Source: Ruminiclostridium papyrosolvens DSM 2782
GTDB taxonomy: Bacteria > Bacillota > Clostridia > Acetivibrionales > DSM-1351
Assembly (NCBI RefSeq): GCF_029318685.1
Contig: NZ_CP119677.1
Coordinates: 4,145,001 to 4,209,000 of the forward strand
Reading direction: 5' to 3'
Length of the DNA: 64,000 nt
Positions 1 to 64,000 of this stretch are shown here, one piece after another; position 1 is the stretch's first letter, and each line of letters begins with the position of its first letter. The notes beneath the pieces are model-generated. The model saw nothing but the letters and a program-made list of their open reading frames with translations, searched no databases and was not told where the DNA came from. A program made the position numbers and the translations under genes.

Positions 1-424
1 AGGTAAAACACATATTGCAACGGCTCTAGGTTATGAAGCCTGCCGTCAGGGTATGAGAGTAAAATTCTATACGGCAGCAGGATTGATAAACGAATTACTT
101 GCAGCACAACAGGAATATCGTTTAAACAAGCTTGAAAAACAGTGGTTGGGGCCACATTTAGTTATTCTGGATGAATTGGGATATGTACCATTCAGTAAGG
201 TAGGTGCGGAATTGCTGTTTCAGTTTTGTTCTTCCCGATATGAAAGAGGTAGTCTAATCATAACTACAAATTTGGAATTTCCAAAATGGACGGAGGTGTT
301 GGGAGATGAACAAATGACTGCGGCTTTATTGGATCGGATAACCCATAATGCCCATATATTAAATATTAATGGTGACAGTTATCGGTTTAAACAGGCCCTT
401 GCCAAACAGACTGAGAATGTTTAA
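1..424 (+). CDS. istB: IS21-family IstB-like ATPase (5' end off window)
   Basis: This is the ATPase helper of an IS21-type transposase, which works with the IstA transposase in target selection. The reading frame is open from base 2, so the gene starts upstream of the window. The first residues GKTHIA are the tail of a Walker A loop, LVILDELGY is the Walker B/DnaA-like motif, and LIITTNLEF is the sensor region typical of IstB. About 141 residues are visible of a usual 250 or so. The C-terminus looks complete. The gene is followed directly by an IS21-like terminal repeat region, so the element probably continues to the left. The family call is firm, but whether the element is active cannot be judged from here. 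Confidence 0.9.
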   Translation, partial: GKTHIATALGYEACRQGMRVKFYTAAGLINELLAAQQEYRLNKLEKQWLGPHLVILDELGYVPFSKVGAELLFQFCSSRYERGSLIITTNLEFPKWTEVLGDEQMTAALLDRITHNAHILNINGDSYRFKQALAKQTENV

Positions 425-483
425 ATTTTTATGTATAGGTGGCCTAAAATTTGACCAGCAAGTGGCCTAAATTTCGATTGACA
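425..483. repeat. Right end of IS21-like element with tandem terminal repeats
   Basis: After the istB stop codon come two near-identical direct repeats, GTGGCCTAAAATTTGA at 439-454 and GTGGCCTAAATTTCGA at 462-477. The segment ends in TTGACA at 478-483. Multiple short repeats near the tip and a terminal CA are typical of IS21-family ends, where the transposase binds. Immediately after 483 the reading frame of a truncated ABC binding-protein gene begins, so 483 is the likely element boundary. The left end lies outside the window, so the target duplication cannot be confirmed. Confidence 0.7.
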
Positions 484-765
484 TTAACAGATGCACTTTA
501 CAAAGGTCAAGTATGGGTAGACACCCATTCTCCCAAAGAAATTGCAGAAGTATTAAAACCGTCCTTTCCTGACACTGATACAGAGCTTCTGACAGTTGTT
601 GCCGAAAGGTACAAAAAAATTGATGCCTGGTGTAAGGAACCTGATATGAAAAAGGAAGCCTTTGAACTGCTCCAGACTGTAATGAATAAGGCAGGTGAAC
701 TAAAACAGAAAGTGCCCTATGACAAGGTGGTTGTTAACACCTACGCCCATAAGGCAATTAAGTAA
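484..765 (+). pseudogene. 3' fragment of SsuA/NMT1-like ABC substrate-binding protein gene
   Basis: About 93 codons remain, encoding the C-terminal lobe of a sulfonate/nitrate/taurine-type (NMT1/SsuA-like) periplasmic-binding-protein family member. Diagnostic segments are LYKGQVWVDTHSPKEIAEVL, a helical PDMKKEAFELLQTVM segment and the ending VVVNTYAHKAIK. No signal peptide, lipobox or N-terminal lobe is present. The frame runs straight out of the IS21-like end, and a TTG at 451 inside the element is the only possible start. I read it as a gene cut by the insertion. Its neighbours (methionine importer, Rrf2 regulator, larE) fit a sulfur-acquisition locus. The exact substrate is unknown. Confidence 0.75.
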
Positions 766-1038
766 GTTATAAATTTCTGTTTCAGCATCTGTACTCCCGT
801 ATAAAATTGTATCAATGATTGCTTATAAGATATTTGCAAGAGTTTATAACGGCTCATCTTAGGATTTTTTACCGTCGCTCACATTCATCGTCCATGATTC
901 ATTGTGTCGCTAAAACCTTCATCGTAAAGGTTTTCCGGTAAAATATCCTTGCTTCGCCGATAAACATCTGCAAATATCTTTAACCAAGCTTCCATTGATA
1001 CAATTTATACTCTTAGTACAGGCTGAAAACATATAAGT
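766..1038. repeat. Long imperfect inverted repeat filling the intergenic region
   Basis: The whole gap between the SsuA fragment and metQ is one imperfect palindrome. The left arm segment GTATAAAATTGTATCAATG (799-817) pairs with CATTGATACAATTTATAC (993-1010). GATATTTGCA (829-838) pairs with TGCAAATATC (969-978). The outer arms TGTACT (790-795) and AGTACA (1015-1020) also match. An inner 8-bp stem AAAACCTT/AAGGTTTT (912-919, 927-934) lies inside. It could act as a convergent terminator or be a MITE-like or hairpin element. No ORF is convincing in it. Confidence 0.75.
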
Positions 1039-1848
1039 TTAGAATAGTGGAACAACTGCTCCCTTGTACTTTTCTTCTATAAACTTCTTGACCTTTTCGC
1101 TTTTAAGAGCGTCCACCAAAGCTTTTATATCCTCTCTGTTCTCGTCACCCTTACGAATGGCAAGAATATTGATATATGTCTTTGCAGCTACTGAATTGGC
1201 TTCTTCTTTTGCAAGAGCGTCCTTTTCAACATTGAAGCCCGCCTGCAAGGCAAAGTTTCCGTTTATAACTGCCACATCCACATCAGGCAGAGTTCTTGCC
1301 AACTGAGCGGCTTCAAGTTCTTTGATTTTAATATTCTTTGGGTTTTGTGTTATATCCTTTACTGTTGCCTTGAATCCGGCAGTAGGATTTACTTTTATAA
1401 GTCCGGCAGTTTCCAGAAGTAAAAGAGCTCTTGCTTCATTTGTAGTGTCGTTTGGAACGGCAATAGTTGCCCCATCAGCAATAGCATCAAGTGACTTTAC
1501 CTTCCCGGGATATATTCCTAATGGCTCGTAATGGATTCCCGCTGCAGATACTAATTGTGTATTGTTTTCAACATTGAAATTATCCATGTACGGCTTATGC
1601 TGGAAATAGTTTGCATCCAGTGTTTTGTCTTGTAATGCAAGATTTGGCTGAACATAGTCCGTAAATTCTTTTATTTCAAGCTCATATCCTTTGTCTTTTA
1701 GTGCGCTCTGAACCTCTTTGAGTATCTCTGCATGAGGTGAAGGTGATGCTCCAACAACAAGCTTCTTAGATTGTGAACCGCAGCCTGATAATATGCCTGA
1801 GACTGCAAATACCGTTGTTAGTAATAATGCAAGTAATTTTTTCTTCAT
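1039..1848 (-). CDS. metQ: Methionine ABC transporter substrate-binding lipoprotein MetQ
   Basis: This is the extracellular methionine-binding lipoprotein of the MetNIQ importer (NlpA/MetQ family). It is 269 residues long, the usual length. A lipoprotein signal peptide (KKKLLALLLTTVFAVSGILSG followed by Cys) has a clear LSGC lipobox near residues 20-23. The mature protein begins with VVGASPSPHAEIL, typical of the family, and contains YFQHKPYM and AVPNDTTNEARAL segments that line the ligand cleft. It is the last gene of metN-metI-metQ, 30 bp downstream of metI, with a GGAGG-type site upstream of the ATG. D-methionine or methionine sulfoxide are possible additional ligands. Confidence 0.93.
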   Translation of the reverse strand: MKKKLLALLLTTVFAVSGILSGCGSQSKKLVVGASPSPHAEILKEVQSALKDKGYELEIKEFTDYVQPNLALQDKTLDANYFQHKPYMDNFNVENNTQLVSAAGIHYEPLGIYPGKVKSLDAIADGATIAVPNDTTNEARALLLLETAGLIKVNPTAGFKATVKDITQNPKNIKIKELEAAQLARTLPDVDVAVINGNFALQAGFNVEKDALAKEEANSVAAKTYINILAIRKGDENREDIKALVDALKSEKVKKFIEEKYKGAVVPLF

Positions 1849-1878
1849 TTTGTTACCTCCTTGTTTATATTAAATGTA

Positions 1879-2550
1879 TTAACTTTGTTTTCTCTTATCA
1901 CGTTTTCTGGCTATTCCTGTTCCCAATTCCTGCGCTATCTGTACAACAATAACAAGTAATGCAACAGTGACAAACATCATGTCATTCTGATACCTGTAAA
2001 GGCCATAGCGTATTGCAATGTCACCAAGTCCTCCTCCGCCTACTATTCCTGCCATTGCGGAGTAGCCGAGTATTGTTGTGGTTGCTATTGCAGCCCCTGT
2101 AATAAGGGATGGTACAGATTCAGGCAGCATTACCTTACGGATTATCTGAAAGGGGCTGCACCCCATTGAAACAGCTGCCTCTATAACACCCTTGTCAACC
2201 TCCTGAAGCGAGGATTCTACAAGTCTTGCAATAAAGGGTGCTGCCGCTATTACAAGAGGTACCACGGTAGCAGTTGACCCGATGGTTGTTCCGATTAATG
2301 CTCTGGTAACTGGCATTACAGCAATTAATAGTATAAGAAAAGGAATCGAACGAAGCAGGTTTACTATTACGTTGAGAATCTTGTTTAACTTGGGCTTAGG
2401 GAGAATTCCGTTGTTTTCGCTTGTAACAAGCAGTACTCCTAACGGAAGGCCTATCACATATGCTGCAAGTGTAGATAACAATGTCATATAAACTGTTTCA
2501 AGAAGACCTTTGCCTATCATCATCCAGGTTGAACTATCCCACATGGTCAA
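1879..2550 (-). CDS. metI: Methionine ABC transporter permease MetI
   Basis: This is the membrane permease of the methionine importer, 223 residues with about five hydrophobic segments. The EAA loop is visible around EAAVSMGCSPFQIIRKVMLPESVPSL, where the permease docks on MetN, and the segment GIVGGGGLGDIAIRYG is typical of MetI. Its start overlaps the 3' end of metN by 17 bases, so the two are probably translationally coupled. The neighbours leave little doubt about the assignment. Confidence 0.94.
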   Translation of the reverse strand: MTMWDSSTWMMIGKGLLETVYMTLLSTLAAYVIGLPLGVLLVTSENNGILPKPKLNKILNVIVNLLRSIPFLILLIAVMPVTRALIGTTIGSTATVVPLVIAAAPFIARLVESSLQEVDKGVIEAAVSMGCSPFQIIRKVMLPESVPSLITGAAIATTTILGYSAMAGIVGGGGLGDIAIRYGLYRYQNDMMFVTVALLVIVVQIAQELGTGIARKRDKRKQS

Positions 2551-3550
2551 GAACCTCCTCTACCGCAAGATTTCTTTCTTTCAGGTAATGAATTATCTTT
2601 TGAGATATCAATTCGTCATCAGGAAGTTGTATAACCATCTGTCCGTATGCTTTTCCATCTATATCACGCATATCTGCAAACATTATGTTAACAGGTGCAC
2701 CGCAGTCCAGTATCATTGTGGCAACAACAGGCTCATATGAGGAACTACCGTCAAATACTATCCTGCAACACCGGCTTCCGATATTTTTTTCATTTCTATT
2801 TCCATTTGGAAATACCAATCTTTGAGCTGCATTTGTCTTAGGGTGTGCAAAAACTTCAGACACCTTCCCCTGCTCCGCAATCCCGCTTTTATCTATGATT
2901 GCAACGTGGGAACATATCTGTTCCACTACGCTCATTTCATGAGTAATTATTACGATGGTAATTCCAAGTCTGCTATTTATGTCTTTCAGCAATGAAAGAA
3001 TTGCTTTTGTGGTATTAGGGTCAAGGGCAGACGTAGCCTCATCACATAGCAAAACTTTTGGATTTGTGGCTAAAGCTCTGGCAATGGCAATCCTCTGCTT
3101 TTGTCCTCCGGACAGCTGTGAAGGATAGGCTTCTGCCTTGTCAGCCAAATCAACCAGCTCCAGTAGCTCCTTCGCACGCTTATGGGCATCCTTTTTATCT
3201 ATTCCTGATACTTCAAGGGGAAATGTTATGTTCTCTATTGCAGTACGCTGCATGAGAAGATTAAACTGCTGAAATATCATTCCCATGGACTGGCGGACTT
3301 TTCGCAATTCCTTTTCACTAAGGCCTGCCAAATCTACTCCGTCTATTACTACCCTTCCTCCTGTTGGCTTTTCAAGATAGTTAATACACCTGACCAGAGT
3401 ACTCTTTCCTGCTCCGCTCATACCGATTATTCCGAAAATGTCCCCCTGGTTGATTGTAAGATTTACATTTTCAAGAGCTTTTACTACATTTGTTTTTCCT
3501 GAGAATATTTTTGTTAATCCCTCTATGTTAATTACAGGCTTGCTGTCCAT
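2534..3550 (-). CDS. metN: Methionine ABC transporter ATP-binding protein MetN
   Basis: This is the ATPase of the MetNIQ importer, about 338 residues. Walker A is GMSGAGKST, the signature is LSGGQKQRIAIARAL and Walker B is VLLCDEATSALD, followed by the H-loop histidine in ITHEMSV. The C-terminal 85 or so residues form the NIL domain, the allosteric methionine-sensing domain of MetN. A GTG at 3562 is in frame, but I chose the ATG at 3550 because AGGTAGGT (3568-3561) lies about 10 bases upstream of it and would abut the GTG. It is the first gene of the operon, behind a strong promoter at 3626-3654 and a palindrome at 3669-3692. Confidence 0.94.
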   Translation of the reverse strand: MDSKPVINIEGLTKIFSGKTNVVKALENVNLTINQGDIFGIIGMSGAGKSTLVRCINYLEKPTGGRVVIDGVDLAGLSEKELRKVRQSMGMIFQQFNLLMQRTAIENITFPLEVSGIDKKDAHKRAKELLELVDLADKAEAYPSQLSGGQKQRIAIARALATNPKVLLCDEATSALDPNTTKAILSLLKDINSRLGITIVIITHEMSVVEQICSHVAIIDKSGIAEQGKVSEVFAHPKTNAAQRLVFPNGNRNEKNIGSRCCRIVFDGSSSYEPVVATMILDCGAPVNIMFADMRDIDGKAYGQMVIQLPDDELISQKIIHYLKERNLAVEEVLDHVG

Positions 3551-3625
3551 AATATATTTCACCTACCTGTTAGAATATATTCATACTATTCATATAATTC
3601 ATATATGTATTCTATTGTTTTCTTT

Positions 3626-3654
3626 AGTATAATAGGTGATTTCAATATTGTCAA
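3626..3654 (-). promoter_or_regulatory. metNIQ promoter
   Basis: On the minus strand TTGACA (3654-3649) and TATACT (3631-3626) are separated by exactly 17 bases, a near-consensus sigma-A promoter. The transcript would have a leader of about 70 bases. I looked for an S-box (SAM riboswitch) in this leader and found none, so control is probably by a DNA-binding protein. Confidence 0.8.
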
Positions 3655-3668
3655 TGTTATTTTTTAGA

Positions 3669-3692
3669 ATTCCCATGTAATTACATGGGAAT
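3669..3692. promoter_or_regulatory. Perfect 24-bp palindromic operator between metN and the Rrf2 gene
   Basis: ATTCCCATGTAA at 3669-3680 is followed by its exact reverse complement at 3681-3692. It lies about 15 bases upstream of the metN -35 box and about 90 bases upstream of the Rrf2-family start codon. Rrf2/CymR proteins bind AT-rich palindromes with GGAAT-type ends, so this is the obvious candidate site for the adjacent regulator. Binding is inferred. Confidence 0.75.
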
Positions 3693-3781
3693 AAATCTGA
3701 ATAAAAACTAATAATATTGACACATTATAAAGTATGTGGTTCAATAAAACATATATAATTAGTATGAAATTGGAGGCAATT

Positions 3782-4228
3782 ATGCGAATTTCGTCAAAGG
3801 GCAGATACGGGATAGCATCTATGATATGTGTTGCTCAATTGGGCAGAAACGGTGATTTTGTTACTGTGATAAGTATTTCAGAAAAACTTGGAATATCAAA
3901 AATTTACCTTGAACAGGTTTTCTCACTTTTGAAAAGGTCAAAGCTTGTTTCTTCCATCAAGGGGTCTCAGGGGGGATACCAACTGACTAAATCACCAGAA
4001 AAAATTACTGCTTATGATATTTTGCAAGCAGTTGAAATAAGTTTGTTTGAAGTAACAGAGCGTTCCGTTTCCCGGCAGGCAGAAGGAATTGAGAAATCAA
4101 TAACTTCCTTGGTCTGGAGCAAGATGGACAAATCAATTTCCGAAGTTCTGAAGAACGTTACTCTCACCGACCTTGTTGATGAAGCTGAAAGAAACCCGGA
4201 AGATGATTCCTTTATGTTTTATATATAG
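3782..4228 (+). CDS. Rrf2-family transcriptional regulator (CymR-like)
   Basis: This is a 148-residue winged-helix regulator. The start MRISSKGRYGIASM and the segment KGSQGGYQLTKSPEKITAYDILQAVE are hallmarks of the Rrf2 family. I chose the ATG at 3782 because TGGAGG sits 5 bases upstream; a longer frame from 3734 has no such site. The three clustered cysteines of Fe-S types such as IscR are missing (only one Cys, near residue 16). That points to the CymR-like branch, which senses sulfur status through protein partners. It is divergent from metNIQ with a perfect palindrome between them. The inferred role is control of methionine and sulfur uptake. Confidence 0.87.
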   Translation: MRISSKGRYGIASMICVAQLGRNGDFVTVISISEKLGISKIYLEQVFSLLKRSKLVSSIKGSQGGYQLTKSPEKITAYDILQAVEISLFEVTERSVSRQAEGIEKSITSLVWSKMDKSISEVLKNVTLTDLVDEAERNPEDDSFMFYI

Positions 4229-4358
4229 ACGAAAACATTTTACATTGCCGAAGCCAAAGAATATCAAGTCTTCAGATCTGACCATAAAACAATAGGCTGT
4301 CACAAAACCAAATACAATATATAAGAAAACTTTCAAGGTTATGTTTAATTAGTACTTC

Positions 4359-4406
4359 TGTACAAACTTATAACAATGGATTGCTCCAATTGTTATAAGT
4401 TGTACT
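4359..4406. repeat. Hairpin between the Rrf2 gene and larE
   Basis: AGTACAAACTTATAACAA-like and TTGTTATAAGTTGTACT arms pair over about 20 bases around a short loop (ATTGC). Both genes end toward this 250-base gap, so it may be a shared terminator, but no T-run follows on either strand. The rest of 4229-4475 shows nothing else recognisable. Confidence 0.5.
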
Positions 4407-4475
4407 CACATACTATAAACAGCTTTAATATATTGTATCTATATAGTTTTGCACAGCCTTTAAATAATTTGTTTA

Positions 4476-5291
4476 TTATTTTATATTTAGGCCTTCATTC
4501 ATACTGCCTGTTCTGTAACCCTTTAAATCCAAAGCAGTATACATAAATCCAATCTTTTTAAATTCAGAATAAACTTTTTCTCTTATTTCGCTGTCAATAA
4601 ATTTCAGGAACTGTTCCTGTCCCACTTCGATTCTTGCTATATCACCGTGAAACCTTACTCTCACCTGTTTAAAGCCCAAATCCATAAGCAGTTGTTCAGC
4701 CCTGTCTATCATTCTAAGCCTTTGCTGGGTAATTTTTTCTCCGTACGGAAATCTGGAGGAAAGACACGCAAATGCGGGTTTATCCCAGCTTTTAAGACCC
4801 ATTTCCTTTGACAGAAAACGTATTTCGTCTTTTGTAAGAAGAGCATCTTTCAGTGGGCTAAGTACACCGTGCTCGCTTACAGCCTGCAGTCCGGGTCTGT
4901 AGTCTCCAAGGTCGTCATGGTTGGAGCCTTCTAAAATATGCTTTACGTTTTCCTCTTTTGCAACCGTCTGAATTTTATCATATAACTCATTTTTACATAA
5001 ATAACAGCGGTTAACAGGATTATCTGAAAATCCTTCAACATCCAGTTCTTCAGAATCAATTATCCTATGTCTTATACCAAAGCTTGCAGTAAATTCCTTT
5101 GCTTCATTCATCTCTCTCTCAGGGTATGTGGAAGAATGTGCTGTCACTGCTACAACGTCTTTTCCAAGTACATCATATGCTACTTTCAATAAAAAGGAAG
5201 AGTCAACCCCGCCGGAAAAAGCTACTGCAGCACTTCCTAATGATTTTATATTATTTTTAAGAAAATCAAGTTTGTCAAATACGCTCATCAT
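4476..5291 (-). CDS. larE: ATP-dependent sulfur transferase LarE
   Basis: This is a PP-loop ATP pyrophosphatase of the LarE family, 271 residues. LarE adenylates a pyridinium carboxylate and inserts sulfur during synthesis of the nickel-pincer cofactor of lactate racemase. SGGVDS (about residues 26-31) is the PP-loop. Cys176 in ACLSSR matches the sacrificial cysteine position of Lactobacillus LarE. This protein also has Cys96 and Cys99 in NRCYLCK. That three-cysteine pattern is, as I recall, the type that binds an iron-sulfur cluster and can act catalytically rather than giving up its own sulfur. GGAGG lies 5 bases before the ATG. No larA, larB or larC is in the window, so its partner is unknown. 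Confidence 0.9.
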   Translation of the reverse strand: MMSVFDKLDFLKNNIKSLGSAAVAFSGGVDSSFLLKVAYDVLGKDVVAVTAHSSTYPEREMNEAKEFTASFGIRHRIIDSEELDVEGFSDNPVNRCYLCKNELYDKIQTVAKEENVKHILEGSNHDDLGDYRPGLQAVSEHGVLSPLKDALLTKDEIRFLSKEMGLKSWDKPAFACLSSRFPYGEKITQQRLRMIDRAEQLLMDLGFKQVRVRFHGDIARIEVGQEQFLKFIDSEIREKVYSEFKKIGFMYTALDLKGYRTGSMNEGLNIK

Positions 5292-5370
5292 AATATCCTC
5301 CCGAAAATCTTATCCCTAGTTATCCTATATAAATTATAATGATAATACAATAATCAGATATCCGTGTCAA

Positions 5371-7539
5371 TTATTTCTTCCACTTGGCCAATGCCTCGGC
5401 AAGTGCTGAATTTATACTTTCGTCCTTATCCTGTTGTCTCATAAATTTAGCAACATCCTTTTTGTCTACCTGTTCCCCTTTTCTCTTTTTAAAGGCATCC
5501 AGCTTCTCTCTGTAACCGCAGGAACAGTAGAAGGATTTATTGTCCCCTTCTCCTCTGATTTCCATCTTCTTGTGACATTCGGGGCATCTGGCATTTGATA
5601 TTACAGTTACCGATTTTCTGTATCCGCATTCTCTGTCAGGGCATACATGCATTTTCCCTTTCTTGCCGTTTACCTCCAAAAGGTATTTCCCGCATTCGGG
5701 ACATTTTTCTCTGGTTAAATTATCGTGCTTGAACTGCTCCGAGCTTGCTATAACTGCTCCCACCAATTTTTTAGCATAATTTTTCATATCTCCTACAAAG
5801 GCATTTGAGTTGGCCTTACCTTTACTAATCAATGAAAGCTGTTGTTCCCATTTTGCTGTAAGTTCAGGCGATTTCAGGTCCGCCGGAACCAGTGAAATAA
5901 GTTGTGTTCCTTTTGAGGTTGGATGGATTTCCTTGCCTCTTCTCTCCACGTAGAAGGTATTAAATAACTTTTCTATTATATCTGCTCTTGTTGCAGGGGT
6001 ACCAAGTCCGCTGGTGTTTTCTAAGGCTTCCTTTAATGCTTTATTGTCTACAAATTTTCCCGGATGCTCCATTGCCGAAAGCAACGTTGCTTCGGTATAC
6101 CTTGCAGGTGGCTTGGTTTTTCCGTTTATTGCTTTAGGTGCAACAACTTTTGCCTTTTGGCCTTTTTGAATATCCGGCAAAGACTGGTCATTGTCATCTT
6201 CCTCATTGTCTTCGTCAAGCTTTCCGAAACCGTCATATACTGTTTTCCAACCCGCTGACCTGACTATTTTTCCCTTTGCATAGAAGTTTTCTCCTGCAAC
6301 TGCGAGCTTTACAGTTGTCTGCTCATATTCAAAAGGCTGGCTTAGCACTGCTATAAATCTCTTGACAATTAAATCATATATATTCCGCTCTTCTGCATTC
6401 AATGAGGACAAATCAACAAATTGCTCTGTTGGTATGATTGCATGATGGTCTGTAACCTTGCTGTTATCCACAAACCTTTTTGTAACACTTATTTTGTTTC
6501 TCATAACTCCCTGAACAAGCTTTGCATAAGGGCCTACGGCTACGCTTTTCAAGCGTTCATTCAAGGTTGGCACAATATCATCTGTTATGTACCTTGAATC
6601 TGTTCTTGGATACGTAACCAGCTTGTGCGACTCATAAAGACGCTGCATTATGTTGAGGGTTTGTTTTGCTGAATATGAAAACTTTTTGTTTGCATCTCTT
6701 TGAAGCTCTGTCAGGTCATAAGCCAATGGAGGCAATTCCTTCTTGGTTTCTTTTTTTACCTCAACTACTTCGCCCGTCTGGCCTGTTATTTTTGCTACTA
6801 TACCGTCTGCTTCTTCTTTGTTGAAGGTTCTGGTCTGATTTGTTTTGCTGTCCTGCCACTGTACCGTAAATCCGTTAAACTGTGCAGAAATTGTCCAATA
6901 GTCTTTTGGCCTGAATTTGCGAATTTCTTCTTCTCTTTCTACTATCATTGCAAGAGTAGGTGTCTGTACTCTTCCTGCCGACAACTGTGCGTTGTATTTG
7001 CAGGTCAATGCTCTGGTGACATTAAGCCCAACTAACCAGTCAGCTTCCGCCCTGCTCTGTGCAGAGTAATACAGGTTGTCGTACTCCTTGGAAGGTCTTA
7101 ATTTTGCGAAACCCTCCTTTATGGCTTTGTCTGTCTGAGAAGATATCCATAGACGCTTTATGGGCTTTTTAAACCCTGCTTTCATTATAATCCATCTGGC
7201 AACAAGTTCTCCTTCTCGCCCCGAATCAGTGGCTATTACAAGTTCGTCCACATCTGCTCTGTTCAAAAGTCCTCTGACTACCCCGTACTGTTTTGCAGTC
7301 TGCTTTATTACTACCAGTTCCATTTTGTTTGGGACCATTGGCAGGTCTTCAAGGTTCCATGTCTTGTACTTGTTGCCATAGGCCTCAGGGTCTGCAAGGG
7401 TAACAAGATGCCCTAAAGCCCATGTTACTATATATTTTTTTCCCATTATATAGCCATTGGCGTTCTGTCCACAGTTCAGAACTTTTGCCAGGTCTCTGGC
7501 TACCGAAGGTTTTTCTGCTAGTACTATTGTAAAACCCAT
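5371..7539 (-). CDS. topB: DNA topoisomerase III (type IA)
   Basis: This is a 722-residue type IA topoisomerase that relaxes and decatenates DNA by single-strand passage. The N-terminal TOPRIM domain starts VLAEKPSVARDLAKVL, with the acidic DSGREGE motif near residue 105. The active-site tyrosine lies in LVTYPRTDSRY, near residue 309. The C-terminus carries two small zinc-binding modules (CPECGKYLLEV...CPDRECGY and CPECHKKME...CSCGY). The ATG at 7539 has no recognisable ribosome binding site: the upstream bases are a hairpin (7546-7610) ending in TTTCTTAA. That is odd for this sequence and is discussed as a possible insertion boundary. Confidence 0.93.
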   Translation of the reverse strand: MGFTIVLAEKPSVARDLAKVLNCGQNANGYIMGKKYIVTWALGHLVTLADPEAYGNKYKTWNLEDLPMVPNKMELVVIKQTAKQYGVVRGLLNRADVDELVIATDSGREGELVARWIIMKAGFKKPIKRLWISSQTDKAIKEGFAKLRPSKEYDNLYYSAQSRAEADWLVGLNVTRALTCKYNAQLSAGRVQTPTLAMIVEREEEIRKFRPKDYWTISAQFNGFTVQWQDSKTNQTRTFNKEEADGIVAKITGQTGEVVEVKKETKKELPPLAYDLTELQRDANKKFSYSAKQTLNIMQRLYESHKLVTYPRTDSRYITDDIVPTLNERLKSVAVGPYAKLVQGVMRNKISVTKRFVDNSKVTDHHAIIPTEQFVDLSSLNAEERNIYDLIVKRFIAVLSQPFEYEQTTVKLAVAGENFYAKGKIVRSAGWKTVYDGFGKLDEDNEEDDNDQSLPDIQKGQKAKVVAPKAINGKTKPPARYTEATLLSAMEHPGKFVDNKALKEALENTSGLGTPATRADIIEKLFNTFYVERRGKEIHPTSKGTQLISLVPADLKSPELTAKWEQQLSLISKGKANSNAFVGDMKNYAKKLVGAVIASSEQFKHDNLTREKCPECGKYLLEVNGKKGKMHVCPDRECGYRKSVTVISNARCPECHKKMEIRGEGDNKSFYCSCGYREKLDAFKKRKGEQVDKKDVAKFMRQQDKDESINSALAEALAKWKK

Positions 7540-7545
7540 TTAAGA

Positions 7546-7610
7546 AACCAAAAATTTTTTATCGTCTGATAACGTCGATTTTTCATTTTGTACGATATCA
7601 AATTTTGGTT
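7546..7610. repeat. Hairpin between the zinc-ribbon gene and topB
   Basis: AACCAAAA (7546-7553) pairs with TTTTGGTT (7603-7610), with further pairing of TATCGT (7560-7565) and ACGATA (7592-7597). It lies directly after the zinc-ribbon gene stop and 6 bases before the topB start. It could be a terminator for the island transcript or mark the end of the inserted element. Confidence 0.6.
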
Positions 7611-7631
7611 ATTCACCTCTCTTTTCATTTA

Positions 7632-8717
7632 TTATTTTCGACGATTTTTCGCACACTTTGGGCAACCTGTTCCTAAGCTAGTTCTAGTGTTGATTGCTGT
7701 TCTCCATTCGTGCCCAAATTCACATTTCCACCAAACTTTTCTATTTGATGATTTGGTAAACATATTAGGAGTCTTTCCTCTATTTCTTTCATAGTTCCAT
7801 TCGACAGTTATTTCAGGCATTACTGTTTCCAAATCTGTTTCTCCTACTACCGACCTTTTCCCAATGCAATACGGGCATCCAGAACCGCTTGCACGAGTAT
7901 AAATGTATGCCTGCCATTCATGATCATTCTCGCAAAGCCACCAATGCTTCTTATGAGAATTCAAAGAAACAGTATCAGGTGTTACCCCATTATTCTTTGT
8001 GGGATGCCATTCCGCAGCCAATTTGGGTTTTAGTGTTTCTAAATCCGTTTCGCCTTTTATTGCGAACCTTCCACTACAGTAAGGACACTCACTTCCATAA
8101 TTTCTATTATGAGGACATATTTCCCACTCATGTCCTTTATCACATTTCCACCAAAATTTCTTATGTGAATTTAAAGAAATCGTATTAGAGTTTACATCCC
8201 CGTTCTTTGTTGGATGCCATTCTGATGCAAGTTTCGGATTTAAAGTCGCTAAATCATTGTATCCCAGTAATATAGCTTTACCTGCGCAATATGGGCATCC
8301 CCTATTTTTTCGGCTATAAACCACAGCCTGCCAAGAATGCCCTTTATCACAACTCCACCAGATTTTCCTATGTGAGCCATTTGTAATTTCAGTTGGCTTT
8401 ATAATATTCTTTTCAAAGTCCCATTCCCTTATAAGTTCTGGATTCGTAGTCTCTAAATCATTGTATCCAGTTAATACCCTCTTTCCTATACAATATGGAC
8501 AATCTGAAACTATGACCTCTCCTGTCTTTATATTTACATCTATTCTATTGTTGAGATTTGTTTGAAAAGAATGTCCATTTTTACACTTCCACCATATTTT
8601 TTTGTTTGATCTCCAAGCAACATTTTCGGGATATAAGTCCCCATTCTTTTTATAATCCCATTCATCAATTAAATACGGGAGTTTTTCAGATATGGAGTTT
8701 TTAATGTTTTTATTCAT
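7632..8717 (-). CDS. Five-repeat zinc-ribbon (DUF4379-like) protein
   Basis: The protein is built almost wholly of five repeats of about 65-70 residues. Each repeat has the pattern ending in an EW..xKN box, then KxWWxC, GHxW and CPYC (CPKC in the last). The four Cys/His-type ligands per repeat indicate treble-clef or zinc-ribbon folds of the probable zinc-ribbon family (PF14311-like). Such repeats are known near or fused to restriction-type nucleases, which fits the adjacent helicase-nuclease. I set the start at the ATG at 8717; a TTG at 8765 extends it by 16 residues. Neither start has a strong ribosome binding site. It is 30-80 bp downstream of the helicase gene and probably co-transcribed. 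A DNA-binding or target-recognition role is inferred. Confidence 0.8.
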   Translation of the reverse strand: MNKNIKNSISEKLPYLIDEWDYKKNGDLYPENVAWRSNKKIWWKCKNGHSFQTNLNNRIDVNIKTGEVIVSDCPYCIGKRVLTGYNDLETTNPELIREWDFEKNIIKPTEITNGSHRKIWWSCDKGHSWQAVVYSRKNRGCPYCAGKAILLGYNDLATLNPKLASEWHPTKNGDVNSNTISLNSHKKFWWKCDKGHEWEICPHNRNYGSECPYCSGRFAIKGETDLETLKPKLAAEWHPTKNNGVTPDTVSLNSHKKHWWLCENDHEWQAYIYTRASGSGCPYCIGKRSVVGETDLETVMPEITVEWNYERNRGKTPNMFTKSSNRKVWWKCEFGHEWRTAINTRTSLGTGCPKCAKNRRK

Positions 8718-8795
8718 AGTTCTTCGTAGCCACTCTTTTATATGCTGATATAGGAGATTGTCCAAAAATGCTTGCTATACAGATACTTCAAAGAT

Positions 8796-11700
8796 TTAAA
8801 TAACAATCTTTCCATCAACCTCTTTAACTCTTCCGCACTCCAACAAATGTAAGCAAGCTAATTGCATTGCCACTGATATGTTCCCTCCAGAGCGGTTAAA
8901 CCCAAAAGTTCTTGATGTTATTGCTATAAGATCATTAGTTGTGATTCCAAAACTTTTACTGACTATGGTATACATTGCTTCGGCTATCTCTTCTGTACTT
9001 ATATAGTTTATTGGCCTTACATTCCCATATGGTTCAGGTATTTTCACCTGAATATCTTTGACATCCTTATGCCATAAAAAGTTATCCTTTTTTATAATTG
9101 TGTCTTTTATCTTTTTATCTAAAACATAATCTATAGAATTTCTTACCTTAACCGTTGCTTTCTGATTTCCAAATAAAGTTGCAACTCTCTTGCATAACAA
9201 TTCATAGTGAATAGGACATTCCTGTTTCACTACATGTTTTATTGCATTTGCAAGATATTGAGAATCATCATGTACTCGTTCAACCTCGTATACATCAGTT
9301 TCCTTATAGTAGGTAAAATTATACGGATTACTCTTATCAGTATCAATTTCGTCTTCTGTACATTCAACTCTTATAAAATCATTTTCTGAGTAGGCTTTGG
9401 TTTCAGTATAAGTAATTGAACCTGAAGAAGTGCTGTCAAATTTAAAACCCTCAATAGCTTGTTTAACAGCTTCTATAAGTTTTGCCCCTTCAGTTTTTGG
9501 GTCCTTAATCCAGTCGGTAGACCATATTCTATAAATTTTCCACCCAATATCCTCAAGCACCGTTTGGCGTAAACGATCTCGCTCTCGTGCTGTTCTCGCA
9601 CTATGATAGGTTGCTCCGTCACACTCTATACCAATTACAAAGATTCCGCTTAAAGTTGGATGTTTTACAGCCATATCAATACGATAACCAGAACACCCTA
9701 CCTGTGTCGCTACTTGGTATCCGTTTTTTACTAAGAAATCATAAACTGATTCTTCAAATGGGGATTCAACATTAACAATATCTGAAAAATGCAGTTCATT
9801 TTGCAACGTGGACGGTCCATGAATTGCGAATTCAATATATTGCCGCAGCATCTTAACACCTTCAGAATTTGTACTTTCTATTCTGATATCCGTTGGATGT
9901 ATTGAACCAACTAATTTCACATTAAATTTTGCACGAGTAATTGCAACATTCAAACGCCTATGCCCTCCATTTTTGCTTAGAGGGCCAAAATTCATATACA
10001 TTACGCCGCTTTGATCCTTTGCATATCCGATACTAAAAATTATAGTATCACGCTCATCCCCTTGAACATTTTCAAGATTCTTAATAAAAAATGCCTGCTC
10101 TGCATCTTCTGAAAAATATTTCTCAAACTGACTATTTTGCAACCTTATTTGTCTGATGGCACTATCTACTGCCTGTTGCTGAGCTTCACTAAAAGTAACA
10201 ATTCCTAACGATCTGTCGGGATGTAATCTAAAATGTTCAAACACGAGTTCAGCAACTCTTTTTGCCTCATTTATATTGTGTTTTTTACCCCCTCTATCAT
10301 ATACACCATTTTCAACAAAGATATATTCAACCCCATTATGCTCAATTTGATCTATGTTGGAGGGGAAAGTAACAAGTTCATGATTATAGATTTTTGCATT
10401 AGAAAATGCAATTAAATGTTCATGTCTACTTCTATAGTGCCATTTTAACGTCCTTTCAGGAATTGCGTTTGTTGCTTCCTCCAAAATAGATTCATATGCT
10501 CCTGTATCATCATATTCATCATCGTCAGTTTCAACATCAAATTCGCCATCTGAAACTGCCGCTGCAAAGAAGTTTGTTGGGGGTAATTGTTTACTATCTC
10601 CAGCAATTATGACTTGCTTTCCTCTCATAATTGCGCCAACAGCATCTTCTGTACATACCTGTGATGCTTCATCAAATATTATTGTGTCAAAATTGTATCC
10701 GTCCGCTTGTAAATATAAGCTTACTGACAAAGGTGACATCATTAAGCAAGGTTTAAGTGCGGTTAATAAATTAGGTATTTCTTTAAATAATCTTCTTAAT
10801 GGTTTTATCTTTTTTTGCTTAGAAAGTTCCCTTTTTAAGATTCCTACTTCATCAACTGAGGATGTAGCAAAGTTAGTGTTCGGTAATTTCATAATCAATC
10901 GCTCTAAAATTCTTAGTCGTGATATATCAAATTGGATTTTGTCTAAATCATTAAATTCCTTAATAATAGATTGATGAGATCTGCTTCTAAATGCATAAAC
11001 TGCTGGATATTTAGGAAGCATTGCATCAAGCCAGAGCCTGTAAAAACGCTTTAAGAATGTGTTTTGAATAATATCAGGTTCCATACCTATCCGTTCCACG
11101 TTTTCAACAAATTCAGATAAGCCAACCTCTCTGCATTGTTGCCTTATGCTTCTATAATCAATCCATTCTTCAAGTAAAGATAAATTATCCAAACTTCTCA
11201 TTATTCTATCAAGTAAGCTGTATAAGTTTTGTGAATAAATCACATCGTAATTATCGAATAAATTAGCATACCATTCAAACGTATTACTAATATTTTCATA
11301 CATTTGGGTTAATGATTTTAAAGTATCTTTTAACCATGTAGCAAAAGCTTTATTAGAAGCAACATCCTCAATGAACTTATTTGAAAATGCATAGTCTTTA
11401 CAAAGCAAATAAAACTTTTCTGCAAATTCCAATGATGAAATTATTTCCACCCAATCAGTATCAATACCTTTAAATTTGTATTGATATTTGTTATATAAAT
11501 CATTCTTATTGTTTTCTAACGTTTCCTCTGTTTTTTGAATTCTTTCTAATATTACTAAATCAGACATTGTTGATTCATATACAATTTCTTGCTTTGAACA
11601 GTTTTTAAAATTAACATATTTATCACTTAAGGTGTTAATATCTTCAAAAATTACCCCTAAAATACTTTCTATATCATTCAGCTGCATTGTTTCAATTTCT

Positions 11701-14700
11701 TCTACACTTAATAAACTCAATACTCTTCCAGAAATATTACTAGTTTCTATGTCGTTTATATGGTTTTTTAACTGAATAAACTTATCCATTTTCCTATCAT
11801 GAGCAATTAATAATGAAATAAGCCTTTGAGGTACCCTATTACCCTTGAAATACTCTATTATCCTTTCAGCTATTCTGATTTTATTTTCAAGATTGTCCCA
11901 ATCTGTATCTTCTAGTAAATAGTGCATACCTATAGATTCTTTAAAATTCGGACTGTTTTTAACAAACCATTTTTTTGTTTCATCAACAATCTTTATAGAA
12001 TTAAAGTATGAGAGTAGCTCATTAACTGTAACATTTCTGAGATTTTTGTCTTTCAACAAGTATCTACTTAAATCATCAATATCATTTATTAATCCTTCTG
12101 AGTTTTCAATTGTCTGATTAATGGTTTGTAAGAGTATATCATTTTCTATCACAGAAGACTTACTACCAAAAATGTCCTGTATTTGATCTGGAATGTTATT
12201 ATTAGCTATTTCATTAATTATAGAACTATATTCAGAAAGCCAATAGGTATTGCCTTCTACTAAATCTTTTTTTAATGCTTCTGGTATCTTACTCCCTCCA
12301 AAATACATTCTAATACTCTTGAAATTTTCTCTGTTTTTCTCAATTAAGGTCCAATCAGTATAATGGTTCATATATAAATCACCAAGTGTTTCGCTTAAAA
12401 GTGACTTATTATCAAAAAGCCATTGTTCTTTGTCTTTTATTTCAGATACAATATTCAATGCTGAAATAATATCATTATCAGATAATTTGATGCCTTGCTC
12501 CCTGCATAAACCTTTTATAGTATTTTTATCTGATTTATAGCTACCTTTTAGAAATTTGAGCAAACTTCCATACTCAGTTTTAAACCTTTTTAAAATACCT
12601 TTATAATCAACATCTAAAATATCTTTATCAAACTTTTCTAAAATTTTGCTTTTGTTTTTCTCAATTTCAGCATGCGTTTCTTTAATTTGACTTATGACTT
12701 TTTCAACTGCTATGTCTTTATTTTCATCGAACCAGACTTGTGTAGGCTTTGGATTCTGAACAATAATTGCTAGTAACCTACCTAAAGACACTATCTCTTG
12801 AAGATTACCTACTTTATCAATATCCAATTTTTCTCTAACTTTAACCGCAGCATTTATCCCATTAAACAAAAATGTTCGGAATATTTTTAGGTTTTCAACC
12901 TCTTTGTTTGAAAAATCATATAGATGAGAAATTTTCATTTCCAAAGCATCTGGCAACTTATTGTAAGCACTTACAACACTAATGAGTTTTGAATAATTTC
13001 TTTCAAATTTATTAATAAGAGATTCATACTCTATGCTTAATATTTCCCTTTCAAATTGTTCTCCTACACTATTTAAGTTCTTCCTTAATTTCATTTGAAA
13101 ACTTTTAGCAATTTCAATTGAATTGTATAATTTAGCAATTTCAGCTTGTTCGAACCATTTTGGGTGTGGGTTTGGGCATAATAATATTAAATCAATAATT
13201 TCTTTTAATTGGTTTATAGTGTTAAAATTATTATGTTTATAAATACCTGTCATTTCAATAATTTCAGTACTTAAAGCACATATACTATTAAGCACTCCTC
13301 TTATTTCCATACACTCAGACAAAATATAGTCAGCTTTCAAAACTATATCTTTGCTACTTGAAAAACTTTCTTGCTTCAAATATTTTTTTACATCAATTAT
13401 TTTTTCTTCAATCGTTGAAATTATAATCTTTGCAGATAAATCAAAGATTTCTGGCGTATATTTTTCACTTAAGCTTTCTCGATCTTTCTTATATTCATTA
13501 AGCAACGAATGATTCTCTTCTGCTAGTCTTTTCAATTCTGTAAAATCCTCAGAAAGCCATTTTTCTGGAAACAAAGGTGACTCAGAGCAAAAATCTATAG
13601 CAGCAAATAAATGAGGTAAATTTCGCATACTCAGCATTTTGGGGCTGCCGATATTTTTATTCGCAGATTCATATGACGAGATTATCTCTTTAATTGCAAG
13701 TGAAATTTTATTCAAATTTACTTCAATATTATGTCTTAATTCATGTGTAACAACTGGGACATTGCAACCACACCAAGGATTATCTGCATAATCTTCCGTT
13801 AATTTTCCAATAGTTTTTGAAAACTCAGATAAAAGGTATTTATATTTATTTAGTAAATTTGTATCCGTACTTTCAATATTGGGGATATCAAATATAATAT
13901 CCTGCGTCGTGAATAGTTTTGATAATCTGCCATTTGCTTCAAATATAGAAATATTAAGCGGTGGACATTTAGTATGTAGCTCTTCAGAATATTCATTAAG
14001 TCTTCTTCTTTTTTCTTCCAAGCTGGAGAGTTTGTATAAAGCATCGTCACGAAGGCTTATTCTTTGCATATTTAGTGTTTTGGCAAGTTGTGATAGAACT
14101 TCTTTTTTATTGGCTTTATAACTATGTAATGTAAGGCAGAAATCATCAAGTCCGACCGCCGTAAGCCTTTTTTTTACCACTTCAAGAGCTGCCATTTTTT
14201 CAGATACAAATAGCACCTTTTTCCCATCAGCTAATGCCTCGGCTATAATATTTGTTATCGTTTGGCTCTTGCCTGTACCCGGAGGTCCTTGTAAAACAAA
14301 ACTTATTCCCTTCTTTGATAATAAGATTGCATCTTGCTGACTTGAGTCCGCATCAACGACTTGATACGTGTCTACTGGTCTGATATTCCTGTCATGGTTA
14401 AAATTATTAAGTTCTTCAGGAATAATTGATATTTCACTTTTATCTCCACTTATAGCCTTAAATATTGGATTGGATACTATTTTATCTTTATTGTCCTTTA
14501 AATCTTTATACATATTTATTTTCAAAAAAGATAGAAGTGTTAGATGGACATCTGATGTAACCGACCAATCATTCTTGTTTGCCAGCTGACTGATTTTATG
14601 CAAATAATCGGAAATTTCTTCTTCATTACCATCAAATTCTGGCAGAATAATTCCAAAATCATTTTCAAACTTAAATACTAGACTTGGATTCACAACTATT

Positions 14701-15182
14701 TCATCTTCATGAAGTTGTAATCTGTAAGGGTCGGTTATTGATTGAATAGTCAATGAAACCGGAACTAATACTATGGGAGAAGAAAGAATAACATCTGAAG
14801 TTACATTTTCCTTCCATTTAATAATTCCAAAAGTTAAATAAAGTGAATTAATGCCCTGCTCTTCAATATAGGTTTTTGCTTTGCCTCGTAAAACTTTCAA
14901 AGTTTTCTGTTGTTCGTTAATTGTTTTATTAGTCTTTAAGTCCCCTTCTTGAATAGTTATATTATTCTCTTCACCATTTTCATCATATATAGTTTTTAAT
15001 GGATATGGAAAACTAAGTGCTTCCTCATCAAAAACTATTCTCTTGTATAAAACTTCAAAACTTGGATACGTAATTGAAACACTAGACCTTTTTGTTTCTT
15101 TGAAATTAATTAATCTATTTCTTTTACTTAAATCTAAGAGTCTCTTTTTCCACTGTTCAATTTTCACATCCAATTCTTTCAT
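8796..15182 (-). CDS. DUF4011-helicase-nuclease-DUF3320 protein (likely antiphage)
   Basis: This is a 2128-residue multidomain protein. The N-terminal 250 or so residues resemble DUF4011 (opening KIEQWKKRLLDLSKRNRLINF). Walker A is QGPPGTGKSQTITN near residue 300. An all-helical, coiled-coil-rich region follows, and Walker B FDEASQV comes only near residue 1500. Later SF1 motifs include VQGDERDTIIFSIGYA (about 1710) and RLNVAITRAK (about 1747). A Vsr/MTES_1575-like nuclease domain follows near residue 1850 (GYRIDMAV...GIECDGATYHSARTARERDRLRQ), and a DUF3320-like domain ends the protein. From memory, this architecture matches a single-gene antiphage protein called Hhe. The predicted activity is ATP-driven translocation with DNA cleavage. 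It is 49 bp downstream of an XRE gene. Confidence 0.87.
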   Translation of the reverse strand: MKELDVKIEQWKKRLLDLSKRNRLINFKETKRSSVSITYPSFEVLYKRIVFDEEALSFPYPLKTIYDENGEENNITIQEGDLKTNKTINEQQKTLKVLRGKAKTYIEEQGINSLYLTFGIIKWKENVTSDVILSSPIVLVPVSLTIQSITDPYRLQLHEDEIVVNPSLVFKFENDFGIILPEFDGNEEEISDYLHKISQLANKNDWSVTSDVHLTLLSFLKINMYKDLKDNKDKIVSNPIFKAISGDKSEISIIPEELNNFNHDRNIRPVDTYQVVDADSSQQDAILLSKKGISFVLQGPPGTGKSQTITNIIAEALADGKKVLFVSEKMAALEVVKKRLTAVGLDDFCLTLHSYKANKKEVLSQLAKTLNMQRISLRDDALYKLSSLEEKRRRLNEYSEELHTKCPPLNISIFEANGRLSKLFTTQDIIFDIPNIESTDTNLLNKYKYLLSEFSKTIGKLTEDYADNPWCGCNVPVVTHELRHNIEVNLNKISLAIKEIISSYESANKNIGSPKMLSMRNLPHLFAAIDFCSESPLFPEKWLSEDFTELKRLAEENHSLLNEYKKDRESLSEKYTPEIFDLSAKIIISTIEEKIIDVKKYLKQESFSSSKDIVLKADYILSECMEIRGVLNSICALSTEIIEMTGIYKHNNFNTINQLKEIIDLILLCPNPHPKWFEQAEIAKLYNSIEIAKSFQMKLRKNLNSVGEQFEREILSIEYESLINKFERNYSKLISVVSAYNKLPDALEMKISHLYDFSNKEVENLKIFRTFLFNGINAAVKVREKLDIDKVGNLQEIVSLGRLLAIIVQNPKPTQVWFDENKDIAVEKVISQIKETHAEIEKNKSKILEKFDKDILDVDYKGILKRFKTEYGSLLKFLKGSYKSDKNTIKGLCREQGIKLSDNDIISALNIVSEIKDKEQWLFDNKSLLSETLGDLYMNHYTDWTLIEKNRENFKSIRMYFGGSKIPEALKKDLVEGNTYWLSEYSSIINEIANNNIPDQIQDIFGSKSSVIENDILLQTINQTIENSEGLINDIDDLSRYLLKDKNLRNVTVNELLSYFNSIKIVDETKKWFVKNSPNFKESIGMHYLLEDTDWDNLENKIRIAERIIEYFKGNRVPQRLISLLIAHDRKMDKFIQLKNHINDIETSNISGRVLSLLSVEEIETMQLNDIESILGVIFEDINTLSDKYVNFKNCSKQEIVYESTMSDLVILERIQKTEETLENNKNDLYNKYQYKFKGIDTDWVEIISSLEFAEKFYLLCKDYAFSNKFIEDVASNKAFATWLKDTLKSLTQMYENISNTFEWYANLFDNYDVIYSQNLYSLLDRIMRSLDNLSLLEEWIDYRSIRQQCREVGLSEFVENVERIGMEPDIIQNTFLKRFYRLWLDAMLPKYPAVYAFRSRSHQSIIKEFNDLDKIQFDISRLRILERLIMKLPNTNFATSSVDEVGILKRELSKQKKIKPLRRLFKEIPNLLTALKPCLMMSPLSVSLYLQADGYNFDTIIFDEASQVCTEDAVGAIMRGKQVIIAGDSKQLPPTNFFAAAVSDGEFDVETDDDEYDDTGAYESILEEATNAIPERTLKWHYRSRHEHLIAFSNAKIYNHELVTFPSNIDQIEHNGVEYIFVENGVYDRGGKKHNINEAKRVAELVFEHFRLHPDRSLGIVTFSEAQQQAVDSAIRQIRLQNSQFEKYFSEDAEQAFFIKNLENVQGDERDTIIFSIGYAKDQSGVMYMNFGPLSKNGGHRRLNVAITRAKFNVKLVGSIHPTDIRIESTNSEGVKMLRQYIEFAIHGPSTLQNELHFSDIVNVESPFEESVYDFLVKNGYQVATQVGCSGYRIDMAVKHPTLSGIFVIGIECDGATYHSARTARERDRLRQTVLEDIGWKIYRIWSTDWIKDPKTEGAKLIEAVKQAIEGFKFDSTSSGSITYTETKAYSENDFIRVECTEDEIDTDKSNPYNFTYYKETDVYEVERVHDDSQYLANAIKHVVKQECPIHYELLCKRVATLFGNQKATVKVRNSIDYVLDKKIKDTIIKKDNFLWHKDVKDIQVKIPEPYGNVRPINYISTEEIAEAMYTIVSKSFGITTNDLIAITSRTFGFNRSGGNISVAMQLACLHLLECGRVKEVDGKIVI

Positions 15183-15231
15183 GAAAACACCTCTATATCA
15201 AAATCGTTTAGCTTGAATTTTTTATAAAAAA

Positions 15232-15444
15232 CTATTCTTGCTTGTCATCAATCATCTCAACTATGTCCCCGATATCACAATCCAAAACTTTGCATATCCT
15301 CATCAAAACATCCATACTTACAGGCTTTTCTTGACCCAACTTTGCAAGAGTAGATGTACTTAGTTTTGCATCTTTTGCAAGTTGCATTTTCTTTATTTTT
15401 TTATCTATCATTAATTTCCAAAGCCTATTATAGGAAATTTGCAT
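15232..15444 (-). CDS. Small XRE-family helix-turn-helix regulator
   Basis: The 70-residue protein is a single Cro/C1-type HTH: MQLAKDAKLSTSTLAKLGQ is the helix-turn-helix, and the ending DVLMRICKVLDCDIGDIVEM is typical of YozG-like regulators. A GGAGGAAG site precedes the ATG. It is the first gene of a likely operon with the large helicase-nuclease. A small repressor that limits expression of a costly defence protein is a common arrangement, but the target is inferred. Confidence 0.88.
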   Translation of the reverse strand: MQISYNRLWKLMIDKKIKKMQLAKDAKLSTSTLAKLGQEKPVSMDVLMRICKVLDCDIGDIVEMIDDKQE

Positions 15445-15476
15445 TTACATCTTCCTCCAAAGTTATCATTTACATC

Positions 15477-15505
15477 ATTTTACCATCTGATCGGTAGCCT
15501 TACAA
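15477..15505 (-). promoter_or_regulatory. Promoter of the XRE-helicase operon
   Basis: On the minus strand TTGTAA (15505-15500) and TAAAAT (15482-15477) are 17 bases apart. The start of transcription would lie about 25 bases upstream of the XRE start codon. Confidence 0.6.
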
Positions 15506-15810
15506 TAACATTATTTGACTATTTAAACAAAAACTTTACATAGGCGAAAATATTTATGCATAAAAGCATCCATAATCTTCTGAAAATTTTTCGGTTTTTT
15601 CCAATCAGATATTGAACTGCTTTATGAAATACTTAATATAACAAAAAATTAGTTCTAATATTAGGACAATCATAATGTGTTTGACATAGTAAACTATATG
15701 CTCATTTCTTTTACTCTTTTTAATTTTTTTTAACTGATGAAAGAAAGCCAGCTTAAGGGTAAAAAATTCTAAGTAAAATATTGCTTTAATTTACTATATA
15801 AGCATCAACT
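15506..15810. other. AT-rich gap between cargo and recombinase module
   Basis: This stretch has no convincing coding frame. It separates the recombinase operon from the XRE-helicase operon, which read in the same direction. Apart from a short palindrome, TCTAATATTAGGA near 15653-15665, I see nothing in it. It could contain an element end, but no repeat supports that. Confidence 0.4.
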
Positions 15811-15851
15811 TATATGGGGGCAATGATTTTCACGAATCTTGCCCCCATATA
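15811..15851. terminator. Perfect 12-bp hairpin after the recombinase operon
   Basis: TATATGGGGGCA (15811-15822) pairs perfectly with TGCCCCCATATA (15840-15851) around a 17-base loop. It begins 8 bases after the stop codon of the coiled-coil gene on the minus strand, so it probably ends the recombinase operon. There is no T-run, so it may instead protect the mRNA 3' end or be a recombinase site. Confidence 0.55.
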
Positions 15852-15858
15852 CGCACTC

Positions 15859-16617
15859 TTAAAAATCTAATCCAGACATAATTTTATCATTTAATGAGGT
15901 TGCATTTATATCAACATTTTCATCGAGATTTGAAGTATTTGTCACGATGTAATTTTTTAGCACTTTATTTATATCCATAACGTCATCTATGTTCTGCTGT
16001 AAGCTTTGAGTATACACATCCAAATCTATAGAAGCATCCTCAATCCCCATTTCAGAAAGCATTTTCTTACGAGCCTCTTCATCTGTTTTCTTCATGAGGT
16101 ACGTTACCTGTTTTATTAACTTCTCCTGTGTTTTCTTCAATATATCAACCTTATCTGAAACGGATAAAATATCTTTCTTAAGAGACTTATTTTCGGTTCT
16201 CAAAGCTTCATTCTCTCGTGTAAGATTTGTATTCTTTGTAAGTAGCTTGTCTACAGTCTCTCTGGTTTCTACAATCATCTTCCTCTGCGATGATGTAGGT
16301 TGTTCCATAAAAGTGTCTATATTCGATGCTCTGAGCAATAAGTTCGTATTGACACTTACTGTAAGGCTGCGGGATTTATTTATTTCATCCATTCTCACAG
16401 TACAAAGCTTGGGGCATTCTACTATCTTTCCAGTCTTCTCATCTTTTTCCTTAACAGGTCGTGTAAAATGATAGTCTCTAACTTCTTCAAGACCTTCAAT
16501 ATTATCTCTGCACCATTTAGCAAGCTCTGTTGCTTTTATCTTTTTCTTTTCGATTTCAGCAAAACGTATAACAGCTTCTAACAGCTGGTCTTCTGAGTAT
16601 TTCTGAGTCTTTGCCAT
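15859..16617 (-). CDS. Coiled-coil accessory protein of recombinase module (TnpC-like)
   Basis: This 252-residue protein has an N-terminal helical region (residues 1-60, YSEDQLLEAVIRFAEIEKKK), a middle part and a long coiled coil around residues 115-180 (leucine/asparagine heptads, NTNLTRENEALRTENKSLKK). It overlaps the end of the third recombinase gene by 40 bases and has AGAGGAGA before its ATG, so it belongs to that operon. The position and build resemble TnpC of Tn554 and DUF6262-type accessory proteins, small helical proteins that orient or assist the paired recombinases. I see no sequence motif that proves homology. The analogy rests on gene order and coiled-coil content. Confidence 0.65.
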   Translation of the reverse strand: MAKTQKYSEDQLLEAVIRFAEIEKKKIKATELAKWCRDNIEGLEEVRDYHFTRPVKEKDEKTGKIVECPKLCTVRMDEINKSRSLTVSVNTNLLLRASNIDTFMEQPTSSQRKMIVETRETVDKLLTKNTNLTRENEALRTENKSLKKDILSVSDKVDILKKTQEKLIKQVTYLMKKTDEEARKKMLSEMGIEDASIDLDVYTQSLQQNIDDVMDINKVLKNYIVTNTSNLDENVDINATSLNDKIMSGLDF

Positions 16618-18185
16618 TCGTTATATTTCTCCTCTGCCTTAATGTTACATCCCATACGAAATCGTGTAGCATCTGTCTGAACTGATAAGAATACTTCTTC
16701 AAGAGACACATCTTTATTCTTTATACTCATGGTATTATTCATAAACTCTATAACACGCCTTGCACTATCATCAGCTTTTTTCTGCTGAAATTGCATAAAG
16801 CTTTCAAGTTCAGCCTTGGAAGGTCTGTAATACTCACATCCCATACAATCGGCGAGATGCCTCTGCTCGATACAGTCACTTAAATCGTTTTCATCCGCAA
16901 GTCTCTTACTAGAGGTACATACTGAATTACTTGTATCAACAGCAGTTTTATTGACCTGCTCATACTGTTCCTTTGAATATCGCCACTCATAATCAAGCTT
17001 TTTCTGAAGCTGTACCACAGATGAAGCCCATATGGTCTCTGATATATTTGTGTAATAGCCAGAGCTTGTATTGATGTTTATATGATCTGCAAGCTGTCTA
17101 CATATATCTTCACCTAACTTCTGAAAATACAGATTTGCCATAGCGATTGGTCTGCTATCACCTGCTGTAACAGGCTCAAACTCTGTAATCCCTGTAGCGT
17201 ATTTAGCAAAGTCATAACGACTGTTTCCAATAATATGTTCCTCTACGAATGCAGCCACAAGATGATTAAATGACTGTAATGAAAGCATGTTGTTTATCAT
17301 TAGCTCGTTATATTCAAAGAGAAAACGCCTGTCCTGTTCCTTTGTAAGCTCTATGTATTTTTCAACGTTCCTTACAACCTCTGTAGCAGGGATTTCAAAA
17401 GTGAATTCTTTGTAATCCTTATTTATATCGTAATATACTGTTCTTGTACCTTTTTTGAGCCTTGTACGCCTTATTATGAGGTAAGTCTTGCCATTCTCTT
17501 TGTAAATACATTCCTTTGGTGTAAGGAGCATTTCCGTAGCTCTCAGAGGCAGAATAAATGTGATGTTCACCCAGAAGAAAATAGGAAACCACTTCTTAAA
17601 CGTATTGTCGTCAGGGTTGTTCCTGTAAATACTGTTAACCTCGTTTTCAATCACCAGATAATTTATTATTGGTGAAAGAAGTCTCTGCGATGACTCCTTA
17701 CTTTTAATCAGCTTTATGTTGGACGTTATCCTCTCAATCTGTGAATCAGGTGTATTTATGAAGCCAAGGAAATCTTCCAAGGTAGTAATACCAGTCGTTG
17801 TCAGTCTAAAATCTTTATCTTTGTACTTCTGAAGGAATTCCTTGATGGTACTTATCTTGTCCCTGGCAATGGTCTGATAAACATAGACTCCGTTGCAATA
17901 AATAGCATAACATCTAAGCATGTTTTTCATTGTTTCTTCTGCAATTCCGAATTCCTTACCAATGTGCTTTTTGTAAGCTTCTGAATGAAGTGAGAAATCA
18001 AGACCATACTTTTTAACGTCTGAATTGCCTATCCATTTATCAGCCTCAAATATGCCTTCAAGCTTTCCACTATTTACAAGTGATTTATGTATCTCACGGC
18101 ATTTGTTCAACACTTCGACACTGTAGACTTGGTCCGTGTAGAGTATTACTTCTTCAGACTCTATTTTTCTTAAAAGGTTATCCAT
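16578..18185 (-). CDS. Divergent tyrosine recombinase (third of the module)
   Basis: This 535-residue protein resembles the TnpB-type long tyrosine recombinases. A catalytic-arginine region is visible in LPLRATEML near residue 214. A His/Tyr region LADHININTSSGYYTNI near 363-380 fits the last two catalytic boxes. The C-terminus has a Cys/His cluster (SDCIEQRHLADCMGCEYY, about residues 437-455) that could bind zinc. Its start overlaps the previous gene by 8 bases with GGGAGG 6 bases upstream, and its end overlaps the coiled-coil gene by 40 bases. I infer DNA integration or excision. Some canonical residues are poorly conserved, so it may be a structural partner. Confidence 0.72.
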   Translation of the reverse strand: MDNLLRKIESEEVILYTDQVYSVEVLNKCREIHKSLVNSGKLEGIFEADKWIGNSDVKKYGLDFSLHSEAYKKHIGKEFGIAEETMKNMLRCYAIYCNGVYVYQTIARDKISTIKEFLQKYKDKDFRLTTTGITTLEDFLGFINTPDSQIERITSNIKLIKSKESSQRLLSPIINYLVIENEVNSIYRNNPDDNTFKKWFPIFFWVNITFILPLRATEMLLTPKECIYKENGKTYLIIRRTRLKKGTRTVYYDINKDYKEFTFEIPATEVVRNVEKYIELTKEQDRRFLFEYNELMINNMLSLQSFNHLVAAFVEEHIIGNSRYDFAKYATGITEFEPVTAGDSRPIAMANLYFQKLGEDICRQLADHININTSSGYYTNISETIWASSVVQLQKKLDYEWRYSKEQYEQVNKTAVDTSNSVCTSSKRLADENDLSDCIEQRHLADCMGCEYYRPSKAELESFMQFQQKKADDSARRVIEFMNNTMSIKNKDVSLEEVFLSVQTDATRFRMGCNIKAEEKYNEWQRLRNTQKTSC

Positions 18186-20208
18186 TCAGAGCCTCCCTAA
18201 TAAGTTTTCGTGTTCCTGCTATATCTTCTTCAGACATTTCCTTTATAATTGCGTTTATTATTTCCTGAAAGGCAGGTATTATCTGCGTTCTAAGTGCTAT
18301 GCCGTACTTCCTATTACCTGTAATAAGCTCTTTTTCCATGTAATCCTTTATCACTTTTACAAGTGAAGGTATTCCATCACTCGTGAACACATGATATGGG
18401 CAGAGATTTGCAAGACATGACTCGTATATAGGATTCTCACAGCAAAAACCTAATGCTTTCTTTTTACAGTAAATACCTACATCCTTTGCCTTACCTTTTC
18501 CCTGTGCAAGAGCAAACATGGCTTTCAATATCTCAGTTGGTTCTTCTGATTTGCCATGAGATAAAATCTCAGTCATTCTGTTTGAAGCTACCAATGAAGT
18601 TCCTAATGTCTCCAGTTCATAAGCCGAGAGTGGAATCTTTTCCATTATCAGAGTCTGCTCTTTTGCGGAAAGCTTTTCAAAAGCATCTGGAAATGCGGCT
18701 ATAAGTGCGTTGTACAATGAAACGCTGAATACACCTCTCTGCATCATCATGTATAAAACAACTTCTGCGCTCTCGCCTGTCAGACCGTGGTCTTTAAGAT
18801 AAATAGCTGTAGTATCTACATTTGCATGATTGCGGGCAAATGATGCTATCACATGAGCAACCAAAGTGGTATTCCCGTTATTCCTTGCCGACTGCTCAAT
18901 CCCCTGCAAATATGATTTGTTTAACCTTCTTGAAGAAACGGAATGTTTTCCTGTTATATTAAATATATCGTCTCCAAAGAAGTCCCTACAGATAATCCAA
19001 CTTCTATAACGACTTGCTCTATGAGCATTCATGTATCCCTCTTCTGAAGTTATGTGATGATACTCTGCTATAAGAACAAGTTTTCCAAAAAATGCCCTGA
19101 GTTCTGGCACGATCTCAGAACGGAGCTTTCCAAGTCCTGTCTTTTGCGGAACATTGTATGCCATTTCAATTTTTCTTATAGTGTATAGAGCAACACTGTC
19201 ATATGTTTCATTAGGAATATTTCCATTCAGTATATCTTCCTTTAATGTATCTATGTTGATTTTAAATGGATTATCATTACTCATAAAGTTTGGATAAACC
19301 CATCTGTCGCAGATATCTGAAGAACGCCAACCGCACACATAGTGACATGATAAGAACATCCACATCTCTGCATAATTACTGTTTTCTAATGCCTTAAGAG
19401 TCAAGTTATGCTCTTTGTCGTAATCACTGTTAAATAATATCTTTGATAGTCTGACAAAGTCTTCATAAGGATACGCAGGCTCAGCATCACTTTCTCTCTT
19501 CTTTAGGTCGATGTTATGATATTTGACGTTTTCATATTTTGCTACAAACTTAATGAATTCAACGAGAAGTTCCTTTGTTCGTACTGTATCAGCTTCTTCT
19601 ATTGCAGATATGACGTCCTCATCAGTAAGCTGCTTTATATCAGACATATCAAATATGGTTCGTACAAAAGCTGTGAGTGAAGGAGTATAGATATTTTCTT
19701 CATCCTCAATGTATGTCAGATACTTCTTCATATATTCAAGAGCTACTGGATGTCCTTTGGAATGATTGATAATCCATCTAGTCTTTTCTTCCTCTGTAAA
19801 TCCGAACTCCTGAAAGAATCTCTCACTCTTATAGTCAAGGAATAGTGCATCTTCACGGCTTATGTAGAATTCTTCTCTTTCAGGAATCTCAAACAGTATT
19901 TCTGCCGGTTCGTGAATCGATACGCCAAAGTAATCATTCTCCTCCAAAAAATCAATGTATTTATTTCTGTTCTTAGCATACCTTGACTCAAATCTGTCGC
20001 TGTCATGCTGTTTAAGGAATGCCTTGATACCAACGTAGGTATCCTTTTGCTCTGCGATCTTATCACATACCGATTTAAGAATTGCATCATCATGAACCTC
20101 GATATCACCATTATCTATGTGATACTGCAAGATATCTGCCTTTATGCCAAGAGCTCGTGAAGCTTTGGCAATTGTTATAATATTATCGTTTGACCATATA
20201 TTTGCCAA
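18178..20208 (-). CDS. Large divergent tyrosine recombinase (second of the module)
   Basis: The protein has 676 residues from a TTG at 20208, which has GGAGGTGGGG just upstream; a GTG at 20253 gives 691 residues but lacks a ribosome binding site. The catalytic arginine box is CGWRSSDIC near residue 300. SSRRLNKSYL (near 430) fits the HxxR box with its histidine replaced, and TTAIYLKDHG (near 470) fits the tyrosine box. A C-terminal cysteine cluster (YCKKKALGFCCENP...ESCLANLCPYH) resembles that of the third recombinase. Size and cluster recall TnpB of Tn554. The tight overlap with the third gene shows they act together. Confidence 0.72.
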   Translation of the reverse strand: MANIWSNDNIITIAKASRALGIKADILQYHIDNGDIEVHDDAILKSVCDKIAEQKDTYVGIKAFLKQHDSDRFESRYAKNRNKYIDFLEENDYFGVSIHEPAEILFEIPEREEFYISREDALFLDYKSERFFQEFGFTEEEKTRWIINHSKGHPVALEYMKKYLTYIEDEENIYTPSLTAFVRTIFDMSDIKQLTDEDVISAIEEADTVRTKELLVEFIKFVAKYENVKYHNIDLKKRESDAEPAYPYEDFVRLSKILFNSDYDKEHNLTLKALENSNYAEMWMFLSCHYVCGWRSSDICDRWVYPNFMSNDNPFKINIDTLKEDILNGNIPNETYDSVALYTIRKIEMAYNVPQKTGLGKLRSEIVPELRAFFGKLVLIAEYHHITSEEGYMNAHRASRYRSWIICRDFFGDDIFNITGKHSVSSRRLNKSYLQGIEQSARNNGNTTLVAHVIASFARNHANVDTTAIYLKDHGLTGESAEVVLYMMMQRGVFSVSLYNALIAAFPDAFEKLSAKEQTLIMEKIPLSAYELETLGTSLVASNRMTEILSHGKSEEPTEILKAMFALAQGKGKAKDVGIYCKKKALGFCCENPIYESCLANLCPYHVFTSDGIPSLVKVIKDYMEKELITGNRKYGIALRTQIIPAFQEIINAIIKEMSEEDIAGTRKLIREALNG

Positions 20209-20220
20209 AACCCCACCTCC

Positions 20221-20300
20221 TACCACATGATGGTTTTGATAAGCTCTAACCACAGTGTCTTTGTTACTTTGTTAATCAGTTAGATACCACATGACGGTTT
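20221..20300. repeat. Direct repeat pair upstream of the second recombinase gene
   Basis: TACCACATGATGGTTT at 20221-20236 recurs as TACCACATGACGGTTT at 20285-20300, with one mismatch and 64 bases apart. The pair brackets the gap between the first and second recombinase genes. It may come from a small duplication that created a new start region, or be a protein-binding site. Confidence 0.6.
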
Positions 20301-20333
20301 ATTTAGAACGAGGTTACAATCGCAGAGAGTAGT

Positions 20334-21647
20334 CTAATAGATGTCCTCCAGTATCTGCGACTGGAATGTATACGAGCTTTCTCTATATTTCTCTATAAGG
20401 TCTGCGTTTTCATGTATGTAGTCATTCATGGATTCCTGACTCGAATCGCCACGCCACTTCATTATTTCTCCGCCTGTGAGTTTTGCCTTTGTAATCAGAT
20501 ACATTGTGAACCAGTGTCTAAACATATGCGCTCCTGGATACTCGACCTCATAAGTTTCTATAAATGCCGCATTCTCTACATATTTTCCTTGCTTTTCGCA
20601 GGCTATCTTTAGTGATGGCAAAAATCTTTCATAAAACAATGTCTTTACTCTATCAGAGTACGTCTGCACTGTCATAGGATTGCCCTGCTTATTAACAAAC
20701 AGTGGTGCATCAGGACTTGTATCAAATCCTCTGCTTTCCATTATTTTAATGTGAGTGTCATGCAGTTCGCTTATATCAGCAACAAAGTCGTTATAAACCT
20801 TCTGCACTCTGTTTTTCTTAATTGTGCCGGGATCTATTTTTCCTTTCCAGTTTTCAAAATATTTAGCTTTGTCTGTGAGGTCTATTTCAATTCCTGACAA
20901 CATGCCAAAGCTTTTCCTTATAGTTTTAAGACTTCCACAGCATATATTTACTATTTCACCCTCTCTGATTCCTGCATAAGCTCCCAGAGCGATACCAAGT
21001 GTGATATCCGGCTCGTATTTCTTAGCTTCGTAAAGGAGCAATTCCAAGTACCCTTCTATCAGAATTCTGTTTTTCTTATGAGTAGTCTTAGGAGCTGACA
21101 CATGCATTGAAGAATTGTGTGATATAACTGCCTTCTTATGATGTTTTTTATCCTTTACAATAGTCAACGTCCTCAATTCTTCACCTTTATACTTAAATGG
21201 AAGAGCATCTCTGTTTGAGGTATAGTAATGTATCAGAAAATCTACCACATAGTCCCTGTATCTCAGCCATGTATCTCTGTTGTATTGTTTTTCGTCGTTC
21301 TGCATCTTTAAATGCTTCAAAAAGTCTCTTATGGTTTTAAGGCTGCACTCATGTATAAAGTTGATATCAGTCTCTTTAAGCAAGTAATTCAGAAAATGAC
21401 ATACCGCATAGGCTTTGTAAGATAATGTCTTTCCATTCAGCAATTCACCCTTTACCAAGTGGCACAGATATCTTTCCAACCCTGTATAAAAAATAGGAAT
21501 ATTTATATTTTTTTCATAAAGGACTATGCATGGATAGTTACGTTTCTCCTCATCTTCTCCTTCTACGGATACCATCCTGTTTATAAACACACACTTGCTT
21601 CTATACTCTTTTACATCACTGTTAGCGAATTGAATAACGTTGGTCAT
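20334..21647 (-). CDS. Site-specific tyrosine recombinase (first of the module)
   Basis: This is a 437-residue integrase-type recombinase with the most canonical active site of the three. The arginine box is AYAGIREGEIVNI near residue 228. HMFRHWFTMYLITK near 374 gives the HxxR box, and WRGDSSQESMNDYIH near 407 gives the final box with the nucleophilic tyrosine. The N-terminus (residues 40-160) looks like a SAM-like core-binding domain. It is the promoter-proximal gene of the four-gene module, with GGAGAT upstream of its ATG and 80-125 bases before the next gene. It probably performs strand exchange for the island. The target site is unknown. Confidence 0.87.
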   Translation of the reverse strand: MTNVIQFANSDVKEYRSKCVFINRMVSVEGEDEEKRNYPCIVLYEKNINIPIFYTGLERYLCHLVKGELLNGKTLSYKAYAVCHFLNYLLKETDINFIHECSLKTIRDFLKHLKMQNDEKQYNRDTWLRYRDYVVDFLIHYYTSNRDALPFKYKGEELRTLTIVKDKKHHKKAVISHNSSMHVSAPKTTHKKNRILIEGYLELLLYEAKKYEPDITLGIALGAYAGIREGEIVNICCGSLKTIRKSFGMLSGIEIDLTDKAKYFENWKGKIDPGTIKKNRVQKVYNDFVADISELHDTHIKIMESRGFDTSPDAPLFVNKQGNPMTVQTYSDRVKTLFYERFLPSLKIACEKQGKYVENAAFIETYEVEYPGAHMFRHWFTMYLITKAKLTGGEIMKWRGDSSQESMNDYIHENADLIEKYRESSYTFQSQILEDIY

Positions 21648-21809
21648 CCTATACCTATCTCCATAAAAATAAACTTTATCTATCGTCTATCTTTGCAATA
21701 ACATCTATTTTATGTTATTGAAACTTTATTCTGTAATTCCTTAATATTCAATACTTTCCTAATAAATCTATAAAGTATATTTATTTTTAATTACATATTT
21801 TATGTCAAT

Positions 21810-21815
21810 CCTCCT
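21810..21815 (-). promoter_or_regulatory. Orphan Shine-Dalgarno sequence, possibly the severed topB leader
   Basis: On the minus strand a perfect AGGAGG is followed by ATTGACATAAAATATG and then an immediate stop (ATG TAA), so no peptide is encoded. It points toward lower coordinates, the same direction as topB, which lacks a ribosome binding site 14 kb away. A TATAAT lies about 35 bases upstream (near 21850). The rest of 21648-21885 is AT-rich without a gene. Confidence 0.45.
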
Positions 21816-21885
21816 AAAACTCGAATATTTCTAATGGTGACTCTCTTATTTATTATAAGGTTTATTGTCTTAACATTCTATATCA

Positions 21886-22857
21886 TTAACTCAATCTTAG
21901 CATCATTTCCGGCTCTCTGTTATTTATATGTCTGTATATAATCCCGAGGGCCCCTATTACTCCATTAATATCAGCTAACGCAGACTTTTCTATTTTAACT
22001 TCTCTGTTAAAGTACTTTAGTTGGTGAGCAGCTGTTTCTCTTACAGAATCCAGAAGAATATTTCCTGCTTCGGCAACGCCTCCGCCAATAACAAAAGCAG
22101 AAATATCAAGTAACATAACAATGTTCGCTATTATTTTGCCAATATGCATACCTGCCCGAGAAAAAACCTCAATTGCGTCAGCATCTCCTTTCTCAGCCAA
22201 AACAGCCACCTCCGGCAGCTGTATCAGCTCAGTATCTCCGCAACCCTTTTTTAACTCTTTAAATCTTTTCAAGAGTGCCGGACCCGATACTAATGCCTGA
22301 AGACATCCTTTATTGCCGCAATTGCATTCCGGCCCCTCTTCAACCACCTTTATATGACCTATTTCACCTGCCCACCCATTTGCACCGGTAATAAGTGTAT
22401 TATTAAGAATCAGCCCGCATCCAACGCCTGTACTAATTGTAATGTATGCCAGATTATCATGCCCTTTTCCTGCTCCCTCAAGTTTTTCGCCAAGTGCGGC
22501 CGAATTAGCATCGTCCTCCAGAATAACAGGTACATTAAATTTCGACTGCAAATACTTTTTTAACTCAAAACCATTCCAAGTCATATTGTTGGGCCATTTG
22601 ACAATATTTCCGGTGGTTCTTTCAAAGAGTGCAGCCAAGGAAATCCCTATTCCTTTTAATACTTTATTTTCCTGCTTCATTTCATTTATAGCAGATGTTA
22701 TCAAATCACAAATATTCTCCGAAATTTCAAGCTCGCAAATCCCGGATTTTTTAAACTTTACTTTTTTAATGTCAGAAATATATCCCAAAGTCTCATCATA
22801 AGTTGCAATGCGGACATGGGTCCCTCCAATGTCAATTCCAATGAAAAAAGTATTCAC
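21886..22857 (-). CDS. ROK-family sugar kinase
   Basis: This 323-residue cytoplasmic kinase phosphorylates a hexose with ATP. The ATP-binding phosphate-1 loop is GIDIGGTHVRIATYD at the N-terminus. The sugar-binding segment includes LEDDANSAALGE. The ROK zinc motif is CNCGNKGCLQ, near residue 183, in the consensus CxCGxxGCxE region with Gln in place of Glu. No helix-turn-helix is present, so it is a kinase and not a ROK repressor. The substrate cannot be read from sequence; glucose, allose or N-acetylated sugars are possible. It lies downstream of the GH43 gene but is separated from it by a strong terminator. Confidence 0.88.
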   Translation of the reverse strand: MNTFFIGIDIGGTHVRIATYDETLGYISDIKKVKFKKSGICELEISENICDLITSAINEMKQENKVLKGIGISLAALFERTTGNIVKWPNNMTWNGFELKKYLQSKFNVPVILEDDANSAALGEKLEGAGKGHDNLAYITISTGVGCGLILNNTLITGANGWAGEIGHIKVVEEGPECNCGNKGCLQALVSGPALLKRFKELKKGCGDTELIQLPEVAVLAEKGDADAIEVFSRAGMHIGKIIANIVMLLDISAFVIGGGVAEAGNILLDSVRETAAHQLKYFNREVKIEKSALADINGVIGALGIIYRHINNREPEMMLRLS

Positions 22858-22982
22858 AAATAATTCCCCCCAACCGAAACAATACTACTAAAATGAAATA
22901 TATAGTACATATACATAATTTACCTCATACTAAGATATATTTCAAATGTTTGTACAAGTTAGTACCTTTTTCCATGCAAGCT

Positions 22983-23035
22983 AAAAAACCAATCCTCTAA
23001 TTGGAATAATATTCCGATTAGAGGATTGGTTTTTG
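22983..23035 (-). terminator. Rho-independent terminator after the GH43 gene
   Basis: AAACCAATCCTCTAAT and ATTAGAGGATTGGTTT form a stem of about 20 bp (with GGAAT/ATTCC inside) around a 3-base loop. A run of T residues follows on the minus strand. It sits 30 bases after the GH43 stop. A/T tracts on both sides could let it work in both directions. Confidence 0.87.
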
Positions 23036-23066
23036 TGAACTCAGCAAAAGAGTTATCGTCTCATTT

Positions 23067-24485
23067 TTATTCCAGTGTGAAAGAAGCCAAACTTGCACTA
23101 CCTGCCCCTGCATAGGATAAATACAACGCATGAACACCGTCCGGTATTACGATATCCGCTGAATACTCCTGCCATATATTTGAAAATCCAACAGGTATCT
23201 TACCAAGAACCGTTCCATTCCAGGCTGTTTTTATATGGAATTCGCCCCTGCAATATCCACGAACCTTGATTTTGACTTTCTTGATGCCCTTACAGTCAAA
23301 GTACTTGAATCCGGCTGTAGCAGAATCCTTCATATTAGCAATATAGCCTATTTCTTCGTCCCCATCTCTTCCATCCTGAGTAATCTTAGGGAACTGATGA
23401 TCCATCCATGCGCCTGTCCAATCAGTATATAAGGATTCCTCTTTGTAGAACAGGTTACATGCCAGATATGTGGGGTATTCCCCGTGTCCTTCCAGCGGGC
23501 CTCCATTTGCGCCACAGGAAGTCATTTCTACCTGAGGAATTGTGCCATCCTCTAAGATTGTAATAGGCTCAATACAGCCTTGTCTGCTGAAATTTGTTCC
23601 ATTGGTGTGTCTATGGTAAAAAATGTACCATTTGTCATTGATTTCACACATGCCGCCATGGTTGTTTGCACCATAAAACATTGGTTTTTCCGCAGGCTTG
23701 TAAGTGTCAATATGAAGATCACTATTGCTCACAATCACTCCGCCGTAAACAAAGCCCTTTGTGGGGAATTTGCTGGTAGCGTAACACAATTCATGGAAAA
23801 CAATTGAGGAATAAACAAAATAATAGGTATCACCCTTTTTACGAATGGACGGAGCTTCAAAGAACTCATGTCCTTCATATCCGCTGCCTTCGCTGTAAGG
23901 TTCGCTTGGAGCTATAAACACCGGATTTTCCACGATTGTAAGCATATCCGCTCCAAGTACTGTTGCCATTGGGCCTTTTCTTGATTTATCACCTTTTGCG
24001 CAAAAACCTGTATACAGATAGGTTTTATCTCCTTCTGTCAACACACCGGGATCGAATTGAGGCTGGTCTCCCTCTTTTTCACCAAGGCGTAATCCATCGG
24101 CGTAATGTACAAATCCATAAAATTCATATTTACCTGCCGGAGTATCACAAACTGCTACTGAAACAACGGAAACTTTATCAAGTACATAGTACAGATAATA
24201 ACGTCCATCAGGGCCCTGAGTAACATCAGGTGCATAGAGACACGCACTGCCGTCAGGATTCTGAGGATCATCTGTCTTTTTATAAATTACTCCTTCGTAC
24301 CGCCAATCAGACAAATCCTCCACAGGTGCTGACCAGCATACATAGTCATTCATGCAGTATACATAACCGTTAAAACGATCATGAGAGCCGTAAGCATATA
24401 CTCTGCCATTAAAAACATGCGGTTCTGCGTCAGGAACATATTCCCATGATGGGAGATATGGATTTAAACCTTGCTTTTTTGCCAT
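23067..24485 (-). CDS. GH43-family glycosidase with C-terminal CBM6-like domain
   Basis: This is a 472-residue five-bladed beta-propeller glycosidase of family 43 (beta-xylosidase or alpha-L-arabinofuranosidase type). The likely catalytic base Asp is in PDAEPHVFNGRVYAYGSHD, the modulator Asp in YAPDV, and the acid Glu in EGHEFFEAPSIRK. After residue 340 a beta-sandwich region (DCKGIKKVKIKVRGYCRGEF...DGVHALYLSYAG) looks like a CBM6-type module. There is no signal peptide, so it should act inside the cell on imported oligosaccharides. AGGAAGG precedes the ATG. It is divergent from an AraC regulator, its probable controller. The precise substrate is unresolved. Confidence 0.87.
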   Translation of the reverse strand: MAKKQGLNPYLPSWEYVPDAEPHVFNGRVYAYGSHDRFNGYVYCMNDYVCWSAPVEDLSDWRYEGVIYKKTDDPQNPDGSACLYAPDVTQGPDGRYYLYYVLDKVSVVSVAVCDTPAGKYEFYGFVHYADGLRLGEKEGDQPQFDPGVLTEGDKTYLYTGFCAKGDKSRKGPMATVLGADMLTIVENPVFIAPSEPYSEGSGYEGHEFFEAPSIRKKGDTYYFVYSSIVFHELCYATSKFPTKGFVYGGVIVSNSDLHIDTYKPAEKPMFYGANNHGGMCEINDKWYIFYHRHTNGTNFSRQGCIEPITILEDGTIPQVEMTSCGANGGPLEGHGEYPTYLACNLFYKEESLYTDWTGAWMDHQFPKITQDGRDGDEEIGYIANMKDSATAGFKYFDCKGIKKVKIKVRGYCRGEFHIKTAWNGTVLGKIPVGFSNIWQEYSADIVIPDGVHALYLSYAGAGSASLASFTLE

Positions 24486-24668
24486 AATTATATCTACCTT
24501 CCTTTGATATGATTTTTAACACTTATAATCTTTGCATTTTGTCATAACTTTATATAACCAGTGTTACTCCAGTTGATAATTTAAAATAATTGTAAAAATA
24601 AAAAAGAAACCAATATTGCTATACAGTATGCTTCAACTGCATTGCTATATCAATAAAATTGTAAGATA

Positions 24669-24697
24669 TTGAACCGATTAAAACAATGATATATACT
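24669..24697 (+). promoter_or_regulatory. Promoter of the AraC-family gene
   Basis: TTGAAC (24669-24674) and TATACT (24692-24697) are 17 bases apart, about 38 bases before the AraC start codon. The sequence TAAGATAT recurs around it (24662-24669 and 24697-24704, and once more at 22931-22938). This repeat could be a regulator site, or it could be chance in AT-rich DNA. Confidence 0.6.
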
Positions 24698-24734
24698 AAG
24701 ATATAATTGATTTATTCTAAGATTGGAGAAAAAA

Positions 24735-25502
24735 ATGGCTAATATATATTATGTAGAATACGATGCTACACATCCTGCAAGTTTTGTTTTTGATATGCCG
24801 GGAGGGCATGATTGTTGGCTGTTGGTACTCACACAGACTCCCGCACAGTTCTGGGTAGACGGACATATGACAGAATACCCTGCAAACAGTGCTGTTTTAT
24901 ACCCTCCCCATCATAAAATACTCTATCGTGCCTGCTCAGACAGATATGTTAATGATTGGGTTCGCTTTGATTCCGCCGAGCCATATATTATTGATACTGC
25001 AATCCCTCTGGGCACTCCATTCCCATTGTCTGATCCGGAGTATTGCCACAAACTGTTTCAACTGCTTGTAGCGGAAAATACTTTAAGCAACAGTCATAAG
25101 GAGCTTACCATTGATTATTTGCTTAAAGTATTATTTATAAAACTTCATGAAGCCTCCGAGCACACAAAAAACTTCAGTCAAATTCAGTCAATATTGGAAT
25201 TGCGAAGAAACATTCATAACAACCCGGGCCACAGCTGGAGTGTACCTGCCATGGCAGACAGCCTGCATTTAAGCCCGGGCTATCTGCAAGCATTATACAA
25301 AGAAACTTTTGGGGTTTCCTGCATGAAGGACGTGATAAATTGTCGTATCCGTTTTGCAAAAGATCAGCTAAGCCACAGTCCGCACACCATAGCAGATATA
25401 TCGATACTATGCGGATATAACAATGTAGAACATTTTGTCAGGCAGTTTCATCAAATTACCGGCTGTACGCCCAGTGCCTTCCGCAATTCGGTAAAAAGCT
25501 GA
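24735..25502 (+). CDS. AraC-family transcriptional regulator
   Basis: The protein has 255 residues from the ATG at 24735, which has GGAG 6 bases upstream; a TTG at 24723 in the same frame lies inside that site. The N-terminal half is a cupin-like ligand domain (PGGHDCWLLVLTQTPAQFW, NSAVLYPPHHKILYRA). The C-terminal 100 residues are the double HTH of AraC (MADSLHLSPGYLQALYKETFG and IADISILCGYNNVEHFVRQFH, then the GCTPSAFR ending). It is divergent from the GH43 gene across 250 bases and probably activates it in response to a plant-polysaccharide sugar. Confidence 0.9.
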   Translation: MANIYYVEYDATHPASFVFDMPGGHDCWLLVLTQTPAQFWVDGHMTEYPANSAVLYPPHHKILYRACSDRYVNDWVRFDSAEPYIIDTAIPLGTPFPLSDPEYCHKLFQLLVAENTLSNSHKELTIDYLLKVLFIKLHEASEHTKNFSQIQSILELRRNIHNNPGHSWSVPAMADSLHLSPGYLQALYKETFGVSCMKDVINCRIRFAKDQLSHSPHTIADISILCGYNNVEHFVRQFHQITGCTPSAFRNSVKS

Positions 25503-25518
25503 CACTATATTTTTTAAA

Positions 25519-26808
25519 CTATTTTGTACTTTCGTAAAAAGTAATTGTAACACCGCCTGCTCCACCACCCGGATCTGAGCTCAGATATAACTTTTGGTTC
25601 AGGTAGGAGTATTTACTGTCTGCCCGAACTTCGAACGTAGGTACAAGAGATCCGAATTGACCTCCATTTCGAACAATAATGATTTCTCCATCATCGGTTT
25701 GCCAAAGATATCTGGCATCTATTGTCATAGGATTTGATAGATTCTGATAATCCGCACCCGCCGATAGTATTTTGGCCGTTAAATTTCCGGTCACAGTTCC
25801 GCCTGTTATAGGGATAATGTTTCTGCTCCCTCTCTTGCTTGCTCCTACCGATTGACTTGCCCCAAGGCTGACAGACTCTGTTATGAATTTGTTACCATTT
25901 CTTTCGGAATATGCCTTTCTGAAATCCCAGGGCTGATCAGGAACATCGTCAGGTTCAGTTACTATTAATGAATTCGTGGCATCCGGCGTAAAACTAATAC
26001 CTGATATATCATAAACACTAATCTTCATTGTTCCGGCAGCCTGATCTATAATACGCCTGCCTGCATATTTACCGGAGTTAAGCCAATTGTATGAGCTTGA
26101 GTTTGGAGCCTCAAAATCCCATACCATTCTCATATCATTCTGCTTTATGGCTGTTCCGGCACTTCTTAAATAAATATAACTCCCGTCATTGGCTTTTAAC
26201 ATCAGTAATTGTTCTATTTCCATTACACCATTTGAAAGAGTCAACTGAAAGTCAAGTCCTCCCGACATCACAGTACCTTGTATTTTAGTACCGGTTATAC
26301 TTCCATTTTGAATTACAAAAACTTTTCTCTGTCCATATTGTGTTTTTCCTAAATCATAACTGTTTTGCAGCTTCATGGTAGTTTCAAAAACAAGTACTCC
26401 TTTTTCAGGCTGAGGTATTCCGGCAGCCATTCCACACGTCCATGATTCATGGGGAACAAGTATCTTACCACTGTCATCAGCAGCATCAGCAGGCAATGTG
26501 GCAATTAAGCCCAAAAGATACTTTTTAAGTATAGCGTAATCAAGTGCATCAAGGGTACCGTCACCTGTAACATCCCCAGCTACTAGATTTGGCAAAGTAC
26601 TCGATTTAGCTAAGAGATAGGCTTTGAGTAATGCCAGATCCACCGAATCAACCGCCCCGTCCATATTAACATCACCGTATTTAACAGTATTAGCAGTGGC
26701 TGTTACCGTAGGTTTTACCACTTCTGCAGCAACCGCAGTTCCCATTGCCATTGCCCCAACAACTATATTGCTAATTACAAGAGTTAACAATAATGCCTTT
26801 TTAAACAT
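25519..26808 (-). CDS. Secreted protein: N-terminal type I dockerin plus two DUF3237-like domains
   Basis: This 429-residue protein has a signal peptide (cleavage expected after VAA near residue 28). A type I dockerin at about residues 43-105 has the duplicated calcium loops GDVNMDGAVDSVDLALLKAYLL and GDVTGDGTLDALDYAILKKYLL. Two related beta-rich domains of about 130 residues follow (about 130-285 and 300-428). Each has a GxxxG..GGxDxQ....G...ldARY-like pattern (GGLDFQLTLSNG, AGADYQNLSNPMTIDARYLW) typical of DUF3237. The dockerin should plug it into a cellulosome through a scaffoldin cohesin. An N-terminal dockerin is less usual than a C-terminal one. No catalytic residues are known for DUF3237, so the activity is unknown. 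AGGGGG precedes the ATG. Confidence 0.85.
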   Translation of the reverse strand: MFKKALLLTLVISNIVVGAMAMGTAVAAEVVKPTVTATANTVKYGDVNMDGAVDSVDLALLKAYLLAKSSTLPNLVAGDVTGDGTLDALDYAILKKYLLGLIATLPADAADDSGKILVPHESWTCGMAAGIPQPEKGVLVFETTMKLQNSYDLGKTQYGQRKVFVIQNGSITGTKIQGTVMSGGLDFQLTLSNGVMEIEQLLMLKANDGSYIYLRSAGTAIKQNDMRMVWDFEAPNSSSYNWLNSGKYAGRRIIDQAAGTMKISVYDISGISFTPDATNSLIVTEPDDVPDQPWDFRKAYSERNGNKFITESVSLGASQSVGASKRGSRNIIPITGGTVTGNLTAKILSAGADYQNLSNPMTIDARYLWQTDDGEIIIVRNGGQFGSLVPTFEVRADSKYSYLNQKLYLSSDPGGGAGGVTITFYESTK

Positions 26809-26910
26809 GTAAATCCCCCTCTACTTATTTGTACTAAAATATTATCCTATTATTTGTAAATAGTAAATATTTTTGGAAATGCATTTAAATAATGGATTAA
26901 AAGGGGGGGA

Positions 26911-26942
26911 TAAAAATAGCATCTACCTATTGATAGATGCTA
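26911..26942 (-). terminator. Terminator after the fructokinase gene
   Basis: TAGCATCTA (26917-26925) and TAGATGCTA (26934-26942) form a perfect 9-bp stem with an 8-base loop. On the minus strand it is followed by TTTTTAT. It lies 16 bases after the fructokinase stop. Confidence 0.8.
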
Positions 26943-26958
26943 TAAGAATACACTTTGT

Positions 26959-27924
26959 TTATTTGCCTTTGATTTCTTCAAAGGCTGCTCTAACTTTTGC
27001 AAACTCAGGAATTGAAGGTATCGCACCTTTTTTCTCAGTACTCATTGCAGCGGCTATATTTGCCGTTAATACAATTTCAGAAAGCTTTTCTTCCGAAATT
27101 TCCAGAAAATTTGCATTGCTATTTATAAATCCAAATATCAAGGTTCCCCAAAAGGTATCTCCTGCACCTGTTGTATCCACCACATTAACAGGATACTCCG
27201 GAAAAGCACCTATATACTTATCTGTCGCATAAACACAGCCTCTTGGGCCCATAGTTATTGCTACAAAACCAAGCTTGTATTTAAGAAGTTCCTTCAAGCA
27301 ATCCTCAGGTAATGTTTTTCCTGTTACCATTTGTGCTTCTTCAAGAGACAGCTTTGCTATATCAGCATACATTAAACCTAATTTCATTGCTGATATTGCA
27401 CTGTCCTCATTTTCCCATAAAAGTGCTCTGTAATTTGGGTCAAAGGATATTATTTTTCCGCAGGATTTAGCATATTCAACGGCTTTTATTGTTGCTGAAA
27501 GTGAAGGCTCATGAGTCATTGACAATGTTCCAAAATGGAATACTTTGCATTCCCTGATAAGCTCTAAATCAATTTCCTCTGCTGAAAGACGTGTGTCAGC
27601 ACCATGATTTCTGTAAAAACTAAAGCTTCTGTCTCCCTTATCATCTAAGGTAACAAAGGCTAAGGTTGTATTATAATCTGAATCAGAAACAAGATTGCGA
27701 CAATCTATTGAAAGGTCTAAAAGCTGGTTCCTTAAAAACTCTCCAAATACATCGTTTCCTACCTTGCCAATAAAGGCACACTTTACTCCAAACTTAGATA
27801 ATACAGCCAATACGTTAGCCGGAGCTCCACCCGGATTCTGTTCAAAGCGTCTGACCGAATCATCGTTGGAACGACTCTGTGTAAAATCTATAAGAAGCTC
27901 CCCAAGAGCTACAACATCTATCAT
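26959..27924 (-). CDS. Fructokinase (PfkB family)
   Basis: This 321-residue ribokinase-type sugar kinase most likely phosphorylates fructose to fructose 6-phosphate. It starts VVALGELLIDFTQ, has the first PfkB signature around GGAPANVLAVLSKFG, and carries the GDRSFSFYRNHGAD segment common in fructokinases. The C-terminal signature DTTGAGDTFWGTLIFG contains the anion hole and catalytic Asp. It is a single gene with its own promoter and terminator. 2-Keto-3-deoxygluconate kinase is an alternative, less favoured by the FSFYRN motif. Confidence 0.87.
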   Translation of the reverse strand: MIDVVALGELLIDFTQSRSNDDSVRRFEQNPGGAPANVLAVLSKFGVKCAFIGKVGNDVFGEFLRNQLLDLSIDCRNLVSDSDYNTTLAFVTLDDKGDRSFSFYRNHGADTRLSAEEIDLELIRECKVFHFGTLSMTHEPSLSATIKAVEYAKSCGKIISFDPNYRALLWENEDSAISAMKLGLMYADIAKLSLEEAQMVTGKTLPEDCLKELLKYKLGFVAITMGPRGCVYATDKYIGAFPEYPVNVVDTTGAGDTFWGTLIFGFINSNANFLEISEEKLSEIVLTANIAAAMSTEKKGAIPSIPEFAKVRAAFEEIKGK

Positions 27925-27967
27925 AACTCACCCAACTTTCAATAATTATTAGTTTACCATATAATAT

Positions 27968-27996
27968 ATAATATCCTCCTTTAGATGATATTTCAA
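27968..27996 (-). promoter_or_regulatory. Promoter of the fructokinase gene
   Basis: On the minus strand TTGAAA (27996-27991) and TATTAT (27973-27968) are separated by 17 bases, giving a leader of about 35 bases. Confidence 0.55.
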
Positions 27997-28132
27997 TTCA
28001 ATTGGGGCAAAAAATAGTTTGCTTTAAATTGTAGTAAAAAACGTATCCACAAAGTAACCTATTTGCTTATCGGCGAACAAGTCTTGCTTATTATAACTCT
28101 CTCCAATCAAACCCGCCACAACAACTAAAATA

Positions 28133-28190
28133 AAAACTGCAAGCGGGTATCGGCATATTGAAAATAATGCCGGTACTCTCTTGCAGTTTT
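28133..28190 (-). terminator. Terminator after the FtsX-type permease gene
   Basis: AAAACTGCAAG (28133-28143) pairs with CTTGCAGTTTT (28180-28190), with more pairing inside (GTATCGGCAT with ATGCCGGTAC). On the minus strand it is followed by a T-rich tract. It lies 13 bases after the permease stop. Confidence 0.8.
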
Positions 28191-28202
28191 ATTCTGTAAA
28201 TT

Positions 28203-30491
28203 CTATTCGTTTGACTTTAAAGATGTTACCATGTTGATTTTGCCTATCTTTACACTTAACAAAAGATTAATTAAAAGCGCTCCTCCTGCTACCAGTACCG
28301 AAGCAAGGATATAACTGCTGAAATTAATGTGTGAAAGACAGACTATGGTATCATTTGAAAGAATCTTCATAAAAACGTCAACAAATATTTTTCCAAAAGG
28401 TATGCCTACTACCCACCCGACAAATGAAAGTACGAGGCTTTCTTTAAATGCTAATACCCTTATTTCTACCGGGTATAATCCTATTACTTTTAGTGTTGCA
28501 TATTCCCTCTCCATCTCAGTATAGTTAAGCAGCCCAAGGCTTGATAAAACAACTACTACAAGCAATATTGCAGCAAATAAAAGCACATATATTATTGAAT
28601 TGGTACTATCAAAGACTTTTTGCATTGAATCCCGTTGACTCTCTTTGGTAATAATTTTGGACTCAATATTATCTTTTTTATGGAAATATGAAGCTAAGTT
28701 TTTTTCGTTATTATCAGAAAATAACGCATTTGGTTGAAAATCTTGGTTTAAGTCGCTCCAAGTATTCTTTGAAACAAATAAAACCTTAGGAAGTGAGTTG
28801 ATAACTACTTTACCTATTTTTACATCCCCCCACTTTCCACCTAAAAATCTCCAATTAACGTTATCCCCTTCTTTAACTCCAAGGGTACTTGCAAATTTAT
28901 CTGAAATTACTAACCCTTTTACCTCAGAAATTTTCACTTCATTTCCACTCACGTCTTTCATACGAATAAAGGTTCCATCATCAACAACCGAAAACATTGC
29001 AGTATATTTCTTGCCCTCTTTGTCAGTTCTTATTTCCAGAGTTCCTTCTTGAATATACTGATTAGTACCGCCTATGTCCAAATCCTTTACTTGAGTATAC
29101 GATTTTGTAACTTCTATTTTGTTATTGTATTGATATAAATTATTATAGGTATAGTCTATTGTGTAGTTAAGAGAATCTTTCATGCCTAAGCCCGCCAGAA
29201 TAAGCACCATACTGCCAAGTACACCGACTATGCCCATTATTGAACGAACTTTATTCCTGCTGATATTTCTTATAGTGGATTTGATATTGAGGGACATTCT
29301 ATTCCATAAGAACGGTATCCTCTCCATAAAAGTGTGTTTTCCGATTTTCTGTGCATTTCCTCTCAGAACAAGTGCCGGCATTACTTTGAGCTTACTTCCG
29401 CAAGACATAAGAACAGCAAGTAAACAGCACAAAACCATAACAGCAACTGATACAAAACTGCCAATGGTTAACGGCTTGTCCCAATAGGGAACAATTGCCA
29501 AATGTCTGAAGGACTGAATCAATACTTCGGGAATGGCTTTATAACCTATTACAACTCCCAGGCCTCCTCCAACCAGCCCCATCCATAAACCGTAGCTTAA
29601 ATAATGCAGTCTGATTCTCCTGTTGCTATAACCAATAGACATCAATGTTCCTATCTGTGTCCTCTGATTATCTATTAATCTTGTCATTGTTGTAAGCATT
29701 GTTAATACTGCCAATAAGAAGAATAAAGCCGGAAAAACATATGTAAACTGAGTAAGTTGTCTGATTCTCTCATTGATATGATTTGTACTTGACTGCTCAT
29801 CACGCATCAAATAAGTAACGAATTTATCACCAAGTACGTTTTCAATTTTTTTACTTATCTCACCTTCATTCACTGAATCCCCGTAAGTAACTAAAACCTG
29901 ATTAGCCATATAAAAGCCATATGTATTCGTAAATGTCCTTTTTGACATATACGCGTAACCATTATCTTTGTAATCAGGAATGGCATTTCCTGCAGGTGGG
30001 TCGTAAATCTCTTCAGCACTTAAAATAATACCCTTTATCTTCAGCTCTTTATTGTTTATGGTAACAGAATCTCCAACTTTATAATTATTTGCTTTTGCAA
30101 ATTCATCATCCAGCCATATACCCTCTGCATTAACATCATACTTGGCTCCTGAAACTATATAAGGTTTTGAGATTTCATTGTCATCCGAGACAAATAGTTT
30201 TATTTGGTTCTTTCCGCTGGTAGCATTATATGTCAGTCTGGCTTGAACATCTGTTATACCTTCCATTTTTGAAATCTTGTTCAGCTCCTGAGTCGGGTCA
30301 TCTTTTGTGTAAACCCACATATTGGCCAGATTAACAGTTTTATAGTACTCATCACTGCTCTGAATCAATCCCTGACGTACGCTATCCAAACCTGAAAAAG
30401 TTAACACTCCAAATGTTGCAATAAAGACAATTGTCAAAAACTGAGCTTTATTCTTGATAATGTCCCGCAGCATTTTTTTAGTTAATTCCAT
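28203..30491 (-). CDS. MacB/FtsX-type ABC transporter permease
   Basis: This 762-residue membrane protein has the layout of one N-terminal transmembrane helix, a large extracytoplasmic domain (about residues 45-240), three helices (ending near residue 370), a second helix near 425, a second extracytoplasmic domain, and three C-terminal helices. Both FtsX domains are visible (LFFLLAVLTMLTTMTRLIDNQRTQIGTLMSIGYSNRRI and VVVVLSSLGLLNYTEMEREYATLKVIGLYP). Such permeases move lipids or peptides, or act by mechanotransmission, rather than forming a substrate channel. The ATG directly follows the stop codon of the ATPase gene (TAAATG), so the two are coupled. The substrate is unknown. Confidence 0.9.
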   Translation of the reverse strand: MELTKKMLRDIIKNKAQFLTIVFIATFGVLTFSGLDSVRQGLIQSSDEYYKTVNLANMWVYTKDDPTQELNKISKMEGITDVQARLTYNATSGKNQIKLFVSDDNEISKPYIVSGAKYDVNAEGIWLDDEFAKANNYKVGDSVTINNKELKIKGIILSAEEIYDPPAGNAIPDYKDNGYAYMSKRTFTNTYGFYMANQVLVTYGDSVNEGEISKKIENVLGDKFVTYLMRDEQSSTNHINERIRQLTQFTYVFPALFFLLAVLTMLTTMTRLIDNQRTQIGTLMSIGYSNRRIRLHYLSYGLWMGLVGGGLGVVIGYKAIPEVLIQSFRHLAIVPYWDKPLTIGSFVSVAVMVLCCLLAVLMSCGSKLKVMPALVLRGNAQKIGKHTFMERIPFLWNRMSLNIKSTIRNISRNKVRSIMGIVGVLGSMVLILAGLGMKDSLNYTIDYTYNNLYQYNNKIEVTKSYTQVKDLDIGGTNQYIQEGTLEIRTDKEGKKYTAMFSVVDDGTFIRMKDVSGNEVKISEVKGLVISDKFASTLGVKEGDNVNWRFLGGKWGDVKIGKVVINSLPKVLFVSKNTWSDLNQDFQPNALFSDNNEKNLASYFHKKDNIESKIITKESQRDSMQKVFDSTNSIIYVLLFAAILLVVVVLSSLGLLNYTEMEREYATLKVIGLYPVEIRVLAFKESLVLSFVGWVVGIPFGKIFVDVFMKILSNDTIVCLSHINFSSYILASVLVAGGALLINLLLSVKIGKINMVTSLKSNE

Positions 30492-31205
30492 TTACCACTC
30501 CACTCCTTCCATTGGGATAGGCGTACTATTACATTCAATGCTCGATACCTCTCCATTTCTTAAGTGTACAACCCTGTCCGCCGCCTCTGCAATTACGGAA
30601 TTATGTGTAACAACTATAGCTGTCTGGTTATTTTCTTTACACATTTTATGTAGTGTTACTAAAACCAGCTTACCTGTTTCACTGTCTAAGGCTCCGGTAG
30701 GTTCATCACACAAAAGTATTTTTGGCCTTTTAGCCAAAGCTCTTGCTATGGAAACCCTTTGCTGTTCTCCGCCTGAAAGTTCTGCGGGAAAATGTTTAGC
30801 TCTGTGTGACAGACCAACTAACTCCAATGCATTGCTTTCCAGAGGGTTATCACTAATTCTTCTGGCTATTTCAATATTTTCACTGGCTGTCAGGTTAGGC
30901 AGAAGGTTGTAAAATTGAAACACAAACCCTACTTCTTTCCTGCGATAATCGTTTAATTGTCTGTCGGAGAAGCTTGTAACGTTAGTATTATTAATGACTA
31001 ATGTCCCGGAAGTTGCACGGTCCATACCTCCAAAAAGATTCAATAATGTGCTCTTTCCTGAACCCGAAGGCCCAAGAATAACAGCAAATTCCCCTTTGTT
31101 AATCTCAAAGCTTATATTTTTTATAGCATAAATCTCTTCATCACCTACATTAAACTTCCTTGATAAATTTTCCACTTTTATAAATGGCTCCATCTTTTCA
31201 TGCAC
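30492..31205 (-). CDS. MacB/LolD-type ABC transporter ATP-binding protein
   Basis: This 237-residue ATPase has Walker A GPSGSGKST, signature LSGGEQQRVSIARAL, Walker B ILLCDEPTGALD and H-loop VVTHNSV. The GGMDRATSGTL segment is typical of the LolD/MacB branch that pairs with FtsX-type permeases. It lies 11 bp downstream of an ArsR-family regulator and directly before the permease, forming a three-gene operon. Confidence 0.92.
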   Translation of the reverse strand: MHEKMEPFIKVENLSRKFNVGDEEIYAIKNISFEINKGEFAVILGPSGSGKSTLLNLFGGMDRATSGTLVINNTNVTSFSDRQLNDYRRKEVGFVFQFYNLLPNLTASENIEIARRISDNPLESNALELVGLSHRAKHFPAELSGGEQQRVSIARALAKRPKILLCDEPTGALDSETGKLVLVTLHKMCKENNQTAIVVTHNSVIAEAADRVVHLRNGEVSSIECNSTPIPMEGVEW

Positions 31206-31216
31206 CCCTAAATATA

Positions 31217-31567
31217 TTATTTATTTTCACTGACATGAATAAATCCCTGATCAAAAATATGCTTTACATGTTCATCATCCAGTGAATAAAAAACCGTTTT
31301 GCCTTCTTTTCTATACTTAACTAGTTTGGATTGCTTCAATACTCTTAGTTGATGTGATATTGCCGATTGGTTCATATTAAGGAGAACTGCTATATCACAT
31401 ACACACATTTCTGAAGCAAACAAAGCATATAAAATCTTAATTCTTGTGGTATCACCAAAGACTTTGAAAACCTCTGCCAAATCATACAATTTTTCTTCAT
31501 CAGGCATACTGGCTTTGACTTTATTTACAATATCCTGGTGTATTGCAATACAATCACACTTAATCAT
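31217..31567 (-). CDS. ArsR/SmtB-family metal-responsive repressor (CadC-like)
   Basis: This is a winged-helix repressor of about 116 residues. DTTRIKILYALFASEMCVCDIA followed by NMNQSAISHQLRVLKQSKLV is the ArsR core, with the CVC pair of the alpha-3 metal site. An N-terminal CDC (KCDCIAIH) and a C-terminal DxH...H pattern (DDEHVKHIFDQGFIH) add ligands of CadC and alpha-5 type. I prefer the ATG at 31567 (AAAGG upstream); a TTG at 31585 has a stronger AGGAGG. The ATG at 31606 falls inside the operator. It should bind the palindrome at 31605-31624 and release it on binding zinc, cadmium or lead, so it controls itself and the ABC system. Confidence 0.88.
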   Translation of the reverse strand: MIKCDCIAIHQDIVNKVKASMPDEEKLYDLAEVFKVFGDTTRIKILYALFASEMCVCDIAVLLNMNQSAISHQLRVLKQSKLVKYRKEGKTVFYSLDDEHVKHIFDQGFIHVSENK

Positions 31568-31604
31568 CTCGCCTTTCCCGTTCAAATACATCCCTCCTAA
31601 ATAC

Positions 31605-31624
31605 ATATTAACATTTGTTCATAT
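31605..31624. promoter_or_regulatory. ArsR/SmtB-type operator
   Basis: ATATTAACA-TT-TGTTCATAT is a 9-2-9 palindrome with one mismatch. It closely resembles the ATATGAACA..TGTTCATAT sites of SmtB/CzrA-type repressors. It lies just downstream of the predicted transcription start, where bound repressor would block transcription. Confidence 0.8.
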
Positions 31625-31635
31625 ATTCACATTTA

Positions 31636-31664
31636 ATTATATATTACCATATTTATCAAATCAA
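31636..31664 (-). promoter_or_regulatory. Promoter of the arsR-ABC operon
   Basis: On the minus strand TTGATT (31664-31659) and TATAAT (31641-31636) are 17 bases apart. The operator begins about 5-10 bases after the expected start point. Confidence 0.75.
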
Positions 31665-31678
31665 GCCTTTTAAAGGAT

Positions 31679-32902
31679 TTAAAATAAGTTGTTAAAAAAT
31701 CCATCATAAAATTCCGGCGGCAGCCCTTCAACTATGTATTTTTCTGCTACAGTTTTACTAAGCTGGGTGTCCAGCGGAATTTTGCCTGTGTCAATTCCCA
31801 TATCCTGAATTATTCTTCCTATTTTTCTGCCATAGCAAGTTCTGCCTGCACATTTAAAAAATTGGGACATATCCTCCAGAACATCTTTTACTGTATCTTG
31901 GGTAATGTCTCCAAATGATAAAGGAACAGCAACACAAGGCGTATATGCTCCGTCATTATTTAAAGTCAAGTAATAGATTCCTGCCGAACATCCCATACAT
32001 TTTGCACTTTCAAACTCACTGAATAAGACAACATTGGGATAATCGGGATTGTTAATATATTTTTCCTTGATATCCATTATCATTCTCTTGGCTACTTTAT
32101 AATTCATCTTGCAATCCATTCCTTCAATTTTCCCCTGTGGAATAGGTAAGACAATCCTTATCTCCTGAATGCCTAATTCCGATACAAACTTAAAATACTC
32201 TTCTATCTCATCAGTTGTAAAACTGTCAATAATACATATTGTTACTACAGTATAAATATTGTTTGCCTGCAGTACTTTAATAGCCTCTAAGGACTCTTGA
32301 AAAGCATTCTTACTATCTCTGGTTTTAACCACTACTTCCTCTTTGTAATGATCCAGACTTATAATAACCCTGCTGACATTGCTGTTACTTAAAAACTTGC
32401 AAAACTCATCATCAATCTTATGCCCCGTAGTATACAACTGGGCTTGCATACCCTCCGGAATAAAACTGATAATATCCTTGATATCATTTCTAAGCATAGG
32501 CTCTCCCCCGGTAATGCCAATATTGGCAACGCCAAGTTCATAGGTCTGTTCAATAAAGGATTTAACTGATTCAAGACTTAAATCATATCTACTGCTTTTA
32601 TTTCTATAGCAGTGCCAGCAATTACAGTGGCACCGCCCCGTAACAACAACATCACTTTGAAACAACTTTCTTTCCCCTTTTTTTATACTGTCCAGAGTAT
32701 CCATTGCTTTATCCCAAGCTTTAGATGGAATAGCAGGTAAAAAGCTATTAATAAAATACTGTTTTTTTGCTGAATCATAGGTAAGTTTAAAACCCTTTTT
32801 CTTTAAAAACTTTGCAAAATACTGTCCTGCTTCTGTGTTATTTGCTTCCGAAACAATCCTGTATATTTCATCTTCATTGATAATTTTCTTGAAATTACTC
32901 AT
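31679..32902 (-). CDS. Radical SAM/SPASM enzyme of the NRPS cluster
   Basis: This 407-residue protein has an N-terminal helical region of about 75 residues, then a radical SAM core. The cluster motif CHCNCWHC (CxxxCxxC, about residues 90-98) is followed by GITGGEPMLRND, the GGEP SAM-binding motif. C-terminal cysteines (KCMGCSAGIYYLTLNNDGAYTPCVA and KCAGRTCYG) indicate a SPASM-like auxiliary iron-sulfur region. It is the last gene of the ligase-ACP-NRPS operon, 33 bp after the NRPS. SPASM enzymes usually modify peptides; here the substrate could be the carrier-bound or released thiazoline product. The reaction is unknown. Confidence 0.87.
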   Translation of the reverse strand: MSNFKKIINEDEIYRIVSEANNTEAGQYFAKFLKKKGFKLTYDSAKKQYFINSFLPAIPSKAWDKAMDTLDSIKKGERKLFQSDVVVTGRCHCNCWHCYRNKSSRYDLSLESVKSFIEQTYELGVANIGITGGEPMLRNDIKDIISFIPEGMQAQLYTTGHKIDDEFCKFLSNSNVSRVIISLDHYKEEVVVKTRDSKNAFQESLEAIKVLQANNIYTVVTICIIDSFTTDEIEEYFKFVSELGIQEIRIVLPIPQGKIEGMDCKMNYKVAKRMIMDIKEKYINNPDYPNVVLFSEFESAKCMGCSAGIYYLTLNNDGAYTPCVAVPLSFGDITQDTVKDVLEDMSQFFKCAGRTCYGRKIGRIIQDMGIDTGKIPLDTQLSKTVAEKYIVEGLPPEFYDGFFNNLF

Positions 32903-32935
32903 GCTATAAGCCTCCTTTTATTTATTAATCTCTCA

Positions 32936-35900
32936 TTAAGCATCGGGAATGGTTTTTGCTATTCTATTTACAATCCGTAACATGTCAGCACTCCTTTTTG
33001 AATCCATCTTTCCCCATTCAAATCCGTAATTTCTTAATACAGTCTCAGTCCTTTTACAGGTTGGCAGAATCAGCATGGTTGGGTCAAAAGACTTTTCAAG
33101 AAGACCCAGATTAATTATCTCAGCTACCAAATGATTGTACTTTTTGCCACCGTTGACTAAGTGCTTCTCAAAGTCGTCGATTGATTGAATCTTAACCTCA
33201 TCTGAAAGTTCATTAAATAACTGTGCAAAATCAACCAGGCTAATTTTATTGGGATTAAATATGTGATAAATATTACTTTCTTCTTTTACACCTAATAACA
33301 ATGCTATAGCCTCTGCCGCCTGATCAACAAAAGTTAAATCAAATATTTTTGCATCAAGATCAGGGACTGAGCCCAGCTTCATCATCATACTCAAAACAGA
33401 GAATATTGAACTTTCTCCTTCATTTGTTTGAAATATTCCCTCTTGATAACTTTGAACCAAAAATCCCAAACGGTAGATTTTTACGTTGATACCTTCATTT
33501 TGAGCTGATAAAGTTATATCCTCTGCGTAAATTTTAGATTGAGCGTATGCTATTTCGGACCTATCCCCATGCGTTATGTCATACTCGGTAAACAAATTCT
33601 TATTTTCATACCTGCTGACAGAGAAGCCTGTAGATATGGTAGATATGTAATGAAGCTCCTTCTTATTCTTGTACTTGGAGAACTCTGTTATTCTGCGTGT
33701 TCCGTCAATATTGATTCTTTGATAATCCTCCCATAAGCCATAATGATTTATGATAGCTGCCGAATGAATTACACAGTCTGTCTTTTCTGCCAGAGAATCA
33801 AATTCTGCCTGACTAAGTCCAAAATTAACTTGACTTATATCGCCGACTATAATTGAAACTCTGTCAGAGTATTCATGAATATAATCCTTTTCTTTAAAGT
33901 AATGACTCCATGTTCTTTTTAATCTGTCTTTTGCACTATTTTCATTTTCGCCTCGTACAAGTATGTAAACTTTTGATTGGGTTTTTAACAATAGCTCTCT
34001 TATGAGATGACTTCCAAGAAAGCCTGTCCCTCCCGTTATAAAAATATTGTTATAGGCTACCCCCTCTTGTAGCTGTATTTCTTTAAAGCCTTCTGCATAT
34101 TCCTTATAATCTTTTTCATAGTTTATATCAGGTCTATAATTTGCCAGTGAATCCATGGTCTTTCTCAGTTTGGCAATATTATCTTCGGCGATACTGGATG
34201 AACGGCTTACATATGGAGCCAAACTAAGTATCGTTGTATACTTATACATATCCTCTAAAGAAATTCTGATTCCAAGCTCACTGGCCTTGGTAATTACCTT
34301 AATTACATTTAGTGAATCTCCTCCCAAATCAAAGAAATCTTCATTAATTCCTACCTTGTCAAGGTTAAGTACTTCCTGCCAAAGTCGAACCAGTTCCATT
34401 TCAATGTCATTCCCGGGAGCCATGTAGTTAGTTTCACATTGCTTAATTTCAGGCTTGGGGAGAATTTTCTTATTTACTTTTCCATTTGAGGTTAAAGGAA
34501 TTTCTTCAACTTCTACATATTGTCTTGGAACCATATAATCGGGTAAATATGTTGCAGCCCAGTCAGACAATACATCGCAGGTAAATGTACTGTTTGAAAC
34601 AATATATGCGCATAAAAATACTTTTCCGTTTTCATCTTTATAGTCAATTACTGCTGCATTTTCAACAGCTTCATGTCTTATAAGAACGCTTTCTATTTCT
34701 CCAAGCTCAATTCTATGGCCTCTGATTTTTACCTGCTGGTCTTTACGACCCTTAAATTCTATATACCCATTTCTATTCATTACTCCAAAGTCGCCTGTCC
34801 TGTATACCCTTCCAAAGCTTTTATGCTCAATAAACGCAGCTTTGGTTTTATCTATATCCTTCTGATAGCCTATGGCAACTCCAATGCCCCCTATGTATAA
34901 TTCACCCATAACTCCAACGGGACATAGCTCAAGATTATTGTCCAGAACATAGAACATCTGATTTGCTAAAGGATACCCGTAAGGAATACTTGTCCAATTC
35001 TCATCCACCCTATCAATCGGATAATGAATTGACCAAATGGATGCCTCGGTAGCACCGCCTAAGCTATATATTTTCACCTGAGAATTTTTACCTCTGATTT
35101 TGTCAGGAAGAGACACAGGTATCCAATCTCCGCTTAGCATGACAACCCGCAATGTCCCACTGGCACTATGGCATTTATTCTCTTCAATTCTATGTAATTC
35201 ATCAATATATAGCTCCATAATTGCAGGCACAGTATTCCATACAGTGATTTTTTCATTTGTAACAATATCTATAAGTTCGGGTATATTTCTTGCATTGCCT
35301 GCAATATACAACTCTGCTCCTGCCAATATGCTTCCAAATATATCGTATACGGATAAGTCAAAACAAAAAGAGGATATTCCAATCACTTTATCATTTTCTG
35401 TTATGCTGTATCTGGAATTAATATCCATGATTGTATTGCAGACAGCTTCATTTGAGATAACAACTCCTTTAGGCTCTCCGGTACTGCCAGAGGTATAAAT
35501 AACATATGCAATATCAGTTGTCCGTGCTTTTTTATCCGAATCAAACCTCTTGCAGGTATCTTCTGTAATGCTGTGAACGTAAGCAGGCTCCAGCATCTTT
35601 TTGCACCCGCTATGTTGGTAAATATAGTTTTGTCTTTCTTTTGGATGCTCAGGATTTATTGGAACGTATGCCGCCCCCGATTTAATTACTCCAAGAATAT
35701 TTATCACTGTTTCAGCACATCTTGCTGCACTGACACCAACAAAATCTCCCGGGCCTATACCTTCGGATTGTAAAGATATCGCTATACGGTCTGTCAGCAA
35801 GTCCAACTCTTTATATGTAAATGACGAATTTCCATCTTTAACAGCAACCTTATGGGTGTGGGTTTCAAAGGCTTTGGACACAATATTCTGAAGCGTTGTT

Positions 35901-37303
35901 TTTTGAGTGTTGCAAATTGTATCATTGTACTTTTGAATTAGTTTTTTATCTTTGTCACTTAACTCAAATATCTCTTTTGAATAAGAGCCGTCAGGTTTAA
36001 TGCTTAGCACCAGTTCTTCATATTGCCTGAACATGGTTTCTATCAATTCTTCCTCAAATGCCTCCTCCACATAGTCCCATGTCATGAGCAACTTGCCGCT
36101 TATGTCCATAACCTGACAATCTAAAAGAACTTGGGGAGTTTGGCTTATTCCATATTTCAACTCTCCAAACTTGTCCAAAAGGCTGAATTTTTCATCATTA
36201 AAAATCATACTGGTAAAAACAATTGGCATAACAGCAGATGTTCCAAGTCCTCTGGCCTTGGATAACTCTTTTAGAAACTCCATTCCGTCAAAGGAGCTAT
36301 GCCTATAGGAAGCTGCAAACAAATCCCTGATGGCTGTTGCATTCTCCCAAAAATCGTCTTTTGAAATATCCCTTCTATATATGGGCAACAGCAATGCCTT
36401 CGTAAAATCTCCTATAACTCTGCTTATACTCTTATCATGCTTGGAACGACCTGTTATTGCCGAATTCAAAGTAAAGGAATCCTGATTACACCAACGCTCA
36501 AGTACCATAGCATAGGCTGTACAAAGAAGGATTGTGGGGGGTATTTTCTTTTCCTCTGCCATCTCTTTTATCTTTCCCCATGAACTGCTGTCAACAGTTG
36601 TTCCCAACCTTTTAAATTTAGGCAGTAATATTTTTTTATTTGATTTCAAAGGTAATTGAGGAGCTGACGGAAACTCTGTTAATTGCTCCATCCAAAAGTT
36701 TCTGTCTGTTTCATACCTTTTAGTCTTTTTTATATCCGTTAATTTATAAACATAATCTCTAAACGATGAATCTAAAGGTATTGGTTCAGTTTCTAAATCA
36801 TAGCAATCCATTACTTCATTTATTAAAACAATTAAACTCCCTGCATCAGCAATAAGCATATCAAAGTCACAAAACATGTATACTTTATCGCATTCTAATT
36901 GTGCCATTTTTATGTCAAATAAGGGCCAAGTATCAATCTTAAATACATGATGGGACATTTCTTCTCTTTTATATAATATGAATTCCTGCTTTTTCTCATT
37001 TGATAAATTAGTCAGGTCAAATCGTTCTACAATATAATCATTGACTTCTTCCAGTATTCTTTGCTGCCCTGTTTCTTCAATTACAGCTCTTAACATAGGC
37101 TGATTTTTAATAAGCTTATTAAGTGCCTTGTTAAATTTACCTATATCAAGATTATTTTCAAATTCATAATAAATGTGAGTTGACCGGCCTCCAAGCTCAA
37201 ATACGGGATTTCGTCCCATTAAATAAGCAGTCTGAACATTTGTTAGTGGAAAAACATTATTATCTTTACTCTTTTCATCTATACCCACGACAAATTCCCC
37301 CAT
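32936..37303 (-). CDS. One-module NRPS: Cy-A(Cys)-PCP-reductase
   Basis: This 1455-residue synthetase opens with a heterocyclisation (Cy) domain: FPLTNVQTAYLMGR near residue 18, the DxxxxDxxS-type box FDMLIADAGS near 148, IGDFTKALLLP and ISQTPQVLLD. The adenylation domain (about 460-960, YTSGSTGEPKG near 604) has pocket residues I read as D-L-Y-N-M-S-L-I-W-K, a cysteine code. A carrier domain has its serine in LGGDSLNV near 994. The C-terminal reductase has the NAD(P)H loop TGGTGFLGSHL near 1090 and the YAQSK pair. It should condense an acyl donor with cysteine, cyclise to a thiazoline and release an aldehyde or alcohol. The donor probably comes from the adjacent ACP and ligase. Confidence 0.92.
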   Translation of the reverse strand: MGEFVVGIDEKSKDNNVFPLTNVQTAYLMGRNPVFELGGRSTHIYYEFENNLDIGKFNKALNKLIKNQPMLRAVIEETGQQRILEEVNDYIVERFDLTNLSNEKKQEFILYKREEMSHHVFKIDTWPLFDIKMAQLECDKVYMFCDFDMLIADAGSLIVLINEVMDCYDLETEPIPLDSSFRDYVYKLTDIKKTKRYETDRNFWMEQLTEFPSAPQLPLKSNKKILLPKFKRLGTTVDSSSWGKIKEMAEEKKIPPTILLCTAYAMVLERWCNQDSFTLNSAITGRSKHDKSISRVIGDFTKALLLPIYRRDISKDDFWENATAIRDLFAASYRHSSFDGMEFLKELSKARGLGTSAVMPIVFTSMIFNDEKFSLLDKFGELKYGISQTPQVLLDCQVMDISGKLLMTWDYVEEAFEEELIETMFRQYEELVLSIKPDGSYSKEIFELSDKDKKLIQKYNDTICNTQKTTLQNIVSKAFETHTHKVAVKDGNSSFTYKELDLLTDRIAISLQSEGIGPGDFVGVSAARCAETVINILGVIKSGAAYVPINPEHPKERQNYIYQHSGCKKMLEPAYVHSITEDTCKRFDSDKKARTTDIAYVIYTSGSTGEPKGVVISNEAVCNTIMDINSRYSITENDKVIGISSFCFDLSVYDIFGSILAGAELYIAGNARNIPELIDIVTNEKITVWNTVPAIMELYIDELHRIEENKCHSASGTLRVVMLSGDWIPVSLPDKIRGKNSQVKIYSLGGATEASIWSIHYPIDRVDENWTSIPYGYPLANQMFYVLDNNLELCPVGVMGELYIGGIGVAIGYQKDIDKTKAAFIEHKSFGRVYRTGDFGVMNRNGYIEFKGRKDQQVKIRGHRIELGEIESVLIRHEAVENAAVIDYKDENGKVFLCAYIVSNSTFTCDVLSDWAATYLPDYMVPRQYVEVEEIPLTSNGKVNKKILPKPEIKQCETNYMAPGNDIEMELVRLWQEVLNLDKVGINEDFFDLGGDSLNVIKVITKASELGIRISLEDMYKYTTILSLAPYVSRSSSIAEDNIAKLRKTMDSLANYRPDINYEKDYKEYAEGFKEIQLQEGVAYNNIFITGGTGFLGSHLIRELLLKTQSKVYILVRGENENSAKDRLKRTWSHYFKEKDYIHEYSDRVSIIVGDISQVNFGLSQAEFDSLAEKTDCVIHSAAIINHYGLWEDYQRINIDGTRRITEFSKYKNKKELHYISTISTGFSVSRYENKNLFTEYDITHGDRSEIAYAQSKIYAEDITLSAQNEGINVKIYRLGFLVQSYQEGIFQTNEGESSIFSVLSMMMKLGSVPDLDAKIFDLTFVDQAAEAIALLLGVKEESNIYHIFNPNKISLVDFAQLFNELSDEVKIQSIDDFEKHLVNGGKKYNHLVAEIINLGLLEKSFDPTMLILPTCKRTETVLRNYGFEWGKMDSKRSADMLRIVNRIAKTIPDA

Positions 37304-37312
37304 TACTCTTTA

Positions 37313-37546
37313 TTAATCCTTTTGAGTTCTTTCAGACAAATAGGTCTTAATATCACTAAAGGTTTGTATGTTCCATAAATCTCTATCATTAATTTCAACC
37401 CCAAATTCATCTTCTAAATCAATAACCAAATCCACCAAATCCATTGAATCAAGACCTAAGTCCCCCACCAGCCTGGATTCGTCATTAATTTTATCAATGC
37501 CCACCTCCGCGTACCTTGCCAATATTTCTTTGATTTTCTCAATCAT
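37313..37546 (-). CDS. Stand-alone acyl/aryl carrier protein
   Basis: This 77-residue carrier protein has the phosphopantetheine serine in GDLGLDSMDLVDL near residue 34. Size and acidic helices match a free ACP. It lies 9 bp before the NRPS and 13 bp after the adenylate ligase, so it should be the acceptor for the ligase and the donor for the Cy domain. The NRPS has no upstream carrier of its own, which makes this ACP functionally necessary. The acyl group carried is unknown. Confidence 0.92.
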   Translation of the reverse strand: MIEKIKEILARYAEVGIDKINDESRLVGDLGLDSMDLVDLVIDLEDEFGVEINDRDLWNIQTFSDIKTYLSERTQKD

Positions 37547-37559
37547 GTTTCTTCTCCCC

Positions 37560-39173
37560 TTATCTTTTTATTTTATTAGTAGTAGTTTTTTCGAACTCAT
37601 TAGCTCGAAGCTTTATTTTTTGTATTTGTTTAAACATAGGCAGTAGTGAATTAATTTCTTTTATTTCTTTTGAAATTACAGCTTCAATTTCTTCAATATC
37701 CCTGCCCTCAAAAAGGTCATAATTCGGATAAATTTCAGCTTTAATAACGTCATCTTCACCGAATACAATAACCTCATTTATACAATCCAGTGCCAGTAGT
37801 TTGCCTTCAAGTTCTTCAGGGCTTACATTTTCCCCATTACTAAGCACTAAAAGGTTTTTTTTCCTACCTGTAATATACAGGTATCCATTTTTGCCGATAT
37901 ATCCAAGGTCACCTGTCTTAAACCAGCCATTTTCCATACAAGCTTCCGTAACTTCAGGATTTTTATAATACCCTTTCATTACATTCTTACCTTTGACCCA
38001 AATCTCATTGTCAACAATTTTTACACTACAGCCCCCACCAATCTTGCCAACGGAGCCACGCTCCCCATTCCTATCAGTATTTGCCGAAACCAGAGGAGAA
38101 CACTCTGTAATACCATATCCTTGTATTAGTTTTATCCCCATTGTTGTATAAAAATCAATTATCTCAACGGGCAGAAATGCACCTCCACAGACAAAAGTTC
38201 TAATATTTCCTCCAAGTACTTCAAGAATCTCTCCAAATAATTTTCGGCTGACATTAATATGGACCTTTTTTAGTATTTTAGTGATTTTCATTGCAGAACT
38301 GAACTTCTCATTTTTGTTTTGATTTGCAACCGCCTTTAATATCTCTTTCCTCAGCATCTCCAAAACTGCCGGTACCACAATCATTATTGTAGGTTTATAC
38401 GTCTTTAAATTTCTCTTCATCATTTTTAAGCTATCATTCAAGCAAATTGTTGCCCCGAAATAAATAGGTGTTAATATTCCAGCTGTTAATTCATATGTAT
38501 GATTGTTTGGCAAAATAGACAGGAGAATGTCCGTAACAGATACATCAATAACCTGGCTGCAATATGCAATATTGCTTGCAAGGTTCTCATGTGTTAATAC
38601 AATTGCCTTACTGTTTGAAGTTGTTCCTGATGAGAATACGATTTCAGCAGCAGTATCAGGTGATATCTCTGATTTAATATCTTTATGAGGAGTTTTCAGC
38701 ATGTCATACAAACAATGCATGTTATCGGATTTTTCATTGAAGTTCACGAAGTACTTTATGCTTCCTACAAATTCCTTTATTTTTAATGCAACGTCATGAT
38801 AATCATTATCAAATAGTAAGCAGTCCGCATCAACAAATTGAAGCTGCTCAATTATGGCCTCAACAGGTAATAATTTATCTATGGGAATAGCTACATACCC
38901 GGCATTCATAACGCCTAAGTACGACACCATCCATTCATAAGATGTTTTCCCTAAGATTGCAATATGCTTTTTCTCAAAATGCCATTCACTAAGTGCAGCT
39001 TCAAGAGATAAAATATCATCGAATACTTCCTTATATCTCTTCCCGTATGAAGTTCCATTTTTATTAAACTTAAATAGAATATTATCAGCATGATTGCTTA
39101 AACAAGTGTTCAGATATTCATGTATATTTTTAAATTGTTTCCGCTCAGTATAAAAAAAATTTCTTTTTTCCAT
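37560..39173 (-). CDS. Acyl-adenylate ligase loading the ACP (FadD/AMP-ligase type)
   Basis: This 537-residue ANL-superfamily enzyme has the phosphate loop FSSGTTSNSKAIVLTHENL near residue 180, GYGITECSP near 355, the hinge region KTGDLGYIGKNGYLYITGRKKNLLVLSNGENVSPEELE and a C-terminal Lys-containing end (ETTTNKIKR). It is closest in feel to long-chain fatty-acid ligases. It should adenylate a carboxylic acid (fatty or aryl) and transfer it to the adjacent ACP. It is the first gene of the cluster, behind a long AT-rich leader with AAGGAAG upstream of its ATG. A broken copy of its N-terminal part occurs at 56069-56151. Confidence 0.88.
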   Translation of the reverse strand: MEKRNFFYTERKQFKNIHEYLNTCLSNHADNILFKFNKNGTSYGKRYKEVFDDILSLEAALSEWHFEKKHIAILGKTSYEWMVSYLGVMNAGYVAIPIDKLLPVEAIIEQLQFVDADCLLFDNDYHDVALKIKEFVGSIKYFVNFNEKSDNMHCLYDMLKTPHKDIKSEISPDTAAEIVFSSGTTSNSKAIVLTHENLASNIAYCSQVIDVSVTDILLSILPNNHTYELTAGILTPIYFGATICLNDSLKMMKRNLKTYKPTIMIVVPAVLEMLRKEILKAVANQNKNEKFSSAMKITKILKKVHINVSRKLFGEILEVLGGNIRTFVCGGAFLPVEIIDFYTTMGIKLIQGYGITECSPLVSANTDRNGERGSVGKIGGGCSVKIVDNEIWVKGKNVMKGYYKNPEVTEACMENGWFKTGDLGYIGKNGYLYITGRKKNLLVLSNGENVSPEELEGKLLALDCINEVIVFGEDDVIKAEIYPNYDLFEGRDIEEIEAVISKEIKEINSLLPMFKQIQKIKLRANEFEKTTTNKIKR

Positions 39174-39323
39174 TATTAAATACTCTTCCTTATTAAAAAA
39201 TTATAAATTCCTGTAATACATTTATTTGAAGTGCGACCTTAAACATACTATCCATGGACATCATTTTCATTTTATAGATTTTATGTAAATATAATAATTA
39301 TTTTCCATATTTGTTATAATAAT

Positions 39324-39352
39324 AATTTATATTATTTGTAGACTGCTGTCAA
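39324..39352 (-). promoter_or_regulatory. Likely promoter of the NRPS cluster
   Basis: On the minus strand a perfect TTGACA (39352-39347) is followed, 15-17 bases on, by TATAAATT, a fair -10 region. The leader to the ligase would be about 145 bases and is AT-rich. I found no riboswitch in it. The remainder of 39174-39413 shows no gene. Confidence 0.5.
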
Positions 39353-39413
39353 TTTATTTTGAATGATAGACTTAAATGGTAATTTTTGTAACATATGATT
39401 ATTTTTAATTTAA

Positions 39414-39455
39414 TTGACATTCGCAAATAACGCATGTTACTATTAACCTATGTTA
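39414..39455 (+). promoter_or_regulatory. PadR-gene promoter with two TAAC-N4-GTTA dyads
   Basis: TTGACA (39414-39419) and TACTAT (39438-39443) are 18 bases apart. Two identical-format dyads TAAC-GCAT-GTTA (39428-39439) and TAAC-CTAT-GTTA (39444-39455) flank and overlap the -10 box, spaced 16 bp centre to centre. A partial third copy (TAACATATGATTA) lies near 39389. The placement fits autorepression by the PadR protein. Confidence 0.65.
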
Positions 39456-39476
39456 TTAGTAAATGAGGTGTAGTTA

Positions 39477-40400
39477 ATGTCAATTCAATTAGCAATATTA
39501 GGAATACTGAGTTGGAGACCATCAACAGGCTATGAGCTTAAAAAGATTTTTGAGGATTCTTCTTTCATGTATTGGTCAGGTAACAATAATCAAATATACA
39601 AAGCTCTAACCAATCTTGAAGACGAGGGTTTTGTTACAAATGAATTAATCCATCAGGACAACTCTCCTTCAAAAAAAATATATACCATAACGGAAGACGG
39701 ACTCAAAGAACTTAAAAATTGGCTTTTGTCATCGCCGGAGGCTCCTGAGATAAAGAAGACATTTTTAGTACAGTTTGCATGGTCGGATATATTGAGTAAT
39801 GAAGAACTAAGTGAGCTGCTCTCAAAATATGAAAATGAAATAAAGCTGCAATTAATTATGGAAAAAGAAAAATACAGACGCGCTCTTCATTCACCTAACC
39901 GAAGCGCCAGAGAAGGCTTAATATGGGAAATGATTTCGGAAAATATTATTTCAACCTACAAAAATGAACTTAATTGGGTGCAAGCAACACGTCAGAAATT
40001 GCTTGCAAATAAAGCAGAGGAGGAAAAAGACAAAATGAATTATGAAATAAGAGAAATAGGAAACAAAAAATATATTGAAGTGGTTTCTGCCACTGAACCT
40101 TTAAGTTCAGAAAATACCGCACTTGATTTGATTGCTCTATGCTGGGAACACGAGTGTAATGCACTAATGATACACTACGAAGCCTTATCGGAAGACTTCT
40201 TTAAACTTAAAACAAAAGTAGCCGGCAGTATTATTCAAAAATTTGTAAACTATGGCATTAAAGCTGCTGCTATTGTTCCTCAAGAGCCACTTCAAAAAGG
40301 CCGTTTTAAAGAAATGGCCTCGGAAACCAACAAAGGTAATCACTTCAGACTGTATGAAAGTAAAGAAGAAGCTGAAAAATGGCTGTTGGAGCTTTACTAA
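39477..40400 (+). CDS. PadR-family regulator with C-terminal DUF4180 domain
   Basis: This 307-residue protein has an N-terminal PadR winged helix (ILGILSWRPSTGYELKKIF, IYKALTNLEDEGFV) and the PadR-AlphaHelical dimerisation region to about residue 180. A linker leads to a DUF4180 domain (about 190-307: LDLIALCWEHECNALMIHYEALSEDFFKLKTKVAGSIIQKFVNYGIKAA and NKGNHFRLYES). DUF4180 probably acts as a ligand-sensing domain, though its ligand is not known. GAGGTG lies 7 bases before the ATG. It is divergent from the NRPS cluster and is its likely regulator. Its last 25 codons are duplicated at 56178-56256. Confidence 0.87.
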   Translation: MSIQLAILGILSWRPSTGYELKKIFEDSSFMYWSGNNNQIYKALTNLEDEGFVTNELIHQDNSPSKKIYTITEDGLKELKNWLLSSPEAPEIKKTFLVQFAWSDILSNEELSELLSKYENEIKLQLIMEKEKYRRALHSPNRSAREGLIWEMISENIISTYKNELNWVQATRQKLLANKAEEEKDKMNYEIREIGNKKYIEVVSATEPLSSENTALDLIALCWEHECNALMIHYEALSEDFFKLKTKVAGSIIQKFVNYGIKAAAIVPQEPLQKGRFKEMASETNKGNHFRLYESKEEAEKWLLELY

Positions 40401-40421
40401 ATAACGGCATTTCGTTGCAAT

Positions 40422-40458
40422 AAAAAAACAACCTCTCAGAGGTGAAAGGTTGTTTTTT
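40422..40458 (+). terminator. Terminator after the padR gene
   Basis: AAAAACAACCT and AGGTTGTTTTT form an 11-bp stem around a 12-base loop, ending in a T-run on the plus strand. It lies 22 bases after the padR stop. Confidence 0.85.
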
Positions 40459-40519
40459 GTAATTGCAGCTTTATTGAGTTGTTTAATTTATGAGGGTTTC
40501 TATTTTTTCAGTTTTTAAA

Positions 40520-40845
40520 TTATAGTATCCTTGCTGAAACAGCCTCTGCTGCTTGTTTAGGTGATATTTTACTGACATCAATTTTCTCTGTATTTAGGCA
40601 ATCATACTTTTTAATTCTGCCGATACTTCTTTGAATTATGTCTTTAATTCTTATTCCGTTCTCTACATCTTTATTCAACCTATTTTTAAAAGATTTTTGC
40701 GAAAGAAGCTCATCAATTATCCACTGCTTTTGTTTCCTCATTAACCGTAAACGGAGTCATATCCCAACACCAGTCACCATCGAGAAAAACATTTTGCTTC
40801 GGTTTGGTATTGGCGGAAATAAATCCAAAAATAATTGGTATCTCC
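40520..40845 (-). pseudogene. Internally deleted P-loop/nucleotide-kinase-like gene
   Basis: Two pieces of one protein family lie in different frames. Upstream, bases about 40840-40730 encode NVFLDGDWCWDMTPFTVNEETK. Downstream, 40741-40520 encodes QWIIDELLSQKSFKNRLNKDVENGIR through IKKYDCLNTEKIDVSKISPKQAAE. In the family I recall (small P-loop kinase-like proteins with a GDWCWDM motif) these segments are separated by some 40-50 residues. Here they abut with a frame change at EETK/QWII, and the P-loop N-terminus is missing. A 73-residue frame from ATG 40741 remains open but is probably not functional. Confidence 0.65.
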
Positions 40846-40850
40846 CGGCT

Positions 40851-42458
40851 TTATCCCAAATACTTTTTTAAAGTTGCCCGAACAGCTCCAGGACCTGTTA
40901 ACATTTCACCAAACATGTTCTGGATGCGCTCACCCATACCGATGGCATATAGGTCCGAGCCGAAAATATTCACGTTAGACAGTATGCTTGACAGGCTGGG
41001 TATAGGTCCACCAAGGGTTGCACCGCCCAATTTCGCTTGAAGTTCCTCCAGCATTGGGTCCGGGCTCAAATTCATAGACTTTCCTACATCATCCACAGCA
41101 AGAAGATACCTACACCAGGCTGCAATGGCCAGAGAAATACCCGTTAGTTTTTCAATCTTCAATGTTTCGTTTTCCACATAAGATTTTATCGTTTCCCCAA
41201 AACGGATTCCCACTTTTTGTGAGGTATCTGTTGCAATTCTCATGGTAGTATCAGGAATATAAGGGTTTGTAAACCTTTTGTAGAATACTTCATCCAGAAA
41301 TTCCTTCGGACTGATTATTTCAGGATCTACCACTACCGGCAGTCCTTCTACATAGCCGATCCGCTCAACCAAGCGTGATATATCTTTATCCTTTACAGCT
41401 TCAAATACCATGGTATATCCTAAAAGCCAGCCAACAATGGCAATAGCGGTATGTAAAGGATTCAAACAAGTAGTCACTTTCATGGTTTCAATCTTATTTA
41501 CAGTTACACGGTCTGTAAGCCAAATGCCCTTGGCCTTTTCAAGAGGGAAGCGGCCATTGGGAAAATCGTCCTCAATAAAGAGGTACTGGCTGACTTCAGA
41601 GTTAACAAAGGGCGCAATATAGGTGTTCTTGCTGGTAACAACAACTCCCATATTCTCGACGCCTTTAGCTTCAATGGCTTTCTGGATGTCTTCTGAAGGT
41701 CTGGGAGTAATTCTGTCGATCATTGACCATGGGAAGGATACGGTTTTTCCGTCCTTCAAGTAAGCTACAAAGCCTTCCTCTACATAGCCCTTGGCTAGCC
41801 AGGCCTCTGCAATGGTAAGCACTGCGGCACAAAGCTTTTCTCCATTTTTTGCACAATTGTCAGTGCTGACCAATGCAACAGGATACTTGCCTGCCAGATA
41901 CCTTTTGTGCATTAGTGCCACCAATCTGCTCATGACATGAATGGGTGCCTCTAAACCGTTTTCGATATCGCTTTGAATGACTCCCAGGAAATTTCTTGCA
42001 CTGTCGCGAACCGCATAGCCTTTTTCCGTAATGGTAAATGTAACCATTTTGAGAGAAGGCTGCTGGAATACCCAGACCAACCGGTTCCATTCCTCTGTGC
42101 GGGACGGATTTCCCACGATTGCTTCGCCGATGCTTGCAATAACCTTCATGTCGAGACTTCCATCAGCATCCGCAAGAACATTGAGTGTCAACATATCATA
42201 TTTTCTATAAACATTGTCAATTATTTCTTCGTCAAAGGTTTCTACTGCTATTATTCCTGTTTCTGCAGTACCTGCTTCCAGTAATTCCTGATGGCAGGCC
42301 GACATGAAGCCTCGGAATATATTTCCTGCACCGAAATGTACCCATTCCGGAAAACTTGCGGTCTTTTTCAGCATTGCATCCACATCAAATTTTGGTATCT
42401 CAATGCCTGATTTCTGCCATGCTACTGTATTTTTTAGACTTTCCCTGCTCAGTTTCAT
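40851..42458 (-). CDS. uxuB: D-mannonate oxidoreductase / fructuronate reductase
   Basis: This 535-residue member of the long-chain mannitol dehydrogenase family interconverts D-fructuronate and D-mannonate with NAD(H). The N-terminal nucleotide site is seen in FPEWVHFGAGNIFRGF. The catalytic region includes LVSTDNCAKNGEKL and KIETMKVTTCLNPLHTAIA, with the Lys and Asn-x-x-His of the family. Its ATG overlaps the stop of uxuA by 4 bases, so the two are co-translated. That pairing supports the uxuB assignment over mannitol or altronate dehydrogenases. Confidence 0.9.
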   Translation of the reverse strand: MKLSRESLKNTVAWQKSGIEIPKFDVDAMLKKTASFPEWVHFGAGNIFRGFMSACHQELLEAGTAETGIIAVETFDEEIIDNVYRKYDMLTLNVLADADGSLDMKVIASIGEAIVGNPSRTEEWNRLVWVFQQPSLKMVTFTITEKGYAVRDSARNFLGVIQSDIENGLEAPIHVMSRLVALMHKRYLAGKYPVALVSTDNCAKNGEKLCAAVLTIAEAWLAKGYVEEGFVAYLKDGKTVSFPWSMIDRITPRPSEDIQKAIEAKGVENMGVVVTSKNTYIAPFVNSEVSQYLFIEDDFPNGRFPLEKAKGIWLTDRVTVNKIETMKVTTCLNPLHTAIAIVGWLLGYTMVFEAVKDKDISRLVERIGYVEGLPVVVDPEIISPKEFLDEVFYKRFTNPYIPDTTMRIATDTSQKVGIRFGETIKSYVENETLKIEKLTGISLAIAAWCRYLLAVDDVGKSMNLSPDPMLEELQAKLGGATLGGPIPSLSSILSNVNIFGSDLYAIGMGERIQNMFGEMLTGPGAVRATLKKYLG

Positions 42459-43534
42459 ACCTTTTTTCTCCTTTCCAGTTCATAGGCATCCCATAGACCT
42501 AGAAGATACATTACTCCCAAAGCACGGTCGTACATGCCGTAACCGGGACGGCAGAATTTTTCTTCTCCCCAGATATGACGGCCATGATCGGGGCGTGTAT
42601 ATCCTTTAAATCCAATCTCATGATATGCCTTTACAATCTTATCTACAGGAACGCTTCCGTCACTGGTACGGTGGGAGGTTTCAATAAAATCCCCGTTATC
42701 AAAACACTTGACGTTTCTGATATGGGCAAAGTGAATCCTATCACCGAATTCGCGGATCATTGCCGGAATATCATTAGCCGGGCTTGCACCCAACGAACCT
42801 GAGCACAATGTGAGACCATTGTAAGGGCTGTCTACCAACTTCAAGAAACGGCGGATATGTTCACTGCTGCGGATAATACGCGGTAATCCATAAATAGGCT
42901 GAGGTGGATCATCCGGATGGATAGCCATCTTCACATCACATTCTTCACATACGGGTATTATGCGTTCCAGAAAATACTTACAGTTCTCTGTAAGCTTTTC
43001 TTCGTCAATACCCTTATATGCATCAAAAAGTTCTTCGATTTTCGCCAAACGCTCAGGTTCCCAACCAGGCATGGTAAAATCCGATCCCTTTTCAAGAACT
43101 CTGTCTATCAGTTCCTTTGGAGGCAGTTCTGCCTTTTTCTTATCATAAAAGAGTGCATTGGAACCATCGGGCATTTCATTGTACAGGTCGGTACGTACCC
43201 AGTCAAATACAGGCATAAAGTTATAGCATATGACTTTCACGCCCACCTTTGCCAGTTTTCTGATTGTGTCAATATAGATATCAATATATTTGTCCCTTTC
43301 CGGTGACCCTATCTTAATAGAATCATGGATATTTACACTTTCTACCACTTCCGGATGAAAACCATAGCTACGGATTAGGTCCGCCTCCGCTTCGATTCTT
43401 TCAAGTTCCCAAACTTCACCGGCCAATTTATCATGCAAAGACCACACAATTCCCTCTACTCCGGGGATTTGTCTGATTTGTTCCAGTGTTACGCTGTCAT
43501 TTCCAACACCATACCATCGCCATGTCATTTTCAT
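42455..43534 (-). CDS. uxuA: Mannonate dehydratase
   Basis: This 359-residue TIM-barrel enzyme dehydrates D-mannonate to 2-keto-3-deoxygluconate and is metal dependent. Characteristic segments are MTWRWYGVGNDSVTLEQIRQIPGV at the start, YNFMPVFDWVRTDL, MAIHPDDPPQPIYGLPRI and HIRNVKCFDNGDFIETSHRTSDG with conserved His, Cys and Asp ligands. AGGAGAG precedes the ATG. With uxuB it forms a two-gene uronate catabolic operon. The downstream kinase and aldolase are not in the window. Confidence 0.95.
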   Translation of the reverse strand: MKMTWRWYGVGNDSVTLEQIRQIPGVEGIVWSLHDKLAGEVWELERIEAEADLIRSYGFHPEVVESVNIHDSIKIGSPERDKYIDIYIDTIRKLAKVGVKVICYNFMPVFDWVRTDLYNEMPDGSNALFYDKKKAELPPKELIDRVLEKGSDFTMPGWEPERLAKIEELFDAYKGIDEEKLTENCKYFLERIIPVCEECDVKMAIHPDDPPQPIYGLPRIIRSSEHIRRFLKLVDSPYNGLTLCSGSLGASPANDIPAMIREFGDRIHFAHIRNVKCFDNGDFIETSHRTSDGSVPVDKIVKAYHEIGFKGYTRPDHGRHIWGEEKFCRPGYGMYDRALGVMYLLGLWDAYELERRKKV

Positions 43535-43615
43535 AGTAGTACTCTCCTAATCTTATTTATTTTCAGCTACCAGTTTTCCTTAAAATATATTTTATTGAAA
43601 TACCCGTCCTCCATC

Positions 43616-43771
43616 TTAAAAGCTCTGTTTATTAACCGTCAAAGCAATATTTCTGGCAGAAGCAATTTTTTCATCCCTCCCCCTCTTATTCCTTTTATAG
43701 TTACTTCCAATCCTATCTGCAGTAATTATAGCTGCAGCCACAGTCTCTACCGATACAGGATACAAACGGAG
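43616..43771 (-). other. In-frame open stretch after the Gfo/Idh stop codon
   Basis: After the TAG that ends the oxidoreductase gene, the same frame stays open for about 51 codons to a TAA at 43616. It encodes a plausible-looking sequence (VETVAAAIITADRIGSNY, RDEKIASARNIALTVNK). It may be the remnant of a deleted gene or a lost C-terminal extension. I do not recognise the family. The rest of the gap to uxuA (43535-43615) shows only a poor promoter candidate. Confidence 0.35.
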
Positions 43772-44785
43772 CTAACCCACTTCCACATAATCTTTTATTT
43801 TGTGAGAAACATACATAGCATTTACAATTTTTATAGCTTTCAATGCCTCATTTCCGTCTACTTCAAAATGCTGTCCCTCAGGCAGTTTCTTATAAAAGTC
43901 ATGCACAAGTGCTTTATGACCACAACCCCAGTAAGCTTTTTCGCCATTGGCTTTTTCATCGTCGGAAATATGCTCGATATCACCATTGGAATATTTAATC
44001 GTGACATCTCCTTCCATTCTTATAACAGCTTTTTCGCATACTATTTCAAGCATAACAACCGAATCTAAGGGATAGCCATTGGTAGCATAAAAAAATGCTG
44101 TTGCGCCACTTTTGAATTTTATAGTTGCTTCCGCAGTGTCTTCAACTTCTATAACATTCTTCAAAAACCTCGTATCAATGGAAGCCTTGATAGTGTCAAT
44201 ATCGCCCATAAACCATTGCAACAAATCCAGCGTGTGAATTGCCTGATTTATAAGTAATCCGCCGCCTTCGGTTTCCCATTTGCCTCTCCACTTATCCCTT
44301 GAATAGTATTCCGCACCTCTATGCCAGGTTACAAATGCTCTAGCACCCAGAACCCTACCCGTTTTTCCGGTGTTCAGAATTTCTTTGACTCTTCTCGATG
44401 TATGATTAAAACGGTTTTGAAAGCTTACCCCCAGCATCCGCCCGGTCTGTTTGGATACTCGTACCATTTCCAGTGCGTCTGAAACAGATATCGCCATTGG
44501 CTTTTCAGTTAGTACGTGTTTGCCTGCCTTCATTGCCTCTATAGCCATTGGAGCATGAAGATAATGTGGCGTACAGATGTGAACGACATCAATAGTATCA
44601 CTTTTCAACAGCTCTTGATATTGGGCAAACACTTGACATCTATGCTTTTGTTTCATTTCTAATGTCTTACTGCTATCAATATCACATACTGCGTAGAGAT
44701 TTGCATTATGACAACTCAATATGGCGGCTTCATGCATAGAAGCTATGTTGCCGCATCCTATTATGGCAGAATTCAGTTTTTTCAT
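43772..44785 (-). CDS. Gfo/Idh/MocA-family oxidoreductase
   Basis: This 337-residue NAD(P)-dependent sugar oxidoreductase starts at the ATG at 44785, which has AAAGGAG upstream; an in-frame extension to 44827 has no such site. The Rossmann loop is AIIGCGNIASMHEAAIL, and EKPMAISVSDALEM carries the catalytic-site EKP lysine. The second half (GGGLLINQAIHTLDLLQWFMGD) is the family's substrate domain with the conserved H/D pair. It follows the histidine kinase by about 50 bp. It probably oxidises or epimerises a sugar or sugar acid taken up by the locus. Confidence 0.87.
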   Translation of the reverse strand: MKKLNSAIIGCGNIASMHEAAILSCHNANLYAVCDIDSSKTLEMKQKHRCQVFAQYQELLKSDTIDVVHICTPHYLHAPMAIEAMKAGKHVLTEKPMAISVSDALEMVRVSKQTGRMLGVSFQNRFNHTSRRVKEILNTGKTGRVLGARAFVTWHRGAEYYSRDKWRGKWETEGGGLLINQAIHTLDLLQWFMGDIDTIKASIDTRFLKNVIEVEDTAEATIKFKSGATAFFYATNGYPLDSVVMLEIVCEKAVIRMEGDVTIKYSNGDIEHISDDEKANGEKAYWGCGHKALVHDFYKKLPEGQHFEVDGNEALKAIKIVNAMYVSHKIKDYVEVG

Positions 44786-44836
44786 CTTATTACTCCTTTC
44801 TGATTTATATTTAATATCACTCTGCATAACTATCTG

Positions 44837-46576
44837 TTAGGAAGGGGAAATCGGGATTCTGATACTTACAACTGAACCAAAATTATATTTGCTTTTTATT
44901 CTTAATCCATACTCATTTCCATAGAAAAGCTTAAGTCGTTTATTAATATTTCCTAATCCGATATGTTCATATTGTTCAACATCGGTTTCAAGCTTTTTTC
45001 TGACCTCCATAAGAGTAACTTTTGTCATACCTTTTCCTGAATCAATAACAGATATATCTAAATATTCAGAATTAGCTTTAATTTTTATTTTAATTTTACT
45101 TTTTGTCTCTTTCTCTTTTGCTCCATGGTAGATGCTATTTTCAACTAAAGGTTGCATCAAAAGCTTTGTAACTTCTATATCTTCTGTGTATGGGTCACAT
45201 TCCCATATAACATCAAACTTATCTCCATAACGGTATTTTTGAATTTCAATATAGCTTTTTGTGTTCTCAATTTCTTTTTTCAACGTTACAGTCTCGCTTG
45301 GACTTTCAAGTGAATATCTCAGTATATCCGAAAGGTTTTCAATCATTCTGTTTATGTAGTTTGACTCTCCGAGGTGAATAATGGTTTCCCAGCTTATGGT
45401 TGCAAGAGTATTAAAAAGAAAATGCGGATTTATCTGAGATTGAAGTGCCAACAACTCCATCATCTTTAGCTTGTACTTTCTTTCAGATAATTGGGTTTTC
45501 AAATAGCTTTGTTCAATAAAAGTCTTAAGTATATTATGAATTATATATCCGTATTCGTCCTTTATACGGTCTGGAAAACTTGGCAGCGGATAGCCATTTT
45601 CCGCTGATTCCAGTATTAAAAGAATTCTTTTGACCTGACTATAGTTTTTTCTCGTAATATAGAATGTAAGTGCCAATCCAAGCAAAAAAGAAATAAGCAA
45701 GGATAAAGCTGCCATTTGGGTAATTTTGATCGGAACCTTGTAAAAGAAAGAGCTGGGCGTTATTAAAATGTATTTCCAGTTATATTTGCCTGATATTGTT
45801 TGATTTATCGTGTACTCTTCCTGACCTATATTCAAGATTTTATTACCCTCGGTGTCCTTAAAATCCATTAAATTATATTTTTCAATCTCTTCTGCTTTTT
45901 TATTGCAGTATATCAGCTGATTATCCTCATTCAATACCATGAGTGTTTGCTCCGGATTTAAGATAAGAGAATTAAAGCCTTTTTCAAAATAGCTCTGAAA
46001 AATATTGAGAACCAAAACTCCTTCTGTTGAATTTAAGCGCATGTATAATGTAACTATTTTTTGAGGGCTCTTTTCAAAGCTATACATCCGGATATTTCTC
46101 ACTTCACTCCAATCGTATATGTTTTTATTCTTTGCATTATAGCTGTCATACCAGACTTTATCATTATAATCCTTCATGTTGACAACGCCATCTCCAGAAG
46201 CCAAAAATCTTTCCTTATTGCTGTCAAAAAGAATATAAATGGAATGGATATAAGGCCTGGCACCTACTGAAGTGGTAAGAAGTTCCTTTACTATATTATT
46301 AAGTTGAAGGTCTTCATATGTAAACTTATTATTTGAAAGTATTTGATTTGTAACCATACTGCTATTGTCAAAAATAAGCCTGAGAAAATCAGATTCATTT
46401 AGTATAAGCTCTGAGTTTTCCTTAGTTTGTTTGAGTAAATTCATATTACTTTTATTTATATCTTCATGAATGAATTTTTTAGTTATTGTAATAGATAGTG
46501 TCCCCAGAATAAAAATCGGAATAAAAAGAGGCAACGCAAACAATACCAGATTTCTTATAAACCCACGTTTTTTCAT
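44837..46576 (-). CDS. YesM-type sensor histidine kinase
   Basis: This 579-residue kinase has a transmembrane segment near residues 10-30, an extracellular sensor domain of about 250 residues and a second segment near 287-308. A His_kinase (PF06580-type) domain follows with the phosphorylated histidine in INPHFLFNTLATISWE near 383, the N-box MQPLVENSIYHGAKEKE, and the G-box VIDSGKGM. It is 4 bp downstream of its AraC-type response regulator. Such pairs sense extracellular oligosaccharides and control nearby CUT1 importers in Firmicutes. That is the inferred role. Confidence 0.9.
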   Translation of the reverse strand: MKKRGFIRNLVLFALPLFIPIFILGTLSITITKKFIHEDINKSNMNLLKQTKENSELILNESDFLRLIFDNSSMVTNQILSNNKFTYEDLQLNNIVKELLTTSVGARPYIHSIYILFDSNKERFLASGDGVVNMKDYNDKVWYDSYNAKNKNIYDWSEVRNIRMYSFEKSPQKIVTLYMRLNSTEGVLVLNIFQSYFEKGFNSLILNPEQTLMVLNEDNQLIYCNKKAEEIEKYNLMDFKDTEGNKILNIGQEEYTINQTISGKYNWKYILITPSSFFYKVPIKITQMAALSLLISFLLGLALTFYITRKNYSQVKRILLILESAENGYPLPSFPDRIKDEYGYIIHNILKTFIEQSYLKTQLSERKYKLKMMELLALQSQINPHFLFNTLATISWETIIHLGESNYINRMIENLSDILRYSLESPSETVTLKKEIENTKSYIEIQKYRYGDKFDVIWECDPYTEDIEVTKLLMQPLVENSIYHGAKEKETKSKIKIKIKANSEYLDISVIDSGKGMTKVTLMEVRKKLETDVEQYEHIGLGNINKRLKLFYGNEYGLRIKSKYNFGSVVSIRIPISPS

Positions 46577-46580
46577 TTAA

Positions 46581-47348
46581 TCATTCCCTATCATCTGAAT
46601 TTCTATCTTTTCTGTATTCCTTTGGACTTATCCCAAAATAATTCTTAAATGCCCTTGAAAATGTTTTAGAGCTGTCATAACCAACCATATTTCCAACTTC
46701 ATAAGTTTTATAGTTAATCTCCTTCAGCAGTTGTGCCGCCTTATTCATCTTAACGGAGATGACGAAATCGGAAAAATTTTCTCCTGTCTTACGTTTAAAT
46801 AGTTTACTCAAATAGAATTCACTTAAGTGAACCCGTCCTGCTGCTTTTTCCAATCTGGCATCATGATAATTCTCCGTGACATAATCCTTTACTTCAGCTA
46901 TTATCTTTTCATGAATACCATTAAATTCCGAGTCAATTGTCCCAACATCTTCAAATACTTTATTTTCAAGTTCTTTATCTAATTCCTTTTTAATCTTCGA
47001 AAAAACTTCTGCAAGCTCATTATATTTCGTTGGCTTAAGTACATAATTCTTAACACCGTAATTAATCGCTTCCTTGGCATATTCAAAATCTTTGTATCCG
47101 GTTAGAAAAATAACCTTTATTATCATACCCCGGTTATATATCTCTCTTGCTAAGTCAATGCCCGACATAATTGGCATCCTTATATCACTCAGGACTACAT
47201 CAACGTGGTTTTTTTCAATAAACTCCAATGCTTGTTTTCCATTACTAGCTTCATATAAAACTTCAAAACCAGTTTCATTCCATGGAAAATAATTGCTTAT
47301 ACCATTTCTCAATCTGGGTTCATCATCTGCAATGAGAAGTTTATACAT
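46581..47348 (-). CDS. YesN/AraC-type response regulator
   Basis: This 255-residue protein has an N-terminal receiver domain with the acidic pair D8-D9 and phospho-acceptor Asp55 in VLSDIRMPIMSG, and the conserved Lys near 105 (NYVLKPTKYNEL). The C-terminal AraC double HTH covers about residues 160-250 (AGRVHLSEFYLSKLFKRKTGENF and VGNMVGYDSSKTFSRAFKNYFGISPKEYR). It is the first gene of a transcript with the kinase and probably the oxidoreductase. The likely targets are the nag genes and the importer just upstream. Confidence 0.92.
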   Translation of the reverse strand: MYKLLIADDEPRLRNGISNYFPWNETGFEVLYEASNGKQALEFIEKNHVDVVLSDIRMPIMSGIDLAREIYNRGMIIKVIFLTGYKDFEYAKEAINYGVKNYVLKPTKYNELAEVFSKIKKELDKELENKVFEDVGTIDSEFNGIHEKIIAEVKDYVTENYHDARLEKAAGRVHLSEFYLSKLFKRKTGENFSDFVISVKMNKAAQLLKEINYKTYEVGNMVGYDSSKTFSRAFKNYFGISPKEYRKDRNSDDRE

Positions 47349-47418
47349 TTATTTTATGTTCCCTTCATAAATTTTACAATTTACTACATCAAATATTATT
47401 ATTTGCATTGTATTATTT

Positions 47419-47447
47419 ATTATATAATATAGCTACTAATGGTTCAA
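47419..47447 (-). promoter_or_regulatory. Promoter of the two-component operon
   Basis: On the minus strand TTGAAC (47447-47442) and TATAAT (47424-47419) are separated by 17 bases. It lies between nagA and the response regulator, so the two-component genes can be expressed independently of the importer operon. Confidence 0.72.
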
Positions 47448-47483
47448 CAAACCCTGAATAATGAACTTTTTTCCAATACTCGT

Positions 47484-48665
47484 CTATTTTATGAAAACTA
47501 CCTTCCCCTTAATCATTGTAAATTCTATATTAATATCTTCATCAAATATAACAATGTCTGCATCTTTTCCAGGGACAATACTTCCTTTACTTTTATCAAT
47601 TCCTATGATTTCTGCCGGCGTACTGGTCATCATTTGTATCGTATCAAGAAGGGGAAGCCCTACTTCTTTATTTATTGTCCGAACAAGTCTGTCGGTTGTT
47701 GCAACGCTTCCTGCGAAAGCTGTCCTATCCTGCAATTTAGCCACTCCATCTTCAACAATAACCTTTTGCCCATCCTTTATGCTTCCCAGTATGCTTTCTC
47801 CATCTCTCATACCGGCGGCCCTCATTGCATCTGTTACAAGTGCCGTCTTACCAGGGCCCTTAATCCTATAAATTAATTTTAACAGGCTTGGGGGTAGATG
47901 AATCCCGTCTGCTATTATTTCTACTGTTAATTCATCAAAATAATAGGCACTCTCTATTACACCTGCATGCCTGTAACCATTTACCCTTTTTATCGTTGAC
48001 ATAGCAGAATATAAATGCGTTATATGAGTAAAACCATATTTAACTGCCTTCTCAACTTCTTCAAAGGTTGCATCGGAATGGGCTATGGAAGGCAGGATTC
48101 CTGTTGATTTAAGATAGTTGCCAAACTCCAAAGCACCATCTAGCTCCGGTGCTGCACTCCATCTTACAATATCATCAGACCAACGTAAGATTTCCTTGTA
48201 TTCATCCGGTTGAGGATTTCTTATATACCTTGGATCTTGAGCACCCCTTTGTTCAAAAGAAAAGTATGGGCCTTCCAAATGCAGTCCAAGCAGTTCTGCT
48301 CCCTTTTCATTCTGCTTTTTAGCCTGGCTGAATACCAAAAAAGTATTTTTTAATTCATCATTTGTACTTGTCAATGTAGTAGGCACCATAGCAGTTGTCC
48401 CGTGAATGGCATGAAGATTTGCTGCTCCCAGATAAGCCTCAACGGTTCCATCCATAAAATCATAACCACCACCACCGTGGACATGGATATCAATAAATCC
48501 GGGTGAAACGTAATTGCCCTTTGCATTAATGATTCTACATTCTTCAACCTTAACATCCGTTTCACTGATACACTGAATAATGCCATTTTCGATGACAATA
48601 CATCCATTACTTATTAACTTACCGGGTGTTAATATCTTTCCATTTACAATTTTAATTCTGTTCAC
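47484..48665 (-). CDS. nagA: N-acetylglucosamine-6-phosphate deacetylase
   Basis: This 393-residue amidohydrolase converts GlcNAc-6-phosphate to glucosamine-6-phosphate. Metal-site motifs are PGFIDIHVHGGGGYDFMD, a Glu in LGLHLEGPYFS, THLYSAMS and LVTDAMRAAG. I chose the GTG at 48665 (GAGGG 5 bases upstream) over an in-frame TTG at 48692. It follows nagB across a 98-base gap that holds a hairpin. Product and substrate fit the adjacent nagB. Confidence 0.92.
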   Translation of the reverse strand: MNRIKIVNGKILTPGKLISNGCIVIENGIIQCISETDVKVEECRIINAKGNYVSPGFIDIHVHGGGGYDFMDGTVEAYLGAANLHAIHGTTAMVPTTLTSTNDELKNTFLVFSQAKKQNEKGAELLGLHLEGPYFSFEQRGAQDPRYIRNPQPDEYKEILRWSDDIVRWSAAPELDGALEFGNYLKSTGILPSIAHSDATFEEVEKAVKYGFTHITHLYSAMSTIKRVNGYRHAGVIESAYYFDELTVEIIADGIHLPPSLLKLIYRIKGPGKTALVTDAMRAAGMRDGESILGSIKDGQKVIVEDGVAKLQDRTAFAGSVATTDRLVRTINKEVGLPLLDTIQMMTSTPAEIIGIDKSKGSIVPGKDADIVIFDEDINIEFTMIKGKVVFIK

Positions 48666-48686
48666 ATTTTCCCTCACTTCTGGCAA

Positions 48687-48749
48687 ATGCAAACATCCAA
48701 TCGAAAAACAACATAATTTTGCTTATTTTTCGACTGGACCATTCTGCAT
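48687..48749. repeat. Hairpin between nagB and nagA
   Basis: TCCAATCGAAAAA (48696-48708) pairs with TTTTTCGACTGGA (48726-48738) with one mismatch, and outer ATGCA/TGCAT bases extend it. No T-run follows on the minus strand, so it may stabilise or process the mRNA, or weaken read-through, rather than end it. Confidence 0.55.
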
Positions 48750-48763
48750 TAGCTCCTATTAAT

Positions 48764-49543
48764 TTACATAAAGTCGACAACCCGACTTCCGGACTCCTTA
48801 TCAATATACAGTATTGCATTTTTATGTCTCTGTAGAATTGACGCAGGGCAATTTTCAGTAACCTCGCCTAAGACAGTCCCGTATACCGCATCGGCTTTTG
48901 TCCTACCGGGGACCATACAAAATATACAATCTGCTGCAGTAAGCGCCGGTATAGTAAGAGTAACAGCATTAACAGGAACTTCATCAAGACTGGCAAAGCA
49001 GCCGTCATTAACTTGCTGCGTTCTGCACTTCAAATCCAGTGAAGCTACCTTTACCAGATACTTATCGTCAAAATTTGCAACATGAGGATCATTAAATGCA
49101 ATATGTCCGTTCTCTCCTATTCCCATACATACTATATCTGTCGGATACTCCTGAAGGAGTCTGGAATACCGCCGGCACTCAGCTTCAATATCCTCTGCAT
49201 TTCCATCCAGATAATGTACAGACTTAAAATCCACCTTTTCAAATAATCTCTGCCTTAAAAAATTTCCAAAACCCTGTGGTGCTTCATAGTCCAGATTTAT
49301 ATATTCATCCATATGAAATGCATTTATACTTCCCCACGGAATCTCCACATCTGCTATTAATGCAGATAAAAACTCATTTTGTGAAGGTGCTGCTGCAAAA
49401 ATAATATTGACTTCCTTTTTTTGTTCAAGGACTCTCTTGATAGCGACTGCAGCTTCTATTGCTGCTTCCTTACCTAAAGCTTCCCGAGAATTAAATATCT
49501 TTACTTTCAAGTTTCCAGCCATGTATTCTTTATTTTCTGGCAA
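48764..49543 (-). CDS. nagB: Glucosamine-6-phosphate deaminase
   Basis: This 259-residue isomerase/deaminase converts glucosamine-6-phosphate to fructose-6-phosphate and ammonia. NagB motifs include FHMDEYINL (catalytic Asp), DIVCMGIGENGHIAFNDP and a VPGRTKADAVYGTVLG phosphate-binding segment. The start is a TTG with GGAGGG 7 bases upstream; the next ATG is eight codons in. It precedes nagA in the same direction. Related 6-phosphogluconolactonase-type proteins lack the IGENGHIAFNDP string, so the call is firm. Confidence 0.9.
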   Translation of the reverse strand: MPENKEYMAGNLKVKIFNSREALGKEAAIEAAVAIKRVLEQKKEVNIIFAAAPSQNEFLSALIADVEIPWGSINAFHMDEYINLDYEAPQGFGNFLRQRLFEKVDFKSVHYLDGNAEDIEAECRRYSRLLQEYPTDIVCMGIGENGHIAFNDPHVANFDDKYLVKVASLDLKCRTQQVNDGCFASLDEVPVNAVTLTIPALTAADCIFCMVPGRTKADAVYGTVLGEVTENCPASILQRHKNAILYIDKESGSRVVDFM

Positions 49544-49575
49544 TGCAATCCCTCCATCCTACTTGCTTTATATAA

Positions 49576-50571
49576 TTAATCGTCCGGCATTACTACTTTT
49601 TTTGCATTTTTACTAAACGCTATACTATTCTTGCATACATCAAGGATTGCTTTGTGTCCAATCAGATAATTCTGTTTATTAATCCTGTTGAAGAAATCTT
49701 TAGTTACAGAATTATTGACCTTTGGCACATTGAGTTTAACTGTTTCACTGCCATTTTCAAATAAAACTACAATGGGCTCTTTGGTTAAAGGATCTCCCAG
49801 ACACCTTGCCTCAAGACATCCTTTAGAACCTGTACAGAAAATTCTCATATCTCCCCAATTCCAGTGGGTGTCAGGAATATGCCAATCTACTCGGAAGTAC
49901 CCGCTGATACCGCTTTTGCTCGTAACAAAGAATTGTGAACTATCATAAAACGTCTTTTTTTCTTTTAAAATAGATTTTTGGACTATGCCTGTATAGGACT
50001 CGATTTCACTCGATGTAAACCATTGAAACAAATCAATGGAATGAACCAGTAAATCAATTATAATTCCACCATTCAAATCCTCTTCAAAATGCCAGTCAGG
50101 TCTTGTATGAGGAGTGAGTCTGTGCGGGTTAAATATTTCAACCGATAGAAGCTCTCCTATTCTATTATCAGCCAGTATATCTTTGACTGCCTGAACTTCA
50201 TCCATAAATCGTATGGTCAGCATCAAACCAACTTCAATTTTACCCTCTTCAATTACTTTCTTAAGTCTCAGGTATTGACCTTCATTTATAACAACCGGTT
50301 TATCAGCCATAACATGAACACCGTGCTGGCTGCATTGTTCAATAATATCAATCTTCCTGTTATTTATAGCTGTAGTGCCTATGATTTCAATTCCACATGC
50401 AAAAAGCTTCTCTACATCATCAAATAAAGGAACGTCATACTTTTTTGATAAATCCAGAGCCAATTCAGAATTGTCATTAAATATGCCCGAAAATTCACCA
50501 CCCAAAGACAACATATCCTCGACGAATTCATAGATGTGTCCATGTGCAGAACCAATAACACCAAATTTCAT
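49576..50571 (-). CDS. Gfo/Idh/MocA-family oxidoreductase
   Basis: This 331-residue NAD(P)-binding oxidoreductase has the motif GVIGSAHGHIYEFVEDML at the start, with His where many family members have a second Gly. MADKPVVINEGQYLRLK gives the DKP version of the catalytic lysine motif. GGIIIDLLVHSIDLFQWFT is the substrate-domain helix. It is 21 bp from the next Gfo/Idh gene and 32 bp from nagB, inside the importer operon. Its sugar substrate is unknown. Confidence 0.86.
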   Translation of the reverse strand: MKFGVIGSAHGHIYEFVEDMLSLGGEFSGIFNDNSELALDLSKKYDVPLFDDVEKLFACGIEIIGTTAINNRKIDIIEQCSQHGVHVMADKPVVINEGQYLRLKKVIEEGKIEVGLMLTIRFMDEVQAVKDILADNRIGELLSVEIFNPHRLTPHTRPDWHFEEDLNGGIIIDLLVHSIDLFQWFTSSEIESYTGIVQKSILKEKKTFYDSSQFFVTSKSGISGYFRVDWHIPDTHWNWGDMRIFCTGSKGCLEARCLGDPLTKEPIVVLFENGSETVKLNVPKVNNSVTKDFFNRINKQNYLIGHKAILDVCKNSIAFSKNAKKVVMPDD

Positions 50572-50592
50572 AAATCAGTACCCCCTAATGTA

Positions 50593-51591
50593 TTACAGTT
50601 TTACCATTTTCCCGCTTTTTGCGGATTTATATATTGCAAGTATGAGGTCAACAGCCTTTCTCGCCTCTTCACCCGGAACCATCGGTTCTCTTTTATTTAT
50701 GATGGCATCAACCATATCGTTGATGATTTCAAAATGGTCAAACTTAGATATATCGCTGCCAAAGGTTTTCAAATCATTTTCTACATCCTCTACGTTGAAC
50801 TTCACAAAACCATTATCTCCAAAGGCAATCGTACCTTTTTCACCATGTACTTCAAACATGATTTCTTCCTGCCCATAAATGGAAGTTGCCCCTTGTATAA
50901 CACCAAAAGCGCCATTTTTGTACTTCATCGCCGCTACTGCAGTATCTTCAACCTCTATTTTCCTAATTAAATGATCGGCATAGGCCATTACACTTTCGAT
51001 ATCCCCAATCATCCACTGCATTAGATCGATTCCGTGTATTCCCTGATTCATCAGAGCACCGCCGCCATCCAGTTCCCAGGTACCTCTCCAGCCAGCACTA
51101 TTATAATATTCCTGCGACCTGACATGCTTAACATAAACATTGGCCATTACAATCTTTCCAAGTTTGCCCTCCTGAATCAGCCTTCGTGTATAGACAGCCG
51201 ATTTCATCGTTCTTCTCTGGAATACACCACCTAGCAATACCCCTGCCTTCCGACAGGCATCAATCATATCTGTCATCCTATCTTTGGTAATTTCCAGAGG
51301 TTTCTCACTCAGAATATGCTTTTGATACCGGGCTGCATCAACTATTATGTCCCTTCTTGCTCCACTTGGGACACATATTGAAACAAGATCAATATCACTT
51401 CTTGAAAGCAATTCCAAATAATCAGTACAATAACTTACTACACCATATTTATCAGCAAATTCCTTGGCTTTTTCCTCTATAATATCGCATACTGCAACAA
51501 GTTCTGCCTTTGTAATTTTTTTGATAGCCTCCACATGGGAATGGGCAATAACACCACATCCGATAATTGCAATATTAATCTTTTTATTCAC
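50593..51591 (-). CDS. Gfo/Idh/MocA-family oxidoreductase
   Basis: This 332-residue oxidoreductase has the Rossmann loop AIIGCGVIAHSHVEAIK, the EKPLEITKDRM motif and GGGALMNQGIHGIDLMQWMIGD. It is clearly more similar to the 43772-44785 protein than to its direct neighbour (shared GGALMNQ-type and YGQEEIMFEV segments). It follows the second permease by 28 bp in one operon. Several Gfo/Idh enzymes in one locus often act in series on unusual sugars or inositols. Confidence 0.87.
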   Translation of the reverse strand: MNKKINIAIIGCGVIAHSHVEAIKKITKAELVAVCDIIEEKAKEFADKYGVVSYCTDYLELLSRSDIDLVSICVPSGARRDIIVDAARYQKHILSEKPLEITKDRMTDMIDACRKAGVLLGGVFQRRTMKSAVYTRRLIQEGKLGKIVMANVYVKHVRSQEYYNSAGWRGTWELDGGGALMNQGIHGIDLMQWMIGDIESVMAYADHLIRKIEVEDTAVAAMKYKNGAFGVIQGATSIYGQEEIMFEVHGEKGTIAFGDNGFVKFNVEDVENDLKTFGSDISKFDHFEIINDMVDAIINKREPMVPGEEARKAVDLILAIYKSAKSGKMVKL

Positions 51592-51619
51592 TTTATATCC
51601 TCCTGCTATAATAATATTT

Positions 51620-52456
51620 TTACCCCTTTATTCCAGTTGTCGCTATGCCTTGAACAAAATGCTTCTGAGCAAAGAAGAATAAGATTACTGGCGGAATGAT
51701 CGTAATAATTGACATTGCTATGATTTGATTCCAGTTAATAGAGGTTGTCGCATCCATCGACATCCTTAGCCCCAGTGAAAGCGGGAATTTTTTTACACTA
51801 TCTATATAAATTAATGTATTGAAGAAGTCATTCCAGGTCCAAATAAACTGAAATATTGCCACTGAAAACAATGCTGATTTTGAAAGCGGCAGCAGTATAC
51901 TGATTAAAAATCTTACCCGGCCACATCCGTCTAAAAATGCAGACTCATCCAAATCACGGGGAATTCCGCGGAAAAATTGTACCAGCATAAAGATAAAGAA
52001 AGGATAACAGGCAAATATTGCAGGTACGATAAATGGAAGGTAGCTGTTGAGCCAACCTAATTTTTGAAATTGGAGATACCTTGGTATTATTATTACCGTA
52101 TTCGGTAACATAAGAGTTGAAATCATCAATGCAAAAAGCGGTTTCTTAAGCACAAAGTTAAATCTTGCAAAACCATAGGCAACAACCGAACTTGATGCAA
52201 TTGTAAAAAGTACTGTCGGTATAACGAGTTTAAAGGTATTTAAAAGAAATACGCCATATCCGAACTGTCCACTGCCTTTCCATCCATTTATATAGGCGTC
52301 CCAACTAAAGCTATTTGGAAGTAATTTGAGGGAACCAAAAATCTCATTATTAGTTTTAAATGAGGCAAAAAAGAGCCAAACCAATGGGTAGATAAGTAAA
52401 AGTCCAAAAAGAAGTAGAAAAACATTTTTTAACGTATATTTTATTCTGAAACCCAT
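51620..52456 (-). CDS. Carbohydrate ABC transporter permease (MalG type)
   Basis: This 278-residue inner permease of the CUT1 family has about six transmembrane segments and the EAA-type loop RDLDESAFLDGCGRVRFLISILLPLSK. The ending FVQGIATTGIKG is typical of MalG-like proteins. Its start overlaps the stop of the first permease gene by one base. It pairs with that permease and the upstream binding protein; no ATPase is encoded here, so a shared MsmK-like ATPase elsewhere is expected. Confidence 0.93.
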   Translation of the reverse strand: MGFRIKYTLKNVFLLLFGLLLIYPLVWLFFASFKTNNEIFGSLKLLPNSFSWDAYINGWKGSGQFGYGVFLLNTFKLVIPTVLFTIASSSVVAYGFARFNFVLKKPLFALMISTLMLPNTVIIIPRYLQFQKLGWLNSYLPFIVPAIFACYPFFIFMLVQFFRGIPRDLDESAFLDGCGRVRFLISILLPLSKSALFSVAIFQFIWTWNDFFNTLIYIDSVKKFPLSLGLRMSMDATTSINWNQIIAMSIITIIPPVILFFFAQKHFVQGIATTGIKG

Positions 52457-53367
52457 TAAAAATCCTCCTTATCCTCATAGTGAACCCAATTATTTGATGT
52501 TCTGAATATGATCAGCGTCATTGCAATGATGACAATAAATAAAATCCATGATAGAGCGGACGCGTAACCCATCTTAAAGAAGCTGAAAGCATTATCATAA
52601 ATCATTAGTGACATTAAATTTGTAGCTTTCATGGGGCCGCCGTTTGTGATCACAAAAGCACCCGTAAACTCTTGGAAAGCGTTTATTGTCTGCATGACCA
52701 GATTGAATAAAATCATTGGAGTCAGCATGGGAACCGTAATATGTAAAAACTTTTTGACAGAAGATGCCCCATCTATTTTTGCAGCTTCATAGAGTTCATA
52801 TGGTATATTTTTCAATCCCGTTAAAAATATTACCATGGATGATCCAAACTGCCATATAGTCAAAAGACTTATCGTAAACAAAGCCACATCCGGGCTTCCA
52901 AGCCAATCTACCGCGGGTATCGAAAGTTTGCCAAAGGCCATATTAATTATTCCATCGCTCTTGAATAAGAATCTCCACAATATGGAGATGGCTACGCTTC
53001 CACCCAGAATGGAGGGCAGATAATACATCGTTGTATATGCACCGGCAAATCTGAGCTTCGAATTTAAGATCATTGCTATAATCAACGCAAAAATCAATTT
53101 TCCAGGAACCGCTATTAAGGTGTAAATAAAAGTTGCTTTTATAGAGTTATAAAAGTCCGGATCTACAGTAAATATATCTATATAGTTTTTCAGGCCTGTA
53201 AAAACAGGTTTTGAAAGTAAACTATAATCTGTAAAAGAATAAAACAGGGAAGCTACCAAAGGGTACAACTGGAAAGCCAGAAAGCCTATAATCCAAGGAC
53301 TTATAAAAAGCAAACCAATATTATCACGAAATTTCCTCTTTGGGGTACAAGCTAATGAATTTTTCAT
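52456..53367 (-). CDS. Carbohydrate ABC transporter permease (MalF type)
   Basis: This 303-residue CUT1 permease begins FRDNIGLLFISPWIIGFLAFQLYPL, has the EAA loop YELYEAAKIDGASSVKKFLHITVPMLTP and six hydrophobic segments. It is separated from the binding-protein gene by 122 bases containing a hairpin. Together the three genes import an oligosaccharide, probably rich in GlcNAc or uronic acid judging from the catabolic genes in the operon. Confidence 0.93.
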   Translation of the reverse strand: MKNSLACTPKRKFRDNIGLLFISPWIIGFLAFQLYPLVASLFYSFTDYSLLSKPVFTGLKNYIDIFTVDPDFYNSIKATFIYTLIAVPGKLIFALIIAMILNSKLRFAGAYTTMYYLPSILGGSVAISILWRFLFKSDGIINMAFGKLSIPAVDWLGSPDVALFTISLLTIWQFGSSMVIFLTGLKNIPYELYEAAKIDGASSVKKFLHITVPMLTPMILFNLVMQTINAFQEFTGAFVITNGGPMKATNLMSLMIYDNAFSFFKMGYASALSWILFIVIIAMTLIIFRTSNNWVHYEDKEDF

Positions 53368-53436
53368 TAAAAAATGACCTCATTTCCAGTTTGTAGTACG
53401 CGTATCCGCAATACAGTATGAATTGTTATATATCCC

Positions 53437-53476
53437 TGAGACAAATACCGCCATTAAAATTGCAGTATTTGTCTCA
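53437..53476. repeat. Hairpin between binding-protein and permease genes
   Basis: TGAGACAAATAC (53437-53448) pairs perfectly with GTATTTGTCTCA (53465-53476). Hairpins at this position in ABC operons commonly protect the binding-protein mRNA and raise its level over the permeases. There is no T-run on the minus strand. Confidence 0.75.
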
Positions 53477-53489
53477 AAGGTTCTTCAAT

Positions 53490-54827
53490 TTACTTTTTTG
53501 ATTCTTCACATTTTTGTAAAAGTTGCTGTATCAGCTCATCAGCAGCAGCTTCAGGAGTAGCTTTGTTAAATAAAACTTTTTGAATAGAATAATCTACTAC
53601 TTTTTGGAAGGTAGCTGCAACATATAAAAGGTTTTGAGTAGTTCCCTTCTGGTTGCTTACCCGATTAATTGCATCATTTACAATGGTATCGGTTTTATTG
53701 GCTTCAAGAAGGATTTTTCTTCCGTTCTCCGTAGGCTGAGGCCCTCTCACTTCGCCCAGAGTTGAAATAGCGTCCTTATCATTAAAGAACCAGTTAATAA
53801 AATCTGAACTTTCCTTTTTATTTTCCGATTTATTATTTATAGCAATAAGCATTGTTGATGTTAATCCCAGAAAGGAATCCTTTGCATCCTTACCAACAGG
53901 GTAAAGGGAACCAACACATTTAAATTTTTCCGATTCAAAAGCACTGAAAGTACCAAGAGGCGTACCGATCATACCCGTTTCACCATTAACCCATTTAGGA
54001 CTTTCCTGAGGCTTGTTATCGAAAGCCAACGATTCGGAATAAGGCTGTACAACACCTTCTGCATATAAGGTCTGCAGATACTTAAATGCATCCACTACAT
54101 TATTTTTATCAAAGCCCAGTTTATAATCATTGCCAATAAATTGTTTTCCTGTCTTTTGGCTAATATAGGTTGCAAATAATTGCCTTATTGATGAAATATC
54201 GGAATGGAGCAGGTATGCATTTTTATCCTTGGCATGCACTTCCTTACCTTTGCTTAAAAGATTGTCCCAATTCCACACAGTATCTACAGGTATATTGTAT
54301 TTTCCGAAAAAGTCAGAGTTTATAATTAACGAAGGATCTGCATTAATTGCGGAGGGCAGACCTACTAATTTATCATTAACGGTACAAACATTATTCAGTA
54401 TGGCCGAATCAAATACCTTAAGGTCAATGTCTTTAACAGCTTCATCCTTTTTATAATCAACCAAAATGCTGGAACCTTTATAATTTGTTAATTCAGATAG
54501 CCAGGTTGAAGAAACTTGTATAATATCAGGTGCCGTTCCACCAGCAAATTGTGTCATCAGTTTCTGATAATAAGCATCAAATGCCGCATATTCGCCTTCA
54601 ATTTTTATATTTTGGTTTTTGTCCATATACAACTGAATTGCATCCAATGTAGCTTTATGACGTGCCTCCGACCCCCACCAGCTCATTCTTAAAACAACCT
54701 TTTTATTTGATGGTTCTTTAGCTGAAGGTGTAGCAGTATTTGGATTATTGCTACCGCAGCCTGCAAAAATACCAGTAGCAATGAATATGGAACAACACAA
54801 GCTAATAAGTCTTATTCCTTTTTTCAT
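53490..54827 (-). CDS. Carbohydrate ABC transporter substrate-binding lipoprotein
   Basis: This 445-residue extracellular sugar-binding protein has a lipoprotein signal peptide with the lipobox FAGC near residues 21-24, followed by a Ser/Pro/Thr-rich linker. The family-1 solute-binding start VVLRMSWWGSEARHKATLDAIQLY and the TAPDIIQVSSTWLSELTNY segment are typical of CUT1 binding proteins. GAGGAGG precedes the ATG. It is the first gene of the importer operon that runs through to nagA. The ligand is not readable from sequence. Confidence 0.92.
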   Translation of the reverse strand: MKKGIRLISLCCSIFIATGIFAGCGSNNPNTATPSAKEPSNKKVVLRMSWWGSEARHKATLDAIQLYMDKNQNIKIEGEYAAFDAYYQKLMTQFAGGTAPDIIQVSSTWLSELTNYKGSSILVDYKKDEAVKDIDLKVFDSAILNNVCTVNDKLVGLPSAINADPSLIINSDFFGKYNIPVDTVWNWDNLLSKGKEVHAKDKNAYLLHSDISSIRQLFATYISQKTGKQFIGNDYKLGFDKNNVVDAFKYLQTLYAEGVVQPYSESLAFDNKPQESPKWVNGETGMIGTPLGTFSAFESEKFKCVGSLYPVGKDAKDSFLGLTSTMLIAINNKSENKKESSDFINWFFNDKDAISTLGEVRGPQPTENGRKILLEANKTDTIVNDAINRVSNQKGTTQNLLYVAATFQKVVDYSIQKVLFNKATPEAAADELIQQLLQKCEESKK

Positions 54828-54872
54828 TTTTTTTAATTCCTCCTCAACAAATATTTTTTAAACTATGACATT

Positions 54873-54901
54873 ATTCTACTACTTAATAAACACGCTTTGA
54901 A
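54873..54901 (-). promoter_or_regulatory. Possible promoter of the sugar-importer operon
   Basis: On the minus strand TTCAAA (54901-54896) and TAGAAT (54878-54873) are 17 bases apart, about 45 bases before the start codon. The match to consensus is moderate. Confidence 0.4.
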
Positions 54902-55329
54902 ACCACAAGACTTGTTAAATGGTTGCTTTATATAACCATATAAAATTGAACCTAATGTAATAAAAGGCTTGAAAAAACAACTTTCTTAAAATAACCTCCA
55001 CATGATTGGATAAAAGGTATCTTTTTTTGTCATTGTTATTCCGATACAATCTTATAATTTAGACGATTGCAGAATGGAATTCAGTAAAAATGTGGATAAA
55101 GAATGCACGACTAATAACCTTTTGTCAAAAAGGCAGGATGGCGAATTTATTGTTACAAAGTAGTTTCCAATCTCAGAGTAAACCATGCCAAAGAAAGTGA
55201 TGCGGAGAAAAGGAACATCTTTTTGTTGGTTAAAAAAGAAGATAAATAGAACTATTTTACGAGCCTTAGTTCTTCCTCGCTAATATACTCAACAGCCTGC
55301 CACGACTATAAATCTTAAATGTTAATATG
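54902..55329. other. Gap without a recognisable gene
   Basis: I see no convincing coding frame. The stretch 55085-55250 has a run of short open pieces on the plus strand (for example AKESDAEKRNIFLLVKKEDK) that could be a decayed gene, but I cannot assign it. Confidence 0.3.
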
Positions 55330-55364
55330 CGTTGCTTGTAGCAACGGGCAATTCCTCATACAAT
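55330..55364 (+). promoter_or_regulatory. Promoter with overlapping inverted repeat before the XRE-TM gene
   Basis: TTGTAG (55336-55341) and TACAAT (55359-55364) are 17 bases apart. The inverted repeat CGTTGC-TTGTA-GCAACG (55330-55346) covers the -35 box and could be an autoregulatory operator for the HTH protein encoded downstream. Confidence 0.55.
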
Positions 55365-55399
55365 AGTGGTAACGACTGAAAGAAAGGAGGTTATCCCTA

Positions 55400-55909
55400 A
55401 TGTTAAACGAAAACATTAAAGCAATCAGAAAATCAAAAGGACTTTCGCAAGAAGAACTTGCTATCAAGCTGAATGTGGTGCGACAAACAATCTCTAAATG
55501 GGAGCAAGGATTGTCAGTTCCTGATTCTGATATATTAATCTCCATATCGGAAGTGCTTGAAACACCCGTAAGCACTTTGCTTGGGGAAACTGTTATTGAG
55601 TCGAAAGTTGATGACTTAAAAGCGATTTCCGAAAAACTGGAAATTATAAACTTACAACTTGCACAAAGGAAGACCACGAGAAGAAAAATACTTCGTTGGC
55701 TACTTATCTCATTGTGTACGGTCATAGTAACAATTTCTGCGGTCTTAATAGTATTAAATAGTCCTTACTTAGGTTGGAGTTATAATGACCCTGAAACCGC
55801 CGTTTTCGGAGTAGCTTTTCACGCATTTGAATGGCTGTTTGTCAGATTAGCACCGATTATCCTTATAGGGGCAATCGTTGGAATTTTCTTGACACGGAAG
55901 AAATCATAA
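55400..55909 (+). CDS. XRE-family HTH protein with C-terminal membrane segments
   Basis: This 169-residue protein has an N-terminal Cro/C1-type HTH (IKAIRKSKGLSQEELAIKLNVVRQTISKWEQGLSVPD), a short coiled linker, and two hydrophobic segments near residues 96-118 and 145-163. It is therefore likely a membrane-tethered DNA-binding protein. AAAGGAGG lies about 10 bases before the ATG. Such proteins are common in Firmicutes next to bacteriocin-immunity or ABC genes, but no partner is evident here. It stands alone, flanked by gene-poor DNA. Confidence 0.87.
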   Translation: MLNENIKAIRKSKGLSQEELAIKLNVVRQTISKWEQGLSVPDSDILISISEVLETPVSTLLGETVIESKVDDLKAISEKLEIINLQLAQRKTTRRKILRWLLISLCTVIVTISAVLIVLNSPYLGWSYNDPETAVFGVAFHAFEWLFVRLAPIILIGAIVGIFLTRKKS

Positions 55910-55946
55910 ACCTGCTATACTTTTGGTGTACAGTTCAGACTTCCAG

Positions 55947-55979
55947 TTTGTAGGAGGGTTTTTAAGGCTCTCCTACAAA
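55947..55979 (+). terminator. Hairpin after the XRE-TM gene
   Basis: TTTGTAGGAG (55947-55956) pairs with CTCCTACAAA (55970-55979). It lies about 40 bases after the stop codon. No T-run follows, so termination is uncertain. Confidence 0.5.
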
Positions 55980-56068
55980 AAATCCCATTTATCAACTATT
56001 TGTTATGACATAGCCTTTTTTTATTTGATTTCAAAAGAGGCCTCTAAAGGTATTGGCCCCCATTCATA

Positions 56069-56151
56069 ATATGTTTTTTCTCTAAATGCTATTCACTAAA
56101 TGCAGCTTCAAGAGATAAAATATCTTCAAGTACTTCCTTGTACTTCTTCTT
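56069..56151 (-). pseudogene. Fragment of a duplicated acyl-adenylate ligase gene
   Basis: About 80 bases closely match 38962-39043, inside the N-terminal part of the NRPS-cluster ligase. The shared run CAGCTTCAAGAGATAAAATA is identical, and the differences around it are mostly single substitutions. Only this small piece remains, so it is a remnant. It keeps the same orientation as the original relative to the neighbouring PadR fragment. Confidence 0.8.
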
Positions 56152-56177
56152 ACAATATAAATAACTGTAATACTTTT

Positions 56178-56256
56178 ATCGGAAACCAACAAAGGTAATC
56201 ACTTCAGATTGTATGAAAGTAAAGAAGAAGCTGAAAAATGGCTGTTGGAGCTTTAA
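56178..56256 (+). pseudogene. Fragment of a duplicated padR-DUF4180 gene
   Basis: The last 25 or so codons of the PadR-DUF4180 gene (40319-40399) are repeated here almost unchanged, encoding ETNKGNHFRLYESKEEAEKW. I count about one difference over roughly 75 bases. The fragment lies 27 bases from the ligase fragment, whereas the intact copies are about 1.3 kb apart. Confidence 0.85.
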
Positions 56257-56283
56257 TAAATAAAAAGCTATAGTGTAGGTCAG

Positions 56284-56326
56284 GTGATGATGCAAAACTG
56301 AAAATTATTTCGTTTTGCATCATCAC
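56284..56326 (-). terminator. Hairpin after the ABC-2 permease gene
   Basis: GTGATGATGCAAAAC (56284-56298) pairs perfectly with GTTTTGCATCATCAC (56312-56326) around a 13-base loop. It lies 24 bases after the permease stop on the minus strand. The stem is strong, but no T-run follows. Confidence 0.65.
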
Positions 56327-56349
56327 TTTGCTACCCATAAGCCTTATAT

Positions 56350-57093
56350 TTATCTAGATTCCCTACCTGACACTTGAAAACGCCAAATTGATATGATGAA
56401 CGCTATAAGACCCGTAAGGGCTACTATTGTTAAAGCAAACGCACCACTGTAGTCCGTTTTAATATTATACGCCAGTGTTGAAAATGCCTTCATTGCATGT
56501 GTTGACGGAAAAATATTTCCTAACCATATAAGTGGTTTTGGCAGCATTGATGTAGGAAACATGATACCACTTAGCATAAGAGACGGTAGAAATACTGCCT
56601 GAGACAGCATAGTCGCAATGGAATGGCTTTTTGCCGTAACTCCGATTAAAACTCCTATTGAAATACTTGTAATAAGAAAGATAATAAGGCTGACAAAATA
56701 CATACCATAATTTTGAGGTAAACCTGCATCAAAAATTAGTGGGGCTGAAACTAAAATAATGACAGACACTATCAGCAAATGCAAAAATGCACTTATTATC
56801 TGTATGAACAATACAGCGAAACCCGGTATCCCATTTACGCGAAAGGCTCTAAGTACACCGGATTCTTTCATTTTAACAAATGGTGTAGGTATACCCAAAA
56901 CAGCACCCATGGTAGCAGCAAAAATACCCATTGAAGCAGAAAGAGTATTTTTAGCCTCAGGGGTTATAGATGAAAATACAGCGCCCATTACAAGAAAAAA
57001 AGCTAATGGAACAACATAAAATGTCAATAGTGTTCCCTTCTCACGAATATCTATCTTAAATTGTATCCAAAGATAAGTTAAAAATGCTTTCAT
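56350..57093 (-). CDS. ABC-2 type transporter permease
   Basis: This 247-residue membrane protein has six hydrophobic segments of the ABC-2 exporter family (FLTYLWIQFKIDIREKGTLLTFYVVPLAFFLV at the start, LPSLMLSGIMFPTSMLPKPLIWLGNIFPSTHAMKAF near the end). Its ATG overlaps the ATPase stop by 4 bases. It probably exports a drug or peptide, or functions in lipid movement, under control of the adjacent MerR protein. Confidence 0.92.
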   Translation of the reverse strand: MKAFLTYLWIQFKIDIREKGTLLTFYVVPLAFFLVMGAVFSSITPEAKNTLSASMGIFAATMGAVLGIPTPFVKMKESGVLRAFRVNGIPGFAVLFIQIISAFLHLLIVSVIILVSAPLIFDAGLPQNYGMYFVSLIIFLITSISIGVLIGVTAKSHSIATMLSQAVFLPSLMLSGIMFPTSMLPKPLIWLGNIFPSTHAMKAFSTLAYNIKTDYSGAFALTIVALTGLIAFIISIWRFQVSGRESR

Positions 57094-57992
57094 TTACGTT
57101 CCCTCCTGTCTACCAACTCAAGAAATCTTTCTTCAAGAGAAGGTTTTTGTACACGCAAATCTTCTGTAGTATCTCCTGCTGCCTGAACTTGTTTTAATAT
57201 ATCCATTACGGATGTTGCTACATCACTACATACCCACTCCACATATTCTTCGGTTGCCCTTATAAATCTGGCACTGCCTATATCACGCCCCGGCAACAGG
57301 CTATTATTTTTGGTGCGTATCACAATACGAGTTTCGGTATTCCCCACCGCCGTTACTTGTTCAGGAGTTCCGGTAACAGCAATTCTCCCTTTTACCATTA
57401 TGGCAAGATGATCACACAGCATCTCTGCTTCAGCCATATCGTGGGTAGCCAGTAAAATAGTAATACCCTCAGATTTTAAATTTCGAATAGCATCATGGAG
57501 TTGAGCCCTTCCCTGTACATCCAACCCCGCTGTAGGCTCATCCAATATTACCACTTTGGGATTGCTTGCAAGAGATAATGCCAAATGCAACCGTCGTTTT
57601 TGTCCGGTAGAAAGAGCATGGTATTGTTTTTTAGAAAAATCATTTATACCAAAGCGCTTAAAAAGATCAAATCTTACCGGTACCCCATGCCACGCACATA
57701 CAAGTGACATAGCCTCATCCACACGTATTCCGTCCGGCAGTGAGGAAGATTGCAACTGTACTCCTAAATTACGTCTCAGATTACGTCCGTCTGATAGTGG
57801 ATTGCATCCCGCAACATTCAATTCCCCGCTATCCGGTTTTCTAATTCCCTCTAAACATTCCAGAGTGGTGGTTTTACCTGCCCCGTTCGGGCCTAAAAGC
57901 CCAAAAACTTCTCCCTTTTGTACTTTGAAACTAATGCCGCTCACGGCAAATATATTGCCGTATTGCTTTGTTAAACCTTTGACTTCAATCAT
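57090..57992 (-). CDS. ABC exporter ATP-binding protein
   Basis: This 300-residue ATPase has Walker A GPNGAGKTT, an altered signature LSTGQKRRLHLALSLA (LSTGQ in place of LSGGQ), Walker B VVILDEPTAGLD and H-loop LATHDMAEAE, the pattern of drug-exporter ATPases (CcmA/NatA type). A C-terminal extension of about 80 residues follows the core. Its start overlaps the merR-type gene by 8 bases and its end overlaps the permease, so the three genes form one operon. Confidence 0.93.
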   Translation of the reverse strand: MIEVKGLTKQYGNIFAVSGISFKVQKGEVFGLLGPNGAGKTTTLECLEGIRKPDSGELNVAGCNPLSDGRNLRRNLGVQLQSSSLPDGIRVDEAMSLVCAWHGVPVRFDLFKRFGINDFSKKQYHALSTGQKRRLHLALSLASNPKVVILDEPTAGLDVQGRAQLHDAIRNLKSEGITILLATHDMAEAEMLCDHLAIMVKGRIAVTGTPEQVTAVGNTETRIVIRTKNNSLLPGRDIGSARFIRATEEYVEWVCSDVATSVMDILKQVQAAGDTTEDLRVQKPSLEERFLELVDRRERK

Positions 57993-58788
57993 TTTGTTTT
58001 ACCCCCATATCGGACAATTTAATACCATTATTCTTGAGAAATGTATTTAAAGCCTGCTCTAAAAACATCTGTGTAGCTTGCTTAAATTCCTGTACTTCGC
58101 CAGGCCAATTTTCTATATCCAGACCTGCTGACATAAGTGATTTCAATAAAACCGTATCATCTCCGGTAAAAGTAGTAACCATTTCCCACCATTCCTTTGC
58201 TAATTCCTGTCCTTCTCTTCCTATAGGATCATATTCTTTTCGATATAAATCTATCATCTTTGTAAAAATTTTCTCACAGTTTCGAGCAAAATCGGTGGCA
58301 CGTGCAGAAGTATCAAACCTCTCTAAAATATATTTTACCTGCTCATTACCAAAATATCGAAGCATAAAGGCATATGGGTTTCTCTGACTCATTAGCTGCA
58401 TAATTGTAACGAATTTGTCTATTCCAATTTTTCCATCAGATTTAATCTCTACAATTGCCTTTTCCATGATGTTCTCTATATTTTGTAAATAGGCTATTTG
58501 TGAGGACAGTATATCTCTTTGTTGTGTGAGTATACGTTCAAGTTCCTCGGGACACTCATTTGATAGCAAACGGTCACGAATTTCAACAAGTGAAAAACCT
58601 AATGATTTTAAAAAAAGTATCTGTTGGAGGCGTATAATATCACGCTGCTTATATATACGTCTTCCGCCTTCGGTGTACTCAGGGATAAGCAAGCCACATT
58701 TGTCATAATATTGAAGAGTGCGTATGGTCACTCCTACTTTTATAGCAAGTTCACCAACTGTAAATATATTTTTGTCTTCATTTTCCAT
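57985..58788 (-). CDS. MerR-family regulator with TipAS-like ligand domain
   Basis: The 267-residue protein has an N-terminal MerR HTH (FTVGELAIKVGVTIRTLQYYDKCGLL, YTEGGRRIYKQRDIIRLQQILFLKSLGFSLVEI), a coiled-coil dimer helix to about residue 125 and an all-helical C-terminal domain. The C-terminal part (LYRKEYDPIGREGQELAKEWWEMVTTF) resembles TipAS-type antibiotic-binding domains. GGAGGG precedes the ATG. The promoter just upstream has the 19-bp spacer that MerR proteins untwist. It probably senses a hydrophobic drug and activates its own operon. Confidence 0.92.
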   Translation of the reverse strand: MENEDKNIFTVGELAIKVGVTIRTLQYYDKCGLLIPEYTEGGRRIYKQRDIIRLQQILFLKSLGFSLVEIRDRLLSNECPEELERILTQQRDILSSQIAYLQNIENIMEKAIVEIKSDGKIGIDKFVTIMQLMSQRNPYAFMLRYFGNEQVKYILERFDTSARATDFARNCEKIFTKMIDLYRKEYDPIGREGQELAKEWWEMVTTFTGDDTVLLKSLMSAGLDIENWPGEVQEFKQATQMFLEQALNTFLKNNGIKLSDMGVKQND

Positions 58789-58806
58789 ACTATCCCTCCT
58801 AAAATG

Positions 58807-58837
58807 ATTATACTATATTACGTAACGTCACAAACAA
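58807..58837 (-). promoter_or_regulatory. MerR-type promoter with 19-bp spacer
   Basis: On the minus strand TTGTTT (58837-58832) and TATAAT (58812-58807) are 19 bases apart. The spacer holds the dyad TTACGTAA (58825-58818) within GACGTTACGTAAT. Over-long spacers with a central dyad are the hallmark of MerR-activated promoters. Confidence 0.77.
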
Positions 58838-58874
58838 GAGGAAAATAAAAAATTTTCCAGAATATATGTAAATA

Positions 58875-58922
58875 AAAAAGGATATAACATTCATATAATA
58901 CTTTGAATGTTATATCCTTTTT
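58875..58922 (-). terminator. Terminator after the radical SAM operon
   Basis: GGATATAACATTCA and TGAATGTTATATCC form a perfect 14-bp stem around a 10-base loop, flanked by A and T tracts. It lies 24 bases after the stop of the last radical SAM gene and could work in both directions. Confidence 0.87.
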
Positions 58923-58945
58923 GTAGAATTTATGCCTTTAAATAA

Positions 58946-60652
58946 TTATACATTCAATTCCTTTACAGATAACATATTGAAAAGCTTGCTTGCTTCGGCA
59001 AATTCATTATTTTGCAGTTTATTTAATTCTACTATACGCCTGTTGTTATCTTTAACTATTTTATTATATGTTCTTCCTTCTATTTCATCAAACCCATAGA
59101 GCTTTGCATTATGGGTCAACGGAGGTTCATCCATTCTGAAGTATTTTTCATTCTCTTGCAAAATACCCCTATAGGTTTTATAGTCTTTTATAAGCCTAAT
59201 CCCGTATTTTTCAGGATATCTTCCTATTAAGCTGTTAGGCACCACAAAATATTCATTTACCCAGAAGTAGTTTATATACTTATAATTTCTTTCTATATAT
59301 TTATATGTATCTGCAAAATCTTCATCAAATTCGTTGGGCATTCCCAGTATCACTTCAATATCAGTCCAAATTCCCAATTCATGGCACCATTTCAAAACCT
59401 GTTCACTTTGTGCAAGATCAAGCTTTTTATCTATAAGAGTAAGCATTTTTTCACTGGCTGTGTCAAGTCCAAAGGTCAGCTTCACGCACCCTGCTTCACG
59501 CATAATTCTCAGCCTCTCATATGTCAGGTTGTTAAATCTGCCACAGTCTGACCAATAGAATTTTACACCTTCAGAAATAACTTTGTTGCAGAAATCATCA
59601 ACGAATTTTGCAGAGTAATTAAAGGAATTGTTAACAAAATTAAAATAATTAGTGTTATATTTATTCATCAATTCAACAATATCATTAAACACCTGATCTG
59701 CATTACCTCCAACAACACTTCCCCTGTCAAAATCGCTCTGTGTACAAAAAGCACAATTAAACGGACAATTATAATTAAATATATAGGGAATAATTATTCT
59801 GGGTCGAATATTTTCACCTCTTTGCTTGTTATATTTATTTACCATTTGTCCCGGACTTCCCGGAAATCCCCCCGGCCATTTGAAGTATTGAAGTAGATTG
59901 TCCGAATTAGCCTTTCTTGCTTTTTCATCGTTTCCGGTCGTTTCTTGCATATGTCTGTAAAAATGATTCAAATCCATACCGTCCCAGTCAGGCCTTAATA
60001 CAAGTGGTCTATATTCTTGATTTGCAATAATATCATTGCCTATCATTTTTACCAGCCCGCTTACATTTTCTATTGCATAATCATCTTCGCCATCATTAAT
60101 TTTTGAAATAATATCCCATATAGCCCTTTCTCCAGCACCTTTAACAATATATTTAAAGTTTTCAAGTACAGCTTTCCACAAATCAAAAAACATATCACGG
60201 AAAATATACATAAGTGAAACATTATTTCCTCCAAAAAAAACAGGCTTTCCAAAATTATTTTCCAGAAATTTGCCCAGCATAAAGCCTGAATGTATCTGCA
60301 TAAATGAGTAATCAGCACCCACCGAAATACCATAACTGTCATATTTGTCCAAATCAATTCCTTCAAGAAGTCTTGAAAAAATTTCATCGATTTCCTTGTT
60401 AGCTTCTCCATTCAGGTAACTGAAAACTGTTTCGATATCAAAAAACTTTTCAAATCTGGATTTGTATTCTTGATTGTTAAATCTTTCAGATAGTTTTGTA
60501 TTCAGGTCAAACATTCCTGTTTCCAGACCCTTTCCCCTTAAGTATCCGGATAATACTCCAAATCCCAAACTCAGATGAAACATTGACATCTTTTCAGGAT
60601 ACTGGAATCCAGATTCAGATGGAGCCATCAAAAAGCATATATTTTTTATCAT
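58946..60652 (-). CDS. Cobalamin-fold radical SAM protein (paralog 1)
   Basis: The 568-residue protein has an N-terminal Rossmann-like domain of the B12-binding type (about residues 1-200, MSMFHLSLGFGVLSGYLRGKGLETGMFDLN). The usual DxHxxG cobalamin-ligand motif is replaced by DLN, so B12 may bind without a lower His ligand or not at all. A radical SAM core follows with CPFNCAFC near residue 296. A C-terminal region of about 110 residues is shared closely with the next gene. It is the last gene of a four-gene operon. Methyl transfer or ring chemistry on a peptide or antibiotic precursor is possible, but the substrate is unknown. Confidence 0.87.
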   Translation of the reverse strand: MIKNICFLMAPSESGFQYPEKMSMFHLSLGFGVLSGYLRGKGLETGMFDLNTKLSERFNNQEYKSRFEKFFDIETVFSYLNGEANKEIDEIFSRLLEGIDLDKYDSYGISVGADYSFMQIHSGFMLGKFLENNFGKPVFFGGNNVSLMYIFRDMFFDLWKAVLENFKYIVKGAGERAIWDIISKINDGEDDYAIENVSGLVKMIGNDIIANQEYRPLVLRPDWDGMDLNHFYRHMQETTGNDEKARKANSDNLLQYFKWPGGFPGSPGQMVNKYNKQRGENIRPRIIIPYIFNYNCPFNCAFCTQSDFDRGSVVGGNADQVFNDIVELMNKYNTNYFNFVNNSFNYSAKFVDDFCNKVISEGVKFYWSDCGRFNNLTYERLRIMREAGCVKLTFGLDTASEKMLTLIDKKLDLAQSEQVLKWCHELGIWTDIEVILGMPNEFDEDFADTYKYIERNYKYINYFWVNEYFVVPNSLIGRYPEKYGIRLIKDYKTYRGILQENEKYFRMDEPPLTHNAKLYGFDEIEGRTYNKIVKDNNRRIVELNKLQNNEFAEASKLFNMLSVKELNV

Positions 60653-60705
60653 TTAATCATTATCCCCTTTACTACACAAAATTCTCAAAGAATAAGAACC
60701 TTGTC

Positions 60706-62382
60706 TTATTTAGCTAACAGCATTCTGTAAAACTGACTTACTTCATTGAATTCGTTCCTTTGAATTTTATTTAATATTGATATACGGCTGTTATTATCAA
60801 GAAGTATTTGTTCATATTCTCTTCCTTCGAGCTCATTAAACCCGTATAATTTAGCATTTTTTGTTGATATCTGTCCTTCTTTTGAAAAATAATTTCTATT
60901 ATTTTTCAAAAGCTCTTCGTATCCTGTGTAATCTTTCATAAGCTTTATGCCATACCGCTCAGGATACTTGCCGATGAGACTATTAGGAACTACAAAATAC
61001 TCATTTACCCAGAAATAGTTAATATACTCACGATTTTTTTCAATATAATCATAGGTATATTTGAAGTCTTCCGCTGTCTCTTGGGGCAATCCTACAATGA
61101 TTTCTATATCTGCCCATATTCCCAACTCATGACACCATTTTAAAACCTGCTCACTGTGACTGATATCAAGTTTTTTGTCAATTAAGTTAAGTATTTTGGG
61201 ACTTCCGGTTTCAAAACCAAAGGTCAATTTTATACAACCGGCTTTGCGCATAAGCTCCAATCTTTCATAAGTCATATTATTGAAGCGTGCACAATCTGAC
61301 CAGTAAAACTTTGTACCTTCATGTATAACTTTTCTACAAAAACTGTTTGAGAACTCCACAGAATAATTAAAAGCATTGTTAAGGAAATAAAAATACTTAG
61401 TATTATATTTGTCCATTAAAGTTGTTATGTCATTAAATACATTTTCAACTTCTCCCCCTATTACACTCCCTCTGTCATAATCGCTTTGTGTACAAAAAGC
61501 ACATTTATAGGGACAATTGAAATTAAATATATATGGGATCATTAATCGCGGAACTGCATCTTTATTTTTTACCCTGTTATAGTAATTAGCTAATTGTCCC
61601 GAGCTATCTATACCTACATTGGGCCACTTGTAAAAAAACAACATGTTTTTTTCCGTATTTTTATAATTATCTGTTTCATCAAACATATATTTAGAATAAT
61701 AGTCTGTAGACATGCCATCCCAACTTGGCTTTACAATTTCAGGTGCATACTCTGGGTTGTCGGAAATTTGTCTCCCGTTCAAATTTACTAAGCCTCGGAT
61801 ATTTCTTAATTCTTCAGGCTGCTTTCCTTGATTGAGACCACAGATAATGTCCCAGATTACTTTTTCTCCGGCTCCTTTGATTACAAAGTTGAATTGCTTT
61901 AGTATGGTTTCCCATAGCTGATAAAAAACATCTTTAAATATATATAGATAATTAATGTTACCTCCTCCGAAAAGTACTGTTTTGCCATATTTTTTTTCTA
62001 TAAATTTTCCTACTAAAAATGCTATATGAATCTGCATAAATGAAAAATCTCCGCCCAATGATACTCCCAGAATATCAAAATCATCTATATTTATTTCGCT
62101 AAGCAGTGAAGCAATTAGGCTATCTATCTCGCTGTTTGGAGTACCATTCAAATAGCTCAACACAGCATTATAATCATATATAATTTCGATTTTATTTTTT
62201 TGCAAGTCGTCGCTTGACCTTTTAGATATAACAGAATTCAAATCATGTATTTCAACATCCAGGCCTTTCTTAGCAAGATACCCTGATAATATTCCCATAC
62301 TTATTGGAGGCAGAGGCGTTTGTGCCGGGTATTGATATGCACTTTCACATGGGGATAGTACAAAGCAAACTTTCCGAATCAT
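60706..62382 (-). CDS. Cobalamin-fold radical SAM protein (paralog 2)
   Basis: This 558-residue protein is a paralog of its neighbour along the whole length. Shared strings include CAFCTQSD, YINYFWVNEYFVVPNSLIG and NAKLYGF. The N-terminal domain has PPISMGILSGYLAKKGLDVEIHDLN, again with DLN instead of DxH. The radical SAM motif is CPYKCAFC. It lies 53 bp upstream of paralog 1 and 37 bp downstream of the glycosyltransferase-like gene. Two retained, diverged copies suggest two successive reactions or a heterodimer. Confidence 0.87.
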   Translation of the reverse strand: MIRKVCFVLSPCESAYQYPAQTPLPPISMGILSGYLAKKGLDVEIHDLNSVISKRSSDDLQKNKIEIIYDYNAVLSYLNGTPNSEIDSLIASLLSEINIDDFDILGVSLGGDFSFMQIHIAFLVGKFIEKKYGKTVLFGGGNINYLYIFKDVFYQLWETILKQFNFVIKGAGEKVIWDIICGLNQGKQPEELRNIRGLVNLNGRQISDNPEYAPEIVKPSWDGMSTDYYSKYMFDETDNYKNTEKNMLFFYKWPNVGIDSSGQLANYYNRVKNKDAVPRLMIPYIFNFNCPYKCAFCTQSDYDRGSVIGGEVENVFNDITTLMDKYNTKYFYFLNNAFNYSVEFSNSFCRKVIHEGTKFYWSDCARFNNMTYERLELMRKAGCIKLTFGFETGSPKILNLIDKKLDISHSEQVLKWCHELGIWADIEIIVGLPQETAEDFKYTYDYIEKNREYINYFWVNEYFVVPNSLIGKYPERYGIKLMKDYTGYEELLKNNRNYFSKEGQISTKNAKLYGFNELEGREYEQILLDNNSRISILNKIQRNEFNEVSQFYRMLLAK

Positions 62383-62419
62383 ATTTATTTCCTTTCTTTA
62401 TTTAGACATTGTATACAAA

Positions 62420-63661
62420 TTAACGCAATTGTTTAAGTACCTCATCCGGCTTGGGGAGATTGTCAACAATTTCACGATATTTATTAGCCCGTATTTGAAA
62501 CTTTTCCAATACCCCCGGATTTTCAAGAATATTCTTTATTTTTTGGATAGTATCCTCTTCATCGAATTGCTCAGCGTTAATGACAACGTCCATATATGGA
62601 TTCTGTCGTACAAGAGGTTCAAGGAATGTATGCCATCCCACAGGAAACATACTATAGGGGTAACATATATCCAGTTTATTTAAAATTTCATTCACTTGCT
62701 CCGTAGGTTTAAATGGCAAATTTATATCTTGCCTTTTACCTTGTTTAAAAAATATCGAATTTGTAATTACCACGGATGGAATCCCTGAAAGTGCTATTTT
62801 AGCCAGTGTCGTTGAGGTTATATTACGAGATAAAAATAAATCAGAAGCTATAGCATACTTTTCAAAAATTTCAGGAGGTAGTCCACTAAAAGTTTTTACA
62901 TCCGATGTAAGTCCCTTTTGATTAAAAAGTTCCGAAGGACCTACGCAGAGTATTATACCTTTATCTACAGATTTGATAATTGTGTCTGCAAATATCTTAT
63001 TCGATGCTTCCACAAAGCTTTCTACATGAGGATACAATTTATGTGTTTGTTGCCAAACCGCTGATGTAACAAGAACAATCGGCTTATTCAAAGGTAAGTT
63101 CAGCTCTTTCCTGACTTTCTCTTTTACTTGTCTGTCATAGGGAAGAAATTCGTCCACTAAAGGATAATAGAATTTGTTCTGTTCTTTTTCATGTTGTAAA
63201 GAGGGATTAGCAATAGGGCATGGAACTATTCTAAAACCAAAGTTTTTTACATCTACCTCATCCAGCACTTTTGATTTATAGCCGTATGTGTCCATTCCCC
63301 TTCTTTTTAAAGCCCAATCAAAGTTGTCAAACGTTCCCAACTTTCCTTTAAAAATATGTAAATCCTCTACTTTCAGACCATAGTGTTTTTCACAAAAATA
63401 GTAGTTTATAAAGTCTGATAAAATTACATATTGAGGTTTGAATGTATTCTCTAAATCCTTAATGAGAACTTGATTAATGCGTCCAGCCTTAGGAATAAGT
63501 ATAGTATATGGGATTTTGCAGGATGATAATGCCTTTTCATGAGAAGGAGGTACTAAAAAATGTACTTTATATCCTTTTACTTGGATTCTTTTTGCGAATT
63601 GTAATGCTATTAACAGCTCTCCATATGCCCAGTAGCTAGTTACAATAAATAAAACATTCAT
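62420..63661 (-). CDS. GT-B-like glycosyltransferase-type protein
   Basis: This 413-residue protein has the layout of a GT-B glycosyltransferase: an N-terminal Rossmann start MNVLFIVTSYWAYGELLIALQFAKRIQVKGYKVHFLVPP and a C-terminal half with a UGT/MurG-like region (LPPEIFEKYAIASDLFLSRNITSTTLAKIALSGIPSVVIT). The classical donor-binding His/Glu/Gln pattern is only partly visible, so catalysis is not certain. It sits 6 bp after the partial radical SAM gene and before the twin radical SAM genes. A role in glycosylating the cluster product is the simplest inference. Confidence 0.6.
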   Translation of the reverse strand: MNVLFIVTSYWAYGELLIALQFAKRIQVKGYKVHFLVPPSHEKALSSCKIPYTILIPKAGRINQVLIKDLENTFKPQYVILSDFINYYFCEKHYGLKVEDLHIFKGKLGTFDNFDWALKRRGMDTYGYKSKVLDEVDVKNFGFRIVPCPIANPSLQHEKEQNKFYYPLVDEFLPYDRQVKEKVRKELNLPLNKPIVLVTSAVWQQTHKLYPHVESFVEASNKIFADTIIKSVDKGIILCVGPSELFNQKGLTSDVKTFSGLPPEIFEKYAIASDLFLSRNITSTTLAKIALSGIPSVVITNSIFFKQGKRQDINLPFKPTEQVNEILNKLDICYPYSMFPVGWHTFLEPLVRQNPYMDVVINAEQFDEEDTIQKIKNILENPGVLEKFQIRANKYREIVDNLPKPDEVLKQLR

Positions 63662-63667
63662 AAAAAG

Positions 63668-64000
63668 CTAGTCCTCCGAAATAACAGGTTTAAATTCGTC
63701 CCATCCATAATAATATACATATTCTTTATAGACGCCTCCACATTTAGAAGCATGGACACATTTATTGCAGGGATCTCCTTTTCTTCGTGTTTCATTTTTC
63801 ATAAACACTTCATAATCCTGTAAAACAATATTATGGAATAGCAATTTGAAATGTATATCATCCCAACCTATTACATATTTGTTGTATTCCCCCAACATAC
63901 ACGGCGGGTAGCCTTCAAGCGTCACAACCATGTTCCTTCCTATGGCCGTATCAACAGCCTCCTCCACTGAGGAAATACACTCGCTTAGTTTAGGAACTAC
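63668..64000 (-). CDS. C-terminus of a radical SAM enzyme (5' part off window)
   Basis: The frame is open to the window edge, so only the last 110 codons are seen; the GTG at 63967 is probably internal. The ending has a cysteine cluster, DPCNKCVHASKCGGVYKEYVYYYGWDEFKPV. This C-x2-C-x5-C-GGVYKEY pattern is common at the C-terminus of radical SAM enzymes of natural-product and RiPP clusters. Another segment, LEGYPPCMLGEYNKYV, matches the same group. The upstream start and any precursor peptide lie beyond the window. Confidence 0.77.
   Translation of the reverse strand, partial: VVPKLSECISSVEEAVDTAIGRNMVVTLEGYPPCMLGEYNKYVIGWDDIHFKLLFHNIVLQDYEVFMKNETRRKGDPCNKCVHASKCGGVYKEYVYYYGWDEFKPVISED

Follow-up and report, generated by a model that had tools for sequence, protein, structure and literature searches.

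A single-module NRPS, a free acyl carrier protein and a radical SAM enzyme in a conserved gene block of Ruminiclostridium papyrosolvens

The cellulose-degrading anaerobe Ruminiclostridium papyrosolvens DSM 2782 carries a conserved block of seven genes, encoding an acyl-AMP ligase, a free-standing acyl carrier protein (ACP), a Cy-A-PCP-R NRPS, a radical SAM (rSAM) enzyme, an ArsR regulator, an ABC ATPase and an FtsX permease. With slightly better than even confidence, we read the block as a cassette that makes and exports a small acyl-cysteine product, in which the steps run from ligase and ACP through the rSAM enzyme, Cy-A-PCP and R to ABC-FtsX. We infer that the ligase would activate a carboxylic acid (a fatty acid being the likeliest) and load it onto the ACP, where the rSAM enzyme would radically modify the acyl chain by oxidation, desaturation or bond formation. 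The A domain would put Cys on the PCP, the Cy domain would condense the acyl group with Cys and close a thiazoline, and the R domain would free the product by reduction as an aldehyde or alcohol. ABC-FtsX would then export it, with a metal-type repressor of the ArsR/SmtB family controlling the exporter genes.

The gene block and its NRPS

Positions are those of the window, the whole stretch of 64,000 nucleotides that was analysed; all genes and sites given lie on the minus strand except the PadR gene. An earlier note had described a compact four-gene cluster, and the ligase, ACP, Cy-A-PCP-R NRPS and SPASM-type rSAM genes lie where it placed them, with gaps of 13, 9 and 33 bp by ORF coordinates. 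These four genes stand, but the extent must be widened, since ArsR, ABC and FtsX genes move with them. The conserved block, from FtsX to ligase, spans 11.1 kb and is present, uninterrupted and at 89.6% identity, in one of ten congeners (G007); another genome (G006) has the same chromosomal site without the block. The seven genes show dN/dS of 0.02-0.12 against their 88-98% identical G007 orthologues, so the arrangement is neither chance nor decayed. The block would be a transferable cassette for biosynthesis and export. Gaps within the block are 0-72 bp, the 72 bp separating ArsR-ABC-FtsX from the NRPS operon. A gap of ∼27 bp at 39228-39254 corresponds to ∼808 bp in G007, where the extra stretch encodes a type II thioesterase (L069, 16621-17322) that is absent from the R. 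papyrosolvens block. Scanning the window with Rfam at gathering thresholds and for tRNA returned no hits, and a first scan of the genome contigs with the NRPS as query returned no relative.

The NRPS (32936-37303, 1455 aa) is a single Cy-A-PCP-R module by Pfam (Condensation, AMP-binding, PP-binding and NAD_binding_4) in which the NRPS core motifs are present. Its closest PDB relative is BmdB (877 bits), and for Cy-A-PCP the nearest counterpart is the Cys module of this bacillamide synthetase (7ly4). The heterocyclisation (Cy) domain (35984-37258) has the motif DxxxxDxxS instead of HHxxxDG, as DMLIADAGS at residue 148, and the Thr and Asp in FTSM and TPQVLLD align with the Thr and Asp of the BmdB Cy domain, which are catalytic in Cy domains. 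The A domain (34454-35872; Pfam and alignment with BmdB) has the pocket DLYNMSLIWK, read at the ten specificity-code positions with their Lys; in the alignment it matches the BmdB Cys module except for M in place of L at one position. The PCP domain (34211-34411) was assigned by Pfam and its GGDSL motif. The thioester reductase (R) domain (32996-34048) scores 171.7 bits with PF07993 and 207.3 bits with TIGR01746, the latter under its cut-off of 213.35, and has the NAD(P) and YxxxK motifs (TGGTGFLG, YAQSK). Domains of this type release an aldehyde or alcohol, according to the available text of PMC12403116. The cysteine specificity and heterocyclisation proposed in the earlier note are thus borne out, as far as motifs can predict them, and the C-terminal R domain with both motifs likewise argues for the reductive release that it had proposed. 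A reductively released acyl-thiazoline is a well supported prediction for the product because the Cy-A-PCP is BmdB-like and keeps both the Cy residues and the Cys pocket.

The ligase (37560-39173, 537 aa; PF00501 and PF23562) is a probable acyl-ACP synthetase that, judging from gene order and family, probably loads the adjacent ACP (37313-37546, 77 aa; PF00550, PP-binding; GLDSMDLV). The same pair of neighbours occurs in three further loci (L111, L081 and L082). The ligase resembles fatty-acid CoA ligases, and the ACP has its top NCBIfam matches, one bit under cut-off, among the acyl carrier proteins that serve fatty acid synthesis; among the matches listed, the NCBIfam models for both proteins are all below cut-off. 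Of the acyl- or aryl-thiazoline suggested earlier, the acyl form is retained, and an aryl acid is less likely, given a fatty-acid-type ACP and a ligase akin to fatty-acid CoA ligases.

Regulators and a possible metal link

The predicted ArsR/SmtB metalloregulator (31217-31606, the true start perhaps being a later ATG) scores 102.8 bits with NF033788 (cut-off 55) and carries the CadC/SmtB-like residues CDC, EMCVCD and DxHx10HxxE, which we take to be metal-site motifs. Paralogues of 62-77% identity adjoin P1B-type metal ATPases in all four loci read, the ATPase being confirmed by Pfam in L106 and L107 and assigned from matching neighbours in L108 and L109. Cys thiazolines bind metals, and a CadC/SmtB-type ArsR that co-moves with the block, with paralogues in such company, raises the possibility that metal governs the making or export of the product, which would be a metallophore or a ligand for metal detoxification. 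The gene logic also resembles that of the mycobacterial copper-binding isonitrile lipopeptides, as far as the available text of PMC9600254 describes them. We nevertheless hold this reading to be somewhat unlikely: the block has no uptake receptor, and ArsR proteins may sense other thiol reagents too. SmtB/CadC repressors leave DNA at metal excess, which is the wrong sign for acquisition. A CadC/SmtB-like operator candidate (31605-31624) pairs at 8 of 10 positions under a search pattern picked after the region had been viewed; its palindrome is not conserved in G007, and it was downgraded as proof of metal control.

A promoter-like TTGACA-17-TAAATT precedes the biosynthetic genes (39324-39352), and a second motif match, TTGATT-17-TATAAT, precedes ArsR-ABC-FtsX (31636-31664) and is kept in G007. 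In G007 the stretch equivalent to 39324-39352 is found ahead of the thioesterase gene. A single promoter for the four genes, as first suggested, has a candidate in TTGACA-17-TAAATT but is only plausible, promoter-like matches being numerous in the region (65, against 50.9 with sd 6.1 in shuffles). The PadR-DUF4180 regulator (39477-40400, plus strand; Pfam) is a chromosomal neighbour, downgraded as a cluster gene because G006 has it too, at the site from which the block is missing.

The radical SAM enzyme and its clade

The rSAM enzyme (31679-32902, 407 aa) matches the Pfam Radical_SAM and SPASM families, the SPASM match passing narrowly (22.7 against a cut-off of 21.5 bits). The CX3CX2C motif comprises C91, C95 and C98, with an extra C93 that is invariant among the close relatives aligned; C91/C95/C98 and the auxiliary C305/C323/C356 are invariant in 48 sequences, consistent with a SPASM enzyme. 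It falls in a clade of only seven loci with support of 100/100 (window, G007, L110, L111, L112, L113 and L210). An ACP gene lies one or two genes from the rSAM gene in five of them (window, G007, L111, L112 and L113), a KASIII-like gene lies directly 3' of it in four (L110, L112, L113 and L210), and all seven have one or both; an NRPS is found in two, both Ruminiclostridium. The window NRPS as a BLAST query found no match within 10 kb on each side in L110, L112 and L113, annotation of L210 shows no NRPS within 12 kb on each side (the collection calls this annotation incomplete), and the L111 contig has none, although with a length of only 3.45 kb an NRPS past its ends is possible. No ACP was seen in the stretches read of L110 and L210.

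The window ACP, compared by BLAST with all frames of 80 loci, matched only L111, L112, L113 and L161. By profiles, an ACP lies within 8 kb in 3/4 clade loci against 1/73 more distant rSAM loci, and a KASIII-like gene in 3/4 against 0/73; since clade members went into building the profiles, their own matches follow by construction and the control side alone is informative, and many of the 73 control loci sit on short contigs. A phylum search of 239 genomes with the clade alignment added only a 31% relative, G627.

The earlier note had cast the rSAM enzyme as a possible modifier of the thiazoline product, a role that its clade speaks against: its members pair with ACP and/or KASIII-like genes, and the five loci in which no NRPS was seen make a thiazoline unlikely as the clade's shared substrate. 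On this genomic evidence the substrate of the rSAM enzyme is probably an acyl chain bound to an ACP, and the NRPS a module added for offloading, although gene association with an ACP alone is no proof that the ACP carries the rSAM substrate. SPASM-type rSAM enzymes are capable of two-electron oxidations, and the enzyme could be an oxygen-independent thiazoline oxidase, or another modifier of the PCP-bound heterocycle, in place of the flavin oxidase BmdC. Pfam and NCBIfam revealed no flavin oxidase in the block, and BmdC works on an NRPS-bound thiazoline (available text of PMC8795117). Given the occurrence of the clade in L110, L111, L112, L113 and L210, we consider such an activity unlikely. 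An enzyme recruited to an NRPS could, even so, have changed.

Exporter and comparison with known systems

The LolD/MacB-like ABC ATPase (30492-31205; Pfam and NCBIfam) and the FtsX/MacB-type permease (28203-30491, 762 aa; Pfam) co-move with the block, and co-movement and the permease tree point to a probable product exporter. In this tree of 22 permeases, a subclade (SH-aLRT 97) unites window, G007, L112, L113 and L192, and an ACP gene lies within ∼7 kb of FtsX in all five; wider gene context covers 7 of the 22 permeases. The subclade takes in one locus without rSAM, and the tree needs two changes. In the L192 region (L214), the ACP gene stands with genes for a ketosynthase and for an N-acyl amino acid synthase of the FeeM type. 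An Epulonipiscium MAG has an ABC ATPase near rSAM-ACP genes, without FtsX. Alternatively, ArsR-ABC-FtsX could be an exporter responsive to metals or drugs, unrelated to the NRPS operon that it happens to adjoin; this would fit its own promoter-like site, the 72 bp separation and the abundance of permease relatives (75 of 382 class genomes at E<=1e-60). We find this quite improbable, as FtsX to ligase is a single conserved block, missing at the G006 site, and ABC-FtsX of the same subclade adjoins rSAM-ACP genes in Pseudoramibacter and Pseudobutyrivibrio.

The TetR-rSAM-KASIII-ACP-ABC-FtsX operons of Pseudoramibacter alactolyticus and Pseudobutyrivibrio xylanivorans (L112 and L113) share the rSAM clade, ACP and exporter subclade with the block, but have a KASIII-like protein for ligase and NRPS, and TetR for ArsR. 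Bacillamide synthetase BmdB shares Cy-A-PCP, the Cys pocket bar one conservative change and the Cy Thr/Asp, and differs in its preceding module, C-terminal C domain and partner flavin oxidase (available text of PMC8795117). In contrast, the cluster here has an acyl-ACP donor and an R domain; neither the Trp decarboxylase BmdA nor BmdC was found among the block's genes by Pfam and NCBIfam.

Isonitrile lipopeptide clusters have an ACP and an R domain too, as well as an oxidase whose target is the acyl chain, and their NRPS uses Lys or Orn where this cluster uses Cys. The available text on the Sco/Mma and mycobacterial nrp/fadD10 clusters (PMC9600254) adds an acyl-activating ligase, an NRPS and a metal link as common ground. 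The ScoA-E type arrangement of acyl ligase, ACP and single-module NRPS-R is present, but with Cy for C and rSAM for the Fe(II)/2-oxoglutarate oxidase. Membership was rejected, as no ScoE-type Fe(II)/2-oxoglutarate isonitrile synthase is among the seven genes. Pyochelin, aerugine and the pulicatins have Cys heterocyclisation in common with the cluster, and some members are released reductively; unlike these aryl-thiazoline alcohols and siderophores, the cluster is without salicylate enzymes or ArCP and has a fatty-acid-type ACP and ligase.

The top fold matches of the rSAM enzyme are the SPASM maturases SkfB and SuiB (6efn, 5v1q; TM ∼0.57-0.59, identity <=19%), which act on peptides and are alike in fold and auxiliary-cluster region. 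Despite these matches and the SPASM domain, the reading as a RiPP maturase with no link to the NRPS is very improbable and was rejected: the 0-72 bp gaps leave no space for a precursor peptide gene within the block, the clade has ACP and KASIII-like partners, and, of the 25 NCBIfam families listed, those for RiPP maturases score far under cut-off.

Known NRPS products from strict anaerobes are few, and we know of none in which a SPASM rSAM enzyme is coupled to a free acyl-ACP and to a module that cyclises Cys and releases its product by reduction. A literature search judged by titles and abstract openings found no publication on this cluster; PKS-containing clusters of C. papyrosolvens are catalogued in PMC3250452, as far as its available text goes. 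We regard the cluster as a variant of the known NRPS-R lipo-thiazoline type, with an rSAM subfamily that may be new. We tentatively suggest, while thinking it less probable than not, that these rSAM enzymes form a new subfamily modifying acyl chains on free ACPs in anaerobes of three phyla, with interchangeable loading and offloading partners (ligase, KASIII-like acyltransferase or Cy-A-PCP-R NRPS) and, in many cases, an ABC-FtsX exporter of their own; they would be the oxygen-independent equivalent of the step that an Fe(II) oxidase performs in isonitrile lipopeptide pathways. Some related loci have no NRPS seen nearby, so NRPS-based mining would overlook them. If the rSAM enzyme acts on acyl-ACP, it would provide an oxygen-free route to functionalised lipids, and the combination of rSAM, ACP and ABC-FtsX would be a genetic handle for finding related signals or ligands that gut and soil anaerobes export.

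Gene set and the NRPS module

The genome of R. papyrosolvens DSM 2782 is a single contig of 5,027,861 bp. The earlier note had described a cysteine thiazoline NRPS operon at 31679-40400 comprising a ligase, a free ACP and a SPASM-type radical SAM (rSAM) gene; these genes and the neighboring PadR-DUF4180 regulator gene (39477-40400, plus strand) lie at the positions claimed, and the intergenic gaps of 13, 9 and 33 bp were reproduced. By Pfam and NCBIfam, the four products are a ligase, an ACP of the fatty-acid type, a protein with Condensation/AMP-binding/PP-binding/NAD_binding_4 domains and one with radical SAM/SPASM domains (the SPASM match only narrowly above the Pfam cut-off), and none of the four reached an equivalog model among the NCBIfam families listed. 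With gaps this small, the block has no space in which a gene for a precursor peptide could lie.

Among solved structures, the NRPS most resembles the Cys module of BmdB, the bacillamide synthetase (877 bits, residues 16-1034). The Cy domain contains the motifs DMLIADAGS, FTSM and TPQVLLD, and the R domain TGGTGFLG and YAQSK. Read at what we take to be the code positions, the A-domain pocket is DLYNMSLIWK; aligned with it, BmdB has L in place of M. The Cy motifs, the BmdB-like pocket and the R-domain motifs make thiazoline formation and reductive release well-supported predictions, and the Cys-type heterocycle proposed earlier thus finds support in the sequence. R domains are able to yield an aldehyde or an alcohol (PMC12403116), and the product could be released as either. 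Among 391 class genomes, a set that includes the host, no other full-length NRPS of the same type was detected.

The rSAM clade and its partner genes

Searches with the rSAM in 391 class and 58 order genomes, and with a clade alignment in 239 phylum genomes (overlapping sets that include the host's own genome), gave nothing close, the class set returning nine distant matches (26-29% identity, E ≤ 1e-25). An alignment of nine rSAMs, scanned against named genomes, yielded 473 relatives; among the best 80, four are 44-49% identical to the window protein (46-52% by BLASTP) and the others at most 34%. A fifth close relative (44.5%) is encoded on a plasmid of Haliovirga. A tree was built from 82 rows (11 from elsewhere and 71 of the 77 loci with an rSAM frame, six odd or truncated ones being excluded); in it, the proteins of the window and of the congener G007 form one clade with these five (support 100/100). 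Three auxiliary cysteines show no variation across 48 sequences. An AlphaFold2 model of high confidence (pLDDT 92.9, pTM 0.93) has SkfB, SuiB and BlsE among its top fold matches at TM 0.55-0.59, which places the protein in the superfamily, with features that set it apart.

Every clade locus carries an ACP or a KASIII-like gene (7/7), and an NRPS is seen in two of the seven. The order is ligase-ACP-rSAM-ABC on a 3.45 kb contig of an Epulonipiscium MAG (L111), TetR-rSAM-KASIII-like-ACP-ABC-FtsX in Pseudoramibacter and Pseudobutyrivibrio (L112, L113), rSAM-KASIII-like in Chlorobaculum, with no ACP or exporter match within 10 kb either side, and TetR-rSAM-KASIII-like with other transporters in Haliovirga, where no ACP is annotated. 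BLAST of the window ACP against the 80 rSAM loci matched only L111, L112, L113 and L161. Profiles, searched within 8 kb, found an ACP in three of four clade loci versus 1 of 73 others, and a KASIII-like gene in three of four versus 0 of 73; since the profiles were made from clade members, information comes only from the controls, many of which are on short contigs. All four KASIII-like proteins keep the FabH cysteine (SGCxGFG) and lack the FabH PHQA and GNT motifs, which suggests acyltransferases rather than decarboxylating synthases.

Two distant homologs (L077 8755-10062, L078 8282-9586) are pseudo-radical-SAM proteins, lacking the CX3CX2C cysteines and keeping the C-terminal motif. At L075 (5720-9161), a distant rSAM, two small proteins that match no Pfam family and a GMC-type oxidoreductase make up a four-gene operon; gene order is similar at L073, L074 and L076 (Pfam was run on L075). 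In two other clostridial genomes (L081 8356-10262, L082 8248-10140), a ligase-ACP pair adjoins a gene of 353-372 aa, and the window NRPS and rSAM give no match in the 18 kb read.

Extent, mobility and exporter

The minus-strand block runs FtsX permease, ABC, ArsR, rSAM, NRPS, ACP, ligase, and was detected in one of ten congeners, G007, against which 28101-39227 aligns as a single block (89.6% identity; dN/dS 0.02-0.12 for the seven genes). In G007 a type II thioesterase gene (PF00975) precedes the ligase, the site measuring ∼808 bp versus ∼27 bp in the window; the host has four thioesterase-like genes elsewhere (26-37% identity). In G006, where the block is absent, 233 bp separate the PadR region from the sequence following the insertion in G007, which makes this an empty site. 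PadR lies on the opposite side of the block in G007 (L069), intact at 4431-5403, and a decayed remnant of it is present at the other end (17409-17994). Direct repeats of a host gene therefore flank the cassette, which may have entered by recombination at PadR.

A decayed second copy lies within the window at 56068-56263, where 82 bp matching the 5′ part of the ligase gene (88%) adjoin 85 bp matching the end of the PadR region (98%); this points to an ancient duplication of the junction between ligase and PadR, at a distance of 16 kb. Beside the cluster, 40851-54827 encodes sugar-acid catabolism and transport (mannonate dehydratase, mannitol-type dehydrogenase, solute-binding protein), ordinary for the host.

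The ArsR protein is 62-77% identical to paralogs, all of which adjoin P1B-type metal ATPases at the four loci examined (Pfam on two of the four), and has metal residues that we take to be CadC/SmtB-like motifs. A palindrome across the ArsR start region is the window's sole match to its pattern (0.16 expected, for a pattern picked after the region was seen) and is not kept in G007.

A tree of 22 permeases groups the FtsX proteins of the window, G007, Pseudoramibacter and Pseudobutyrivibrio with one other, from G005 of the same genus (SH-aLRT 97, two changes needed). The G005 locus (L214 2029-11384) is an ABC-FtsX-ACP-ketosynthase-FeeM-like-ThiF cluster with a FeeM-type N-acyl amino acid synthase; it is probably a pathway to N-acyl amino acids, and its exporter is of this same subclade. 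So far, the subclade accompanies ACP-dependent synthesis of acylated small molecules in five of five cases; neither of the two contexts read among the 17 outside permeases (G004, G241) has an ACP.

Proposed pathway

An acid would be activated onto the ACP and probably modified there by radical chemistry, followed by cysteine heterocyclization, reductive release and finally export. Activation, heterocyclization and release rest on well-known families; the partner genes of the rSAM clade suggest the place of the radical step, and co-movement of the exporter genes points to export of the product. The literature searched, with subscription journals mostly outside its coverage, included no paper recognizably on this cluster. 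We regard the whole cluster as a new variant of NRPS-R thiazoline systems, in which the rSAM-ACP pairing may represent a new enzyme subfamily.
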